This document shows positions 1-64,000 of a stretch of 64,000 bases of DNA, piece by piece. Under the pieces are notes generated by a model that was given only the letters and a program-made list of their open reading frames with translations, did not search any database and was not told the DNA's origin. The position numbers were made by a program, and so were the translations under genes. Position 1 is the first letter of the stretch; every line of letters starts with the position of its first letter. The stretch is from Chrysaora quinquecirrha (taxonomy: Eukaryota; Cnidaria; Scyphozoa; Semaeostomeae; Pelagiidae): the NCBI GenBank assembly GCA_014526335.1, contig JACTAT010000012.1, positions 2,339,024 to 2,403,023 of the forward strand, written 5' to 3'.

Positions 1-560
1 TACTGTAAAAAATCGTTCCTCTTCATCTGCAGAAATAATAAACATTTTTTCACAACTTAAAAAGCTGTTTCTTTCATCTGCTGCTTTATACTTATTATTA
101 TTCCAATCAATATAGTCAAGAAATTCATCTGCAATTCTGGATTTGTTCGTCTTATGTCTGCGGTCTTGTTTGATCAGCATTTTTTCTTTGAATGGATTAT
201 TAGTTGTCATATCAGCTGTCCAGATACGAGCATCAGCGACAGGCATGTTTTGTCCTAATGCGTATAAATACAACGCACCTGCGTCATAACCCAAAACTCG
301 TCCTTCAGCCAATCAACAAAATATAATTGACGGACCACCGACAATATGTTTTTTGTAAAAATCATTAACTTCTTTATTGCTGGTATAGAGTAACCACTCT
401 TTTAAATTACTTCTGTACATGATTTTTGCAGCTAAGGACGGTAAACTTACTCCATCACACGTTAGGTCTATTCCATACCTATAAAAGCCAGCAATGTATT
501 TTTTCATCACAATAATATACGGTTGTACATCCAATGTATTATACCAGCATAAATAATCAG
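1..560 (-). pseudogene. Family B Polinton DNA polymerase B, palm region (3' fragment)
   Basis: Reading leftward from about 560, the translation has the protein-primed type B polymerase pattern: a GVSLPSLA segment, then HIVGGPSIIF, then a DAGALYL motif, which corresponds to palm motif A (DxxxLYx), and GQNMP. This family (DNA_pol_B_2) copies linear Polinton/virus genomes from a protein primer. An in-frame TGA at 313-315 interrupts the frame just after GGPSIIF, and the reading frame continues open to base 1. The fragment runs off the window, so motifs B and C are not seen. Its 5' part lies at 2679-2932, separated by a TIR element. Identification is firm at family level; the gene is a pseudogene because of the stop and the insertion. 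Confidence 0.72.
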
Positions 561-2678
561 CTAGACCAGGCTAAACTGTAGGCCAAATACTGGAAGCGAA
601 ATGATTTGTGTATAAAAAGATTTGTATAAAGTATAATGATCTTCATATATAGTCAAAATCTCAGTTTCTTTTTTATTGGGTTGATATAATTCATTTATAT
701 TTAAATCGTCATCAGACAGATTCTCAGGTGTCACCATTGAGCGCAGAAATTCTAATACGCATTTTCTTGTAGACAAGTACCCAGGTATCTCAATATACCA
801 TGGTTTGGGGTTTAAGGGGGAAAACGGGGGGTCAAAGTTGAACTTGGAAGAATTTTACCTCTGCGGAGGAGCTTCATAGGAAATCTCTGAAACAACACCA
901 TTTCGATGCAGCAGAGCAGCAAAGTATTCTACTTTATTACTCAATATGACAATTCATACAACTAAGAGATAATAGTGATAAATTGGTCACGTGACCAACA
1001 TTGAAATAGAACAAAAGGATATTGTAAAGCTGATACTTATTGCAATTAATTGGTTTCTTTAGATGGCATTGATTAACTACTTACTGAAGACTCAAAATTC
1101 ATCATCGATATCTTCCTCACTTCCTTCGTTATCTTCGAATTCGAACTCTTCGTTTTCGAGCAGAAGCAAATCCTGAATGTCAAGAGGGAAAGCATTCTCT
1201 ACCTCTTTTATTTTCCAGTCATGTGTCCATCAATGTGAACTTAAGTCGGGTAAATGAATATCCTTTTCATGACAAAGCTTCCAGATTCTTGCAACAATAT
1301 TTGATCTCAGAATGTGCAGTCTCAGCGCTGATTGGCATGGTGGCAACGTTGACAAATCTACAATCTTTTTCTGATTCACATATTTCGTTTCAAACAATTT
1401 ATGACGAACATTGTTAACATTTCTTCTTTGACGGCCGTACGGGGCCGTACAGAAGGCAAACAAATTCTTCTAAATCTGAAGAGACACTTTCTGGTAGATT
1501 CCAATTCGACCCAAGAGCCATTAATGTAAATTCAAATCTCTCATATTTCTGAAGCATCTTCCAACATGTTGCCTTTCCTTTTCCAAAAAAGCAGAAATGT
1601 AATCATTGCCAGTAAAGGCATGAAAACCTAACAAGGAACTTTTTTTTCTTTGATGCAATTCAACTTCCCATAACCACAAACCCTTGCGATTTGCGCCAGT
1701 ACCAAAGTCTAAATAGAGTCTTTGAAGATTCTCTATCTTCGCCAGCAAAAGGATGAAGATGTCAACATCCCCGGAATGCAATCGAACAACCACAGCCTTC
1801 TCAGGATAAGCCAAAAGGGCATGGTTGCAGTGAAGAATAATTTCCGTATCGGCCTCTTCTTGGTTACTTTCAAGCTCCGCTATGTTTATTGCACTGGTCG
1901 GAGTTAGCTTAATACAGCAATTTAGTGTAAAAAAATAGATTTCCTGACACTCAAGAATGTTAAGTGCTTTTATTCGATCTCCTGTAAGAACTTTTTGTAG
2001 AAGCGAAATCATCTTTTGCTCGTTCTCTGGATTGCTTAGAAACTCGGAAAAGTTTCGGGGTATCTTGGATTTCGGTGACTGAATTATGATTCGATCAGAC
2101 AAACCGCGCTTGTTCCTTTCACCTGACTTTAAGGACTTTTCATTATGTCAGCAACGAAAAACACGATTTACGGCCACGCATTTCTCTTTGGTGTCCTTCT
2201 TGATGACGACTATTCTGCTAAAGCTTTCAAAGAATTTAAAATTATTTCTTGAAATCGAATCATGAAGCGTGTGATCTTTTCTTTCGATTCTATGCTTGAC
2301 AAAATCTGTATCATCAGTGAAAGAAATTTGATAGCACTGACACAATCGTGTTTTCGCGCTTTTGTTAACAATTGGGTCACGTGAACAAACTATATTTATC
2401 TCTAAGTTGTATAAATTGACATATTGAGTTATAAAGGGGAATACTTTGCTGCTCTGCTGCATCGATACCGTGTTGTTTCAGAGATTTCCTATGAAGCTCC
2501 TCCGCAGAGGTAAAATTCTTCCAAGTTCAACTTTGACCCCCAGTTTTCCCCCTTAAACCCCAAAAGCTTCCTGTTTACCATGGTATTTTGAGATACCTGG
2601 GTACTTGTCTACAAGAAAATGCGCATTAGAATTTCTGCGCTCAATGGTGACACCTCCCTACAGTTTAGCCTGGTCTAG
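561..2678. mobile_element. TIR DNA transposon inserted in polymerase gene, CTAG/TA duplication
   Basis: The ends are inverted copies: GACCAGGCTAAACTGTAGG begins at 564 and its complement ends at 2675. CTAG occurs at both borders (561-564 and 2675-2678), so the target duplication is CTAG, or TA if the G and C belong to the repeat. The inverted arms are long, roughly 565-1000 and 2370-2674, with the left arm carrying about 145 extra bases (583-726). Counting the CTAG once, the host reading frame on the two sides is in register, which is strong evidence for insertion. The interior carries a leftward gene of the FHAFTGND family (1095-2120). The superfamily is not recognised. Confidence 0.75.
1095..2120 (-). 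pseudogene. FHAFTGND-family transposon protein, C-terminal half
   Basis: Leftward coding blocks at 2102-1521, 1463-1230 and down to a TGA near 1095 form one protein with frameshifts between them. Visible motifs in order: SPKSKIPRNFSEFLSN, EEADTEIILH, VRLHSGDVDIFILLL, LDFGTG, LLGFHAFTGNDYISAF, VNNVRHKLF, DLSTLPPC, and a very acidic C-terminus. The alternating D and G/H motifs with (F)HAFTGND resemble the PIN/FEN-like region of multi-copy cnidarian proteins, from memory of the family. It probably corresponds to the missing C-terminal part of the gene at 43831-45870. It lies inside the TIR element 561-2678, so it may be that element's transposase or accessory protein. The biochemical role is not established. 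Confidence 0.55.
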
Positions 2679-2932
2679 AAGTTCTTCAATAAAAAGCATT
2701 TGTTCTTCACTACATTCTGCTCTGATAAATGGCAACAGATTTTCATATTTTGAAACGCTATAAAGCGGTATTTTTTGTAAATGAATAACCTTATTTATCT
2801 CTGTGAGTAACAGCAGTTCTTTATCGAAAAGAAGTCTCGAATGAAATCTAACAATAATTACTTCTTCTTGCTCCCAAAATACTCAAGAATATCTGCTCTA
2901 GCCGAGAGAAAGTGAACAAATACTTCATTTTA
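2679..2932 (-). pseudogene. 5' part of the interrupted family B gene leading into polymerase B
   Basis: A leftward ATG near 2932 opens a short frame that shifts once near 2880. It then runs as a coherent protein (IIVRFHSRLLFDKELLLL, LLPFIRAECSEEQMLFIEEL) up to the CTAG at 2675-2678. Across the inserted transposon the frame is in register with the polymerase fragment at 560-1, so this looks like the upstream part of the same gene. I do not recognise exonuclease motifs here, so the normal N-terminal exonuclease domain may have been lost already, or this may have been fused from a neighbouring gene. Confidence 0.5.
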
Positions 2933-2984
2933 ACTGTACTTTTATATTTTCATTTCAAATGTTTGATAGACAGGAAATTTAATA

Positions 2985-3200
2985 TGTCTTTTGTTTTATG
3001 ACTTGAGTGTTAAACGAAGGTCTTTTGGATTACCTAAAGCACGAACAAGGATTAATATTTGTTTGACAGGACATCTAAGCTATCTTTTGTTTGCTATGAC
3101 TAACGTGTTAAACGAAAGTCTTTTGAAGTCAGTTAAAGCACGAACAAAGATTACTGATTTAAGTTATCTTTTATTTCCTATGATTACTAGGTTCAACGTT
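2985..3200. repeat. Imperfect direct repeats, about 70-115 bp
   Basis: The phrase GTTAAACGAAGGTCTTTTG recurs as GTTAAACGAAAGTCTTTTG about 100 bases later. AAAGCACGAACAAGGATTA recurs as AAAGCACGAACAAAGATTA. A third partial copy (TTATTTCCTATGA) follows. The block lies between small leftward ORFs of the family B element. No gene is supported on the plus strand. Confidence 0.55.
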
Positions 3201-3266
3201 TGCCTTTTCCTTGCAGCTAAATAGTGATCAAAGTTTAACCTCTTTTACGACATCGTAAAAGTTTTT

Positions 3267-3437
3267 TTACAAGTAGAATAGCTTTATGACAATTGCCAAA
3301 AGGTGTATGCACGCCGCGTTTTTTGGGAAAGCTTCCATTACCATGTCTTTTCTTTTAGCAATTATTTTTGCACGTAGTTGTTTAGTTTTTTTAGAACTTT
3401 CATTTGTTATAAACGGTACTGCAAAAGTTCTAGCCAT
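3267..3437 (-). CDS. Possible small basic protein, family B
   Basis: A 56-codon leftward ORF begins MARTFAVPFITNESSKKTKQ and is lysine/arginine-rich in its middle. Like the neighbouring ORF at 3521-3748, it sits between the polymerase relic and the terminal repeat. Short basic proteins are common next to Polinton capsid genes, but there is no sequence match I can name. It may be chance. Confidence 0.25.
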   Translation of the reverse strand: MARTFAVPFITNESSKKTKQLRAKIIAKRKDMVMEAFPKNAACIHLLAIVIKLFYL

Positions 3438-3520
3438 GTTTCTTTATATGCAAATGCAATTAATTTTTTCACTTTACTCTACATACTTTTATTAAAACGA
3501 TTTTTACCTCTTTTTTCTTT

Positions 3521-3748
3521 TTACAACCTTTTCTTAGCAATAAATTGACAAATTCTTTCCTGAAATTTACCAAATACAGTATGATGCCTCTTACAGCTAA
3601 ATGAATTAGATTGAGTCAAACGTTTCTTAGTTCTTCTTCGTTTCTTAGGTCTTGATTTACCTTCAATAATTGAAGCAACTTGCATTAATGTACTTTGCAT
3701 GCTTTTTACTAATCTAGTCTGCACAAATATAGTTGTGAAAAGCAACAA
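3521..3748 (-). CDS. Small basic protein, unknown function
   Basis: This 75-residue leftward ORF is basic, with a KSRPKKRRRTKKR run at residues 31-43 that could bind nucleic acid or act as a nuclear localisation signal. It is followed by a short Cys/His stretch (SCKRHH). It lies in the family B Polinton fragment, leftward like its neighbours at 3927 and 4163. A core or packaging protein is possible by analogy with other basic Polinton proteins, but this is inference only. Confidence 0.35.
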   Translation of the reverse strand: MLLFTTIFVQTRLVKSMQSTLMQVASIIEGKSRPKKRRRTKKRLTQSNSFSCKRHHTVFGKFQERICQFIAKKRL

Positions 3749-3926
3749 AAATCACACAACTAATTTGTTTCCTATGTGTTCATACATTTAAACATTTATA
3801 CTAACACAGTTTATAACTTTCTAAGCTTTTTTTTATTTACTAATAATTTAATTATGATGAAAGTCATTTAAGTCTGACAGTTTAGATAAGATCGTGAATT
3901 GAAAATCTTTATAATAGTGACAGTTT

Positions 3927-4142
3927 TTACAGTTCTCTAATTCTTGTATTAAAAAAACTTTTAGTTTCTTGATCAAGCTTTTCCAAAAAATTACAGGCTA
4001 GATATTCACCACGACAGCTGTTAGAAATATATCCATCGCATTCTGTTAAAAAATATATCTCTAAGAGCCTAAAAACTTTTTCATATACGTCTGCTTTTTG
4101 ATGATCGCATTTGTCTTCTATTTCCATTTCTTGTTCAAGCAT
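3927..4142 (-). CDS. Small acidic protein, unknown function
   Basis: A 71-residue leftward ORF beginning MLEQEMEIEDKCDHQKADVY, with four cysteines in the middle. It starts 20 bases after the stop of the upstream gene at 4163-4459, consistent with co-directional Polinton genes. I recognise no domain. The intact frame and tight spacing support it as a gene. Confidence 0.4.
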   Translation of the reverse strand: MLEQEMEIEDKCDHQKADVYEKVFRLLEIYFLTECDGYISNSCRGEYLACNFLEKLDQETKSFFNTRIREL

Positions 4143-4162
4143 TTTTATTTTTTATTTACCTG

Positions 4163-4459
4163 TCAGAAGTCACTTTCTTTGACTTCTTCCTGAACAGTAA
4201 GTATCTTTGAAAGAAAAAACTCTTTATGTTTCAAACCCTCTTTTAACCAGAGAATTATATCACCACGTTTGTCAGTCAAAAATGTTTTATCATCTGTAAT
4301 ACATTCCAAGATTACTTTTTCACCCAAACAGTAAGCACTTGCTTCCAAATTTATAACCAGACGTGTATGTCTTGAGCCATGCGTTTCTAGCTCTTGTTTT
4401 ATATCATTTCCATTTATATAATTATCAATTTTGACAAAGAAACGTCTGTCTTCCTCCAT
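4163..4459 (-). CDS. Family B terminal gene (homologue of 48780-50066 C-terminus)
   Basis: A 98-residue leftward ORF beginning MEEDRRFFVKIDNYINGNDI. It aligns with the frameshifted gene at 48780-49130: both have an FxVK start, a HGS...YCLG(E/D)xVIL block, ITDD, and a GDIILWLKEGLKHK / KDILAWFQDGLRYK block. It is the first gene inside the terminal repeat; a TATAAAT (on the minus strand, 4528-4534) lies about 70 bases upstream and the CRE sites upstream of that. Function is unknown, but the conservation between two copies supports it as a true family B gene. Confidence 0.55.
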   Translation of the reverse strand: MEEDRRFFVKIDNYINGNDIKQELETHGSRHTRLVINLEASAYCLGEKVILECITDDKTFLTDKRGDIILWLKEGLKHKEFFLSKILTVQEEVKESDF

Positions 4460-4499
4460 ATTTATTGCTTCTTATTCTGAGGAACTTTGTCAAATCTTA

Positions 4500-4730
4500 G
4501 AATAGTGCGTTATTTTTCGAGGAATAAATTTATAGTAGGATGCAAAGCACACGCAATACTACCATAGGCGTCCTACTACCAATGACGTCATTAGTGATGT
4601 CATCATGTCGCGCTATAGTGTGACGGTTTAATCTAGCCAGATTGTTTCTCCAACCTCATTTTCAAGAGTTCTTTCAATCCTTGTCTGAAACCGCTAGCCT
4701 CGTTTCCGATTTAACAACCTTTACAATTGG
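4500..4730. promoter_or_regulatory. Family B terminal repeat with CRE sites and TATA box
   Basis: This block is the inverted copy of 25430-25600 and of 45915-46160. Shared parts, in reverse order, are the run ending in AAGAACTCTTGAAAA, GAGGTTGGAGAAAC, CACTATAGCGCGAC, and a CRE cluster. Directly visible sites are TGACGTCA at 4583-4590 and TGATGTCA at 4595-4602. TATAAAT lies on the minus strand at 4528-4534, ahead of the leftward gene at 4459. The outer part (4670-4725) includes a segment also found at 45915-45965. This is a terminal repeat serving as an inward-facing promoter; the exact outer end is not determined. Confidence 0.65.
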
Positions 4731-4853
4731 TTTGGCTTTTCCAGAAGAAGGGAAAGTCTCTATAAAAGAGATGATAAGAAACGTTAAGTTAATAGAATAA
4801 AATTGGTGCTCGTTCAAGTACAGCAGCTGCTTATTCGATGTTTGGCATAGACC

Positions 4854-5033
4854 ATGGAGCTGAAAAAGAAAAAAAAGCGTTTATTAAATGCTATGCGTAT
4901 AAAAGGAAAGAAAGCAAGTGTATTTCAAAATATAAGTGGTTTTGGTAAATGGAAAGGAATGTATAAAAATAGAAAAAGACCTAAGAAAAAAGTAACTAAT
5001 AAGAGAAAAAGATTTAGTAAAAGAAAACATTAA
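4854..5033 (+). CDS. Small highly basic protein (core/minor-capsid-like)
   Basis: A 59-residue rightward ORF beginning MELKKKKKRLLNAMRIKGKK and ending in a run of K/R with TKKRKRFSKRKH-like composition. A second copy lies inverted at 25887-26067. Nearly half of the residues are Lys or Arg, as in adenovirus-type DNA-binding core peptides. An overlapping frame that starts ATG-Gly-Ala-Gly-Ser in the other copy has lost its start here (ATG to ATT at about 4810). Function as a core protein is inference. Confidence 0.45.
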   Translation: MELKKKKKRLLNAMRIKGKKASVFQNISGFGKWKGMYKNRKRPKKKVTNKRKRFSKRKH

Positions 5034-5039
5034 GATTAT

Positions 5040-5304
5040 TTGGTTTGACTCTAGAAGTTTCCAGAATGTTCCAAAAAAAGAGAAAAGTCCCTAATAATCC
5101 TGCAATCTGATTAGCTAGAACTTTCTAGAAGTTTCCAGAAGTTTCCAGAACTTTCTAGAAGTTTCCAGAAGGTTCCAGAATGTTCTAGAAGATTCTAGAA
5201 ACCAGAAATCCTACAATCTGATTGGTTAATAATTCGAAAGTGACGTTCGAATCCTTTATGAAAATCGAGATGTAAAGCGAAATCAGTTCAGTTAGAAATT
5301 AATC
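5040..5304 (+). promoter_or_regulatory. Family A terminal repeat, truncated tandem copy, with HSE array
   Basis: Homologous to 6160-6395. GAA and TTC alternate every five bases without a break from 5118 to 5200 (17 units), the canonical heat-shock element. A shorter four-unit HSE lies at 5054-5071. An inverted CCAAT box (ATTGG) is at 5221-5225 and GTGACGTTCG follows near 5240. The gene at 5305 begins about 105 bases beyond the HSE array. This copy has no clear TATA box (CTTTATGAAAAT instead). Confidence 0.75.
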
Positions 5305-5979
5305 ATGAAGAGAAGTAGTCAAGAAGAGAGCTCAGTTGCTAATAAAAGTAAGCGAAGAAAAATCGCTTGCGATGTTTGTCAGAAACACTTTAGCTCAAGA
5401 ATCGAAATGAGATGCCACATGGTGTCTATACATTCAACTCCATCAATTATATTAACTTGTCAAATTATACATTGTGGAAAGTACTTACAACTACCTACAT
5501 ACATAAAAAACAAGCAAGCCATTCTCAATATATAGAACAGAGATGATAAATGCTTCATCTGGGCAATCCTATCCCGTCTACATCCACAATCAACACATGC
5601 AGAGAGAGCCGCACTGTATCGGCGATACTTACATGAACTCAACTGTGAAGGATTGACATATCCAGTAAATGCATCCGATAAAAAGATGATTGATACATTT
5701 GAAATAAACAACAACATTTCAATCAACATCTATGTGGATGAAGATGGTGAAATTGTACCAGTAAAAATAACTGAAGTTAAACGTGAAAAACATGTACATT
5801 TGCTATTCATATTCAATGACGATGGTGAGAGCCACTATTGCTGGATAAAGGACTTGAGTCGTCTTTTAGCAGGTCAGGATGGCCATAAACATCACGGAAA
5901 ACGTTTTATATGTCCTCTATGCTGTTCAGGGTGGAGAACTCAAGAAAGGTTGGAAAAGCACAAAAAGTTATGTAAATAA
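5305..5979 (+). pseudogene. Polymerase B N-terminal region, truncated tandem copy
   Basis: It starts MKRSSQEESS and has a C2H2 finger (CDVCQKHFSSRIEMRCHMVSIH). Then, after an internal deletion relative to the copy at 6396, it resumes at GGKYLQLPTYIKNK-like sequence. An in-frame TAG at 5533-5535 breaks the frame, and ISINIYVDEDGE...HYCWIKDLSRLL follows. A second finger (CPLCCSGW...KHKKLCK) ends at a stop where the full gene continues into the exonuclease domain. The sequence after 5980 does not match polymerase. It is a tandem end-duplication of a family A Polinton. Confidence 0.65.
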
Positions 5980-6159
5980 AAGACACGTTTAAATACTAAC
6001 ATTAGAATGTCTATAAATTGTTTTAAAGCTGTAAAAATTGTTGTAAGTTCTACAGAAATTGTTATAATTCAATTACTCAAGATTTAGAAGGGTTTAATTA
6101 CAAAGACTCCTCCTCCTCAGTGTCAGACTCGCAGCGCTAAAAATGACATAATAATCCTG

Positions 6160-6395
6160 TAATCTGGATAACTACAACTTTCTAGAAGTTTCCAGAACTT
6201 TCTAGAAGTTTCCAGAAGTTTCCAGAACTTTCTAGAAGTTTCCAGAAGTTTCCAGAATGTTCCAGAAGATTCTAGAAACGAGAAATCCTACAATCTGATT
6301 GGTTAATTATGATGGCGTAATAATTCAAACACGACGTTCGAATCAACTATATATATCAAAGCGTAAAGCAAAATCAGCTCAGTTAGAAATTAAGC
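6160..6395 (+). promoter_or_regulatory. Family A left terminal repeat: 20-unit HSE array, CCAAT, TATA
   Basis: From 6180 to 6277 TTC and GAA alternate every five bases for 20 units with no error, as ten TTC-NN-GAA pairs. ATTGG (inverted CCAAT) is at 6298-6302, CGACGTTCG at about 6332, and TATATATAT at 6348-6356. The polymerase ATG is at 6396. The order HSE, CCAAT, TATA, start is that of inducible metazoan hsp70 promoters. This is the strongest regulatory signal in the window. Confidence 0.85.
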
Positions 6396-9300
6396 ATGAA
6401 GAGGTCACACGAAGAAGAGAGCTCAGCTGCTAATAATAGTAAGCAAAGAAAAATCGCTTGCGATGTATGTGGGAAATTGTTTGACAGAATGTTAAGTCTC
6501 GCATCACATAAGCAAACAGCGCATGATATACATGCGTCAACAGCAGAACAAAATAAATTAGTCGGTGAAGGTAAGAACATGAACAAGATGGATAAGAAAG
6601 CATTTAGAATATATACCGAAGAAGATATCAAAAACTGGGCAAGAATCACACAACATACTATTCGAGAAATTAAAGAAGAATTGCCAGGCCACAAGCTGGG
6701 GATAAATTATTATATCACTATTGATGTAGAATTTAAAAAGTATGGTGATAAGCCTATGGTTACAGAACCACCACCCACATTCAGAACCACCGTACACGCG
6801 CTTCTGAGGTCAGAGTATGACTATGTTGAAGATCAGGTAGTTGAAGCTATCAACACACTACCAGACAAGGTTGATGAGTTCTTAGAGAATGGAAGCGGTT
6901 GGATATTTACAAAGTTTACCAAACTGCAAGTAAATATGTTTGATTATGATGCAATTCGCGGTGGAAAGTATTTGCAACTACCTACGTACATCAAAAACAA
7001 GAAGGCTGTTCTCAATGTACAGATCAGTGACGATAAATGTTTCATCTGGGCAATTCTATCCCGTCTACATCCACAATCAACACATGCAGAGAGAGCCGCA
7101 CCGTATCAACGATACTTGAATGAACTTAACTGTGAAGGATTGACATATCCAGTAAAAGCAACTGATAAAAAGATGATTGATACATTTGAAATAAACAACA
7201 ACATTTCAATCAACATCTATATGGATGAAGATGGTGAAATTGTGCCAGTAAGAATAACTGAAGTTAAACGTGAAAAGCATATGCATTTGCTATTAGTATT
7301 CAATGACGATGGTGAGAGTCACTATTGCTGGATAAAGGACTTGAGTCGTCTTTTTGCAGGTCGTGATGTTCACAAAAATCACGGAAAACGTTTTAACTGT
7401 CCTCTATGCTGTTCGGGATGTACAACTCAAGAAAGGTTGGAAAAGCATGAAAAGCTATGTCATACCCCTCAAGCTGTTGAATATCCCCAAGATACAGAAT
7501 TAAAGTTTGAACATTTCAAACATCAGAGCTGGCTACCATTTATCATCTATGCAGATACTGAATCTATTCTGGAAAGCTCAAACAGAAAAGCTGCTTATCA
7601 AGAACACAAGCATTGCATTTATGTCAAATCAATCGATGATAGATGGCAACAACCGTTGGAATGTTATACTGGTGAAGACTGCATGGAGGTGTTGATGAAT
7701 CGACTAGATGAATTGAATGAAGAAATCCGAGCAGTGTTCAAGAAAACCATGCCGATGATTAGATTAACACATCAAGAAAATGCAAGACATGATATGGCTA
7801 CACACTGCTATTGCTGTAAGCAGCTATTTGATGACAAGGGCAGAAAGAAAGTCAAAGATCATTGTTACATTACGGGGAAATACAGAGGACTGGCTTTCAA
7901 GTACTGCAACTTTAATCATCTGGATATAATAGCAAACACTCACACAATCCCGATCGTCTTCCATAATCTGAAAGGGTATGACATGCACCATGTTCTGAAG
8001 AATTTGAGAGGTAGAAATACAAAGATCATTGCCAATTCGAAAGAAAAGATCATGACTGCACAGATTGGTGCTCATACTGACGTGAATGAAGATGGGAAAG
8101 AAATATTCGTGGGATCAAATACATTGACTCCTTTGCATTTCTGAGTACAAGTTTAGCAAAACTAGCCGGCAACCTACCAAAAGAACAATCCGTCTCTGTC
8201 AAAGGCTACCTATATGATGAGATTACTCAACAACAGTATCCTGATGTACCGAGAAATGAAAAGGAAAGAGTTGCAGAATCGAAAAGAGAACGCCAAGGAA
8301 TGTTTGAACCTGCTGTAGCATGGGAAAACCCGCTAAAAGATGAAGATGTTCTAGATTATAGAAATTGGAAAATACCATCAAAGAGAGATTTGACAGATGC
8401 TGAAGCTGAAGAAGTTGAGAGAGCATTTGAGTTGCTGACAAGAAAAGGTATTTATCCCTACGATTGGGTGGATAGTGCAGAGAAAATGAAAGAAACATCT
8501 CTACCACCGAAAGAAGCATTTTACAACAAACTCAATGATTCTGACATCAGTGATGAAGATTATGAACATGCTCAACAGGTTTGGCAATTCTTCAACTGTC
8601 AGACTTTTCAAGATTATCATGAACTGTACACAAAAACTGGTGTGTTGCTGTTGACTGATATATTCGAATCGTTCAGAGCACAAAGTCTGGAATTCTACGG
8701 GCTTGATCCTGCACATTATCTAACTGCTCCTTCACTGGCCTGGGATGCAATGCTGAAGATGATCAGTGTGAAGCTAGAATTGTTATGCGAAGAAAAGAAG
8801 GACATTCTACTTATGATTGAAGATGGCATTCGTGGTGGTGTCTCGATAGCAGTGACACGGCATGCTAAATCAACAGAAAACAACACGCTGATGTATTTGG
8901 ATGCAAACAATCTCTATGGTTGGGCAATGTCGCAACCAATGCCGTATGGTGGTTTCAAGCAGTTTACACAAGAAGAAATCAGAAATACAGACATCCATGC
9001 TTTGCTGACAAGATCGAATGAAGATGTTGGTTATATTCTCAACGTTGATTTGGAATATCCAGCCGAGTTACACAATCATCATGCAGATCTACCATTGGCG
9101 CCGCAAAGATTGCAAGTTCAAGAAGACATGCTATCAGAACATCAAAAGAACGCTCACGAAGAACTTTTCAATGGAAAAAAGTTTAAGTCAACACCAAAGC
9201 TAATACCAAATCTATTCAACAAAGAAGAATACCTCATGCATGAAAGAAATTTGAAGCAGTGTTTGGAATTGGGTTTGAAGCTGACAAAAGTTCATGAAAT

Positions 9301-9880
9301 CATTGAATTCAAGCAAAGTCTATGGCTGAAAGAATACATTGATTTTAATACCCAGAAGAGAACACATGCAAGAAACGACTTTGAAAAAGATCTGTTCAAG
9401 TTGATGAACAATTCCATGTTTGGGAAGACGATGGAAAATGTTCCAAATCATGGAGATTTTGAAATCTCTACTGATGGGGAAGTCTTAAGAAATGGGTAAG
9501 AAATGGGTAACTTTTACGTAGTAATTGAAATCAATGAAGACACGCTTTTGGTTGAGAAAAAGAAGAGGAAAGTTACACTCAAGAAACTAATCTATATTGG
9601 TTTCAGCATATTGGATATTAGCAAAACATTGATGTATGATTTCCACTATAACTTTGCAAAGCCAAACCTTCCAAATGTTGAGCTATGCTACATGGATACT
9701 GATAGTTTCATCTACGACATACCAATGTCTAAAGATCAAGTCGATAAAGTATTGAAAGATCACAAAGATGGATTTGATTTCAGCAATTATGATAAAGAAC
9801 ATCCAAATTACTCTACATTCATAGTAGTTCGGCACCCTAGCAGCATCACATTAGAAATTATGAGCATTCTTCGTAATTAA
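6396..9880 (+). pseudogene. Protein-primed DNA polymerase B, family A Polinton
   Basis: Replicative polymerase of the element. The first block (582 codons) starts MKRSHEEESS, carries a C2H2 finger (CDVCGKLFDRMLSLASHKQTAH) and a second Cys/His cluster (CPLCCSGC...KHEKLCH). It then has the exonuclease region (PFIIYADTES, CYCCKQLF, HCYITGKYRGLA, FHNLKGYDMHHVL). A frameshift near 8100-8140 leads into KYIDSFAFL and the second block, with MYLDANNLYGWAMSQPMP (motif A) and MNNSMFGKTMEN (motif B). Another lesion lies at 9497-9503. The third block holds CYMDTDSFIY (motif C). The C-terminus after about 9835 is replaced by unrelated repeat sequence. Family assignment is secure; the copy is inactive. Confidence 0.88.
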
Positions 9881-10480
9881 AGGTTTGAAATTACAAAAAT
9901 TAGCGTAAGTGACAGAGAACATGATGCTTTTATCCTAAAAGTAACGCTACCACATCAAAAGAAAAATTTATGCACGAAACGGTTAAGACTCAAAATATCA
10001 GTTTCGGTTTTGATGACGTCACACAAATTTCGAATCATAATAACTTCTGAGTATTAAGCCAAATCGAATTGGTGTATAATTTTTTCCCCATTTGAGATGT
10101 TTTTTCCCGTCAATATCATTAAAAACACTAAATTCAAAAGTCAGATTTTCACTGACCGTAACTTTTCTACGTCATCGATGACGTCACAACCATTGATTTG
10201 CCAGAATGTTCCCAAGTCTTAAAATGACCACCCACCACCAAAGAGTCCAAACCTACTTCAAAATTCCGGTTACCCAGTTTGTTAGAATGTTGCGAAAAAT
10301 TCACTGTCAATATTTTTGATGATGTCGACCCCCTGGTTTTCTGACCCCCGTATTTCACGAACGCAGCAAAAAACGACCGTTACCAAATTTTTTTTGAAAG
10401 TCCATGTGAAATGCTATCAAAAATGACTATGACATTAATGACCTCCTAGAGTGGCACTTGACCCCACCTGAAGCCGGTCT
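9840..10480. repeat. Non-coding repeat-like segment replacing polymerase 3' end; two CRE sites
   Basis: No coding signal on either strand. The polymerase reading frame stops matching its family at about 9835. The block contains TGACGTCA at 10014-10021 and again at 10179-10186, the latter within CTACGTCATCGATGACGTCA. It appears to be an inserted dispersed repeat or MITE, but I could not find its other copies or its borders. Confidence 0.4.
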
Positions 10481-10482
10481 AT

Positions 10483-10615
10483 TGATTGAACTGTTTTAAT
10501 GAACTATTTTAACATTATTCTAAACTAAACTGTTGTAACAATATTCTAAACTAAACTGTTGTAACATTATTCTAAACTATTGTAACAAACTGTTTTAACA
10601 AACTTCAATTATATC
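10483..10615. repeat. AT-rich tandem repeat between convergent genes
   Basis: Copies of CTAAACTGTTGTAACATTAT recur every 25-40 bases between the 3' ends of the rightward polymerase region and the leftward protease. The position suggests a shared terminator or polyadenylation region, but I see no defined signal. Confidence 0.5.
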
Positions 10616-10862
10616 TTCGTTTAACATAGTTGTAAACAAATAAATCGTTATCTAACTTGTTCTGAATGTTGAAATATTTATTAACCATTGAGGTCATTGA
10701 AACGTTTTTTGTTCTATTAATTAGAAAGAATATGCAATGTTGTCCACATGTAGCAGTCTCATACGATTGAACTTGAACCTTGTTATAAGCGAGCTTGAAG
10801 GGACTAATAAAGTCTAGAAATTCTTTCAACATAGGTTCACCAAACGAATCATAGAAATCCAA
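10605..10862 (-). pseudogene. Polinton cysteine protease (adenain/Ulp1-like), C-terminal part
   Basis: Begins MDFYDSFGEP, matching the YDSFG segment that follows the catalytic His in adenain-type maturation proteases, and contains QSYETATCGQHCIFFL with the catalytic Cys in TCGQHC. The N-terminal part with the catalytic His is absent: the upstream capsid gene ends only 20 bases away (10883), so a deletion has removed it. Polinton proteases are thought to process capsid proteins. Length 85 residues against roughly 150-200 for an intact enzyme. It cannot be active as encoded. Confidence 0.75.
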
Positions 10863-10882
10863 TACTTATACAATACTTATTC

Positions 10883-12075
10883 TCAGATTACCCTCTCTTT
10901 TAAGCAAATATTGCTCATCTGCACAGTTTCCTTTGGTGTCAAATCAAACCCATAGATTGCCGATCCTTGTTTGAATCTATCGTAATCAATTAGGCTAGGT
11001 GAATTATTCAAGCTGGTCACCAAGCGACTGTAGGCATCAAAGTAATCATCATCATCATAATTCAGTCTTAGAGGTGGGGTAATTTCTTGATTGTCAACAG
11101 TCACTTGAACAGCGGAAACAGAAACATGTTCAAACTCAAACGGATATCCTTCATCCGCTCCATTGAATGATGAATTATCAACCAGCGCAAAAAACAATCT
11201 GTTTGGAATCTTTCCGTTGAACACATTATCTTGAACCCAGCTGGTTGTTGCGGCATTGATTAAGTAGCTTGCCATGTGAGGTTGGCAGACTGGGTAAATT
11301 GCGTTAGTTTTCATCAGCGTTCTTTCAATTCCTTCAATACATCATCTTTAACATGTATGTGACGAAGCACCAGTTTCACTTCGGAAATGTAGAAGTGTGA
11401 AGTGTTTCCAGTCTTCCTCATCAAACAAAACACATCACTGTTTGGACTCAATCGCCATTGAAGACGAACACCAGGCAGCAAGTATTTGCTTTGATTGCAA
11501 ATGTTAACATGAGGTTTTTTCAACACTTTAACCTTTTCACTATCATCAAATGGTGCAGATCTTGCATTTAAACCCAGATTTTTTAACCTTGCGGTTGTTG
11601 GAAAACCAACATTTTCTTTGCCAATCGTATCACTGACCCAGTTTGTCATTTTCAAATAGTTTTTAGCTCTGGTTTCATCAAACGTCAGAATTGTTTCCAA
11701 GTAAGATTGACAGGCATACATTCAATTTGCTTCTGTGACGGGAGTGTCATTCAAAACCAACTCTATCTGCTTCCACATGGATTGACCAATATTATTTATT
11801 ACTCCAGCAAATTCTGTGGTGGTTTTTCCAATATCACTTCCATCGGCTCTTTTAATAGCTAGAGTCGAGACGAAATAAGAATGATTCAAGTCAATCATAT
11901 GATCAGGCTGAGCAGGAATGTCAAACACAACAGTTTGTTTTGAGGCATTGAGAGCAGCAGTTTGTGGAAAATATTCAACATCTTTAAAATACTTGACATC
12001 GTTTTGAATTACTGGTGAGCAGAATAAATCCAAACTTTCACTAGGACGTTCAGTATATTCTGGCTTTATGCTCAT
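10883..12075 (-). pseudogene. Polinton major capsid-like protein (F54H12.2-like)
   Basis: About 397 residues in three blocks. Block 1 (12075-11722) has SLDLFCSPV, FDIPAQPDHMIDLNHSYF and NNIGQSMWKQIELVLND, the hallmark of the invertebrate F54H12.2-like family that corresponds to the Polinton double-jelly-roll capsid protein. An in-frame TGA (11722-11724) separates it from block 2 (YLETILTFDE, NPDS-like loop, HFYISEVKLVLRHIHV). A one-base shift near 11316-11330 leads to block 3 (NAIYPVCQPHM, PNRLFFALVDN, GFDLTPKE). The order of motifs is that of a complete protein. It lies between protease and penton genes, as usual in these elements. Confidence 0.78.
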
Positions 12076-13019
12076 TGTTGCAAATTCTTCTTCAACAGTT
12101 TCTTCAACAAAGTTTTTCTCAAATCAGGTTGCTTAGCTTTCTTAGCTTGTCCTTTCTTCACCGACTGCTTAGGTATGAATATCCCTCTCATGGTGCTTTC
12201 TTTTATAGATCTTTTAGGACGAACTCTTGATTTCTTACCAGCATTCGATTTCTTACCAGCAGACGATTTCTTACCAGCAGGCGATTTCTTGACAGATTTC
12301 TTCACAACATCGGCGATTTCTTCAGTAGCCTTCCTTTTAATTCCTCTCATAGAAGATTTGGCAGTATCTTTTACAACTTCTCCAACATTCTCACCAGCTA
12401 ATATCCGATCGACTGCCTTCTCTCCTTCTTCTTCTAAAACAGGTTTCAAAATTTTCCCCGCAGCTTTTACACCTTGTTTCTTTATTGTTGGAATTGCAGC
12501 TTTAACAGCTCTTTTGAAAATAGATCCAGCTTTCCTGACAATACTACCTACTTCTCTTCCACGCTGGTAGGTGTAAAAATACGGAGTTGACTTGTAAATT
12601 GGGAAATCACACATGTTTCCTTCTAAAGTGTAGCAAGAATGTTGTCTTTGTTTTGTAGCATTGTATCTCTTTCCCAACTCGTTGTAGACTTTTATAGTAA
12701 ATTCCTTGATATCGTTGTATAACAATGGATAGTAGAACAAATTTTCAAATTCCCCAAAATTTACAACTTGCTTCTTAATTTTCAACGGAATGAAGCGTAG
12801 CAGTGGCGTGCTAATTTTTCCAACTACACGATAGTCTAACAACGAGCAATATATAAACATATTCTTCCGTGCTGCATTGACTTGGAAATGTTCATAACCC
12901 ATCACATCAGTCGCTCTTTTGATTGCGTTGAATACATAATCTGTTAATGGTTTGTCTAGATAAGTTCCAGTAAATAGACAGGGTGTCCATCTCACATCTC
13001 TGTAATAAACATTATTCAT
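12072..13019 (-). CDS. Penton-like minor capsid fused to pVI/pX-like basic tail
   Basis: An uninterrupted 315-codon leftward ORF. Residues about 45-135 (MFIYCSLLDYRVVGKISTPL and the following LLRFIP, YYPLLYNDIKEF, YTLEG) match the single-jelly-roll Polinton penton-like protein C-terminus. Residues about 145-190 (YTYQRGREVGSIVRKAGSIF, then GVKAAGKILKP) match the separate pVI/pX-like protein found next to it. The tail has three KSxAGKK repeats and many lysines (residues 243-315). It overlaps the capsid start by four bases. The N-terminal half of the penton is missing, so a deletion may have made this fusion. A bare short upstream region contains the Harbinger insertion. Confidence 0.68.
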   Translation of the reverse strand: MNNVYYRDVRWTPCLFTGTYLDKPLTDYVFNAIKRATDVMGYEHFQVNAARKNMFIYCSLLDYRVVGKISTPLLRFIPLKIKKQVVNFGEFENLFYYPLLYNDIKEFTIKVYNELGKRYNATKQRQHSCYTLEGNMCDFPIYKSTPYFYTYQRGREVGSIVRKAGSIFKRAVKAAIPTIKKQGVKAAGKILKPVLEEEGEKAVDRILAGENVGEVVKDTAKSSMRGIKRKATEEIADVVKKSVKKSPAGKKSSAGKKSNAGKKSRVRPKRSIKESTMRGIFIPKQSVKKGQAKKAKQPDLRKTLLKKLLKKNLQQ

Positions 13020-13063
13020 GCTTTTATTATATTATTTTTCCATGTAAATGTAATTGTTCTTTA

Positions 13064-13275
13064 GACCCCGTTTACACGGGATCCTGGATCCGAACCCAAA
13101 AGTATTCGGATAGGCCTTGCGTTTACACGGGACCTGATGGATCCGTATACTTTTGGATCCACTATCCGCATACTTTCAGGATCGCTTTCAAAAGCGATCC
13201 AGCACAGTTCTGATCCCATGGAGGTCTCGTGTAAACGGGCTGGATCGGATCCAAAAGTATCCGGATAGGAAACGA
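13064..13275. repeat. Harbinger left terminal and subterminal repeats
   Basis: GTTTACACG occurs at 13069, 13111 and, in inverted form, 13222. GGATCC and AAAAGTAT(T/C)CGGAT motifs recur at least five times. The right end (16915-17023) has matching inverted copies. Such clusters are the probable transposase or Myb-protein binding sites of Harbinger elements; that role is inference from the family. Confidence 0.7.
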
Positions 13276-13412
13276 GGCGGGAAATTATCGAATACGAGGC
13301 GGCAACAACAGGATGTGTTGGCTTGGCGCCAAAAAATGTAATTTGCTTTCTTCTTTCATTAGTCTTGTCGTGGCTAGGGTTTGGTTCTCTTCATATTCAA
13401 AAATAGTTAACT

Positions 13413-14682
13413 ATGGATCCAACGCGAAAGCTTAAGCTTTTAAGCACAATGTTGTTCTTTGTCTCCATGTGTAATTGTTGGGTCAGGATGGCTTGGTTTT
13501 TCTTTACGCAGCACAGATTGCCACAGCGACAGTTGCTTTTTAGAATTCTTGCTCTCGACTCTGTGACAGGCCTAAATCCAGTGCTGTTGACCAGGAGCTT
13601 TTTTGGAAGGAAAGATCGTACACCAAGGAGATTTTGGACTAGGCGAGGAAGAACCAGCGCGTGGTGGAAAAGCTTTGAAAACCAAACTGTCATTCCAGAA
13701 GAATGGATTGAGAACTTTAGAATGACACGCAATAGTTTCTACAAACTTTGTGATGAGCTTCGACCAATGCTGACAAAAACTAGGACAAACATGCGCGAGC
13801 CCTTATCTGTTGAAAAACAGCTTGCAGTGACCCTTTATTACCTCGCAGACGAAGGAAGGTACAGGAAACTGTTTCAGTAGTTATAAGAAGAGTTTGTCTG
13901 GTTATTACAAGAGAATTGGGCCCAAAATACATAAAGCTGCCAGATACAGCCAAGGAGGTAGAAGAACTAGCTGCCAATTTTTATAAGTCATTTTGTTTCC
14001 CTCAATGTATTGGTGCAATTGATGGAACTCATATACATATCAGGCAGCCGCAACGAAACCCAACTGATTTTTGAACCGAAAACATAGGTACTCTATAAAT
14101 GTTCAAGCTATGTGTGATTACAACTACTGTTTCAGAGATGTTGTTATTAAATGGCCAGGGTGTGTGCATGATGCCCGAATTTTCACAAACTCAAAGTTAA
14201 ATTTGATGTTAAAAAATGGTGACATTCCACGTTGTTCAAAAGGAATCGTAGAAGGTTTACGAAGTGTCCCCGTATGTATTCTTGGTGATCCAGCCTATCC
14301 CTTGCTGCCTTATGTCATGAAAGAATATCCTGGAGGGGGTAGCAATATTGAGGAGAAGTTCTTTAGCCATCGCCTTTCATCTGCCCGGATGGTTATTGAA
14401 TGCTCATTTGGAAGGCTCAAGGGGAGGTTTGGAGCACTTAGAAGAGAGATGGATAGTTGCCAAAAAGATTTGCCAAGTGCCATCTACAGTTGCTTTGTTC
14501 TTCACAACTTTTGTGAGAAGGAGAAGGAAAGACTAAACGATGATGCAGTAAAAATTGGCTTACAATATGATGCTGAATTTCATCCAGCTACTGTTGGTTT
14601 CACTTCAGGTAATCGTTCAGCAGGGGAAGCCGAAGGAAAGAGAAACAGAGACATATTCAAGTCATATTTCAACAATTGCTAG
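13413..14682 (+). pseudogene. Harbinger DDE transposase (DDE_Tnp_4)
   Basis: Block 1 (13413-13880) has the N-terminal region WFENQ-like, NFRMTRNSFYKLCDELRPML and LAVTLYYLADEGRYRK. A small deletion with frameshift near 13870 removes the helix-turn-helix centre. Block 2 contains QCIGAIDGTHIHI (first catalytic Asp). A missing T in a run at about 14067-14071 shifts the frame again. Block 3 (14071-14682) contains [33 protein letters not shown] (second Asp) and [15 protein letters not shown] (catalytic Glu), ending near the family's usual C-terminus. All three DDE residues survive, but two frameshifts disable it. Confidence 0.88.
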
Positions 14683-15210
14683 CAATATGGACCTTTGATG
14701 TATTTTCTTCACTTACGTTAAACTAAAATATATTAACTTTTGTTGTCATTGCTGATATTTAATAACCTGTGTTTCTTTAGTCATCTGCAGCATCTGTTTT
14801 TAGATATTATTTATGGGTTTAGTTGTGATAAAAATGTGTGGAAAGACTTTTTGAAACCTTCAAGTTATGATTGCTACTTTTCAAATAAAAGCATAATATA
14901 TACACAGTATGTTCACTTTAAATTGCACTGTAAAAACTGTTCATGATAAAAAGTTTCCAGTGGCTTTTCAAAGTTCTGTATATGTTTGTGCCAAATCATT
15001 TGAAACAAAGTTCCTTTGCGGTTGGAAATTTTCATGCTGTAGATTATTACCATAATAGGGCTCATTTTGTCTTTGTGGATTCCCAGCATAGACATACTGC
15101 TGAAGTGGGCTTGCTCTTCCATCTTGCCTCAACATTGAAATCATCATCAAAAATCCCTCAGACATGGTTCTTGCCATCATGGCTGAAAAATCTTGCATTG
15201 ATTTTTGAAA

Positions 15211-16730
15211 CTATTGTTCTGAAGATCTGAATTGATCAACAAGGTTCTTTTTGAGTTCCAGATCTTCCTTCCTCGTTGTAGAATCTTCATGGCAAATCTG
15301 TAATATCTTTTCTTGGAAAGGAACCTGTTTATTAGATTTGCTGTTCCTTCTTTCATTTAGAAGCTTCTCGAGATTTTCTCTTTCCACTCTCATTTTTTTC
15401 TTTGCTGGCTCAACTAGAGCCCCTGCGCCCTGAGTCGCCACCTTGAAGCGAAACATAAAATAATTCGCGTAGCGAAATAAATTTGACAAAGAAACTTACG
15501 ATAAGGATATTCTCCAATGCATAATAACCTTTAGTATCAAATTTAAGATATAGTTTGTGAGTGAATCATGTCAAAATTTTATCCCAAAGACGTTGCACTC
15601 AAAACGGCCTAAATTCTTTCGATGCACCATGAGTCTACACCAATGGCGAAAGGGGCAAAATCACTTGTGCTCCACCGCAGAGGAACGATTACTCTGCGAA
15701 AAAACGCGGCAGTTGGCCTGAATCACGTTTGCGTGGTAGGGTGTCGACTCAAGGTACACTTTTGTAAACCCGACTGGGCCTTGAAAAAAGTTCAGTTTTA
15801 CAATGGTTACTCAAAATAACAACTGATGCTGTTGAAATTATCAAAGCAGAGGAATGTAACAACTTATCCAAGAAGAAAATTTAATGTACAGTCAACCAAA
15901 TCAAAAGATTTTCACGAAAGGAAAAGTGTTTGAAAAAATAAATTTGGAAAATGGCAGACAACTTACCGTAACTTTCCGGTGGGTTTCAAAAAACTTGTTT
16001 TATAGCAAAAAATGTACAGTTTTCCACGAAAAAAATAATAAAATTGTAAAAACATGGTAAGAAGTAACTATTTTTTTTCATTTTTTAATTCAACTTTCCT
16101 AAACAAAGAGGGATTTGAAGCGGAATCAAAGTACATAAACTTTTTCCAAATTATTGCTGGTGGCGACTCAGGGCGCAGGGGCTCTAGGTCAGTTTTTTGT
16201 TCTGCTGATGCTGGCTGTTGCTGGTTCTTGCTGGTCTTTTTGTTTTGTTCAGAGGGACAAGGAGAGGGTGTGGATGAACTCAGACCTGCATATGTGTCTT
16301 CGTCATCAATAGAAGATACATCCTGCTCTATGGTAGTAGTTTCAAGTCCATCTACTAAGCGTTCCGCAGCTGGGCAGCCTGCCCAAACTTCACAGCATTC
16401 GTCATACAGGGCGAAAACCACTCGGCCTCATCCACTTTTTCTTCCAGAATCTACTGCCTTGCGAAAGCTGGTTTTTATTTTCTTAAGTTTCGCTGTTAAT
16501 CTGTCTTTTGAAAACTCCTCCTTGTTTTTTGAATTAGGGAATGCCTCTGTTTCCTCTTCATTCGGATAGGACGCCAAGAATTTTGCCCTGATGTCTTCGT
16601 ACTTGGATCTGACTGTCTCCCAGTCCAGGCCGTCTGCCATCTTCGAAGTTTTATAATCTATAACAACCTTCATCAACAATGCAGTTTCCTCATCGGTCCA
16701 CACGAACAGAGTTTTCTTCGTTTCAGACAT
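15211..16730 (-). pseudogene. Harbinger Myb/SANT-like DNA-binding protein, split by a MITE
   Basis: Starts MSETKKTLFVWTDEETALLM, a trihelix/Myb-like domain (residues about 8-100) that recruits the Harbinger transposase to DNA and to the nucleus. An in-frame TGA at 16428-16430 is followed by VVFALYDECCEVW. The coding frame is then cut at CTAG 16184-16187 by a 770-bp insert and resumes at 15413 with EPAKKKMRVERENLEKLL, a coiled-coil-like C-terminus ending 15211. The two sides are in frame if one CTAG is kept, so the insert is later than the gene. Partner gene: transposase at 13413. Confidence 0.8.
15414..16187. mobile_element. MITE-like insert in the Harbinger Myb gene
   Basis: The ends are perfect 25-base or longer inverted repeats: AGCCCCTGCGCCCTGAGTCG...CCACC begins at 15418 and its complement ends at 16183. 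CTAG is present at both borders, giving a CTAG (or TA) target duplication. The interior (15440-16160) has no convincing gene. Removing it restores the frame of the interrupted gene. The border resembles that of the element at 561-2678 (also CTAG), although the inverted repeats differ. The superfamily is not assigned. Confidence 0.82.
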
Positions 16731-17084
16731 TTTTGTAAGATAATCTTGTGTTAAAGGTGATAAATTTGAGCAAAATGGAACTCAGTTTCGTAAACTCGAC
16801 TCACTGGCCTAACCACAACACAAAGAAAGAAATAATTTTGGCGCCCAAAGAATGCTCGTTCCAAACATACGCATGCGTTCGTATCTCACTTCTCAACGAT
16901 CCCAAGTCAAGAACCGTTCCCGTGTAAACGCGGACAATTTTGGATCCGATTCAGTGTAAACACCTGGGATCGGATCCAAAAGTATCCGGATACTTTTGGG
17001 TCCGTTCTCGTGTAAACGGGGTCTTAAGTTTTATTGCCGAATCCGAGTCGTTGGTACATGTAAGATAAAAGTCATTAATCATCT

Positions 17085-18311
17085 TTGCTGAAAAAACAAG
17101 TCAATTTGACAATTTTCTTCAAATTTATCGGATATATCTTCCAACGTTTCCCAGTTGATGATTCTAATATCAAATGATTTTATATCAGATCTTGTTACTT
17201 TATACGATGCAGGATTTATAGTTGATCTATGAATCAATTTCGAATCGTCAATAACTAGACCTAATAGAGGAACAGCATCCTTACTTATAATGATTACACT
17301 TTTTCATTCTCATCTTTTTCTTTTCGATATAGCGTACAAGCAATCATGCTACATTTCCAACTGGTATCCACTGGAAGTGGATTAACAAAATTTACATGTC
17401 TATTATTTAAAGTTACATTCATATTACCGGTTAGTAATGTTTCTCCGATATAATGCTTTGCGGAATAGAGAGATGTTAATTTTATAGGATTCCCATCATC
17501 ATCTACCAATCTTATTGGAATTTGTTGAAACTGCAACCTCTCCAGTGTGTGAAAATTATATTCTTTGGAGAATAATATCTAACATATGCATCGAGATCTG
17601 TATCGTAAAATGTTAGTTTTCTCAAAACTCGCCTTTTCTCAATACCACCAAGATAGTTACTTTCTTATAGGTCGAATTCTATATTTATAGATGTATGTTC
17701 ATTTAGATGAACACTGTCCTTTATACTACTCAAACAGTTGATCTTTCCTCCGGTTACACATCTCCATCTGCCCTCTTCTTATATACAATCAGATACATAG
17801 CCTGGTGAGGTTGTATGCTGTCAGAAGTCTTGTAGTCAAAGTATGTTAATGTTGAACCATTTCGCAAAGTGTGGTTCATTTGATCTTCCAAACCGAGGAA
17901 ATGAGACAAAGGTCTTGAAAATTTCATGAGAACTGCACTGATAAATTTCAGTCACTTTCCTTGATATGTTGAATATCCCAATGATTTCAAAATCTTCCAT
18001 TTCAAACTATATCTTTCCATCAATCAATGATACTGATAACATGTTTTTCAGCTCATAACCAAACTCAGGGAAATTCAATACCCTGTCATTGAAAAGTCTT
18101 TTGAATTCATAATACATGAGAGTATTATCGCGTGTTTCAATAATTTCTTTATCAAGATAGATTTTTTCATTAAAAAATCATTTATACTCCAATCAAGCAA
18201 TTTTCCCTCTTCATCCGTGACTGTTACATACTCATTTGCTATTGAAAACCAATATTGATCTTGCAGTGATTTTTCTCCTCTATCCGGCAACGTCATTTGT
18301 AACAATGACAT
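17085..18311 (-). pseudogene. Degenerate family A Polinton gene(s), unknown
   Basis: Leftward coding pieces at 18311-18006 (starting MSLLQMTLPDRGEKSLQDQY) and 18006-17085 lie between the integrase and the Harbinger insert. The second region includes IPIRLVDDDGNPIKLTSLYS, LLTGNMNV, and a further open piece ending SFDIRIINWETLEDI. Each piece is cut by frameshifts and stops. The stretch may include the missing N-terminal half of the penton-like gene, since the next intact gene downstream begins in its middle; this is inference. No domain recognised. Confidence 0.4.
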
Positions 18312-18335
18312 TTCCCACTTTCTCTTATTGTTTAA

Positions 18336-19478
18336 TTAAAATACATGAGGTAAATCAACTGTGAAATCTACTAATTTCATTCTATTGGTAGCAAACGCCG
18401 AAGGAAGAACCAAATCAAATTCTTCATCAATCATATTGTCTCCAATTGGTTTTCCAGTCATCAAATTGTGGAGGATAACCTCTCCATCTGATAAGATAGA
18501 AGTTTTTGCCCCTCTTCTTCTTAGTTTCAACACTTGCTCGACAACAAATGTTTTTGGAAGATACACACGCTGTAGCTCTTCTTTATAGAAATGATCAACT
18601 ATCTTGTTACCTTGTAGATCTTCAATTTCATACATTACTGGATATCTTTCTGTAAAGACTTTACTGATCTTGAATATTTCTTCAGTGTAATTTTGCAAGT
18701 AACCTTTCTTAAACATTCTCTTCTTCAAACTCAATCTTACATAATCTCCAGTTTTGAAAAGCTTTTTATTTTTTCTGGTTTCTTTTTTGAACAGTCTTTT
18801 TCAAACAGTGTCGACATTGTCTTGGTTGACTTCAGAAGGTCTCATACCAATAGATCTGTGATATGTATTATTGCATGAGTTGACAAAATCTTGCAAATTA
18901 TCCATGTATCTCAACGTATTTCGTGCTGTAAAGCATCTATACATTCGTTCTATTAATGTTCTGTTAAATCGTTCAACAATTGCTGCCTTTACTTCATTAT
19001 TTGCAGTGTAAAATCCAATATCGTTTTTCTTCAACAAAGCTTGGAATTCTTTGTTTATAAACTCGCTGCCTTTGTCCGATCCTACCTTTTTAGGTTTTCT
19101 TTCGGATAAAATTTCTTTAAAAGCATTGACAATTTCTTTTGCAGCTTTTCTTTTTAGAGGTTTGACCCACACATACTTGCTAAAAGTATCAATACAGCAT
19201 AAGAGGAATGTAATGTTGTCATTTTCTTTTTTCAAATGTGCCATATCAACAAGATCACATTCCCATAAATAATCAATGTTATTGGTTAGTATCCGCTCCC
19301 GTTTAAAGTTCTTCCTACTTGGTTTGTGCAGTGAATAGGCAAGACTAGTTTTACTCCATTCTTCAACATCTTTCCTTTTCAAATTAGGAATTACTTTTTT
19401 GAATTCTTTATACACTTCATCCAAACCCCTGAGAGAACCCGGAACAGAAGGATCAGAATATAACTTTTCTAAACTCAT
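18336..19478 (-). pseudogene. Polinton retroviral-type integrase, family A
   Basis: Catalyses insertion of the linear element. Starts MSLEKLYSDPSVPGSLRGLD. The catalytic core shows WECDLVDM (first Asp), KVGSDKGSEFINKEF (second Asp) and AIVERFNRTLIERM (Glu), a complete D,D-35-E set. An in-frame TGA at 18801-18803 interrupts it after NQDNVDTV. The same frame continues into the chromodomain-like C-terminal region (GDYVRLSLKKRMFKKGY, EIFKISKVF, YEIEDLQG). Length about 380 residues, near the family norm. A single stop is the only break, so this is one of the least decayed genes of the element. Confidence 0.88.
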
Positions 19479-19509
19479 AATAAATCAATTAACAGTTCTA
19501 ACAATTTAA

Positions 19510-20327
19510 CAGTTGTACACTTTTTTCTTTCTTTTCTTGCACTTTCTTCCTTTATTTATGATCTTTTTAGGCTTTTTCTTCACTGGTTCATTGTCAGGTT
19601 TGCTTGGCTCCATGACTATCTTTTCAAATGAACCATTTTTACTGTCTTACAGAATGGTTGATCTCTATTTATATCCTTTTTTAGACTTGTACACCACTAA
19701 AGGAGCTTCATTAGGGAAAATATTAGTGCGAAATCTCATATCTTCTCCAATCGATTGTGTGAAATCACAAAGTAAGTAGCCCTACATTCTTGCTGTTGCA
19801 TCATTGTAAATGTCAAGGAATGCTTTTGGAGATGAGGGCATAATTTGTCGCGCAAAAAATCTAATTTGACTTCTATCTCAAGGATTCTTGAAAAGAACTT
19901 GATACTAAGTATTGAGAGCTAAATTTCTCATTTCTGTTCCTCTTGGAAAAGGGTTTTGCATCATAACAATTACATTGATGTTTAGATGAGATCTTCCTTT
20001 TGTGAACAATTTTCCCAAATCTTTAAAGTTGGCAATTTCATGCATTAAATCATCAACAACAATAGTTAATCTTTTGTCCCATCTTTCGATTTCTTCGTAC
20101 AAGTTTTCAGGTAGCTCAGTAATAAATCTACAATTCCCGTTAAAAACTCAAACAATTCCGGTTTATTTGTTCCCGAGATCCACATAAGATTGGGATATTG
20201 TCTGCCATTATCAATTATATTGTTATAATTTTTCAACAGATTTTCCACCCATGTCGCTTCCGCTTACTCCAGATAAAATCAAAGAAAAAGGTGCTTTAAA
20301 TCTCAAATCGTAACTCATATTTATAAC
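19510..20327 (-). pseudogene. Polinton packaging ATPase (FtsK/HerA-type), family A
   Basis: Starts MSYDLRFKAPFSLILSGVSG, leading into the Walker A loop, where a few bases are lost so the G-K-T part is missing and the frame shifts (about 20250). Then NGRQYPNLMWISGTNKP, Walker B TIVVDDLMHE, NVIVMMQNPFPRG, and VLFKNP interrupted by TAG and TGA. The C-terminal part (ARQIMPSSPKAFLDIYNDAT, GYLL) follows. The family motor packages element DNA into capsids. Multiple lesions make it a pseudogene; identity is clear from motif order. Confidence 0.82.
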
Positions 20328-20334
20328 AAATTTT

Positions 20335-20515
20335 AAACATCTCATACAACAGGTAACATCTATTTATAACAAATTCTTAACATGTAGCTATAACATCAAA
20401 CTAATATCTATAACATCGAACTAAAATCTATAACATCGAACAAATATATATAACATCAAACTAATAGACATAAAATCTAATTTTGAACATCTCATGAATA
20501 ACAGCTGTATAACAA
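20335..20515. repeat. About 20-bp tandem repeat between ATPase and next gene
   Basis: ATAACATCAAACTAATATCT recurs with small changes at about 20390, 20410, 20430 and 20450, with weaker copies on either side (ATAACA...TTTTAAACATCTCAT). It fills the intergenic space of the Polinton. Similar short arrays sit between other Polinton genes here (10483-10615). Confidence 0.6.
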
Positions 20516-20523
20516 CGTTCAGT

Positions 20524-20880
20524 CTAGGCAAATGACATGATTACAATGTTTATTATTCTGCTCAATACTTGCAGCAGATACATCAATGAGAAGAGACTTG
20601 GATGAGATAATTCATCATGCAGATTTTCAACTCTGGATTTGATTGTTTGATTCATTAGACCATTCTTCTTCTTCAGCTCATCAAACATTGATTTCTTAAA
20701 CGATTCTTTCCCTTCAGCCAGCATTTTGGAGTTGACATAACTAATGTGAAATGATAGAAATCTGAAAGCATTATGTACCATACAATCTTGTTTATGATCA
20801 GCAGCATCAATTTGTTTTGCCCACATCTCTGTAGTTGCACATTTTTCACAATACTCTTTTGCTTTGTTGAAAATATATTT
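20524..20880 (-). CDS. Family A Polinton protein, unknown
   Basis: A leftward open frame of at least 100 codons beginning at an internal ATG (MWAKQIDAADHKQDC), predicted mostly helical, with HDELSHPSLFSLMYLLQVLS near its end. The frame is open a little upstream of that ATG, so the true start may be further right, in the 3' end of the next gene. No recognised domain. It follows the gene at 20895 directly and could be its C-terminal part after a frameshift. Confidence 0.4.
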   Translation of the reverse strand, partial: KYIFNKAKEYCEKCATTEMWAKQIDAADHKQDCMVHNAFRFLSFHISYVNSKMLAEGKESFKKSMFDELKKKNGLMNQTIKSRVENLHDELSHPSLFSLMYLLQVLSRIINIVIMSFA

Positions 20881-20894
20881 CAGGACAATTTCAG

Positions 20895-21539
20895 CTAAGA
20901 TTCTTGCACTAGAACATCAATCTTTGTTGTATCTTCTTCTTCTTGTTTCTTTTTCTTCTTTTGAATCTGCTCATCATCACTCGCTGGTCTTTTCCGGGAT
21001 GGTTGTGGAAGCATTTTCAGATCAGCAAGCTTTCCATATAATGCTTTCAGCATTTCTTCTTTCAGATTTATTCCCGTCTTTGATGGCTTCTGATTCTTCC
21101 ATCTTCGGATTCCAAGACAGAGTTGTAGAGGGAAATCACCATTTTTCTGCAGATAGATTTCAATCTTATCCTCATATGCTTCTTCTTTACTCAAGACTTC
21201 AGTGTATAGTGCTAGAAACTTTGTGATCCTGCCAAAGAACTTCTTTGATTGGATATGTGCTTTGTTCTTCTCAAACACACTTTCAGCATCTTCTCTGCGG
21301 AACTGGAATTGATTGTTTATGTTTTTATCAACTATTTCCAAGAGACGAGACAGTGCTGCATGACAAATAGCCATTGACCTTACAGATGCACCTTTTAGGT
21401 ATCTTTCAGCAGAGCCATTGTATCTTGCAACTGCTGCTGTATCTTTCAACACTAACAACCATTTGTTAGAACCAGACTGGACAGCAAATGATGACTTGAT
21501 TAGGCCCTCTTCATCTCTAACTTCGTAAATTGCAGCCAT
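20895..21539 (-). CDS. First gene inside the right terminal repeat, unknown function
   Basis: An intact 214-codon leftward ORF starting MAAIYEVRDEEGLIKSSFAV. The first ~130 residues include FEKNKAHIQSKKFFGRITKF, and the C-terminus is a lysine-rich low-complexity stretch (SRKRPASDDEQIQKKKKKQE) resembling a nuclear localisation signal. It starts 78 bases downstream of TATAAAAT in the right terminal repeat and so would be driven by the HSE promoter at 21681-21718. It is uninterrupted while most neighbours are broken. No homology recognised. Confidence 0.6.
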   Translation of the reverse strand: MAAIYEVRDEEGLIKSSFAVQSGSNKWLLVLKDTAAVARYNGSAERYLKGASVRSMAICHAALSRLLEIVDKNINNQFQFRREDAESVFEKNKAHIQSKKFFGRITKFLALYTEVLSKEEAYEDKIEIYLQKNGDFPLQLCLGIRRWKNQKPSKTGINLKEEMLKALYGKLADLKMLPQPSRKRPASDDEQIQKKKKKQEEEDTTKIDVLVQES

Positions 21540-21544
21540 GACTC

Positions 21545-21745
21545 TTCAGTGATTTTTTTAAGCTCCGCACTCTACGACGACTTGTTACAACTGAACTGAT
21601 TTGGATTTGTGCATCGATTTTATAGATTGATCGAACGTGACGTCCGAATTATTAACCAATCAGATTGCAGGATTTCTCGTTTCTAGAATCTTGTGGAACT
21701 TTCTGGAAACTTCTAGAAAGTTGTAGCCAATCAGATCACTACATC
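21545..21745 (-). promoter_or_regulatory. Family A right terminal repeat with HSE array, CCAAT, TATA
   Basis: Inverted copy of 6160-6395. TTC/GAA alternate at five-base spacing from 21681 to 21718 (eight units, one mismatched as TTG). CCAAT is at 21656-21660, GTGACGTCCG near 21640, and TATAAAAT reads leftward at 21617-21624, ahead of the gene starting at 21539. The same promoter order as in the left repeat is therefore present at both ends, facing inward. Confidence 0.8.
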
Positions 21746-21775
21746 AGTTTTTAGTAACGTGAAAACCGGCTTAGC

Positions 21776-22060
21776 AAATTTTTCTCTTCTTTCGTCTACG
21801 TTTTCTGGTTGTTTTTCTACCATCACTAAGTCGCTTTCTTCTCACACCACCACCAGCTAATTTCCTTAAACCAGTCTCAACACCTTAAACAGCTGCAGCT
21901 ATGGCACCGCCTTTTGCAGCCCCTTTTGCGCCTTTAAATGCGAATTTTTTACGGCTTGTTTGCTAATATTTCTAGTCACTGCTCTTCCTCCTTGCTTAAT
22001 TGCTTGTCTAACGGCTTCTCGTGCTAATGCGGACTAACAGTCTGCATTATGTTGTCTCGA
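21776..22060 (-). pseudogene. pVI/pX-like basic capsid protein relic
   Basis: Leftward pieces ALAREAVRQAIKQGGRAVTR, then after a frameshift FKGAKGAAKGGAIAAA, a stop, and GVRRKRLSDGRKTTRKRRRK. They align in layout with the intact ORF at 26147-26398 (ARSAAKVALRQGTKAAAKQL ... RKRYKNRKSRNKKRKYRKKR). It lies just outside the right terminal repeat of the family A element and belongs to a separate Polinton remnant. Confidence 0.55.
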
Positions 22061-23140
22061 GACGAATCTAATTATAAACTGAAAACTTTTCATTAAAGCT
22101 CATAAACTGACTCCACTGTTTAGCAGTGAATTATTACGAAAGTCAGAAAATGAAACAAATTATGCAGGCATGATGTACTTGCTTTGAAATGTTGATGATC
22201 TTCACAACAGAGAACAGAAGAATGCTAAAGTAAGCATAATTGGCATTGTTATTTGATGGACTGCGAAATTGAATAAGGAGCAACCAAGCGGAATGCCAAG
22301 TTCTACAGTTCTCTACACAGTTCTCCCCACAGTTCTCCATCTTCAAATGTAAATATTTCCTCGTTGTTTGAAAGACTGCACTTGTAACTTTGTAATTCTG
22401 TATTATTTCATGTCTACTTTAGATTTTCAACAGAGTTCGACTGCCAATGCATGGCAAAGTATATTTCTCACAGTTCTCCACCTGTTTTCAAAGATAGGTT
22501 TTCACCAGCTGTATTGTTTACTTACTACAGAGAGTGGAGAACTGTCAGAAAACGAACTCAGAAGGAATGACAAAAAGGAAAATTATTTTATAACATGAAA
22601 TACCCCCAGGAAATGTATTGTCGGATAGGGAGAAGTATGGGAAAATTATTTGGACTTGAGTTATTCCACTTTTATGCGGTAGAAAATGATGGAGAACTGT
22701 CAGTTTCTTAGATGTCAAGCTCTCTCCTCTGCAGCGGCAGACGCATCGTTTGAATTGTGGTCTACAGAACGGTTCTAAAGATGCATTTGAATGATAAAGG
22801 TATTGCTTCTGCAGCTGAAAAATGTGTACCGTTGCCTCTTATGATTTTGCGATGTTGGAAAGTGAATTACGGCCTTTTTCAAAGGATTCCTTAACTTTTC
22901 AATGAATTTTCACATTATGCAAAATTTTGGCCCTGACCCCCCATAGCCCCCCAAAATATAAAGTCATTCCTCCTATTTACAATAAACATCACTCGAGCCT
23001 TTTGAGTCTTCCCATTCTTGAGAAAAACACAATTTTAGATTTCTGCTCTTGCTCAGACAATCCTCGTCAAAAATATTGGGGACAGTATGTTATAAGTATG
23101 TTTTACCTTAAAAACCCCGTCCAATTACAACATATTTGGG
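22061..23140. other. Non-coding stretch with short inverted ACAGTTCTCCATC copies
   Basis: No supported gene. ACAGTTCTCC occurs repeatedly at 22305-22340 and 22480, and its complement GGAGAACTGTC at 22540 and 22690. The pair ACAGTTCTCCATC (about 22331) and GATGGAGAACTGTC (about 22688) could bound a small MITE of about 370 bp; no duplication was confirmed. Confidence 0.3.
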
Positions 23141-23147
23141 TAATAAG

Positions 23148-23224
23148 ACCCCCCTCCCCCCTGACTCAATGTTGGGACCACTGTCAACATCGATTTCACC
23201 AACATTGAGTCGGGGGGAGGGGGT
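23148..23224. repeat. Long GC-rich hairpin with G-run stem
   Basis: The left arm (A-C6-T-C6-TGACTCAATGTTGG, 23148-23175) pairs with the right arm (CCAACATTGAGTCGGGGGGAGGGGGT region, 23199-23224) with one extra base and one extra C, leaving a loop of about 23 bases. The G-rich arm could form a G-quadruplex in single-stranded form. The stem contains TGACTCA, an AP-1 consensus, at 23162-23168. Confidence 0.65.
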
Positions 23225-23281
23225 ATGCGTCTTTAGAGCGAGAATTTTACAAAAGTTCAAAGTGTCCCAGCCTTTTTGGCG

Positions 23282-23525
23282 AGGATTGTAGTCTTCTTCA
23301 GAATTTTCTAGAAAGCCTTCGAAGAAACCTTGGAAACAAGACTTTTAACCAATCAAATTGCTGTAAGTCTGAAACATAACCAACCAACCAATCAGATATA
23401 GCCTTCGTCAGAACATTCTAGAACTTTTCGAAGTTTTTTCGAAGAAACCTTGGAAACAAGAGTTTTAACCAATCAAATCACTGTAAGTCTGAAACATAAC
23501 CAACCAACCAATCAGATCTAGCCTT
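23282..23525. repeat. 120-bp direct repeat pair with CCAAT boxes and HSE-like cores
   Basis: TTTAACCAATCAAAT recurs exactly 120 bases apart (about 23346 and 23466), each with GAAACCTTGGAAACAAGA before and CCAACCAACCAATCAGAT after. Each unit contains TTCTAGAA. The composition resembles the family A terminal repeat (HSE plus CCAAT) but the units are not the same sequence. Confidence 0.6.
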
Positions 23526-23659
23526 TTTCAGAAAGTCATTCGATGACGATGCGTCACGTGATGAGGATTGCATCACAGGAAAATTTAAAATTGGCGGCAC
23601 GTCAGCAAAGGTAAACAATCTTGGAAAATTTCTTGGAATTTTGGTAAGTACCTTTCACT

Positions 23660-24030
23660 TTTCCCTACTTTTTCTCAGAAAAGTGTTAGAAATGTAGTTT
23701 TCTTATCACTTTAACTTGTTATAACTATTTCTTGATTATCTAAGGATGCTTCATTTTTATTTGTTTGACCATAACTTATTCTAAAAGCCGTGAAACTTAC
23801 CAAGTTTCAAGACCTGGCCGGGCCTAGAATCTCTCACTTCTTGTTTCAATTCTTGCTTTTTTCATAGAAAAGTGTTATAAATGTAGTTTCTTATCATTTT
23901 AACTTATAATAACTATTTCTTGTTTATCTAAGGATGTTTCATTTTCATTTGTTTGACCATACCTTATTCTTACGAAGTTTCGAGACCGGACCGGGCCTAG
24001 AATCTCTCACTTCAATTCTTCGTTTCAATT
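23660..24030. repeat. About 185-bp direct repeat pair
   Basis: GAAAAGTGTTAGAAATGTAG (about 23680) recurs as GAAAAGTGTTATAAATGTAG (about 23865). It is followed in both by AACTATTTCTTG, ATCTAAGGATG, TTTGTTTGACCATA and GGCCGGGCCTAGAATCTCTC-like sequence. Splice-donor-like GGTAAGTACC (23642) and TTCAGGTATG (24085) are present. These may be 5'-UTR introns of the ORF at 24216, but this is weak. Confidence 0.45.
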
Positions 24031-24215
24031 CTTTCAACTAAATTTCTAATTCTTTATTTTATAAGTTGTCCATTGAAGAAAGTTCAGGTATGTAATTTTG
24101 CAAATTTTGGATTTTGTATAGTTTTATGTGAATATAATCCAGACCTCAATTTCAAACAATTTTTACTATCTTTTATTTACACTATTATTATTCTAGAACG
24201 TCACGAATTGCTCTC

Positions 24216-24551
24216 ATGGACGTAGAGTTCATCCAAACAAGCCAATCACATAAATGCATCCGAAAGATAGCAATCCTCATGGATGATGGTGAAACGGCAT
24301 TTGAAAGAGAGTTTGTCCCATGTGTTGAACACAAGAAATTAGAGGTTAAATGGAGACGTACAGATAACTTTTGCAGATACAATATCCACCGATTGGAGTA
24401 CCTCCCAACTATGACGGCATTTAAATGCATCTATTTGACTGAAATAATAAAAGACATACTAGAATGGAACAATGTTGGTTTAATTTATTACAAGGGTGGT
24501 GATATTGAAAGAGAGATTTGTCGAAAGATAGCCCAAGGCGACGACTCATGA
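24216..24551 (+). CDS. Short ORF, right-facing arm of a palindrome; unknown
   Basis: 112 codons beginning MDVEFIQTSQSHKCIRKIAI and containing FEREFVPCVEHKKLEVKWRR and YYKGGDIEREICRKI. The same protein, diverged, is encoded on the opposite strand between about 24940 and 24640, so the gene is present as two head-to-head inverted copies. A conserved amino-acid pattern between the copies (FEREFVPC, KKLE.KWRR, NFCRYNIH, KGGDIER) supports real coding descent. Function unknown. A preceding TTATTCTAG at 24196 could be a 3' splice site. Confidence 0.4.
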   Translation: MDVEFIQTSQSHKCIRKIAILMDDGETAFEREFVPCVEHKKLEVKWRRTDNFCRYNIHRLEYLPTMTAFKCIYLTEIIKDILEWNNVGLIYYKGGDIEREICRKIAQGDDS

Positions 24552-24606
24552 TCCTTTGGAGGAGCTAAAAGAACATTTAACAATATTAATAAATTAATAT
24601 TGTTAA

Positions 24607-24940
24607 ATGTTCTTTTAGTTCTTCTAGAGGGTTGTGCGTTGTTACCTTGGGCACCCCCAAATTCTTCTTTGTTCAAAAACAACATGACAATCTGCTGGCA
24701 GATTCTCCTCTCTATATCGCCACCTTTGTATAAAATGCTATCGTTAAAAGTTTTGAAACTATTCCCACATTGTTCCATTCTAGAATTTCCTTTATTATTG
24801 TTGTCGAATCAGTGGATGTTGTATCTGCAAAAATTATAGCTCCGTCTCCATTTAGACTCTAATTTCTTGTATTTGACGCATGGTACAAACTCTCTTTCGA
24901 ATGATGCTGTACCATCATCCAACACAATTGCTTCTTTAGA
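24607..24940 (-). pseudogene. Inverted, broken copy of the 24216 gene
   Basis: Reading leftward from about 24940: LDDG, SFEREFVPCVKYKKLESKWR, NFCRYNIH followed by a TGA stop, then a shifted frame with KGGDIERRICQQIVMLFLNK. It mirrors the ORF at 24216-24551 and meets it at a perfect palindrome centred near 24593. Confidence 0.5.
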
Positions 24941-25189
24941 ATAATAATTCAGTCTATATATCTAATACTTATGATAGTTGACAGAAGCAACATTATTTTA
25001 GACTAAACCAATGTTTGAAAAAACAATGTTTGACTAGGATCTAAGTTACTTTGAAAACAATTCATAATGCAATGACCTGTCTAACTGCCTTCGAAAATTA
25101 ATGTGATCAGTTAGACTTTAAACATTTTCGATATAATATCTCATATATCTACTAAAACGAATTGAAATCTTAAGAATCATTCTCCCCAT

Positions 25190-25405
25190 TTAAAACGAAA
25201 TTGAATTATTGAACTGAGTTGTTGACCCGAATTGAATTATTAAATTGTAAATTGAATTGTAAATTGAATTAAAGTATTGAATTGAATTGAGTTGTTGTTA
25301 AATAGAAGTATTGAATTGAATTAAGTTGTTGTCGAATTGAATTGTAAATTGAATTGAATTGAAAATTTAATTGAGTTGTTGCCGAACTGAATTATTGAAC
25401 CTCTT
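25190..25405. repeat. (GAATT)n-type microsatellite, interrupted
   Basis: GAATTGAATT and ATTGAATTGAATTGAG blocks recur over about 200 bases, separated by TGTAAA and GTTGTTG. A similar tract forms the 3' tail of the LINE ending at 56414. This one may mark the 3' end of another, lost LINE copy, or be a plain microsatellite. The surrounding region 24940-25430 has no gene. Confidence 0.6.
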
Positions 25406-25424
25406 TTATTATTTAACATCTGTG

Positions 25425-25720
25425 ATACACTGCAAGAACTCTTGAAAACGAGGTTGGAGAAACCATTGCGCTAGATTAAACTGTCACACTATAGCGCGAC
25501 CTGAAGACGTCACTGATGACGTCATTGGTAGTAGGACGCCTATGGTAGTATTGCGTGTGCTTTGCATCTTACTATTTATATGCGACTTTTTCATTGCTTT
25601 TTATTAATTTTCTTATTATTAATTTACGACGTTTGAATAATTTTCCATTTAACTTCACAATGGTTACAAGACCAGATGTGGGTACACCTCGTCCTCGTCC
25701 GAGATACTTGTTTTGCTAAA
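25425..25720 (+). promoter_or_regulatory. Family B terminal repeat with CREs, TATA and a truncated first ORF
   Basis: AAGAACTCTTGAAAACGAGG (25438) begins the shared repeat. GACGTCA at 25506-25512 and TGACGTCA at 25517-25524 form a CRE pair, followed by CATTGGTAGTAGGACGCC and a TATTTATA box at 25573-25580. A short ORF starts at 25660 (MVTRPDVGTPRPRPRYLFC, stop 25719), the likely remains of the first rightward gene. Inverted relative to 4500-4730. Confidence 0.6.
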
Positions 25721-25886
25721 TTAGTGAATGGTTGTAGTTTCATCTGACCTGTACCTTTTAATCCTGACTTTGCTGGCTTTTTACATCGTATGCTATACGA
25801 AAAATGTTTACTAAATAATTTATTTGCTTTAAAAAACTTAATTTCTTAATATAAAACAACTATCCACTTGTCCAATTAATACAATC

Positions 25887-26119
25887 TTAATGCTTTCTTT
25901 TACTAAATCTTTTTCTCTTATTAGTTACTTTTTTCTTAGGTCTTTTTCTTTTTTTTATACATTCCTTTCCATTTACCAAAAGCAATTATATTTCGAAATA
26001 CACTTGCTTTCTTTCCTTTTATATGCATGGCATTTAATAAACGTTTTTTTTTCTTTTTCAGCCCCATGGTCTATGCCAAACATCGAATAAGCAGCCACTG
26101 TACTTGAACCAGCACCCAT
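25887..26119 (-). pseudogene. Two overlapping small ORFs: MGAGSST frame and basic frame
   Basis: One leftward frame (26119-25973, 48 codons) starts MGAGSSTVAAYSMFGIDHGA, and its N-terminus fits the N-myristoylation pattern (Gly2, Ser6). The other (from 26067) starts MGLKKKKKRLLNAMHIKGKK and matches the intact ORF at 4854-5033. Here one extra A in a run near 25945 shifts it to an early stop. Which frame was functional, or whether both were, cannot be told. It lies next to the pVI/pX-like ORF at 26147. Confidence 0.45.
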
Positions 26120-26146
26120 TTTAATATATTAACTTAACGTTTCTTA

Positions 26147-26398
26147 TCATCTCTTTTTTCTGTACTTTCTCTTCTTATTTCGTGACTTTCTGTTTTTATA
26201 ACGTTTTCTTACTGCTCCAGTTCCAGACATTTTTCTTAATGCCGAATCGGTGGCAAAACCGGTACCACCTTGTAAAGCACCTTTTGCAGCAAGTTTAGCG
26301 CCTTTTATTGCAGCTCTTTTTAAGAGCTGCTTAGCTGCTGCTTTAGTTCCTTGCCTCAGTGCGACTTTAGCTGCACTACGCGCTAACACTCCACCCAT
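26147..26398 (-). CDS. pVI/pX-like basic minor capsid or core protein, family B
   Basis: An intact 83-codon ORF starting MGGVLARSAAKVALRQGTKA. The layout is alternating Ala/Lys amphipathic segments (residues 7-60), then a strongly basic tail (YKNRKSRNKKRKYRKKR). This is typical of Polinton proteins resembling adenovirus pVI/pX, which bind DNA or membranes inside the capsid. A broken homologue is at 21776-22060. Role is by analogy. Confidence 0.55.
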   Translation of the reverse strand: MGGVLARSAAKVALRQGTKAAAKQLLKRAAIKGAKLAAKGALQGGTGFATDSALRKMSGTGAVRKRYKNRKSRNKKRKYRKKR

Positions 26399-26519
26399 TT
26401 TTTGTAAATGATAATTTTGATTGAAGAGATTTTTATTTCATTTCTCATTTTGTAATGGATAATAAAAGTCAACAACTTATAATATAGCCTTTTTTTTATT
26501 TTCAAAAACATTCTTTTTC

Positions 26520-26770
26520 TATTCATTATCTATTATAATTCGCCACAAGGGTTTTTTTCATCATTGTCTAAGAAATTAATTAAATATTTGTTCCCTTTTC
26601 CTGATTTAAAATTCATAAATACATTAGGAAAATTTTTCATTGTTTTCGTCAAAATATTGCTGCCTTCTTGTAAATAATTCAGCACCTTTTTCTATCGTAG
26701 GTGTCATTTGCTGGCAAAGACAGCGTAGTTGACTGCTCTGTCTTTCATTAAGATACTTAAGATATTTTAG
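26520..26770 (-). pseudogene. Coding remnant, unknown, between capsid-like gene and LINE
   Basis: Leftward segments LCQQMTPTIEKGAELFTRRQ and, after a shift, NVFMNFKSGKGNKYLINFLD look coding in composition. It may be another gene of the family B Polinton, or the missing downstream part of the ATPase split by the LINE. I do not recognise it. Confidence 0.25.
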
Positions 26771-26966
26771 ATAATATAGATATATTATATATATTATAGA
26801 TATTTTTGGTAATCAAGTAACATTGCTAGAGTGCAGAAGCAATATATTCTGATGCATAATTTTGTGAAATAAATGATAAATTAAACTGGCTGGTAGTCCT
26901 TCAAAATAGATTAAATATATTTCAATAAATAATTTTACGTTATAAGTATTAATAGAAACAAGAATT

Positions 26967-28940
26967 ATGGATAAGGAAGACCTTGTTCTCAAATCTCATG
27001 GAACGTGTGGAATTTTAGAGACAATGAAAGAACGACTTCAAAAATGGGATAAAGCTATAACTGAAAGATATACCAATCTAGAGAAATTTAAATTGAAGAG
27101 AAATATCAAAATAGAATGGAGCAGAGAAGAGGATAAATGTACTATAAAGATTAATAAAGTTGGTCCAACAGGAGAAAAGTCTAGAGAAAAGCAGACTCAT
27201 ACGATAACTTTATACAGAGGTGAAAATGCCAGAAAATTCATGATCCAGTCCAAGGAAATTTGCAATTGGAAAATATGGGAATTTCAAAGTTATAAAAGAT
27301 CTGGTTGATGGAAAGAAATCCTATGATCAAATCGTATGGAACAAATGGTTAGACATTTCTCCAAAATTAATATCTGAAGATTTATTGGTTCAACAAACCC
27401 CAGAAAAAGCTTCCGAATCATTAATAGAAATAAACACACCAAAAATATCAAAAAAGAAAAAAAAGAAATTCTAATAAAAGCTGAGAAAAGTTTGCAGAAG
27501 CTCAACAAAGCCAAAGAAATTGAGCAAGAAAAGATATATTCGATGCTAGAAGCTCTCGAAAATGAAATAATGAAGCTCCAGAATGAAAACAAATCTCTGA
27601 ATGCTGAACTACACTCAGTTAAAAAAAAATTACAAGAATATGAAAAAGCTTCAAAAATGACAACAGAAATCAAGATATTAAAACCAAAGAAAAAGAGATC
27701 AAACTTCTAGCTGAAAAAGTAGATGAAATGCATCAAAATATGGTGAAACTCGACAAGAAGATAGACACGGCAGTGCTACAACCAGAAAATATCTCGAAAA
27801 TAAATGGTGAGCTCTTGATTTTTAGAGAAGAAATAGATAAACTTGTTAAAGAAAACAACAAAAGTTTTAAGCAATTTACAGTTAAGTCAAAATCAAGCTA
27901 GTGAGTATTTAAATACAAAATTAGATATGCTCAATGTTTCTACAAGAAAGGAATTTCATCGTTTCGACACAAGCATGGCAAATTGGCATAAGGAAATTGA
28001 GGATCTACGTCAAAGCTTTTCGGAAAGGTCGAATTTGGAGATCTGCCCGCCATCAACAGCTGCTAAAGTCAATCCCTCAGAAAAGCCGAATAAAGAAGCA
28101 AATCTAAATGATACACTAATGTCTCGAGACACTCAAGATGACTCAGATGAGGAGTGTGATATCCTGCTAATAGGCGATTCAATCATCAAGGGCGTTGACC
28201 CAGCCAAATTCTTTCCAAATTACGATATCACAGTGTTTCAGGGGTGGTAAAATTAAACACCTAACAAACTATTTTTCGAACTCAGACTTGAAAATTAAAG
28301 AGCGTATGTGGGCAGTAATGATATAGCCCAGGCTGTTAACCTTAACGAAATGCTTCAAGAAATGGAAAACTTAATTTCCTCAATCACAACCAAATACTCC
28401 AACGTAGAAGTAACCATTTCAATGATTCTACCCAGGCTTAATAATTTTGAATTCGATTTTAAATATAAGAAGGTGAATCAAGGCTTGAGAAAAATGGCCC
28501 TGGAACACAACATTAGATACATAAACCATTTCGATATAGAAGGAAATAGAGGAGCGTTTGTATATGATGGAATACATCTATCCAACTTGGGTACTAAAAT
28601 CCTAGTCCGGGAAATCAAAGATGTCATTTTACAAAGAAAACAGCCTCATACCAAACATCAACCGCAGCATGAAAGACAAATCAATCATCTACATCAGGGT
28701 CAACAAACACCAAACGGCCAGCAGAGTGTCAACAACAGCAACAACAGCAAGCACAATTTCTGCAACAACAACATCATCCTTTATTTCTTTAACAACTACA
28801 ACCACAGATACCAATACAACCGCAACCTCAGTTTCATACAGTGCTTCAACAACAGCCGCTACAGCCATGGCAACAACAGATCTGGCCTGTGATAATGCAA
28901 CAACCACAGCAACCAAATCACACATATGAAACAGCAGATC
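26967..28940 (+). pseudogene. LINE ORF1: coiled coil plus SGNH esterase plus Q/N-rich tail
   Basis: Begins MDKEDLVLKSHGTCGILETM. A long helical coiled coil spans about 27480-28020 (repeated leucine/lysine heptads such as LEALENEIMKLQNENKSLNA). The SGNH hydrolase domain follows: DILLIGDSIIKG (catalytic Ser in GDSI), a GSND block (28311-28322), and DGIHLSNLG with the Asp/His pair. The C-terminal region is low-complexity Gln/Asn/His. At least four frameshifts (near 27305, 27475, 27705-27840 and 28250) break it. Esterase ORF1 proteins form RNPs with LINE RNA. Confidence 0.72.
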
Positions 28941-28986
28941 CAAAGTCTTTCCAAATAGGTGACTACCAGCCAGTCCATGGGCATAG

Positions 28987-31900
28987 ATGGTAGGTAAACG
29001 TAAAAACTCTCATTTAACATCCAAAGCAATAACTTCTTTAAATTTACCATCGAGAGATATTATTGATAAACTCTGTATTAATGTACTTAATGTAAATGGT
29101 CTTCAAAATAAATTAACGGATCCCGATTTGGTTAATGAGCATTTCAATAATTCGAAATTCAACTTTTTCATAGAGACTTTTACAAATGAAGTTGATTCAG
29201 GACTTGATGTTAAAAACTTCAAAGGTTACCATTCTTTTCAAGAAACAAAAAGCAAAAACTCGAAAAGAGCCTCGGGTGGCATTGCAGCATATATTCCTCA
29301 TAAGTTTAAGAATATGATAGAAATATTGAAAGTTATCACGAAGATCTGTTATGGATCAGATTCAAGAAAGAACATTTGATAACAAATAAAGATATCTATT
29401 TTTGTGTAGTTTATATAAAACCTGAAAATTCAACAAGCCCATATAAGTCCTTAGACACTTTTCAGATCCTAGAGAAAGAAGTTACTTTCTTCTCAAATCT
29501 TGGTCATATAGTATTAGGAGGTGATTTTAATAGCAGAGTAGGTAACTTTTATGATTATGTAGAACAGGACACAAATCTATTTGGAGACGGTGACCCTGAC
29601 CAACAATTAGACTCAACAAAAAATACTAGAGTTTCTAAAGATAAAACAATTAATGTAGCTGGACGAACACTGATAGATGTATGTCTAACGCATCACTTAA
29701 AAATTGTTAATGGAAGAACCTTACGAGACCTAACAGGTAAATACACATGCTTTAAATATGACGGTACAAGTACAGTTGACTATATTTTGTGTAGTGAAAG
29801 TCTATTTAAAAAAGTGAAACCGTTGATGATATATTCCGATCACTGTCAATTATGTCTTGAATTGGACATTGAAATCACTAAGAATATAATAAAACAGCCT
29901 CAAACCAATAAAATTAGAACTCCTATCAAACAAAAATACATATGGAACTCTGACTCAGAATTTGAAAACTCAAATTGAGCATGAATCCGATATAAATGAA
30001 AAAGTAAAGACTCTTAACGATTAACTAGAAAAGGCATCCAATAATTGTTTAATGAAACTTAAAACATTGAAAAATAAGTCTAGTAATAAGAAGAAGACAA
30101 TAAAACAAAAAGCTTTCGATAAGAACTGTTATGATAAAAGACGAAACCTAAAAAGAATTGGAGATCTACTTAATAAATACCCAAATAACGACAATATAAG
30201 AAAGACATATCATCAAAACAAAAAAGAATACAAATACCTTATGAAAAACAGAATCAGAAAAAAAAAAGGAAAAAGAACTAAGAAAACTTGATAACTTAGC
30301 AGACAGTGATATAAAAGAACGCTGGAAAATTATTAAATCTTTAACTAATGATAGCAGAGAATCTGATGATCCCTCTGAACAAATACCTAGTGATTTGTGG
30401 ATTGAATTTTTCAAAGATTTAGGGTTCGATGAAAATTTGAACGAAGAGTCAGAAAATAACATGCCGGCTTTACAGATAAATCTTTCAGAAGAAAAAAAGA
30501 AGATCAATTATAACCTCAATAGACCAATAATTATTGAAGAAATTCTAAAACAGGCAACAGTCTTAAAAATAAAAAAGCTGTGGGAATAGATAATATTTCA
30601 AACGAACTACTAAAACCATTTACAAAACTTAAGATTAGGAAGTCGTATATTAGAACACCTATTTAATAAAATTTTCGGTAAGTACCCTGACGTTTGGAAA
30701 GAAGGATTAGTCAAACCAATTTTTAAAAAGGGTGCCAATCACAACCGACTAATTACAGAGGAATAACTTTTAACATCTTGCCTAGGTAAAATGTATAAGC
30801 AAATTTTAAATGAAAGACTAGTGTATAGTTTTGAATCCTTGAATATATTTGCTGACAATCTGATGGGATTTCGCAAAGACATGAAAACTTCAAATAATAT
30901 TTTTGTTCTCAAAACACTCTTGGACATGCAATTCAAAAAAAAGAGAAGCTTTATTGCTATTTCGTTGATATATCAAAAGCATCTGATAGACTTTGGCGGC
31001 AAGGGTTGTTGTACAAACTTAGAAACTATGGAGTTGAAGGAAAAATGTTAGACACTATAAAAAGTCTATACACAAATACCAGAAATAGAATTCTATTGAA
31101 CAATCATATGACTGAACAATTCAAAATCAATATGGGGGTAAAACAGGGTGACCCCCTGAGCTCTCTGCTATTTAATGTTGACATGAACGATTTATGTGCC
31201 AGACTTCTTTCTAGAATGGCCTTTGATGCACCAGAAATAATGGGTAAAAAAGTCCCATGCTTATTATGGGCAGATGATATTGTTTTGATATCTAACACAG
31301 AGCAAGGATTAAAGGAAAGTGTTAAAGAATTAGAAGAGTATTGTAAAACATGGAAAATGGTTATAAATACAGAAAAAAAATTAATGATTTTCAACAGAAC
31401 TGGGAAAATGATAAAAAATAACTGCTTTAAAATAAATAACAATAGAATAGAAGTAATTAGGTCTTATAAGTATTTAGGTTTCAAATTAGATAATAATGGA
31501 AATTTTAAAGGAATTATTCAAGATTTGGCCAATAGAGCAAAACGAGCATTATATAGCATATACAAACTGTCCACTATAGATTATATATCTATTCAGACAA
31601 TGATTCAAGTTTTTAACTATTAAACCTATATTGCTATATGGATCAGAACTATGGGGGTTTAACTCTAAAACCAGAGAACGAAATTGAAAAAGTACAACTA
31701 ATGTTTGGAAGACATATCTTAGTAGTAAACAGAAAAACAATAAACCTGGCAATACTAGGGGAACTGTGCTTAAATCCACTTAAAATAGATATGCAACTTA
31801 ACTCAATAAAATACTTTGACTTTATCAATCAAACTAACAACAAACTCCTAACCAATGCACTAGAAGAGAATAAAAGGTTATGCAATCCGTGGTTTTCTGA

Positions 31901-32429
31901 TATAAATAAAACAATAGAAGATACTAAATTTGATTTAGATAAACTTTTAAGAAAAAACCACGACTTTGATCTATCCATAAACAGAAGAATTGCATCAAAA
32001 AATAATAAGTTAATTAAAAGTATATGTAAAACAAGACTTGTACAGAAATTCTATGACACATGGAAAGAAAAAACAAACAACATGAACAGACTGGTATTCT
32101 ACCGACAAGTTAAAGCGAATCCACAAGTAGAGAAATATTTATCATATGTAGATTCAAGAAAACATAGAGCTGCACTAACCAAACTACTACTAAGTGCCCA
32201 CAAATTAAAGATAGAAACAGAAAGATATTCAAAAAATAGAATAGAGCAAAATGAAAGATTTTGTGACTATTGCGAAAACAATCCAAGACCCATAGACAAC
32301 AAAAGTCATTTCTTATTTGACTGCGCTATGAATAGTAGCCAAAGAGAAAAATTCTTCTCTAAGATAAATTTAGAAATAGGTAACTTAGAATCCTTATCTG
32401 AGACAGAAAGAACAGTATTTTCAAGTTAA
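28987..32429 (+). pseudogene. LINE ORF2: APE endonuclease, reverse transcriptase, zinc motif
   Basis: Endonuclease: INVLNVNGLQNKL, GGIAAYIPHKF, GGDFNSRVG, DYILCSESLF and YSDHCQL. Reverse transcriptase (30395-31623): QGDPLSSLLFNVDMND and the catalytic LLWADDIVLIS, then EYCKTWKMVINTEKK and YKYLGFKLD. C-terminal CDYCENN...HFLFDC zinc motif (32262-32315). Frameshifts near 29360, 29978, 30290, 30590-30790, 31040 and 31623 disable it. Confidence 0.85.
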
Positions 32430-32695
32430 TGCTAAGTTTTTGAGATATAATTGCTTTTAAAATATCATATATAATATATCAATAGTGATCTACATGTATT
32501 AGACATAAGTAGTATGTAAGCTTAAATTCAATGTGAGCATGTTGTCTTAAGTTACTTATGATAGTCATTTCTACTCTGTATTTTGCAGTTTTGTAATTCG
32601 TATCTTAAATAACTTTATTGTTAGTTAAGTACGTTTAAATTGTAAACTACCAGACCCCCTGAGGGTGATGTATTAATGAAATTGAAATTGAAAAA

Positions 32696-33320
32696 ATTCA
32701 TTATTAAAGACGACTTGATAATCAGCATTGGTAGCAATTTCTCTCGTGATTCTTCCTTGTGGAAACGGACTTTGCCATAAAATAAAAACGGTGACTGATT
32801 TATGATGTGAACATTTTGTAAACAACTGTGCAACATCTGTATCGTTTTTCATATCGCTCATTAGGTCATCTAGTACTATAATACAATTTTTTGCTTCTCA
32901 CAGTTTCTTTTTATCTAGACCAGGTATAAATTCGATATTTGAACTTCCAAATTCATTTTTTAATTTCTCAAATTCGGTTGTTTGATCAACACCATAGAAC
33001 CATAAAATCTTTTTAAGGAATTTTCCTTTAAAATCGTCTGTTAATTCTGTCCATTTACGTAAAAATTTTATCAACCAATATGTTTTTCCGCAGCCAGATT
33101 TTCCTGTTAATAACAATGTAAACGGATTCTTGAGTCTTATATCGATCAAATCCGGCTTTTCTTCTAAAATTTGTTTCAACTTTCCATAATAATCTTAAAG
33201 TAAAATCGAGCTTTTTATTTCATGGTCTTTTCCTTCACCTATAATATTATTACTTGCTGTATAAAGATCTGGTAGAGTAACTTGATTTTCATGTATTTTA
33301 TCGAGGTCTATGTCGTGAGG
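32696..33320 (-). pseudogene. Family B Polinton packaging ATPase, split by LINE
   Basis: Leftward FtsK/HerA-type ATPase. Walker A is LLLTGKSGCGKTYWLIKFL, then LKKILWFYGVDQTTE, an in-frame TGA at 32898-32900, Walker B NCIIVLDDLM, and VTVFILWQSPFPQGR. The LINE 3' tail at 32695 cuts the frame after the VVFNN segment. An upstream in-frame TAA is at about 33193. Unlike the family A ATPase at 19510, Walker A is intact here. Confidence 0.8.
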
Positions 33321-34180
33321 GTGCACAATAGGGTACCTTCATCTGGCCATCCCGCACCTGTTTTCAGGCATATCCCGTATCCCGCCACTGTATTTTTCCA
33401 AATCCCGATCCCGCCGAGCCAAATCTTCAAATAATGCGTGAACAAAAGGGGGCCATATTCAACGTATGAAGGCTATGAAGAATGCTAGCGAGAAAGATAT
33501 TTAAATACATCTTATGGAAAACACAGCAAAGTGCGAGGGGAAAAGGCAGATCTTATCACGCATGGTCATGCATTTTCATTGATGGGAGCAATAAGGGCAT
33601 GCTTCATCGACCACATGATAATTTCCAACGTTTTCAACTTTTTCTAATCGTCTATGGGGTATTAGCGGCCTAATAACCCCCAGTTTAATTCAAATATCAA
33701 GAGTTTTGTTGCTGGCGGGTTGGTGTTACATTTGGCCTCTGGATGTAATTGGAAGCAACGACTATCACCTTGAAGGGGGAAGCGAAGATACAAGAACGAA
33801 GAAAGTGTATTACTTCACAATTAGCAAGCCAGAGAACAAACCAATTGCAAATGCACATACGCAAATTTATTCTTATCTTGTCCAACGATGTGATTGTCTT
33901 CTCCCTAGATAAGTTCTTATAGCCTTCTAATAAACAGGCTGCTCTTGCCGCTGTTGTGAGAAAAACTAGATGATTAAGAAACGGAAAGTTTTGTATCTGC
34001 ACTGTATTATGAAATAAATCTGTTATTGTAGCGAATCGTTCGACCAAATCTTGACTTTATTCCTATCAAGAAATTTGCTTCAACGCCGATATCATCTATC
34101 ATCATTGATCTCATCTTCTTCATCTATTTCCTCACTGCTGCTTGAGTCATACTCTGATTGGGCCCCATCTTCAAATACTC
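33321..34180. other. No confident gene
   Basis: Contains repeated ATCCCG(C/A)ACC-type words at 33345-33420 and a leftward open stretch (34047-33697, starting MVERFATITDLFHNTVQIQN) downstream of the 774-codon ORF. That stretch may be 3' sequence of the same transcription unit or chance; it has no recognised domain. Confidence 0.3.
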
Positions 34181-34183
34181 CGT

Positions 34184-36508
34184 CTAAGAAAGATACTCTC
34201 TGCTCTGGTAGAATTTGGCGTTGATACAAGTAGCTAGGTAGAGTCCCAGCCTTTGCCTTGTCGTTTCCTGTCTTACTGTGCGTTGACGCACAGCAGCACC
34301 ATAACTATGTGCCCACTCCTTCATTAAAGACGTATCTTCTTTGCTCAAAGATGCTGGTCGAATGGGAGTAGCAAGATCTATGTCAGACAATTTCATCGCA
34401 TGGTCTGGCAGAGGATACCATGACCTTGAATTGGTGTAGTAATAAGCAGCCAACGAGGCTGTTCTTTTTAGTCCTTCCTTTACAGCGTTGCCATAATTTC
34501 TGGCATATTCAAGTGCAGTGCAGATTGGAGACTTGTGATGTAGAACTGAGTGCAAGTTTTCAACATCCATCGTCATGCAGCTTAGCAAGTTCGTGGAATC
34601 ATAATTAAACTGCTTCAATGTACACTCTAGTTTTATAAGGCCATCTTTTAACATTGCAACTGAATCAATCGTTTTTGATGCAACGTTTCCTTGAGGGCCA
34701 TTCAATATATTGGCCTTCAATTTCATATCATCTCTGATCAGCATCTGGTTTTGTCGCAAGTATTGTAGGCATTCATCCAACAGTAAAATTGCATCGTGCA
34801 AACTGCATTTTTCGTATTTTTGGTGTTTTTCCTGGACAGAAAATGCCATGTAGATTTTCCCTAATGCGCCCAAAAACTCTGCTGTCTTGGCAAGACTTGT
34901 GAAGATCTTTATGCAACTTGTTTGCGAGTCACAAACGTAGACAACATTGTCGAATTCAATGGAAAGACCAGTTTGCTGATGAAATTGGTATTTTTTCGCC
35001 AACCCATCATTGTTACCTTCACTTGTGGAACCTGCAAATATCTCATTCTCTTTCGTGTCTCTATTCCAAAATCGAATGACGTGAGACATAGGATCGGCAT
35101 AGAGAATACCACTCTTGTAGGATTGAACCGATGGACTTGGGGAATGGTAATATTGGCCTCCAGGAATCACAAGGCAACCCTCGCCAGAACTGAGAGATAT
35201 CGCCTCTATGCCCTGACAATGGGCTACATAAAGGCTTTCTTTATGAACTGTCATTGACGTTACATAATTCCACAGACTACCATACGAGAAGAGATGCTCT
35301 GCAACACCACAAAGACCATAGCAATCTTTTGACATCTTGATTGTGAATAGGCACTGATCACTAGCACTAGCTCCATACATGATACCACAATCAATGACAT
35401 GTATTGCTTCGATTTCGGGTTGATTTTCGTGCTCCCAAAAGTTGATGTGATCTCGAATGTATCCTTTACGGTCATACTCATCTTCCAATCTTTCGATATG
35501 AGCTCCAAGACGTTCTATCATATCTTTGATTGTGCCATGACTTAACAGGCTGTGTTCTTTCATGAGTTCAACAAGTTCATCCTTCTTTATAAATTTAGCA
35601 AGATTCAAAGTTACTGCTCCTTTTTCAAGCTCGTAGATGACAATTGGACCTTTCATGCTCACTAAGAATACAATGTTATCTTGGTAATGAACTTTGATTG
35701 CTTCTAAGTCTTTAAGAAGCATGGTTATCTTTTGAACAGGATTATGCAGTTGAGCCATGTAAAGGCTTGATTTCTTGGATTGGCTATTCTGAGTAAGAAA
35801 TAGCAAAGAGCCAAATTGCCCAGTTGCGATACTGATAGGACAAGGATACATGCCTACTTTATTGCATTCCGTAAAGCGATTAGTTTCGGGTATTATTGTG
35901 TGCCCAACGAAACCAAGAGTGGAGAGATACTGTGTCAACTTTCTGTCAGTGAGCTTAATTACATTTTTTGGATCTTGAGGATCTTTGTTCCTCACATGAT
36001 CATTGCTTGGCAAGAACTTCCTCATCTTCTCCTTTAACTCGGGGCTCGCTCTATCACGTAGCATTCCAAGAATCGCTAGATTTCCTCTTTCATTCCCGAG
36101 TTTTAAATACCAGTTGGCAAAGCTGGCCTTAAGGCTATTTCCTACTTGTACGCTATCTGGTAGAGTGGCTAGCAATTTTAAATTTGGATTGTTATTGTTG
36201 TTCATTGACATCATTGCCTGCTTGTTTCCTTCCTCGCAATCTACCGTTAAAACCAGAACTGCGATTCTGCAGCACTTGATACCAGCTTCCAGACATGGTC
36301 TGCATGCTCTGAGGTTTGGCAGGATGCTGACATGACCTTCTCTTTGGCAGTCGCAGCAGACATTACCTCCATCCATGCATTTGGCACAAAAACTGGTACA
36401 CCTCATTCGGCATTCTTCTCTTACAATATTATCATCCGAGCTTGATAACGATTGGCAATATTCGCAGGTTTGCATTAGGCTGCAATGATGCTCAAAGAAA
36501 GACTTCAT
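34184..36508 (-). CDS. Intact 774-codon ORF, unknown, Cys-rich N-terminus
   Basis: The longest unbroken ORF in the window. Residues about 11-80 hold 18 or so cysteines in CxxC pairs (CEYCQSL, CAKCMDGGNVCCDCQREGH, CRPCLEAGIKCC), suggesting a zinc-binding treble. The middle (about 200-550) has repeated short beta-like segments with hydrophobic/Gly patterns (SIATGQFGSLLFLTQ, NIVFLVSMKGPIVIYEL, VVYVCDSQTSCIKIF) reminiscent of NHL/beta-propeller proteins. The C-terminal part includes WYPLPDHAMKLSDI and YGAAVRQRTVRQETT. The frame stays open upstream of this ATG to the satellite border near 36545, so the real start or a splice acceptor may lie there. I believe similar multi-copy proteins occur in cnidarians, but no function is known to me. 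Confidence 0.65.
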   Translation of the reverse strand: MKSFFEHHCSLMQTCEYCQSLSSSDDNIVREECRMRCTSFCAKCMDGGNVCCDCQREGHVSILPNLRACRPCLEAGIKCCRIAVLVLTVDCEEGNKQAMMSMNNNNNPNLKLLATLPDSVQVGNSLKASFANWYLKLGNERGNLAILGMLRDRASPELKEKMRKFLPSNDHVRNKDPQDPKNVIKLTDRKLTQYLSTLGFVGHTIIPETNRFTECNKVGMYPCPISIATGQFGSLLFLTQNSQSKKSSLYMAQLHNPVQKITMLLKDLEAIKVHYQDNIVFLVSMKGPIVIYELEKGAVTLNLAKFIKKDELVELMKEHSLLSHGTIKDMIERLGAHIERLEDEYDRKGYIRDHINFWEHENQPEIEAIHVIDCGIMYGASASDQCLFTIKMSKDCYGLCGVAEHLFSYGSLWNYVTSMTVHKESLYVAHCQGIEAISLSSGEGCLVIPGGQYYHSPSPSVQSYKSGILYADPMSHVIRFWNRDTKENEIFAGSTSEGNNDGLAKKYQFHQQTGLSIEFDNVVYVCDSQTSCIKIFTSLAKTAEFLGALGKIYMAFSVQEKHQKYEKCSLHDAILLLDECLQYLRQNQMLIRDDMKLKANILNGPQGNVASKTIDSVAMLKDGLIKLECTLKQFNYDSTNLLSCMTMDVENLHSVLHHKSPICTALEYARNYGNAVKEGLKRTASLAAYYYTNSRSWYPLPDHAMKLSDIDLATPIRPASLSKEDTSLMKEWAHSYGAAVRQRTVRQETTRQRLGLYLATCINAKFYQSREYLS

Positions 36509-36539
36509 GTCATCGCCTGTTTTCCCCTTCTTTGGAACA

Positions 36540-36990
36540 TAGTCAATTTCGGGAGCTAATTTCGAATATCTAACTAGTTTTTAAAAATTTTGACCTTTAT
36601 GGGGTCAAATCAGGGGTAAAAAGGGGAAAGGGGGCAAGGATTTCAAAACATCAAATAACAACTAGAATTGTACAAAAACTAGTAATTGGGGTGAATTTCG
36701 GGAGCTGATTTCGAATATCTAACTAGTTTTTAAACATTTTGACGTTTAAGGGGTCGAATCAGGGGTAAAAAGGGGACAGGGGGCAAGGGTTGATAAACAT
36801 CAAATAACAACTAGAATTGTACAAAAGTTAGTAATTGGGGTCAATTTCGGGAGCTGATTTCGAATATCTAACTATTTTTTTAAATTTTGACGTTTAGGGG
36901 TCAAGTTGGGGTAAGGTGGGTAAATTGAGGGCAAGAAATTCATGACATCAAGATCAGAATTGTGTGAACATAAGTAAATGGGGGTGAATT
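36540..36990. repeat. About 149-bp satellite, three units, left inverted arm
   Basis: CGGGAGCT(A/G)ATTTCGAATATC recurs at about 36550, 36699 and 36848, with AAAAGGGGA...GGGGGCAAGG and ACATCAAATAACAACTAGAA inside each unit. The same unit appears inverted at 39520-40340 and 42010-42260, so the intervening piggyBac gene is flanked by inverted satellite arms. Confidence 0.8.
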
Positions 36991-37173
36991 CCAGGTGCTG
37001 ATTTCAAAAATCTAATTCGTCTTTCGAAATTGTAGTTGACAAGAAACTTGTAAATCAAGAGCAAATTCGGTCTGACAAACATAGCAACTTGGTAACTCGT
37101 TGGGCAATGTTGTAGCTTTGAAAAAAGCTGTTTAATTAGTAGGAGCAAAGCAATGACAAAGCTCTGCAAAGGC

Positions 37174-39013
37174 TCAGGCATCTTCAGCATCTTGAGACTG
37201 ACTGCTGGGCACATCAAATTCTCTAGCAATATGAAATTGATTCCAGCAATCTCTTCCTGTTGTATTGGAGCAAAGTGCCAAAGGATCACCAGGATTGGAG
37301 CATTTCTTGCAAGCATATGATGTTTTGTTGTGGCATATTCGACATTTCAGCCTTTTCTCTTTGCTTGATGTCTCTTCCAATGCAATTCTCTTTGGCATGT
37401 GGCGACCTTTTCTTGGGGAAGCAAGTGCTGATTCCAGTGGTCTTTTCTTTGCGCGAGGCTTTTCCGAAGGATAGTGAAGGATATCCATGCGTCCATGAAA
37501 CATTTTAAAATTGGCACACCAGATACGAATCGCCACAAAACAGAATGAACTTTGAGATAATGCATTTTTGGACAACTGATCGTGAAGATAGGGACAGTTT
37601 CGCCACAAGCTATGAGAATTCACCAGCACATACATCTCACAAAGGCTATCGAAAATTCTGCTTTGCTTTCTAACACTTCTGCATTCGGTGCTGTAATATG
37701 ACAACTGCTGATTCGTTCTGTCAACCCATCCGTATATTTCAAGATATAACGAAACAACTTTTGGTACATGAATGATGACCTTTTCTCTTACTTGGTTAAC
37801 TTCGATTGTTTCCCAGTGCTGGCTTCCAGATTCGATGTCGTTATCCAAAAAAACTACCACATTGTTGTCCTTCCAGTAGGTAAGATTTAGATAGTTCTTA
37901 TGCAGAGACTTAGAAAACCCTCGAAAGAATGCTCTGGCTGAATGCAGATTGTCCTTATGACTACTTGGAAGATGGGCTGTGTTACCTCTCTGTGTAGCGA
38001 TCAATCTTGTGTTCCATTTGCTCTTCGCATCTTCCATCAGTTTAGTTGTGGGAAAACCACTGTCCATGACGACCAATCAACCACTATCTTTAAATTCCGC
38101 AATCAGCTGTTCCACAATGTCATAATTCTTGCCATTTTCAGGATTCTTGTATGTTTTTTACCAACCTTGACAACATGGTTTGCAACAAAATTTCCTCCAT
38201 GTGTCCCCTTGTCACTAACTTTGCAAATTGTCCAGCCCATTCTTACTGGTTTGTCGGGATTTCTGATCTTGTAGGGGTTTCTTTTACTTTTGCTCGTAAC
38301 TCTTCCTTCGTCTATACACATTTTCCAGCCAAGTGACTATTTTGACAAGGACTTTTCTCTTAGATATTCCACACCAGCATTGATATTCTGCAGTGGGTGG
38401 TAGGAAGGATGATCTTTTCGGGGCAGTGTTGAAGCTTTGACAGCTCGGAAGTGCTTGAGCATCAACCTGAAAACTTCATGACTCGTGGTCTTTTTTATTT
38501 CTGGTTGGGATTTCAGAGAATCTTTGCTCCAAGCCCATCTGTATTGGCGATAACCAAGAAGCCGCAAATGCCATTTAATTGCCAAGAAGCCTCTCATGAA
38601 ATTGATGCCCGCCTCATCTATGGAGATTTCTCCAACTTTTTCAACAAATGCGGGATCGGCAGAACCATGCTCATTTGTGCTCTCAATGCAAATGATGATA
38701 AATTCGTCATCCATGATGCTTTCAATGACTTCATGAGGACTTGCGTCAGGTTGAAAAACAACAGCAGGCTTACCATACTCAGGTAGATGGTCCAAAGGAT
38801 CGATGGCGTTTTGTGAATTTGTGAATTTGGTTCTGGGACTGTTGACCAGTGACAGCAGGTAGCTTGGTCGTCATCACTTTCGATGCCTTCAGGGTTGTAC
38901 AATTCATTTTCATCGCCAGATATCTTCATTGTCTTCAAATGACAACTCAGATACAGAGGAGATGTCACTTACACTTTCGTTGTCGGAGATGTCACTTTCA
39001 AACTCAAAATCCA
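37174..39013 (-). pseudogene. piggyBac-type transposase (PGBD4-like)
   Basis: Acidic start MDFEFESDISDNESVSDISS (39013). Then blocks ESIMDDEFIIICIESTNEHG and EAGINFMRGFLAIKWHLRLL. After an in-frame TAG (about 38337), CIDEGRVTSKSKRN is the DDE_Tnp_1_7 first-Asp region, followed by NPDKPVRMGWTICKV. A frameshift near 38130 and a TGA near 38080 precede LVVMDSGFPTTKLM (second Asp region). Then AYFR-like, YWKDNNVVVFLDND, LYLEIYGWVDRTNQQLSYYS, and a C-terminal zinc finger CRICHNKTSYACKKC. Two further frameshifts lie near 38790-38970. The enzyme would cut and paste at TTAA; this copy is dead. Confidence 0.85.
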
Positions 39014-39519
39014 TTGCTAAAAATTTTAAGCATCTGACATTTCACGACAAGGCTTTGAAAGTACCTGCAGCACTTCGCTTATTGTCGTCATGGTCATTTT
39101 AATTTCCCACCATATCTTGAGAATAGGCCCAGTCCTTTTCAGAATTGATCCCCGCAATTCATTTAATTCATAGGATTCATACGATTTCTGCTACAGCTAC
39201 AGCTTTATACCGTATGTAAATCATGATGTCAATATACTGTAAAGGTTGTAAAGGTTTGTAAAATAATTTTCAAAAGTAAAGTTGAAATTTTTATTAATTC
39301 TTCATTACCTGATAAAGCAAATTTACCTAAATAGCCTATCAATGTCAAAGTTTCGTAAGTCCGAGATTGCTCTACATTGTAAATGTTCCCGAAGATGTTA
39401 ATTAGCTGCCTACATCCACCCCCATTTCAAATTTTCGTACAATTCTTAGGGGTATTGGATACAATTCGTACAATTCTTATGGTTATTAGATGTTTGAAAC
39501 TCTTGCCCCTATTTACCGA

Positions 39520-40340
39520 TGCACCCTGATTTTACCCCGCAACGCAAACATCAAAATTTAAAAAAAAATTAGATATTCGGAATCAGCTCCCGAAATCAAC
39601 CCGCAATTTCTTATTTTTATACAGTTCTAGTGGTTATTTGATGTTTTAAAACCCTTGCCCGCTGTCCCTTTTTTACCCCTGATTCGACCCCGTAAACATC
39701 AACATTTTTCAAAACGACCTAGATATTCTAAATCAGCACCCGAAATTCACCCCATTTTCACATTTTCATACAATTCTAATGATTCTTTGATGTTTATCAA
39801 CCCTTGCCCCCTGTCCCCTTTTTACCCCTGATTCGACCCCCTAAACGTCAAAATGTTGAAAAACTAGTTCGATATTCGAAATCAGCTCCCGAAATTCACC
39901 CCAATTACTAATTTTTGTACAATTTTAGTTGTTATTTGATGTTTTGAAATCCTTGCCCCCTTTCCCCTTTTACCCCTGATTTGACCCCCTAAACGTCAAA
40001 ATTTTCAAATAATTTAGATATTCGAAATCAGCTCCCGAAATTGACCCCAATTACTAATTTTTGTACAATTCTAATGGTTCTTTGATGTTTTTAAACCCTT
40101 GCCCCCTGTCTCCTTTTTACCCCTGATTTGACCCCCTAAACCTCAAAATTTAAAAAAGAACTGATTAAATTTTGGATATCAGCACCTAAAATTCACCCCA
40201 TATTCAAATTCTCAAATAATTCCAATGGTTCTTTGATGTTTTGAAACCCTTGCCCTCTTTCCCCTTTTAACCCCTGATTTGACCCCCTTAATGTCAAAAT
40301 TTTGAAAAATGAATTAGATTTTCGAAATCAGCACCCAAAA
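39520..40340. repeat. About 149-bp satellite, five to six units, right arm
   Basis: TCAGC(T/A)CCCGAAATTCACCCC recurs at about 39582, 39733, 39880, 40028, 40180 and 40328, with CCCTTGCCCCCTGTCCCCTT and CCTGATTTGACCCCCTAAA in each. Orientation is opposite to that of 36540-36990. No gene between 39014 and 40340. Confidence 0.85.
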
Positions 40341-40789
40341 CTTGCCCCCTGACATGAATTTCACCCTATTTTGGCAACTTTGATTTTTCGACTAATTTTT
40401 TACCTCTGGGACCTACTGGGACGATGGGCATGAGAGTGTTAAGGGCCATCTCGGCCTAGATACCTGAAATATAAAAAAAATACATCTTTTAGCTTGACAG
40501 TGTATCCGATGTGTGTTACCATTGTTCAAAGTTAGCTCCTCAGCCAACCTCCCATACATAGCATTTCGGGAGCTATAATTGGTATATTCCCTAACATAAG
40601 GATGCCCCCTTACTCATGCAACCTGGAATGATGCTAGCAGAATAGGTAACATATAAGGTGTGAGTCTATCGTGTTTACTGAATCATATTTCTGTCATTAT
40701 CATTAATTGTGAATTTTGTCTTAGTAGTCGGGGCTGTTAGAACCATATTTAGGTCGAATCGTGCATTTTTATGATACCAGCACCAAAAT

Positions 40790-41690
40790 TGGTGAAGAGG
40801 GGTAGTTTGACACGCTGAAAAAGATAGGATGTGGACCCCAACTGAAAAATGCCCCCTTGTGCTATTTTTAGACTGGGGTAATAGGTACCAGACCTCTACA
40901 CAAGTTTTAACTGTAGTTTTGTTATGAATCGCGTCAGAGACACCAAACTTGGCGAAAAGGGGCAGTTTGACACGCTGAAAAAGATAGGATGTGGACCCCA
41001 ACTGAAAAATGCCACCTTGTGCTATTTTTAGACTGGGGTAATAGGTACCAGACCTCTACACAAGTTTTAACTGTAGTTTTGTTATGAATCGCGTTAGAGG
41101 CATCAAACTTGGCGAAAAGGGGCAGTTTGACACGCTGAAAAGGATAGGATATGGGCCCTAACTGAAAAATGCCCCCTTGTGCTATTGTTAGACTGGGGTA
41201 ATAGGTACCAGACCTCTACACAAGTTTTAACTGTAGTTTTGTTATGAATCGCGTTAGAGGCATCAAACTTGGCAAAAAGGGGCAGTTTGACACGCTGAAA
41301 AGGATAGGATGTGGGCCCCAACTGAAAAATGCCCCCTTGTGCTATTTTTAGACTGGGGTAATAGGTACCAGACCTCTACACAAGTTTTAACTGTAGTTTT
41401 GTTATGAATCGCGTTAGAGGCATCAAACTTGGCGAAAAGGGGCAGTTTGACACGCTGAAAAGGATAGGATGTGGACCCCAACTGAAAAATGCCCCCTTGT
41501 GCTATTTTCAGACTGGGGTAATAGGTACCAGACCTCTACACAAGTTTTAACTGTAATTTATGTATAATTCGCGCTAGAGGCATCAAACTTGGCGAAAAGG
41601 GGCAGTTTGACACGCTGAAAAAGATGGGATGTGGACCCCAACTGGAAAATGCCCCCTTGTGCTATTTTTAGACTGAAGTTATGACTTCAA
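40790..41690. repeat. 160-bp tandem repeat, about six units (copy 1)
   Basis: GGCAGTTTGACACGCTGAAA recurs every 160 bases (about 40962, 41122, 41282, 41442, 41602, with a variant near 40802). Each unit contains GACTGGGGTAATAGGTACCA and AACTGTAGTTTTGTTATGAA. The region has open leftward frames only because of the repeat; I do not treat them as genes. Confidence 0.9.
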
Positions 41691-42703
41691 TCACCTCATT
41701 GAAAGGTTCAATGCTCAGGCAAATCGTTAAATGACGCATTCTTTTCACCTTCGAAGATGAAGTTTTGTGTAAATAAATATGCCTATGAATGACATCCTTT
41801 GTTCTGATATTGGAAAACCCCGCATCCGTTTCACGTGATAAATTATTATCGACCACACGACACACATCTGCTTTCTCTTTCTTTCGCGATGGCTGTGTTC
41901 AAGGCATGACAGAGATATGTTGAAGAAATCGTTCATTTTGGTTGATGCAGCTAACGATTTTCAAAATTTTAATGCATCTAGACCAGGTCCTGGAGCTTGG
42001 AACTGGGATTTATGTTTTATTTGTCCCTTTTTACCCCTGATTTGACCCCCTAAACCTCAAAATTTAAAAAAGAACTGATTAAATTTTGGATATCAGCACC
42101 TAAAATTCACCCCATATTCAAATTCTCAAATAATTCCAATGGTTCTTTGATGTTTTGAAACCCTTGCCCTCTTTCCCCTTTTAACCCCTGATTTGACCCC
42201 CTTAATGTCAAAATTTTGAAAAATGAATTAGATTTTCGAAATCAGCACCCAAAACTTGCCCCCTGACATGAATTTCACCCTATTTTGGCAACTTTGATTT
42301 TTCGACTAATTTTTTACCTCTGGGACCTACTGGGACGATGGGCATGAGAGGGTTAAGGGCCATCTCGGCCTAGATACCTGAAATATAAAAAAAATACATC
42401 TTTTAGCTTGACAGTGTATCCGATGTGTGTTACCATTGTTCAAAGTTAGCTCCTCAGCCAACCTCCCATACATAGCATTTCGGGAGCTATAATTGGTATA
42501 TTCCCTAACATAAGGATGCCCCCTTACTCATGCAACCTGGAATGATGCTAGCAGAATAGGTAACATATAAGGTGTGAGTCTATCGTGTTTACTGAATCAT
42601 ATTTCTGTCATTATCATTAATTGTGAATTTTGTCTTAGAAGTCGGGGCTGTTAGAACCATATTTAGGTCGAATCGTGCATTTTTATGATACCAGCACCAA
42701 AAT

Positions 42704-43604
42704 TGGTGAAGAGGGGTAGTTTGACACGCTGAAAAAGATAGGATGTGGACCCCAACTGAAAAATGCCCCCTTGTGCTATTTTTAGACTGGGGTAATAGGT
42801 ACCAGACCTCTACACAAGTTTTAACTGTAGTTTTGTTATGAATCGCGTCAGAGACACCAAACTTGGCGAAAAGGGGCAGTTTGACACGCTGAAAAAGATA
42901 GGATGTGGACCCCAACTGAAAAATGCCACCTTGTGCTATTTTTAGACTGGGGTAATAGGTACCAGACCTCTACACAAGTTTTAACTGTAGTTTTGTTATG
43001 AATCGCGTTAGAGGCATCAAACTTGGCGAAAAGGGGCAGTTTGACAGGCTGAAAAGGATAGGATGTGGGCCCTAACTGAAAAATGCCCCCTTGTGCTATT
43101 GTTAGACTGGGGTAATAGGTACCAGACCTCTACACAAGTTTTAACTGTAGTTTTGTTATGAATCGCATTAGAGGCATCAAACTTGGCAAAAAGGGGCAGT
43201 TTGACACGCTGAAAAGGATAGGATGTGGGCCCCAACTGAAAAATGCCCCCTTGTGCTATTTTTAGACTGGGGTAATAGGTACCAGACCTCTACACAAGTT
43301 TTAACTGTAGTTTTGTTATGAATCGCCTTAGAGGCATCAAACATGGCGAAAAGGGGCAGTTTGACACGCTGAAAAGGATAGGATGTGGACCCCAACTGAA
43401 AAATGCCCCCTTGTGCTATTTTCAGACTGGGGTAATAGGTACCAGACCTCTACACAAGTTTTAACTGTAATTTATGTATAATTCGCGCTAGAGGCATCAA
43501 ACTTGGCGAAAAGGGGCAGTCTGACACGCTGAAAAAGATGGGATGTGGACCCCAACTGGAAAATGCCCCCTTGTGCTATTTTTAGACTGAAGTTATGACT
43601 TCAA
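42704..43604. repeat. 160-bp tandem repeat, about six units (copy 2)
   Basis: The duplicate of 40790-41690, with the same unit order and a few point differences (for example GACAGGCTG for GACACGCTG near 43046, and CCTTAGAGG near 43326). It lies directly upstream of the CFICQ gene starting at 43831. Confidence 0.9.
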
Positions 43605-43830
43605 TCACCTCATTGAAAGGTTCAATGCTCAGGCAAATCGTTAAATGACGCATTCTTTTCACCTTCGAAGATGAAGTTTTGTGTAAATAAATATGCCTAT
43701 GAATGACATCCTTTGTTCTGATATTGGAAAACCCCGCATCCGTTTCACGTGATAAATTATTATCGACCACACGACACACATCTGCTTTCTCTTTCTTTCG
43801 CGATGGCTGTGTTCAAGGCATGACAGAGAT

Positions 43831-45870
43831 ATGTTGAAGAAATCGTTCATTTTGGTTGATGCAGCTAACGATTTTCAAAATGTTAATGCATCTAGACCAG
43901 GTCCTGGAGCTTGGAACTGGGATTTATGTTTTATTTGTCAGGAGCCATCATCAGAGGAACTTATCTGTCCAGCAAAGAAGAGCAAAAGACCTGACAAATC
44001 GGCTGGGTACAGCTCCATTGCCAGTCGGTTGAAAAAGTTTCATGAGGTTGGTGAACTTCCGTTGTCTATCAGCAACAGAATTTCTTATCTAACCAGCGAA
44101 AGCCTTTGCGAAAAACTTGTATCAAATGAAGCCAAATTCCATACAAAATGTAGAAATAAGTACGACGATTTTCATCTTAACAGACTTTCAAAGAAAGGCA
44201 AGCAAACTGAAGTCAATATCGATAAAGACAAAAGTATAGATTCACTTCTAAGCTCGCCTCCAAGTACAAGATCTCGATTTAGTGCAGACAACTTCAAAAT
44301 TAAATGCTTCTTTTGTGACAAGGAGGATGACAGAGCTAATCTGGCACAAGCACAAACATTTGATCTGGATAGAAAAGTTAGATATGCTGCAACTCAGTTA
44401 TGTGATGAGAAACTCCTTGCAAAGCTAGCGGAGGGGGACATGATTGCCGTGGAAGCCCTATATCATAAAGTGTGCCTTACATCTCTATATAACAGACTGT
44501 GAGACGTGAAAGAATCAAAGTCACTCATGGAATCTAAAGATGCAATAATTGAGGGTATTGTTTTGGCAGAGATTCTGGATTATATTGAAGATTCACGGGA
44601 TTGCTGTGATTCTATTCCTGTTTTTAAGCTTCGAGATATGAAATATTTGTATTGTGAGCGATTGAAAGAATACGGTGTATCCGATGTCTGTGAAAAGAAT
44701 GTTCATAGTACACGCCTTAAGGAAAGAATTTTGTCACATATGCCGGAATTAGAAGAAAAGAAAAAGGGCCGAGATGTGATTCTGTTGTTCAGGAAAGAAG
44801 CCGGATGCGCCGTTTTCCAAGCCTGTTTGCAAAGCTACGAAGATGATGGAATATGCCTTTCGAAAACTGCAAAAATAATCAGAAAGCAGGTTTTTGATTA
44901 TAGGGAAAATGCCGGCAATAATGAGCCAATTGCAAGTAACGAAAAAGTATCAATACCGAACTCCTTGGTAACATTGATCAGTATGATAACGAACGGAACA
45001 AGAATCAACGATCCAAGTAAAGATAAGATTGCCCTAACTCTTTCACAGCTTATTTGTTTCAATATGGCAAAGCAAAGATGACCTACATCTGTCGATTCAA
45101 ATAATATTAAACATTTAAAGGAAGCCGAAATGCCTTTCCCGCTTTATGCAGGTTTGCCAAAACCCGTAAAAAAGGTCTAATCAATATGTTGGCAAAAAAT
45201 GGGCTCAGTGTTTCATATGAAAGAATCAAGAGTGTACAGTCATCTGTTACTAGAATTCTTTATAAGAAATACCAGGAAGAAGGAGTAGTATGCCCAACAA
45301 GTCTAAGAGAAGGTCTTTTTACCACTGCTGCAATTGACAATATTGATCATGATCCATCGTCTACGACAGCAACACAATCATTTCATGGAACTAGCATTTT
45401 CCTTTTCCAGCACCCAGAAGAACCATTAGAGCGCCCGGACATTCAACTGACAACAAACACTGAGTATCATCGAACCAAGATTGAGCTACTGGAGTATTAC
45501 ACACAGATTCTACCAACAAAGTCCAAAGCAGAAGAGTTCCCGTTGCAATCAGTTAACCATTGAAATGGTCGAATGTTTGATGCTGGTAAGGAGGCGGAAA
45601 TTTGGCTGAAAAATTTGGAAATCCTAAATGAGAAAGAAATCGCAACAGACTTGGAACATCGGTTATCTTGGTCAGCTTTCCACTCCAGGAAGTCCACAAG
45701 CCAGTCTGTCAAATGTATATCCGCGTTGCTGCCGTTGATCAATGAAAGTATAAACTCTACAGCCATTGTTCGTCATACAATGAATATCATCAAACTGGCT
45801 CTTCTAAAGTTAAACAATAAAGATAAACGATTTGAACATCGCGTTCGAATTATTATTACGCCATCATAAT
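43831..45870 (+). pseudogene. CFICQ-family transposon protein, N-terminal two-thirds
   Basis: Starts MLKKSFILVDAANDFQNVNA. First Cys cluster WDLCFICQEPSSEELICPA, then KFHTKCRNKYDDFHLNRLSK. Second cluster KIKCFFCDKEDD and ALYHKVCLTSLYNRL. A stop at 44500 is followed in the same reading sense by DCCDSIPVFKLRDMKYLYCE and later QLICFNMAKQR. Frameshifts lie near 45080, 45180 and 45560. Then LPKP, a GLSVSYERI segment, RLSWSAFHSRKS and CISALLPLINESINSTAIVR. The gene is cut at about 45846 where it meets Polinton terminal-repeat sequence, so the PIN-like FHAFTGND part (compare 1095-2120) is missing. Probably TE-encoded; function unknown. Confidence 0.6.
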
Positions 45871-45918
45871 TAATCAATCAGATTGTAGGATTTCTGGAAA
45901 CTTCTGGAAACTTCTAGA
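45846..45918 (-). repeat. Family A terminal-repeat relic with five HSE units
   Basis: GTTCGAATTATTATTACGCC, then CAATCAGATTGTAGGATTTC, matches the complement of 6285-6345. TTC-TG-GAA-AC-TTC-TG-GAA-AC-TTC-TA-GA gives five spaced HSE units at 45894-45918. It joins directly to family B repeat sequence (GTTAAATCGGAAACGAGGC). Confidence 0.65.
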
Positions 45919-46175
45919 TTGTTAAATCGGAAACGAGGCTAGCGGTTTCAGACAAGGATTGGAAGAACTCTTGAGGTTGGAGAAACCAGCATAATATAAC
46001 CATCGTACTATAACACGACCTGATGACGTTATCAGTGACGTCATTGATAGTATGAGCCGCGTGCGCTAGGATCTGGGACTCTTGGAGAAACCAGCATAAT
46101 ATATCCATAAAAACCGTCGCACTATAGCGCGACCTGATGATGTCACTGATGACGTCACTGCGCTGGGGCCCGCAT
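45919..46175 (+). promoter_or_regulatory. Family B terminal repeat, duplicated, with several CREs
   Basis: GTTAAATCGGAAACGAGGCT to AAGAACTCTTGAGGTTGGAG matches the complement of 4640-4725. TGACGTTA at 46024-46031, TGACGTCA at 46036-46043, TGATGTCA at 46138-46145 and TGACGTCA at 46150-46157 lie in two partial repeat copies. Each has GGAGAAACCAGCATAATATA followed by a (C)ACTATA(G/A)C(G/A)CGACC block. Confidence 0.65.
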
Positions 46176-46203
46176 CCCTGAAGTTTGGCCTGGCGCTTGC
46201 AAC

Positions 46204-46425
46204 CTACTTTTGACTTACTATATCAGTATCAATAAACTCTGTTGGTTGGAAATCAAGAAATTCTGCCACAGCAATTTCATCAGAAGCTGTACCGCTTATG
46301 AATTTTACTATATCAGTATCAATAAACTCTGTTGGTTGGAAATCAAGAAATTCTGCCACAGCAATTTCATCAGAAGCTGTACCGCTTATGAATTGATTAC
46401 TTTCATCATCAAATGTAATTGCCAT
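46204..46425 (-). CDS. Small acidic protein made of a perfect 30-residue duplication
   Basis: 73 codons: MAITFDDESNQ, then two exact copies of a 30-residue unit (FISGTASDEIAVAEFLDFQP... to DTDIV) and a short end SQK. The DNA repeat is 90 bp and identical in both copies. The protein is acidic. It is the first leftward gene inside this family B terminal repeat. Function unknown. Confidence 0.5.
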   Translation of the reverse strand: MAITFDDESNQFISGTASDEIAVAEFLDFQPTEFIDTDIVKFISGTASDEIAVAEFLDFQPTEFIDTDIVSQK

Positions 46426-46566
46426 TGTAAGTAGTAAGTATAAAATTAAACAAAAAAGGACAACTATGTTTTCTACTGGAAACTTCCAGAAATAAACTCC
46501 AATCTTACTTTACATGAATATATGCAATGTATTTATTAATATAAAATTACAATTTACATTCAAAAG

Positions 46567-47260
46567 TTAATGTAAGTAATTATATGCCCCATTATAGATT
46601 TGTTTATATTGTCGCAAAACTTTAATAAGTTTCCTTTTCTGTTTACGTGTTGTTTTCTTACTTTTAACCAACTCTGTTGCTCTTTTAACTTTCGAAAAAA
46701 GTTTTTTCATTGATGCTTCAGGTTTCTTGTTTTGTTTTATTGGCGTTGTAGTTATTAAGGAATGTAATTTTATTTTCTTTTTACCAACCTTATCTTGCAA
46801 ATGAGCAACTGATTTAGGAGCAACAATTGTTACATCTTTCTCAATTGTTTTTGGTGTTGTTGCAAGTTTTATTTGTTCATTACTTAAGTCACGACGTTTT
46901 TCATTGGGCGTTTCTAAAGTGCTTGCTGTAATCGTTCGCTTAATGCCAGTTTAAGCATACTATTGAGGTTTTTTTCATATCATTTATAGCTTTCGCAGCT
47001 AATTGTTTACCTTTCGTGATCAGCTTGTTTGCCTTCATTTAAAAGATTTTTTGACGCAACTTGCTTTTTTAATTGCGTTGCACCTTTTTTCAAGCCTTTT
47101 GTAACACTTTGTTTCAAACCCTTTAAAAGACCAGTCATTAAACCATGACCTTGTGTTTTATTGTTAGAAATGTTGAGTCTTTGTTAAAAGCTGTCCGCTG
47201 GTAGTCTTATAATAAGCGGCATCTTGTTCGGTTCCTTCCTTAATGTAATTAATTTTTAAA
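46567..47260 (-). pseudogene. pVI-like basic minor capsid protein, family B
   Basis: N-terminal piece GHGLMTGLLKGLKQSVTKGL then KKGATQLKKQVASKNLL has the Gly-rich/amphipathic pattern of Polinton pVI-like proteins. Frameshifts lie near 47030 and 46960. The C-terminal part, ITASTLETPNEKRRDLSNEQ onward through SMKKLFSKVKRATELVKSKK, is open to a stop at 46567. It follows the penton-like gene at 47309, the usual Polinton neighbourhood. Confidence 0.5.
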
Positions 47261-47308
47261 TAAACTCTGACAGATAAAGAAATTATTTATTTACTTCTTT
47301 ATATTTTT

Positions 47309-48510
47309 CTATTTTTCATCTAACAAACGAAAAGATAAATCAATGTATGCTTTTGTAACTACTTTTTGTCCTTTTGAATTTAAACATATTATATGAAAGC
47401 AAGATAAAAGCAAATCCTTTAAATTACAAAATAATATTGTCTCAGGTTCATAAGAAATAACCTGATTTGAAAAAACCGAATCAAAACGTATTCCAGACAC
47501 AATAGCAAGTAAAGGTGCATCAGTATCACCAATAAATTGTGATTCAACATTATCGCTATGTATGTATAGAGTTCGACCTTCTACTGTATTTGGAAAAAAT
47601 GAATGAGCTTTCAATAAGATAGATGTATTATTATCTACTAATCCTTCAGGAGAGCAATACAACGAATCTGTATTTCCAACAGCAGTTTTGTTATAACAAA
47701 ATTCCTCATACCTCTTCCAAATTACAGCTTTTTGCTCATCTATAGTTGCATTTAAAACATCGAAGCCTAAAAACGGTAATAAAGCATCGCCATAATTAAT
47801 ACTGATTATACATGGCGGAATATCAATAATTGAAGCGACTGCTTTTTCATTAACTTCATGAATCAGCCATGTTATATGTACTGGTAATCTCCAATTATCA
47901 TCAGGGAAGTAATCAAATAATAACTGCTGTTGCTTAATACCAACTTTAGGAAATTGCAATGCAACATAATCATTGACGGCCTGCTGAAATGTATAAGTCT
48001 TTTTTGTTGATTTTTCTTTTGCAGTTTCAAATGCCACAAAATCTGTGAGTGTTCTTAACACTTCCTTAAGAGATACAATTGTTTGATTCAACGGTTTTAA
48101 CAAAGCTGCAATAATTTAGCTAAATCAATTCGAATAATAGGTGCCATTGGTTTTGAAAAGTCCATATCATACTTTGACTGTTTTTCCAATGCTATATTTG
48201 TAATAGCATTGTAATAATTCTTTCTATAGCTTTCATCGTTAGCTTTACGTGTTTCAAACATAATCTGTTCATTTAATGAGTTTTGTGTTTTATCATGTTT
48301 ATATTCTTTCCAAGCACCAAAATAAATTTCCACCAGCCACTCATCTAAGTTGCATTGATTTTCACAAGGTATACGGATGACTTTTAGACTATTTTCGTAA
48401 TTAAAGTCAATCTTTTGCAAAGCATCTTGCCAACCTTGAGTCATATCTATACTATCTAACCTGAATTTTCTGTCAAGGTTGAGTTTAAAATCAAATATGA
48501 AGCATTGCAT
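47309..48510 (-). pseudogene. Penton-like minor capsid protein, family B
   Basis: Two abutting leftward ORFs (48510-48097 and 48103-47309) overlap by seven bases in different frames, one frameshift in a gene of about 400 codons. The C-terminal block LYIHSDNVESQFIGDTDAPL, then IVSGIRFDSVFSN and AYIDLSFRLL, parallels the FIYCSLLDYRVVGKISTPLL region of the family A protein at 12072-13019. The first part starts MQCFIFDFKLNLDRKFRLDS. A middle WEYFCYNK-like, SHSFFPNTVEGR region fits capsid loops. Identity as penton is based on that C-terminal pattern. Confidence 0.58.
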
Positions 48511-48779
48511 TCACTATCGTAATTGCCTTGTAGATAAATCTTTTATTATTTGTAAATGCCATTCTTGCTTTATTTATAAAGTGATTTGAATATTAAATTA
48601 CTTATCTATATAAGTTGAAGGATCTTCTGTAAATAAAAGTTCTAGCATAAAAAATTTAGGGCTAAATTCGTTATTATTTTTAATATCATGTAAATACAAA
48701 GTGCAAACAGTTTGATTAACAAAATTACATTCTTTGAATTTTAAATGTGTCGGTTGATGAGTATACACTTCAAATCCTT

Positions 48780-50066
48780 CTTGTTCTTAAGCTTAATCAG
48801 CTTGCAGTAGCCAAAAAATCATGAATATTAACTAAAGAATCTAAAAGTGACCGTTTATATCTTAAACCATCTTGGAACCAAGCTAAAATGTCTTTCCACC
48901 GACCATTTAACCATCTACCATCGTCTGTGGTGATTCGTAAGATTACATAATCACCTAGACAATAACTACTTCCATGTTTTTTTTATTTCTAATTTTGATG
49001 CAGACTGTTTTAATTGTAATTTTATTTCTCTTGCTATTGTAATATTTGGAAGTTTAACTTCAAAGTATCTGTTTATCCCTACAGCTTTTTGATCAGGATA
49101 TGAAGCTTTTACATAATCACATTTATTAAAATGTATATTAGTCAATATAGAAGCAAGACACTATCATTATCATTGTCTACAGCTGAGACACTATCATTGT
49201 CTTCAGCTAATTCTGATGATAGTGCTCGTCTGGATATCAAAGCCAGAGGTTTTTATCGGCCAGCCCAGACAGCTTTCTTTGATGTAAGGGTCGTGAACTT
49301 GAATGCAAAGACGCACATAAACTTAACAACAGAAGAAGTCCTTAAAAATGCAGAAAATGAGAAAAAAAGAGCATATAACGAGCGTGTCATCGAAATTGAG
49401 CATGGGACATTCACACCCCTTGTGTTTGGAATGAATAGAGCTATGAGCAAGGAATGTCAGACTTTCCATAAAAAATTGGCCTCAAAATTAAGAACAAAAT
49501 TAAATAAAAAATACTCAGAAATTATGAACGACATAAGGACTCAAGTTTCTTTTAGTTTAATTAAATCTATGGTTTTATGTTTAAGAGGATCAAGGACTGT
49601 TTTTTAGGTTGTTGCTGGTCTTCCTTTTCTTTTAATTCTATATGTTTTTTACTCAGTTTCTTAATAATTTGATAATGATTTTATTTTAGTAGGCCTAAAT
49701 AGAGTTTCAATTTTAGACTTTTACATTTTCCAATTTCCTTTTATATTCGATATTTAAATTCTGATTTAATTGTAAATACTTGTTTGATAATGAAATGAAA
49801 ATGTTTAAAAAAAAAAAAATATAGAAGCAAGATTAAACTGACGAATTTTTGCAACTGGATCTATAAAGTCTTTCCATTCGACAGGAAAATTTATTGGATT
49901 TATTGGACACATCTAATAATTTGTAAAAACAATCTTCTGCGAAATGAACACGTACAATAGCGACTTGCAATTTACCATCATAATTATTTTTGAAAATAGG
50001 TTCAGCTATTGCATTAGTTAAACTAATTGCAGTATTTACTTGTTTAATTAATCGTCTTTCAATCAT
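48780..50066 (-). pseudogene. Family B gene (homologue of 4163-4459), split by a LINE fragment
   Basis: The N-terminal block 50066-49833 starts MIERRLIKQVNTAISLTNAI. It shifts frame near 49880, then is cut by the retrotransposon fragment with its 15-bp duplication. It continues at 49144 as NKCDYVKASYPDQKAVGINR, shifts again near 48975, and ends with ITTDDGRWLNGRWKDILAWF at about 48795. The last two blocks align with the intact ORF at 4163-4459. Function unknown. Confidence 0.55.
49144..49832 (+). mobile_element. 5'-truncated LINE fragment with poly(A) and 15-bp target duplication
   Basis: AATATAGAAGCAAGA occurs at 49144-49158 and again at 49818-49832, directly after a run of A (49807-49819). 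Between them is a rightward ORF piece (SANSDDSARLDIKARGFYRP, EHGTFTPLVFGMNRAMSKEC, KYSEIMNDIRTQVSFSLIKS) that is the end of a reverse-transcriptase polyprotein, then a 3'UTR. Target duplication plus poly(A) is the mark of target-primed reverse transcription. Confidence 0.85.
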
Positions 50067-50401
50067 GTTTCACCTATGGAGTATAAAACGACAACTGTTT
50101 CAACTTCACATTCTTTAGCGACACAAGAAGTAATTATTCGATTCTCTCTTGTTTCCTTAATGTCAGCTAGATTAGGTGAAATCTCTAACCAAAAAGTTTG
50201 GATAGTAAATGTATCAATTAAGGATAATGCTAATTGTTCGAATTCAATGACTTGATTCACAAAATTATTTTTATCATTTTCCATAAATTCAATAAATAAG
50301 TTAACTAATGATCTAGCTAAAATTCCACTGGTGAAATTAAAATTTGCTATATTAGAATTCAGCAAATATACCTCAGTATGTCTCGTGAATAAATGTTTCA
50401 C
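50063..50401 (-). CDS. Family B Polinton protein, unknown
   Basis: An intact 112-codon leftward ORF (MKHLFTRHTEVYLLNSNIAN ... IITSCVAKECEVETVVVLYS). Its end overlaps the start of the next gene by four bases (ATGA), a typical tight arrangement for co-directional Polinton genes. No domain recognised. Confidence 0.5.
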   Translation of the reverse strand: MKHLFTRHTEVYLLNSNIANFNFTSGILARSLVNLFIEFMENDKNNFVNQVIEFEQLALSLIDTFTIQTFWLEISPNLADIKETRENRIITSCVAKECEVETVVVLYSIGET

Positions 50402-50459
50402 ACAACTATTAGGTATTCCATGTTCAAAGCCTTAATAAGACGGTGCTGGATATCCTTTA

Positions 50460-51362
50460 TTATAATATAAAGTAGTGCTTTTTTTGCCTTTTTAAATCAC
50501 ACCAAAACATTTTATCCATATAATGATTATCAAAGTCTATATTACTTCCAAGTGTGTAATTTCTATTTAAGACATAATAAGCATAATGTGTATCTGGAGC
50601 ATGCAGGTATATGAATTTTAAAGAATAATGTGGACTATTTCCATAAATCGAAGCATATTCATCACGATATCTTTTGACAACATTTGGAAAATAATCAGTT
50701 GTCCAATTATCAATTCCTAAAGATTCGACTAACATTCTGCTAAAACGACAGGTCATAAATTGATGTTTTGTAGGAAAACCCATATCTTTCGGGATGTCCA
50801 TTCCTTTAAAACCGAAATCAAATTCTTCAGTAAAACCACGCTGTTCTATAAAAATTATAGATTCTTGTGGGCAAATATCATAGCCATTTAACCAAGTTGT
50901 AAAATCAAACTTTATTTTAAGCAGTCTTCCAAGCCATTCATTAATGGTGTTTAAGTCCCAATTACTACCTGTGTTATCCAATGTCAAGGCTTTATTTTTA
51001 TCTATATGCATTTTAGGTAATTGATTACCAATCCATTTTTTAGGATTTCCTGTTGCAAATACATTATTATAATTATGCTGCTTTGTTAGGTCTGTAACAT
51101 CAAAGTTATTTCTAAATACTGTGCTTGTTGTTTGAAATGGCGAACTTATTCTTTTATACCATAATCGTTGCAGATATTGTATATACTCGCATTGCGGTAG
51201 GATACATTTAATACAACATATCTTCCAGTTCTTAGACGGATTAAGTGTAAGTTTGTTATTTAACTTTACGCAAAAGAGTGAATTTTTGTCATTCGCAGAT
51301 GCTCTAGCTGATGAAATAGCAACAATATTTTGTGTTTTATTTTCAAAATTAAAATACGCCAT
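50460..51362 (-). CDS. Family B Polinton protein, possible capsid component
   Basis: An intact 300-codon leftward ORF starting MAYFNFENKTQNIVAISSAR. An N-terminal VKLNNKLTLNPSKNWKICCI resembles the opening of penton-like capsid proteins (xVxLxxxLxLxxxWxV). Later FSRMLVESLGIDNWTTDYFP and HAPDTHYAYYVLNRNYTLGS. It lies between the integrase and other structural genes. Assignment to the capsid is a guess from that opening pattern and position. It is one of the few unbroken genes in the element. Confidence 0.45.
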   Translation of the reverse strand: MAYFNFENKTQNIVAISSARASANDKNSLFCVKLNNKLTLNPSKNWKICCIKCILPQCEYIQYLQRLWYKRISSPFQTTSTVFRNNFDVTDLTKQHNYNNVFATGNPKKWIGNQLPKMHIDKNKALTLDNTGSNWDLNTINEWLGRLLKIKFDFTTWLNGYDICPQESIIFIEQRGFTEEFDFGFKGMDIPKDMGFPTKHQFMTCRFSRMLVESLGIDNWTTDYFPNVVKRYRDEYASIYGNSPHYSLKFIYLHAPDTHYAYYVLNRNYTLGSNIDFDNHYMDKMFWCDLKRQKKHYFIL

Positions 51363-51850
51363 CTTCTTGTCTATTTACAATATTGTCTCTGTCACGAGAT
51401 ATATCCTGTTGTTCATGCTCGTTATCTTTTCTTCTTGTTTCTTCATTTACTTTGTTTTCTTCTTTAAATGCCAAAAAAATCAACTTTTGATATAACATCT
51501 GTATTTATTACTGAATTATCATTTGAAGTAGCTGTAAATTTCTTTATATCTTTCGTATATACCCAAACTGGTTTATGATAAATATTTGTTACAATAAACG
51601 ACCAATCTAATTATTTCTCTTTCTCTCTTTTATTATTATTATTATTATCATTGTTTTATTTGTTGATGCAGGTTAAAAAGCCGGCAGCAATTTAGCTGAT
51701 GTGGACCTGCTTGTAATACAAAAGTAAATATAATAAAATACTAATTATAAAAAACGTGTCTGTGTCTTTAAAAGAGACGGTTGATGTTTCATTAAAAGAT
51801 ACTGTCTCAATTATTTTGTTAAAATTATGTAAGTTCTTATGTAAGTGCTT
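51363..51850. other. No confident gene; local repeats
   Basis: TTATTATTATTATTATCATTG at about 51630 is low complexity. Just beyond the right border, in the integrase 3' end, the phrase GCTATTTCCACAATTGAATG repeats at 51870 and 51894. A leftward open piece at about 51490-51363 may belong to the next gene. Confidence 0.3.
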
Positions 51851-51853
51851 TGG

Positions 51854-52960
51854 CTATGTAAGTGCTTTCGCTATTTCCACAATTGAATGAATGCTATTTC
51901 CACAATTGAATGCTTTCCCTATTTTAACAATTTTAACTATATTTGGAAATTCAACACTTTGTATTTGATCAGCAAAAAACTTTCCTTGAATCCTTTCACC
52001 ACCCAAATCAATAAACGTATATGCAAATGGTGAATAAGACAAATTAATTTTTTCAATTCGAGAAATCTCATCTGTCCATTGTTTATGAAAACCTCTCAAA
52101 AAAACTGTCCTTCTCTTTTCGATTTGTACATATTCACCAATTTTATATTTTTTCATTATCTTTTGTTTTCTATTATTTATATATTTTGATTTACATGAAT
52201 CCGGAATTTTAGCTTCTTGTTTATTCCAGTACATTTGTAAATTTTCACGTACTTTTTCGTAATTATTTACATTCACCTTGTTTGGAGCCATTCCTATAGT
52301 ACGATGTTTAGAATTGTTCAAACTTTGTACCAGATTGTCTAAGACAGATAAATAATTTTTACTATCTAAAGCAGACATGTATTTGACAATTTTATCTTTA
52401 AGTGTTCTATTATATCTTTCAACAATAGCACATTTAGGATCATCATTTGAATAAAATAATTTTATTTTATTCTTTGCTAATAACTCATTAAATGCTTTAT
52501 TAATAAACTCAGAACCTTTGTCAGCTCTAATCAAATCTGGCCTGCGTCGAGTTGAATCAAGTATGCTTTGCAGTGCAATAACACTCGAAGGTCTGCTTTT
52601 ATTTTACACATGCATGTTTATCAAATTGATCAATACAACAAAACAAATATTGTGTTCCTTGATTATAATCTGGATGAAATATAGATTCACTTTGAACATC
52701 CATTAAATCAATCTCCCAACAATAATCTTGTCTACCTACTTTAATAGGCGGATGAACAAACTTGTTACGAACAGGTCTAAAATCTCCATATGTTATATTT
52801 GATTTAGCCCAGTCATTAATCCTGCTCACGTGTGAGTGTAGGCAGTTCTTTTTTAGCGTAAGTATAATATTTATTTAAACCAGAAAATGAACCAGGAAAT
52901 GTCAGAGAATTATATAATTGAGACAATTTATTTTTCAACAAAGCATTGTTACTTTCCATC
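51854..52960 (-). pseudogene. Family B Polinton integrase
   Basis: Starts MESNNALLKNKLSQLYNSLT (52960). A frameshift near 52835 leads to SRINDWAKSNITYGDFRPVR and CWEIDLMDVQSES (first Asp). Another shift near 52600 leads to DLIRADKGSEFINKAFNELL (second Asp) and CAIVERYNRTLKDKIVKYMS (Glu). The C-terminal domain follows (IGEYVQIEKRRTVFLRGFHK). The D,D,E set is complete. About 370 residues. It resembles the family A integrase but is clearly divergent, marking a second lineage. Confidence 0.85.
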
Positions 52961-52968
52961 TTTAAGCA

Positions 52969-53583
52969 TTGTTACTTCCATCTTCCGGGTTCCATCTAAA
53001 ATGTTCGCTGTTAAGAAAAAAGGATTTTCAGCATTTTTTATTAGATGAAAATCTGCCCTGGTTTTGTGCATTTTGTTTAGAAACTTCGCTGCCTTTTCAA
53101 ACTATAACTGACAATCGAATACGAAATTTGCTAAAAGTTTCCTCTCGACTAGTTGAAAATGACAATCTTTTAAATCGGCTTACGTTTAAACGGAATTGCT
53201 CAGTTTGCAACAGGAAGGTTCGTGATGTTAATAACTCCATACCGTGCCAAGTTTGTAATTGTCTGATTCATAAAAGATGTTCCCGACTGCAACCTTGCCA
53301 GTCGGCTAACCTTGCGAAAACAGTTCAATCTTGGTATTGCCAAAATTGTTTTGAAAGTTTATTTCCGTTCACAAACCTAGCAGACAATGACCTTCTAAGT
53401 TTAACTTTTAACTCAAACTTCACATGTCCTTGCCAAAAAACATGCATGGATATCAGTGACTATGACGCTTTAGAAATCTTAGATCTTTGCAAATTGCGTT
53501 TGTCAGAGAATGATCCTTTGTTTGATAATGACATTGACAGTCACGTTGCTGCTGATTGGCATTTGAAAGTAATCCTGTCATAG
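52969..53583 (+). pseudogene. LINE N-terminal protein with PHD-like zinc fingers
   Basis: WFCAFCLETSLPFQ, CSVCNRKVRDVNNSIPCQVC, HKRCSRLQPC and WYCQNCFESLFPF form a C-C-H-C array of the PHD type that occurs at the N-terminus of some CR1-like LINE polyproteins. FTCPCQKTCMDISDYDALEI lies near the end. The frame ends at 53583, and coding resumes at 53690 in the endonuclease. Confidence 0.6.
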
Positions 53584-56414
53584 AAGACTTTCTAAATCTT
53601 AATTTGCGATTTTAATCCTCTCATAGAAGACTTTTCTTCAGCCACTGATCTTAAAACCAACAAGATTAAAGGAAAATCAAAAACCGTCGTTGATTGATAA
53701 CATTTTTATAAATTATTTTGAAAACAACGCATGGAGTGGGAACTTAATCGCAAAAATTTCTGATCACATGCCTAATTTTCTTATCATTGACCATAAGGTA
53801 AGCAAAATGATTTCAAGAATTTCATCGAAAACGAGTTTGTTTCAGATATCAAATCAAAGAATCTTCTACCAATAAACTATTCAGATATATCCCTAGATGG
53901 AAAATTTCAACACTTTCAGGATACTATACTTAGTTCCATAAATATGCAAGCACCCCTCAAAAAGGTCTCCAAGAGACAAGCTAAGCTAAGGAGAAAACCA
54001 TGGGTAACTACAGGTATTTTGAAATCTATTTCAGTTAAAAATAAACTATACAAACGATTTCTAAAATCGAAAGACAAATTTTGGTATCAACGCTACAAAT
54101 ATTACAGAGATATGCTGAATCATCTTTTAAGGAAAAGCAAACGACTCTATTTTAAGGATTATTTTGAGAACCATAAAAAGAACTCTAAGAAAATCTGGAT
54201 GGGTATTAATGATTTATTAGGGAAATCTAATAAGAAAAAACAAGTGATATTTCTTTAAAAATTGGAAACAGTGTGGTGAATAACCAAAAAATAGTTTCTA
54301 ACCATTTCAATAGATTTTTCACAGGTATAGCTCAAGATTTAGTTAATAAACTAGGAAAAACGACAAAAAAATTCACAGATTATCTTTATAGTCCTCAATC
54401 GAATAGCTTGTTTCTTAGACCTGTTTCAGAGTTTGAAGTTGGTGATGAAATTTGCAATTTAGGTGCCAAAAAGTCAGCTGATGCTTATGATATCCCAATC
54501 ACGATGATTAAACTAATCAAAGATCAAATAATAGGTCCATTAACAACACTTATAAATGATTCATTTACTACAGGTTACTGTCCTACATTATTAAAGTATG
54601 CAAAAGTTATTCCAATCCATAAAGCTAACTCGCCACTAGAGGTCACAAATTATCGCCCCATCTCGCTTCTTCCTATTTTCAATAAAATAATTGAAAAACT
54701 GATGTATGCAAGAGTAAATAACTTCCTTGAGAAAAATAATGTAATTTTCAAACATCAGTTTGGCTTCCAAAAAAATAAATCCACTTCTCTTGCAATACTT
54801 GATGTTACAACAAAGCTATTAAATGCAATTGAAAATAAACAATTCTCTTGCTGTATTTTTCTTGACTTTGCTAAAGCGTTTGATACGGTAGATCATGAAA
54901 CTCTATTACATAAACTAGAGTATTATGGAATAAGGGGTATCGCATTACAATGGTTTCGTTCTTATCTGAAAGGTAGAAAGCAGAGTGTCTTTGTAGGTGG
55001 TGAACTATCAGAAAGCCTTGACATTTCTTATGGTGTGCCTCAAGGGAGTGTTCTTGGTCCTTTATTATTTCTTCTTTATATAAACGATATACCTAGCTCT
55101 TCGAAAAACCTAGATTTTCATCTTTTTGCTGATGATACAAGTCTATTTATGTCACATAATGATCTTACAACACTAGAGACAAATATTAATACAGAGTTAG
55201 CAAATATTTCTGACTGGCTAATTGCTAATAAACTTTCCTTAAACACCAAAAAATCAAATTACTTAATCTTTTCCCCTAAAAATAAAAGATTAAAGAAAGA
55301 AGTAACTATTTATATTAATAACGAAAGGTTAGCTGAAGCTCAAAGTGTAAAATACCTTGGTGTATTAATAGATAACAATTTAAATTGGAAGACTCATATA
55401 CAACATACAAATGTAAAGATATCAAAAAGTATTGGTATATTATCTCGCTTGAGACATTTTGTTGGGAAAGATGTTTTAATTAGTATTTATAATGCTTTTA
55501 TTCAACCGCACATTAATTATGGTATAATAAATTGGGGGGGAACATACAAAAGTATCCTGGACCCTTTAAAGAAAAGTATGAAGCGCTGTAAGGCTGATTC
55601 ATTTTGAGTCCAAAACATCTCATAGTCAACCTTTATTCAATAAATCAAAATTGTTATGTCTTGACGATTGCTATCAAAATGAATGTGCCAAATTTATGTA
55701 TGATATATGTAACAAAAATGTAGAAGAACAATTTTGTAATCTTTTCGAAATGACAAGGAATAAACATAGCATAAAAACAAGACAAGCAACTTTTGGTTTA
55801 CTTTCGCAGCCTGCTATGAGAACAAATTTTAAGAAAAATAGTATAATTAATAATGGTGTTAAAATCTGGAATAGCATTCCAATTGCTATAAGGCAATGCA
55901 AAACAAAATTCATTTTTAAAAAGAAATTCAAATTATGGCTCCTGGCAAAAAATACTAAATGACAACTTCAGTTTTTCGATAACATAATTACTGTTCTGAT
56001 ATCTAATTTTTCTATTATATGTATTTTGGCTTCTTAATTAGTTTCTTTAATTTGATTAATTTAATTTGATTGATTGATTGAATGTTTAGTTTAGTGTATC
56101 CAACTGTATAATTAATCTTAGTTTATTTTGTTATTGTAATTTCTTTCTTTCTTTCATTATTATTATTTTCTTTTTCTTTCTTTCTTTCTTAGTTAATGTT
56201 CTTCTTACTGTTACTGTTACGTAGTTCAATTCATAATAAATATGTAAAATTCAAATCAACGTTGGCATGTCAACTAACACAGGGCACTTGGCTAGATAGC
56301 TCTTCTCGAGTTTTTTCTAAGTGTCCTAAGCTAATAGATTAGCAACATTTTTATTTTGCTTAACTTGTAATTAAAAGCTTGAATTGATATGAATTGAATT
56401 GAATTGAATTGAAT
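52985..56414 (+). mobile_element. CR1-like LINE with PHD-type finger, inserted in family B element
   Basis: Rightward order: zinc-finger protein (52985-53583), last part of an APE endonuclease (53690-53875), reverse transcriptase (54273-55607), C-terminal end to 55962, then a 3'UTR ending in GAATTGATATGAATTGAATT and further GAATT units at 56381-56414. The tail abuts the coding sequence of the leftward gene at 56415. Most of the endonuclease is deleted. Clade assignment (CR1/Jockey group) is from RT motifs. Confidence 0.78.
53690..55962 (+). pseudogene. LINE endonuclease end and reverse transcriptase
   Basis: Begins with the endonuclease end (IDNIFINYFEN ... ISDHMPNFLI). The RT domain: VIPIHKANSPLEVTNYRPIS, FGFQKNKSTSLAILDVTTKL, FLDFAKAFDTVDHETLLHKL, YGVPQGSVLGPLLFLLYIND and FHLFADDTSLFMS (catalytic Asp pair). 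Then NTKKSNYLIF, and after a shift at 55607 the C-terminal block QATFGLLSQPAMRTNFKKNS. Frame breaks occur near 53870, 54258 and 55607; the RT core itself (444 codons) is intact. Confidence 0.88.
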
Positions 56415-57720
56415 TTCATTATCCAGATCATCATCATCTTCACTCGTTTCATTGCTGCTACTAGAATTTAAATCAATTGAATTATCACTGCTAAAATCAA
56501 ATCTATTCTTGTTTGATTTCTTTTTAAGCTCTTTAGCTATATTTTTAGATAATAACCTTTTATCCATTTTTCTTATCTTGACGGGTCTTCTGTTATTGGA
56601 GTAACTATTTCTATCTCTTACTCGTTTTCTTTTAGCAGCAGTTACTTTTTCTTCTTTTTTATAAGCAGTTACTTCATAACCACTTTCAGGTGCATCGTCA
56701 GTTGATTGTCCGTCATCTATTTCTGAATTCGATTGATTACTAGCATATCTAGCTCTTCCTGTCAAACCTTTAGATCATAAATTTCGAACAGATTTTTCAC
56801 TTGTTCTTGTAGCATTTTGCTTATAATATGTTTATGTCCTGAACCAGTTTCTTTGTAAACTTTATTTAGTGCTTTTTTTCTCTTTTTTTGCTCTTTCCTT
56901 TCTTGCAAAAGCTTGTTCTTCTTTAATTCTATTTGATAAAGTAGAAATTTTATCACTCTGTTCCTCTTTTAAATATCTTATACTTTCTTCGTTAAGTTTT
57001 CTTAATACTTCTAATTTTTTGCTTGCCGTTCCTTTCTAGCTAAATTTTGTTCTGCTTCAGCTTTTCTTGTACGACTTGCAATAGGTGAATAGCCTGGTGA
57101 ATCGGGTAAATAACTCCCTTCCCTTGTTCTAACAGGTTTTGATGTTGTAAGTAATTGAGACAATGTATATTTATCACCGATAGGTAGTGAAGAACTTTGT
57201 AAATGTGAAGTACTTTGTTCAGATTGAGTATTTTTACTCGGTGTTGTTTGAAGTTTTTTTTTTTATTTTGAATTAATATATTATTTTTTAACTCTCTTGG
57301 GAAATGATCCATATCAAAACCTTCAGCCACCGTTTTCCTTCCAATCGGAATAAGACCAACAGGGATTGTTGGATGTCTTTCCAGATTATTAAGATAATTT
57401 AACATTTTCTGTACTCTACTAGTATTAGCTATCCTACCATGTGTACGAAAATCAATCACATTGTCATTGTTATCAAAATAAACTGATTTTTTACTTCTCA
57501 AAAACTTTATAAATTCAATAGTACGTGGTTTCAGTTTTTTTCTAACGAATGAATGTTTACTGCATCTACAGGTTCACCATTTAATATCGCTTTCAAATGC
57601 TTTTCTTTTCTATTCGTTTCTAAATGTCTTAACTCCAGTATCTGTTGATTGAAAGCATTTATTTTTGCTCGCTTATCATCAACATTAGCTTTACTATTGC
57701 TAATTATTGTTATAGGAGCG
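56415..57720 (-). pseudogene. Family B protein, coiled-coil and charged, unknown
   Basis: Leftward pieces: ISNSKANVDDKRAKINAFNQ (57700), stop and shift, then FDNNDNVIDFRTHGRIANTS, VQKMLNYLNN, PVGLIPIGRKTVAEGFDMDH, a shift, SPGYSPIASRTRKAEAEQNL, ERKEQKKRKKALNKVYKETG, and a serine/aspartate-rich C-terminus cut by the LINE. I count at least four shifts. The DNVIDFRTHGRI segment looks like a conserved core. No known domain. Confidence 0.45.
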
Positions 57721-57751
57721 TTTCATAAACAATCACAAACAGCAAATATCC

Positions 57752-57761
57752 GCGCATGCGC
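57752..57761. promoter_or_regulatory. NRF-1-type palindrome at the SWIM/YqaJ gene start
   Basis: GCGCATGCGC is a perfect NRF-1 consensus core and overlaps the first ATG (57756) of the gene. If it is the core promoter, translation more likely starts at the downstream ATG at 57789 or 57816. Confidence 0.45.
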
Positions 57762-59882
57762 GAAACACTGGTGGGCAAAAAGATAGCAATGGTGGCCGAA
57801 GCAACAGCAGGTTCAATGTCTTCTTACTTCCGAGGTTTACATTTAGTTGCTTGCAACCGATATCTAGATAAACTAAAATACGGAAAAGGTACCAAATGTT
57901 TACCAGATCCATATCAGTTAAGTGAGGGATGGATAGACAGTCCAAGGAATTGGCCAGATGTTACTTTTGGAGACATATACGTGTATTTAATAGAGACCCC
58001 AGGAATGTACACAAAAGAAGAACTGAAAGCCTATAAATCACTTGAAGCTTTCAAGTAAGAGTGTTTTTCTGTATTCAAACATAATAATAATTTAAATTTT
58101 AATAATAGTTCAGCAAAATGCGGTGATATAAGTGATATAGGTGCATTAGGTATATATTTTTTATTTCATGCTATGCTTTTAGTATCTATGTCAATAATTT
58201 TAACTGAAATCCATCATATTGTCACAGATATGTTATCAGTGGACATGTTGATACTGTTTATATGCATCCAGTTGGTTCAGAGATTCCATACTGCTTTCTT
58301 AAGGCGAAGGTGAAACCGTCACAACGTGTATTCCATCAACCCTGGGTATGCATCGAGAAGAAGACTGGATCCATTTATTGTGCCTTTTGCAACTGTATGG
58401 CAGGGTAAGATATGTTGAAATATTCCAAGCCAACAACTTCTGATTGCTACTACCATTTTAGATGTTAATATATGACTATCATTTGCAGACTTGGAGAAAC
58501 TTGCAGTCATGTTACGGCCTATTATTTAAGGTGGAACTGGCAGTGAAACTTGGTATAACAACAACTTCTTCAACAAGTGAAAGCTGCAAATGGAATAAAG
58601 CACTTAAGGATGAGGTAATAGAATGTAATATATTTTATGCAAATTAAATATATCTGATAAAAAAATTTCCATAAAATAATCACACCTTTTTGCTTGAACA
58701 GATTGAGCCATGTACTATTGCTGAACAAGTTTCACTGTTACAAGGCAACCACAAAACCACCCGTGAAAGCCACAACCCAACAGGATTTGACCCACTTCCC
58801 TCCATTGAAGAGCTGAAAGAGCTGAAAGAGATCTGCCCAGATGCATGTCTGTTTGGTATCATCCCAAAGCTAGTGAGGAAACACATACTGCCTCTGAGGA
58901 TGAATCTGACAACACGTTTCCCCAACTTTTGGATAGCTTGTTTGAAGAGAAGTTCTCCAGTCTAGAAGGTCAGCACCTGGTCTCATATGTACAGGAGAAC
59001 TGGCAAAGGTATCACATCAGTGAGGAACAAATTACAACCCTAGAAAAGCAGACCAGATCTCAGTCGATAAATAATTTATGGCACAAGCACAGAGAAGGAA
59101 GGATCACTGCTTCAACAGTTCATGATGTTTGCCATATTTTACCTTTTACTGATCCATCAAATCTTGTAAGTCGCATCCTTGGACCCAATGCTGCTGATCT
59201 ATCAAAAGTCCCTGCCATAAGATATGGGTTAGACAATGAGTCTTGTGCCAGAGATTGGTATTCTTATCAAATGGAGCCTCTCCATGAAAATTTCACGTGC
59301 AGGGAGAGTTGTTTCTACATTTCCAAAGCAGAACCTTTCTTTGGTGCAAGTCCAGATGGTATACTCTGCTGTTCGTGTTGTGGAAAAGGCCTTTGGAGAT
59401 CAAATGGTCCTTCAAGAAAAAAACAAAGGTCAGTAGAAGAAGCAGCCAATGAAGATTCTGATTTCTGTCTTGACAAGTCCCTCTCTTTGAAACCAAACCA
59501 TAGGTACTACTCACAAGTACAATTCCAAATGTATGTATTATAAGTGAAGTACTGTGATTTTGTTATTACCACTGATATCAATAAACAAATCTTCAGAGTG
59601 GCTTATGACAAGCAATTTGGCTCTAACTTGGCTTCAACATCAAAAAAATTTTTCTTTAATCATGTTCTGCCTGAAATTGTCACCAAAAAGATCTATTTAA
59701 AGAAACAAGAATCTGCAGCAAGTAGTGATGATCTGTGCTTTATATGTCAAAAGAAGGCTTCTGGGAAGATGATTATTTGTGCTGTAAATTCCTGCAAAAT
59801 AAGTAAATTCCATTACAAATGTGTTGATTTAAGAAGGCAGCCACAAAAAGAACGGTTTTGCAAAGATTGTTCCAAAAACTGA
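57756..59882 (+). pseudogene. Four-exon SWIM / YqaJ-nuclease / PHD protein
   Basis: Exon 1 57756-58054, donor GTAAGA. Exon 2 58228-58404, acceptor CACAG, donor GTAAGA. Exon 3 58499-58614, acceptor TGCAG, donor GTAATA. Exon 4 from 58702, acceptor ACAG. The joined frame has ISGHVDTV, a SWIM zinc finger (YCAFCNCMAG then LGETCSHV), WNKAL, and then the YqaJ-type exonuclease domain: HREGRITASTVHDV, IRYGLDNESCARDWYSYQ, FFGASPDGILCCSCCGKG, HRYYSQVQFQMYV. After an in-frame TAA (59541-59543) come YCDFVITTD and a C4HC3 PHD finger (LCFICQKKASGKM to CKDCSKN). One base is missing near 58518, and another shift lies near 58867. Often TE-associated in animals; this copy is disabled. Confidence 0.75.
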
Positions 59883-59889
59883 ATTGAAT

Positions 59890-60470
59890 TTACCTATTGT
59901 GTGCAAAAGCTGGTATATATATAAAAAATAATGTAAAAATAAGAAATATACCAGTAGTCGCAAAATATACACGCAGCACTGGGGATCCAGCCAGAAGGGA
60001 GGCAGCCCACCCCATCCGACACCGCGTATAATGCAAATGATGGAAACGAAAGTAGAAAGGATAGAGTTTAATGGTGACGAAGTTGCGCAGAAAACTGCAG
60101 CATGGTGAAAAGTAGTGTAAATCATCAGCCATCCACTCATGACTGCGTTTCGGGGGTTAGGAAAGTACGCAATAGTGTCATGAACCCCCCAGCATCAAAT
60201 AAGATACCATCGCACTGTTGATGAAGATGAAGTGGATGAAAGTGAGTTGGGATCTGGGAAAGAGCATCAGACCGCTGCACCCGGAACAGGTTGTGCATGC
60301 GTGTATATAAAAAAGATGTAAAAATAAGAAATATAGGTAAAAGTAAAAGTAAGTATGTTCTTTTTGTTCCATCATAACGTTAAAGTCAATGAAAAAGGGG
60401 GTTGGGATCTCGGGTCCAAACCATCAGAAGTAGCCAACCAAGGAGAGAGATCATTCCAAGCTAAATAACA
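59890..60470. other. No gene seen; possible BEL LTR/leader region
   Basis: ATGTAAAAATAAGAAATATA occurs twice (about 59931 and 60316), with CCATC-rich, GC-richer sequence between. It could include the 5' LTR or leader of the BEL/Pao element that begins at 60475, but I could not place LTR ends or a primer-binding site. Confidence 0.25.
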
Positions 60471-60474
60471 GGAG

Positions 60475-61365
60475 TGGAAGCTCAAGTGCGTTTACTGTGA
60501 AAGTAGTGACCATAAGTCTAATGAGTGTAGCAGTGTCAAGGAAGTTTCTGAGAGAAGAATAATGCTTAGAGATAAGAAACTGTGTTTCAACTATACAAGG
60601 CCAAACTATAGAGCTTTTATAAGTATTATAATGTTAGAAGTGGTTGTCAGGTGTGTCATCACACCTCAATCTGTGATAAGAAACCAGAACAAGTCCTTCT
60701 TGCAACAGGGGAGCAAGGTGTAGTATATCCTGTTGTGGTGGTAGAAGTGAATGGGATAAAATGTAGAGCCCTTCTTGATACAGATGCTGGTAGTTCATAC
60801 ATCTCAGGAAAGTTGATTGAATTACTAAAGAAAAAACCAGTAACCAGAGTACTGACAAATCGATATGATGATGAGTACATTGAAAAAGAGGATTGAAGTG
60901 TATGACATTCAAATTAAGAGCTTGAAAGGGGATTTTAGACTTGATATTGATGTCAGCAAAGTGGATAGAGAGGTGTTGCTTTCCATCAAGAATCCAAGAT
61001 ATAAGGAAATTATCAAGAGATATCCACACCTCAAGGAAGTAAAAATGGATGATGTAGATGAAAAGGATGAGCTGCCTGTACATGTCATAATGGGAGCCTC
61101 AGAATATGCTAAGATAAAAACAGACACAAAAGCCCGTGTAGGAAAGCTAGGAGAGCCTGTAGCAGAATACACCAAATTTGGTTGGACCATAATTTCTCCA
61201 GGAGCTAAAATAGATACTGGAAATATTTTCTTTGCAAGATCAAGCAGTGTTGACTATGAAAGGCTTTGCAGTCTAGATGTCTTAGGTCTCAAGGATTCTG
61301 ATAATGAGCAGCAAAGTTCAGTATTTCAAAGGTCAATTAGAGAGAAACCCAGTAGGGTATTATGA
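60475..61365 (+). pseudogene. BEL gag end (zinc knuckle) and aspartic protease
   Basis: LKCVYCESSDHKSNEC is a CCHC knuckle. A second one has lost residues (LCFNYTRPNYRAF has Tyr where Cys and His are expected). The protease (60651-60896) has KCRALLDTDAGSSYISG, where the D-T-G active site reads D-T-D. The next block (60865-61365) contains VHVIMGASEYAKI and KLGEPVAEYTKFGWTIISPG, typical of the BEL region after protease. Frameshift near 60880. Confidence 0.78.
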
Positions 61366-62312
61366 GAAAGGATTATTGTGGGAAAATGAGAATATTGCAC
61401 TAGCCAAAAACAAATCTGGAAGTCTAGCAAGACTAGATAAGCTGGTTCAAAAGCTGAAAAAAGAGCCAGAGCTTTTCAATGCTTATGACAAAGTCATGAA
61501 AGATCAAGAATCAGAGGGCATCATAGAGAAGGTGAACAGTGAAGGAAGTGGCAAGATATTTTATTTACCACACAAGCCAGTCATACTTTTGACAAGAAAT
61601 AGACTGAGACCAATAACTCTCGCAGGTGACTTGAAACAGGCATTTCTACAGATCAAGACTAGAGAGACATAGGGATACACTGCGGTTTCATTGGCTACCA
61701 GATAAAGATACAGATGAGATAAGCACATATCAATTCACAAGAGCAATCTTTCGACTAAACCAATCCCCACTTCTTCTTGGAGGGACAATCGAGCAGCATC
61801 TTAGGACTGAAGAAGAAAAGAGCCCAAAAACAGTACATGAGATACGGAAATGCATCTATCTTGATGATGTCATATTTTCAGGAGATACAGACGGAGAGGT
61901 AAAAAATTTGAAAGAAGAAACAGTTGAAATATTCAACAGAGCAGGCTTTCAACTGCATAAGTGGCATAGCAATGTGTTGGAACTAGAGAATGATCAAACA
62001 AGAGAAGATAATCAGAGCAAAACTGATGATGAGAGCTATGCAACAACTTGGCGTAAGAAAGATGAAACTAAGTTGCTAGGGCTGAAATGGGACAAGCGAA
62101 ATGATATGCTAGCAGTTAAATTTCCAGACAAGCAAAAAAAGATAACAAAGAGAGCGGTTCTGCAAAGTGTTGCATCCATCTATGATCCACTAGGAATTGT
62201 GTCCCCAGTGACATTGGAAGGAAAGTTAATCTACAGAGAGGTATGTGAAGCCAAGATACCTTGGGATCAAGTACTCAAAGGATTACAAGAATTGGGAAAG
62301 AGCTCTATCTGA
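61304..62312 (+). pseudogene. BEL reverse transcriptase
   Basis: GYYEKGLLW, MKDQESEGIIEKV and FYLPHKPVI are the start of Pao-type RT. An internal deletion follows, then DLKQAFLQI, a stop (61670), a shifted segment RAIFRLNQSPLLLGGTIEQHL, and the catalytic YLDDVIFSG (61858-61884). AGFQLHKWHSN, LLGLKWDKRNDML and ASIYDPLGIVSPVTLEGKL (62170-62226) complete it. Confidence 0.85.
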
Positions 62313-63240
62313 AGAAATTGAAATTCCAAGAAGTATCACAAAACATCCTGAGAACACTGAGTCAATCACGTTACATGCCTTTGCTGATGCAAGTAAGCAA
62401 GGAATATCAAAATGCAATTTATGCAACTGTACATCAGAGAACAGAAAGCACTCAAGGGCTTCTAGTTGCAAAATCGAGACTTGCAAAAAGGGACTGTCTA
62501 TTCCTAGATTGGAGTTCGTTGCTGGGCACCTTGCAGCAAACATGTTAGAATCGAAAAGAAAGGCACTTTCAGAATTGACAGCATTATACTGGATAAAAGG
62601 ACAAGGACGATATAAGCAGTTTGTCAACAATAGAGTGAAACTGATTCAAGAAACATCATTCATCACTTGGAAACATGTTCCAACAGAAGACAATCACGCA
62701 GATATTGGAAGCCTAGGCTGTAGAGCAAACAAGATTCCAACACGCTGGTTTCAAGGCCCTAGTTGGCTACATAATAAGAAATCTTGGCCATCAGAGATAG
62801 ATATCAAGCCAGACGAGGAGTCAGAAAAGGAAGCAAAACCCATCAGGGAATTGTTTAACACAGTTCAAACTGAGAAATGCGAATTAGACCAAGTGATCAA
62901 GAAATATAGCTTTTGGAAGGCGATGAGAATAATCAGCTGGATAAGAAAATTTATACATAACTGTTGGATTAATAGAAATAAGAGAAACTACAGTCAACTT
63001 ACAACTGAAGAAATAGATAGGCAAGTACAACTAATTTTTATAAGAGAACAACAGAGAAATGAGAGTACAGAAAGATCCAAGAGCGATCAACAACAATTGA
63101 ATCTGCAAAAGAATGACAAAAGAGTATACATCTGCAAGGGTAGAATTGAAGGACAATATCCTGTGTACTTACCAGAGAAATCAGCATTTACTGAGAAAAT
63201 CATTGAGCATTGCCACCTACAAACTCTTCACGGGGAGTAG
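62245..63240 (+). pseudogene. BEL RNase H and connection region
   Basis: ESITLHAFADASKQGIS is the RNase H start. Then PRLEFVAGHLAANMLESKRK and the tether-like SLGCRANKIPTRWFQGPSWL (BEL 'DxASRG...W..GP.WL' region). The C-terminal half reaches INRNKRNYSQLTTEEI and QYPVYLPEKSAF before the integrase zinc domain. A deletion after KALSELTALYW shortens RNase H. Confidence 0.78.
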
Positions 63241-64000
63241 GTATCACTATGATTGAGGTCAGACGGAATTATTAGATACCGAAATTGGGACAAAGAGTGA
63301 AAAGTATACAACACAAAGGTAATGGCTGCAAGAGATTCCACGTAAGAGCATTTAATCAGCCACCGTAAGGACTGTTACCTGAGGACAGAGTTCAAGCTGC
63401 AAGACCATTTGAGATCACAGGAGTTGGTTATGCTGGACCCATAATTTACAAAGATAATGCAAAGTCAGAAGGAAAAGCATATATTCTTCTAATAGCATGC
63501 AGTCTTACAAGAGGATTATATATTGATGTGGTAACAGATTTAACAACCGAAGATTTCATGTCAAGATTTAAGGAATTCATAGCCAGAAGAGGCAGACCGA
63601 GAATTATATATTCTGACAAGGCGAAAACGTTTCAGGCGGCAGTAGGAAAAATTCATAAACTCATGAACAGTGAAAAATTAAATGACTTTCTATCAAAGAA
63701 TGAGATTACATGGAAATTTAACCAAAGCCCCATGGTGGGGAGGACAATACGAACGACTGATTGGAATAGTGAAGCAGTCACTATATAAGGTTATTGGAAA
63801 AGCATGTCTAAACTTAAAGGAGTTGAAGGATGGATGGGTTGATGGATGTGGAGACAGTCTTGAACAATCAGCCTCTAAGTTATTTAGAGGATGACATTGA
63901 GTTGCCAGAATTAACAACAAATCGGATGATACTTGGAAGACAAAACACACTTCTCAATGAAGAGCTACACACTATTGAGAATAAAGATCTCTGGAAAAGA
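63240..64000 (+). pseudogene. BEL integrase, catalytic core
   Basis: FEITGVGYAGPI (63406-63441) carries Gly where the first catalytic Asp of the DDE triad is expected. Then ILLIACSLTRGLYIDVVTDL, ARRGRPRIIYSDKAKTFQAA (second Asp) and, after a shift near 63720, [20 protein letters not shown] (Glu). Stops near 63267 and 63370 interrupt the N-terminal part. Confidence 0.82.

Follow-up and report, generated by a model that had tools for sequence, protein, structure and literature searches.

Why should a transposon of a jellyfish carry a perfect array of heat-shock elements (HSEs) in front of its DNA polymerase gene? The question arises in the window, the 64,000-nucleotide stretch of Chrysaora quinquecirrha DNA that was analysed here, in which a first-pass annotation had read 20 alternating TTC/GAA units at 6180-6277. 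That reading proved exact: where three or more contiguous inverted nGAAn pentamers define an HSE array, this one has 20 perfect half-sites. Further perfect runs occur in the window at 5054-5071 (4 half-sites), 21696-21718 (5) and 45892-45914 (5), in addition to the 17 half-sites listed in Table 1. First-order Markov simulations of the window, 100 in all, gave a longest run of 3 half-sites in 78 cases, 2 in 20 and 4 in 2, and a six-half-site pattern allowing up to two mismatches matched the window 19 times against 0.01 expected. The array is followed by ATTGG, a TATA box, TCAGTT, which we take to be initiator-like, and then the ATG of pPolB. This is the succession of CCAAT, TATA and polymerase start that had been described, and the claim that the array belongs to an hsp70-like promoter ahead of pPolB is supported, the array-CCAAT-TATA architecture being presumably that of hsp70.

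The carrier had been called a Polinton, and we agree: a 6-bp target site duplication (TSD), AG...CT termini, terminal inverted repeats (TIRs), pPolB and a retroviral-type integrase were all found (Table 1). The left edge AGTAGG also stands at the start of homology in 10 other genomic copies, which were chosen because their homology starts at that edge, and of the 30 polB loci 14 have AGTAGG(A/T)TG upstream in the sequence searched. Judging by the PF03175 match on the middle piece of the gene, the element encodes a B DNA polymerase of the protein-primed type; the window copy is broken into two frames and by an in-frame stop. At a threshold of E 0.001, the integrase open reading frame (ORF) matched 14 PDB sequences; most of them bear the name integrase, and the best value was 3.4e-5. 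Candidates for a packaging ATPase, a cysteine protease and a capsid protein were picked by eye (ORFs 19905-20147, 10605-10865 and 10883-12123), with no Pfam match above the cut-off. Measured from the mapped ends, the array starts 1.65 kb inside the left end, and 1.5 kb separate it from the strict TIR. A location inside the strict TIR is thus rejected for the window element, the array being subterminal to the 143-bp repeat; the annotation's phrase "terminal repeat" holds only loosely, in that the right side of the element has an inverted and diverged version of the promoter module.

Table 1. Features of the Polinton insertion and of a related fragment, in window coordinates
Feature	Coordinates	Strand	Details
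Left TSD	4528..4533	.	ATTTAT
Polinton insertion	4534..25573	.	21,040 bp; AGTAGG...CTTACT ends and 6-bp TSD; later insertions inside
Left strict TIR	4534..4676	+	143 bp, 91.6%; TGACGTCA site at 4583-4590
HSE array	5118..5200	+	17 perfect half-sites, ahead of partial second polB 5' end
Partial duplicate of polB 5' region	5305..5979	+	Diverged, truncated; start by eye
HSE array	6180..6277	+	20 perfect alternating TTC/GAA half-sites
ATTGG	6298..6302	+	Inverted CCAAT box
TATA box	6348..6355	+	
TCAGTT	6379..6384	+	Presumed initiator-like
pPolB, N-terminal open frame	6396..8144	+	ATG at 6396; C2H2-like motif by eye; no Pfam match
pPolB, next frame	8090..9499	+	DNA_pol_B_2 PF03175, E 9.4e-21
pPolB, C-terminal piece	9500..9880	+	Beyond in-frame stop; assigned by position and eye; no Pfam match
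Integrase	18801..19484	-	rve PF00665, E 1.5e-11
First ORF of right-hand, oppositely directed gene block	20898..21539	-	No Pfam match
Right promoter module	21589..21726	-	HSE 21681-21718 (7 of 8 half-sites perfect); ATTGG 21656-21660; TATAAA 21619-21624; TCAGTTCAGTT about 21589-21599
Right strict TIR	25431..25573	-	TGACGTCA site at 25517-25524
Right TSD	25574..25579	.	ATTTAT
Related left-end fragment outside element	45829..46055	-	Outer segment with TGACGTCA; HSE (5 perfect half-sites, 45892-45914); decayed CCAAT region

Other features of the window were recorded alongside. Transposase ORFs, presumably PIF/Harbinger, lie within the Polinton at 13407-14682, with a DDE_Tnp_4 match on 14068-14682. 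An inverted repeat of 92.5% identity has one arm inside the left end (4745-5037) and the other just beyond the right end (25883-26176), and contains a short lysine/arginine-rich reading frame (by eye). Also inside the Polinton, a 120-bp tandem repeat (23296-23533) carries three-half-site HSE-like runs and several CCAAT boxes and lies upstream of a small ORF (24216-24551) that gave no Pfam match. The window has 6 TGACGTCA sites, which we assume to be of CRE/ATF type, against 0.48 expected; four stand in terminal segments (4583-4590, 25517-25524, 46036-46043 and 46150-46157) and two, at 10014 and 10179, do not. The left-end fragment at 45829-46055 adjoins what appears by eye to be a second, different Polinton-like block with minus-strand ORFs (46400-52603), among them an integrase-like ORF (51854-52603) whose rve match (E 0.0018) is below Pfam's cut-off. 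Satellites of 149 and 160 bp occupy 36542-43589, the 160-bp one in two similar arrays. Similar DNA was not found in phage records, and a scan for bacterial promoters and terminators returned nothing.

The promoter module recurs within the element. At 5.1 kb it precedes the truncated polB start, and another locus (L035) matches the window at 95% identity over 1.4 kb, array and truncated start (5118-5979) included; because the same arrangement is found there, we regard it as a feature of a sublineage. Comparison of the window's two polB 5' ends gives a dS of 0.283 and a dN/dS of 0.23 (codons of 6961-7460; point estimates, with one stop codon in the shorter copy omitted), which suggests that the lineages were kept under protein selection. 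On the right side, the module is a diverged inverted copy (77% identity to the 6.2-kb module and 82% to the 5.1-kb module) whose spacing is nearly the same as in the polB promoter, though it stands before another gene. The predicted structure of that gene's product was uninformative (pLDDT 38.6). When the four window modules are aligned, a common plan is seen: HSE array, AGAAATCCT(A/G)CAATCTGATTG(G/A), an AT-rich stretch, a TATA box or its decayed form, and TCAGTTCAGTT or its decayed form, with a CTGATT- or CTGGAT-like box ahead of the arrays at 5.1, 6.2 and 21.7 kb. Four right ends (that of the window and those of L019, L023 and L026) all have ATTGG at -121/-120 and TCAGT at -60/-59 from the ORF start, together with perfect runs of 4-10 half-sites between -299 and -142; TATAAA is at -85/-84 in three and missing from L023. 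On contig C2, two sites that lie 18 kb from each other have modules matching at 88% over 214 bases; from their position, the sites were taken as both ends of one copy.

We then asked how far this arrangement extends through the genome (327,998,173 bases in 740 contigs). A 28-base HSE pattern gave 747 matches per strand and its reversed control none; the pattern is palindromic and its matches overlap. A search with the N-terminal frame of polB gave at least 79 matches, a lower bound since 75 of 782 candidates were scored. Thirty polB loci were examined, the window's own (L034) included, and in 29 of them a perfect run of at least 4 half-sites lies within 300 bases before the ATG, making the array a family-wide feature among the loci examined. 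The one locus without an array is L053, whose homology to the others starts at about -69 to -64. The remaining signals hold nearly fixed positions: ATTGG is at -87 in 20 of 30 loci and between -98 and -83 in 27 (not in L043, L053 or L062), TATA occupies -47 in 24 loci and falls in the range -49 to -46 in 29 (L052 is the exception), and TCAGT lies between -22 and -17 in every one. The 29 promoters contain 1-5 half-site runs each, of 4 to 20 half-sites. Runs of 4-9 are usual, and only L034, L035 and L061 have longer ones (13, 17 or 20); the exceptional length in the window therefore appears as the expansion of a normal part, and 20 units are an outlier, not the family rule.

Could the array be a general satellite with no link to Polintons? 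Of the 747 matches on the plus strand, 50 from four contigs were listed and grouped by eye into 21 clusters, 19 of which were examined. Seventeen carry promoter modules or the outer segment of the window-type Polinton family, and on C2 polB or the right-hand ORF was also found at 7 of 11 examined clusters. A general satellite does not fit these 17 sites, and since they carry family segments, we conclude that most of the arrays sampled here belong to Polintons or their derivatives. The other two clusters are both ends of L064 (G000:C91:910700-919000), an element built differently: its inverted repeats measure 2.65 kb (97%), a satellite lies in its interior, and each arm has an ORF that looks, by eye, zinc-finger-like. 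Its half-site runs number 11 and 16 in the left arm and 12, 5 and 11 in the right, and 252 of its bases resemble part of L065 at 80%. Two pairs of sites 7-8 kb apart on C91 and C46 (L066/L067 and L068/L069) have the outer segment and HSE clusters facing inward at both ends, and L065 on C91 has a mirror-image match set 6.5 kb away; all three are probably smaller derivatives with an HSE promoter at both ends. Outside this genome, an exact eight-half-site pattern matched a single contig of the viral_contigs collection, a GC-rich one (0.62) in which the match lies in overlapping reading frames. A six-half-site pattern matched 18 contigs of the same collection; when stretches of these were compared by tblastn with five protein pieces of the window Polinton, no match fell below E 0.12, and two peptide-pattern scans of viral contigs confirmed no polB relatives.

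To compare half-sites with the bases between them, 20 of the 30 copies were used, namely those that match L037 over positions -100 to -1 with no gap and at a level of at least 75%; the remaining 10 were left out, and selection was on this register alone, to avoid choosing by the array. Mean pairwise difference was 0.018 in 27 half-site columns versus 0.209 in 16 interleaved spacer columns, with 4 of 27 and 9 of 16 columns variable, respectively. In the same copies it was 0.000 in ATTGG, 0.014 in TATA and 0.000 in TCAGT, with 0.029, 0.081 and 0.063 in the stretches between, and 0.476 just upstream of the array (-175 to -151). The polB gene gave 0.065 at fourfold sites, counting only codons whose first two bases are identical in all copies, and 0.028 at second codon positions. 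When column labels were permuted at random, 47 of 100,000 trials gave a contrast as strong as the real one. The contrast is inverted if the mask is moved by 2 or 3 bases, and all but vanishes if it is moved by 1 or 4. With 17 distinct promoters and 13 distinct arrays among them, the 20 copies cannot be counted as independent. A gapped alignment of 29 copies (L053 omitted) gave 0.050 for half-sites versus 0.240 for spacers. In 18 of the 20 copies the seventh half-site (-120) is broken and reads CAA for GAA.

Comparisons were also made inside the window. Within the array at 6180-6277, 0 of 60 half-site bases vary versus 9 of 38 spacer bases (p 1e-4; TRF detected periods of 10 and 30, and the variants may be non-independent owing to the 30-base period). 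Between the 5.1- and 6.2-kb modules, changes affect 0 of 48 half-site, 2 of 35 spacer and 14 of 110 downstream bases, and the absence of half-site changes stands against 23.5 of 99.8 synonymous sites changed in the polB 5' ends (p 4.7e-5, rounded counts). Core versus spacer inside this pair alone was not significant (p 0.17), nor was core versus rest in 5 of the 6 module pairs of the window. Because the core value falls below that of second codon positions and the arrays occupy a promoter position, the low half-site variation points to selection for binding of heat-shock factor (HSF). With a value of 0.209 the spacers exceed fourfold sites (0.065), and this suggests turnover of entire units by gain, loss or exchange; such turnover, if units share their core, may by itself add to the core/spacer contrast, so that the two are not fully separated. 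With this caveat standing, a satellite origin of the array was judged unlikely, from the contrast and from the promoter position.

What, then, is the array for? We consider, with a probability of about 0.76, that HSF binds the array as part of a compact promoter of hsp70 type, which would serve pPolB and, inverted, the right-hand gene block. From the promoter anatomy, the arrays at 29 of 30 loci and the low half-site variation, we infer selection, HSF binding, heat induction and an effect on mobility. Host HSF trimers would bind the HSE clusters cooperatively, NF-Y would bind the ATTGG boxes (both factors being our assumption), and the initiation complex would form at TATA and TCAGT, which follow the array at a distance of about 60-130 bases. 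Under proteotoxic stress, or whenever HSF is active, transcription of both gene blocks would then rise, and this in turn could increase the chance of replication, transposition or particle formation. A wider proposal is that the whole Polinton lineage consists of stress-inducible proviruses, in which stress would act through HSF on both blocks and lead to replication, transposition or particles, like a temperate phage after damage. We put this forward tentatively and would sooner bet against it than for it.

The strongest rival concerns the trigger. HSF may read the array where it is active in the germ line, the embryo or infected cells, so that development or the element's own infection stress, and not heat, would time the element, a reading that overlaps with the hsp70-type promoter in everything else. 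HSFs have developmental roles, such as that of HSF5 in male meiosis, and a heritable element would profit most from germ-line expression. The present data do not separate this trigger from heat induction; long regular clusters would nevertheless fit strong inducible binding, to go by a study of plant elements (PMC5059998), and we hold the developmental trigger to be rather unlikely. Alternatively, the array could be bound by a protein of the element itself, such as pPolB through its C2H2-like N-terminus, and serve replication, packaging or autorepression. Repeats near element ends can serve as replication signals, and zinc-finger-like proteins do seem, by eye, to be encoded by these elements; the array, however, matches the five-base alternation of the HSF pattern, keeps promoter distance from TATA at both gene blocks and lies outside the 143-bp TIR, where the origin of protein-primed replication is expected, all of which makes such a role improbable.

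A captured host hsp promoter is a further candidate, with the arrays now acting chiefly as dispersed enhancers of host stress genes. The presumed hsp70-like architecture would agree with capture. So would the HSEs of Caenorhabditis elegans Helitrons, which HSF-1 binds (PMC6927752). At 29 of the 30 polB loci examined, however, the arrays have kept their place next to the gene of the element itself, and we give dispersed enhancers little credence. Finally, a neutral 10-base tandem repeat, grown by slippage and unit exchange and HSE-like by chance, would account for the two TRF periods, the spread of run lengths with its 20-unit outlier and spacers that vary more than fourfold sites, as unit turnover predicts, but it is very improbable given that variation is nearly confined to spacers, both within the array and among copies, and that arrays keep promoter distance from TATA and TCAGT before two different genes.

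An hsp70-type promoter of this kind would matter since, to our knowledge, what switches Polintons on is an open question; according to a 2021 paper, Maverick particles had yet to be seen (PMC8097293). Shared by the family, it would offer a direct and cheap condition to apply to living animals, namely raised temperature. If the reading is true, environmental warming would be tied to the activity of elements that rank among the largest DNA transposons, and strong candidate HSF sites would be scattered across the host genome. In a sea anemone at low pH, one transcript annotated Polinton-2_PH is tabulated among up-regulated elements (fold change 5.95), and hsp70 was also up (PMC6505742); the joint rise is suggestive only. 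The literature searched, which comprised sources other than subscription journals, yielded no description of HSEs in Polintons.

The nearest parallels lie in other systems, and in its logic the Polinton promoter is akin to ONSEN, C. elegans Helitrons and DIRS-1. Animal hsp70 and hsp90 promoters have HSE clusters, a CCAAT box, TATA and the start, in that order; unlike them, the promoter described here would drive a transposon polymerase, and its arrays are longer and repeated. Helitrons are rolling-circle elements. Those of Caenorhabditis are, like Polintons, animal DNA transposons with HSEs: tandem overlapping HSEs are bound by HSF-1 and the Rep-helicase mRNA is heat-induced (PMC6927752). Binding was measured there, whereas the Polinton HSEs are predicted from sequence. 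Zuker and colleagues are said to have described, in 1984, a heat-shock promoter in the terminal region of DIRS-1 of Dictyostelium. There the promoter is within the inverted terminal repeat, whereas in the window Polinton it is internal to the strict TIR. DIRS-1 is, moreover, a tyrosine-recombinase retrotransposon (PMC3266345). The Qp promoter of Epstein-Barr virus is a case of a viral HSE placing a viral replication gene under HSF1 (PMC9157408); there an HSE lies in a herpesvirus promoter, in contrast to the family-wide array of Polintons. A further parallel is offered by ONSEN/COPIA78 and other heat-responsive Brassicaceae COPIA elements, in which at least four adjacent nGAAn motifs go with strong heat activation and four-motif sites with an up to thousand-fold heat response in ONSEN and TERESTRA (PMC5059998). 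As in ONSEN/COPIA78, clusters of HSF-type sites lie in the Polinton's own promoter. Those elements are plant LTR retrotransposons whose LTRs hold clusters of at most about six motifs, whereas the Polinton is a virus-like DNA transposon with runs of 4-20.
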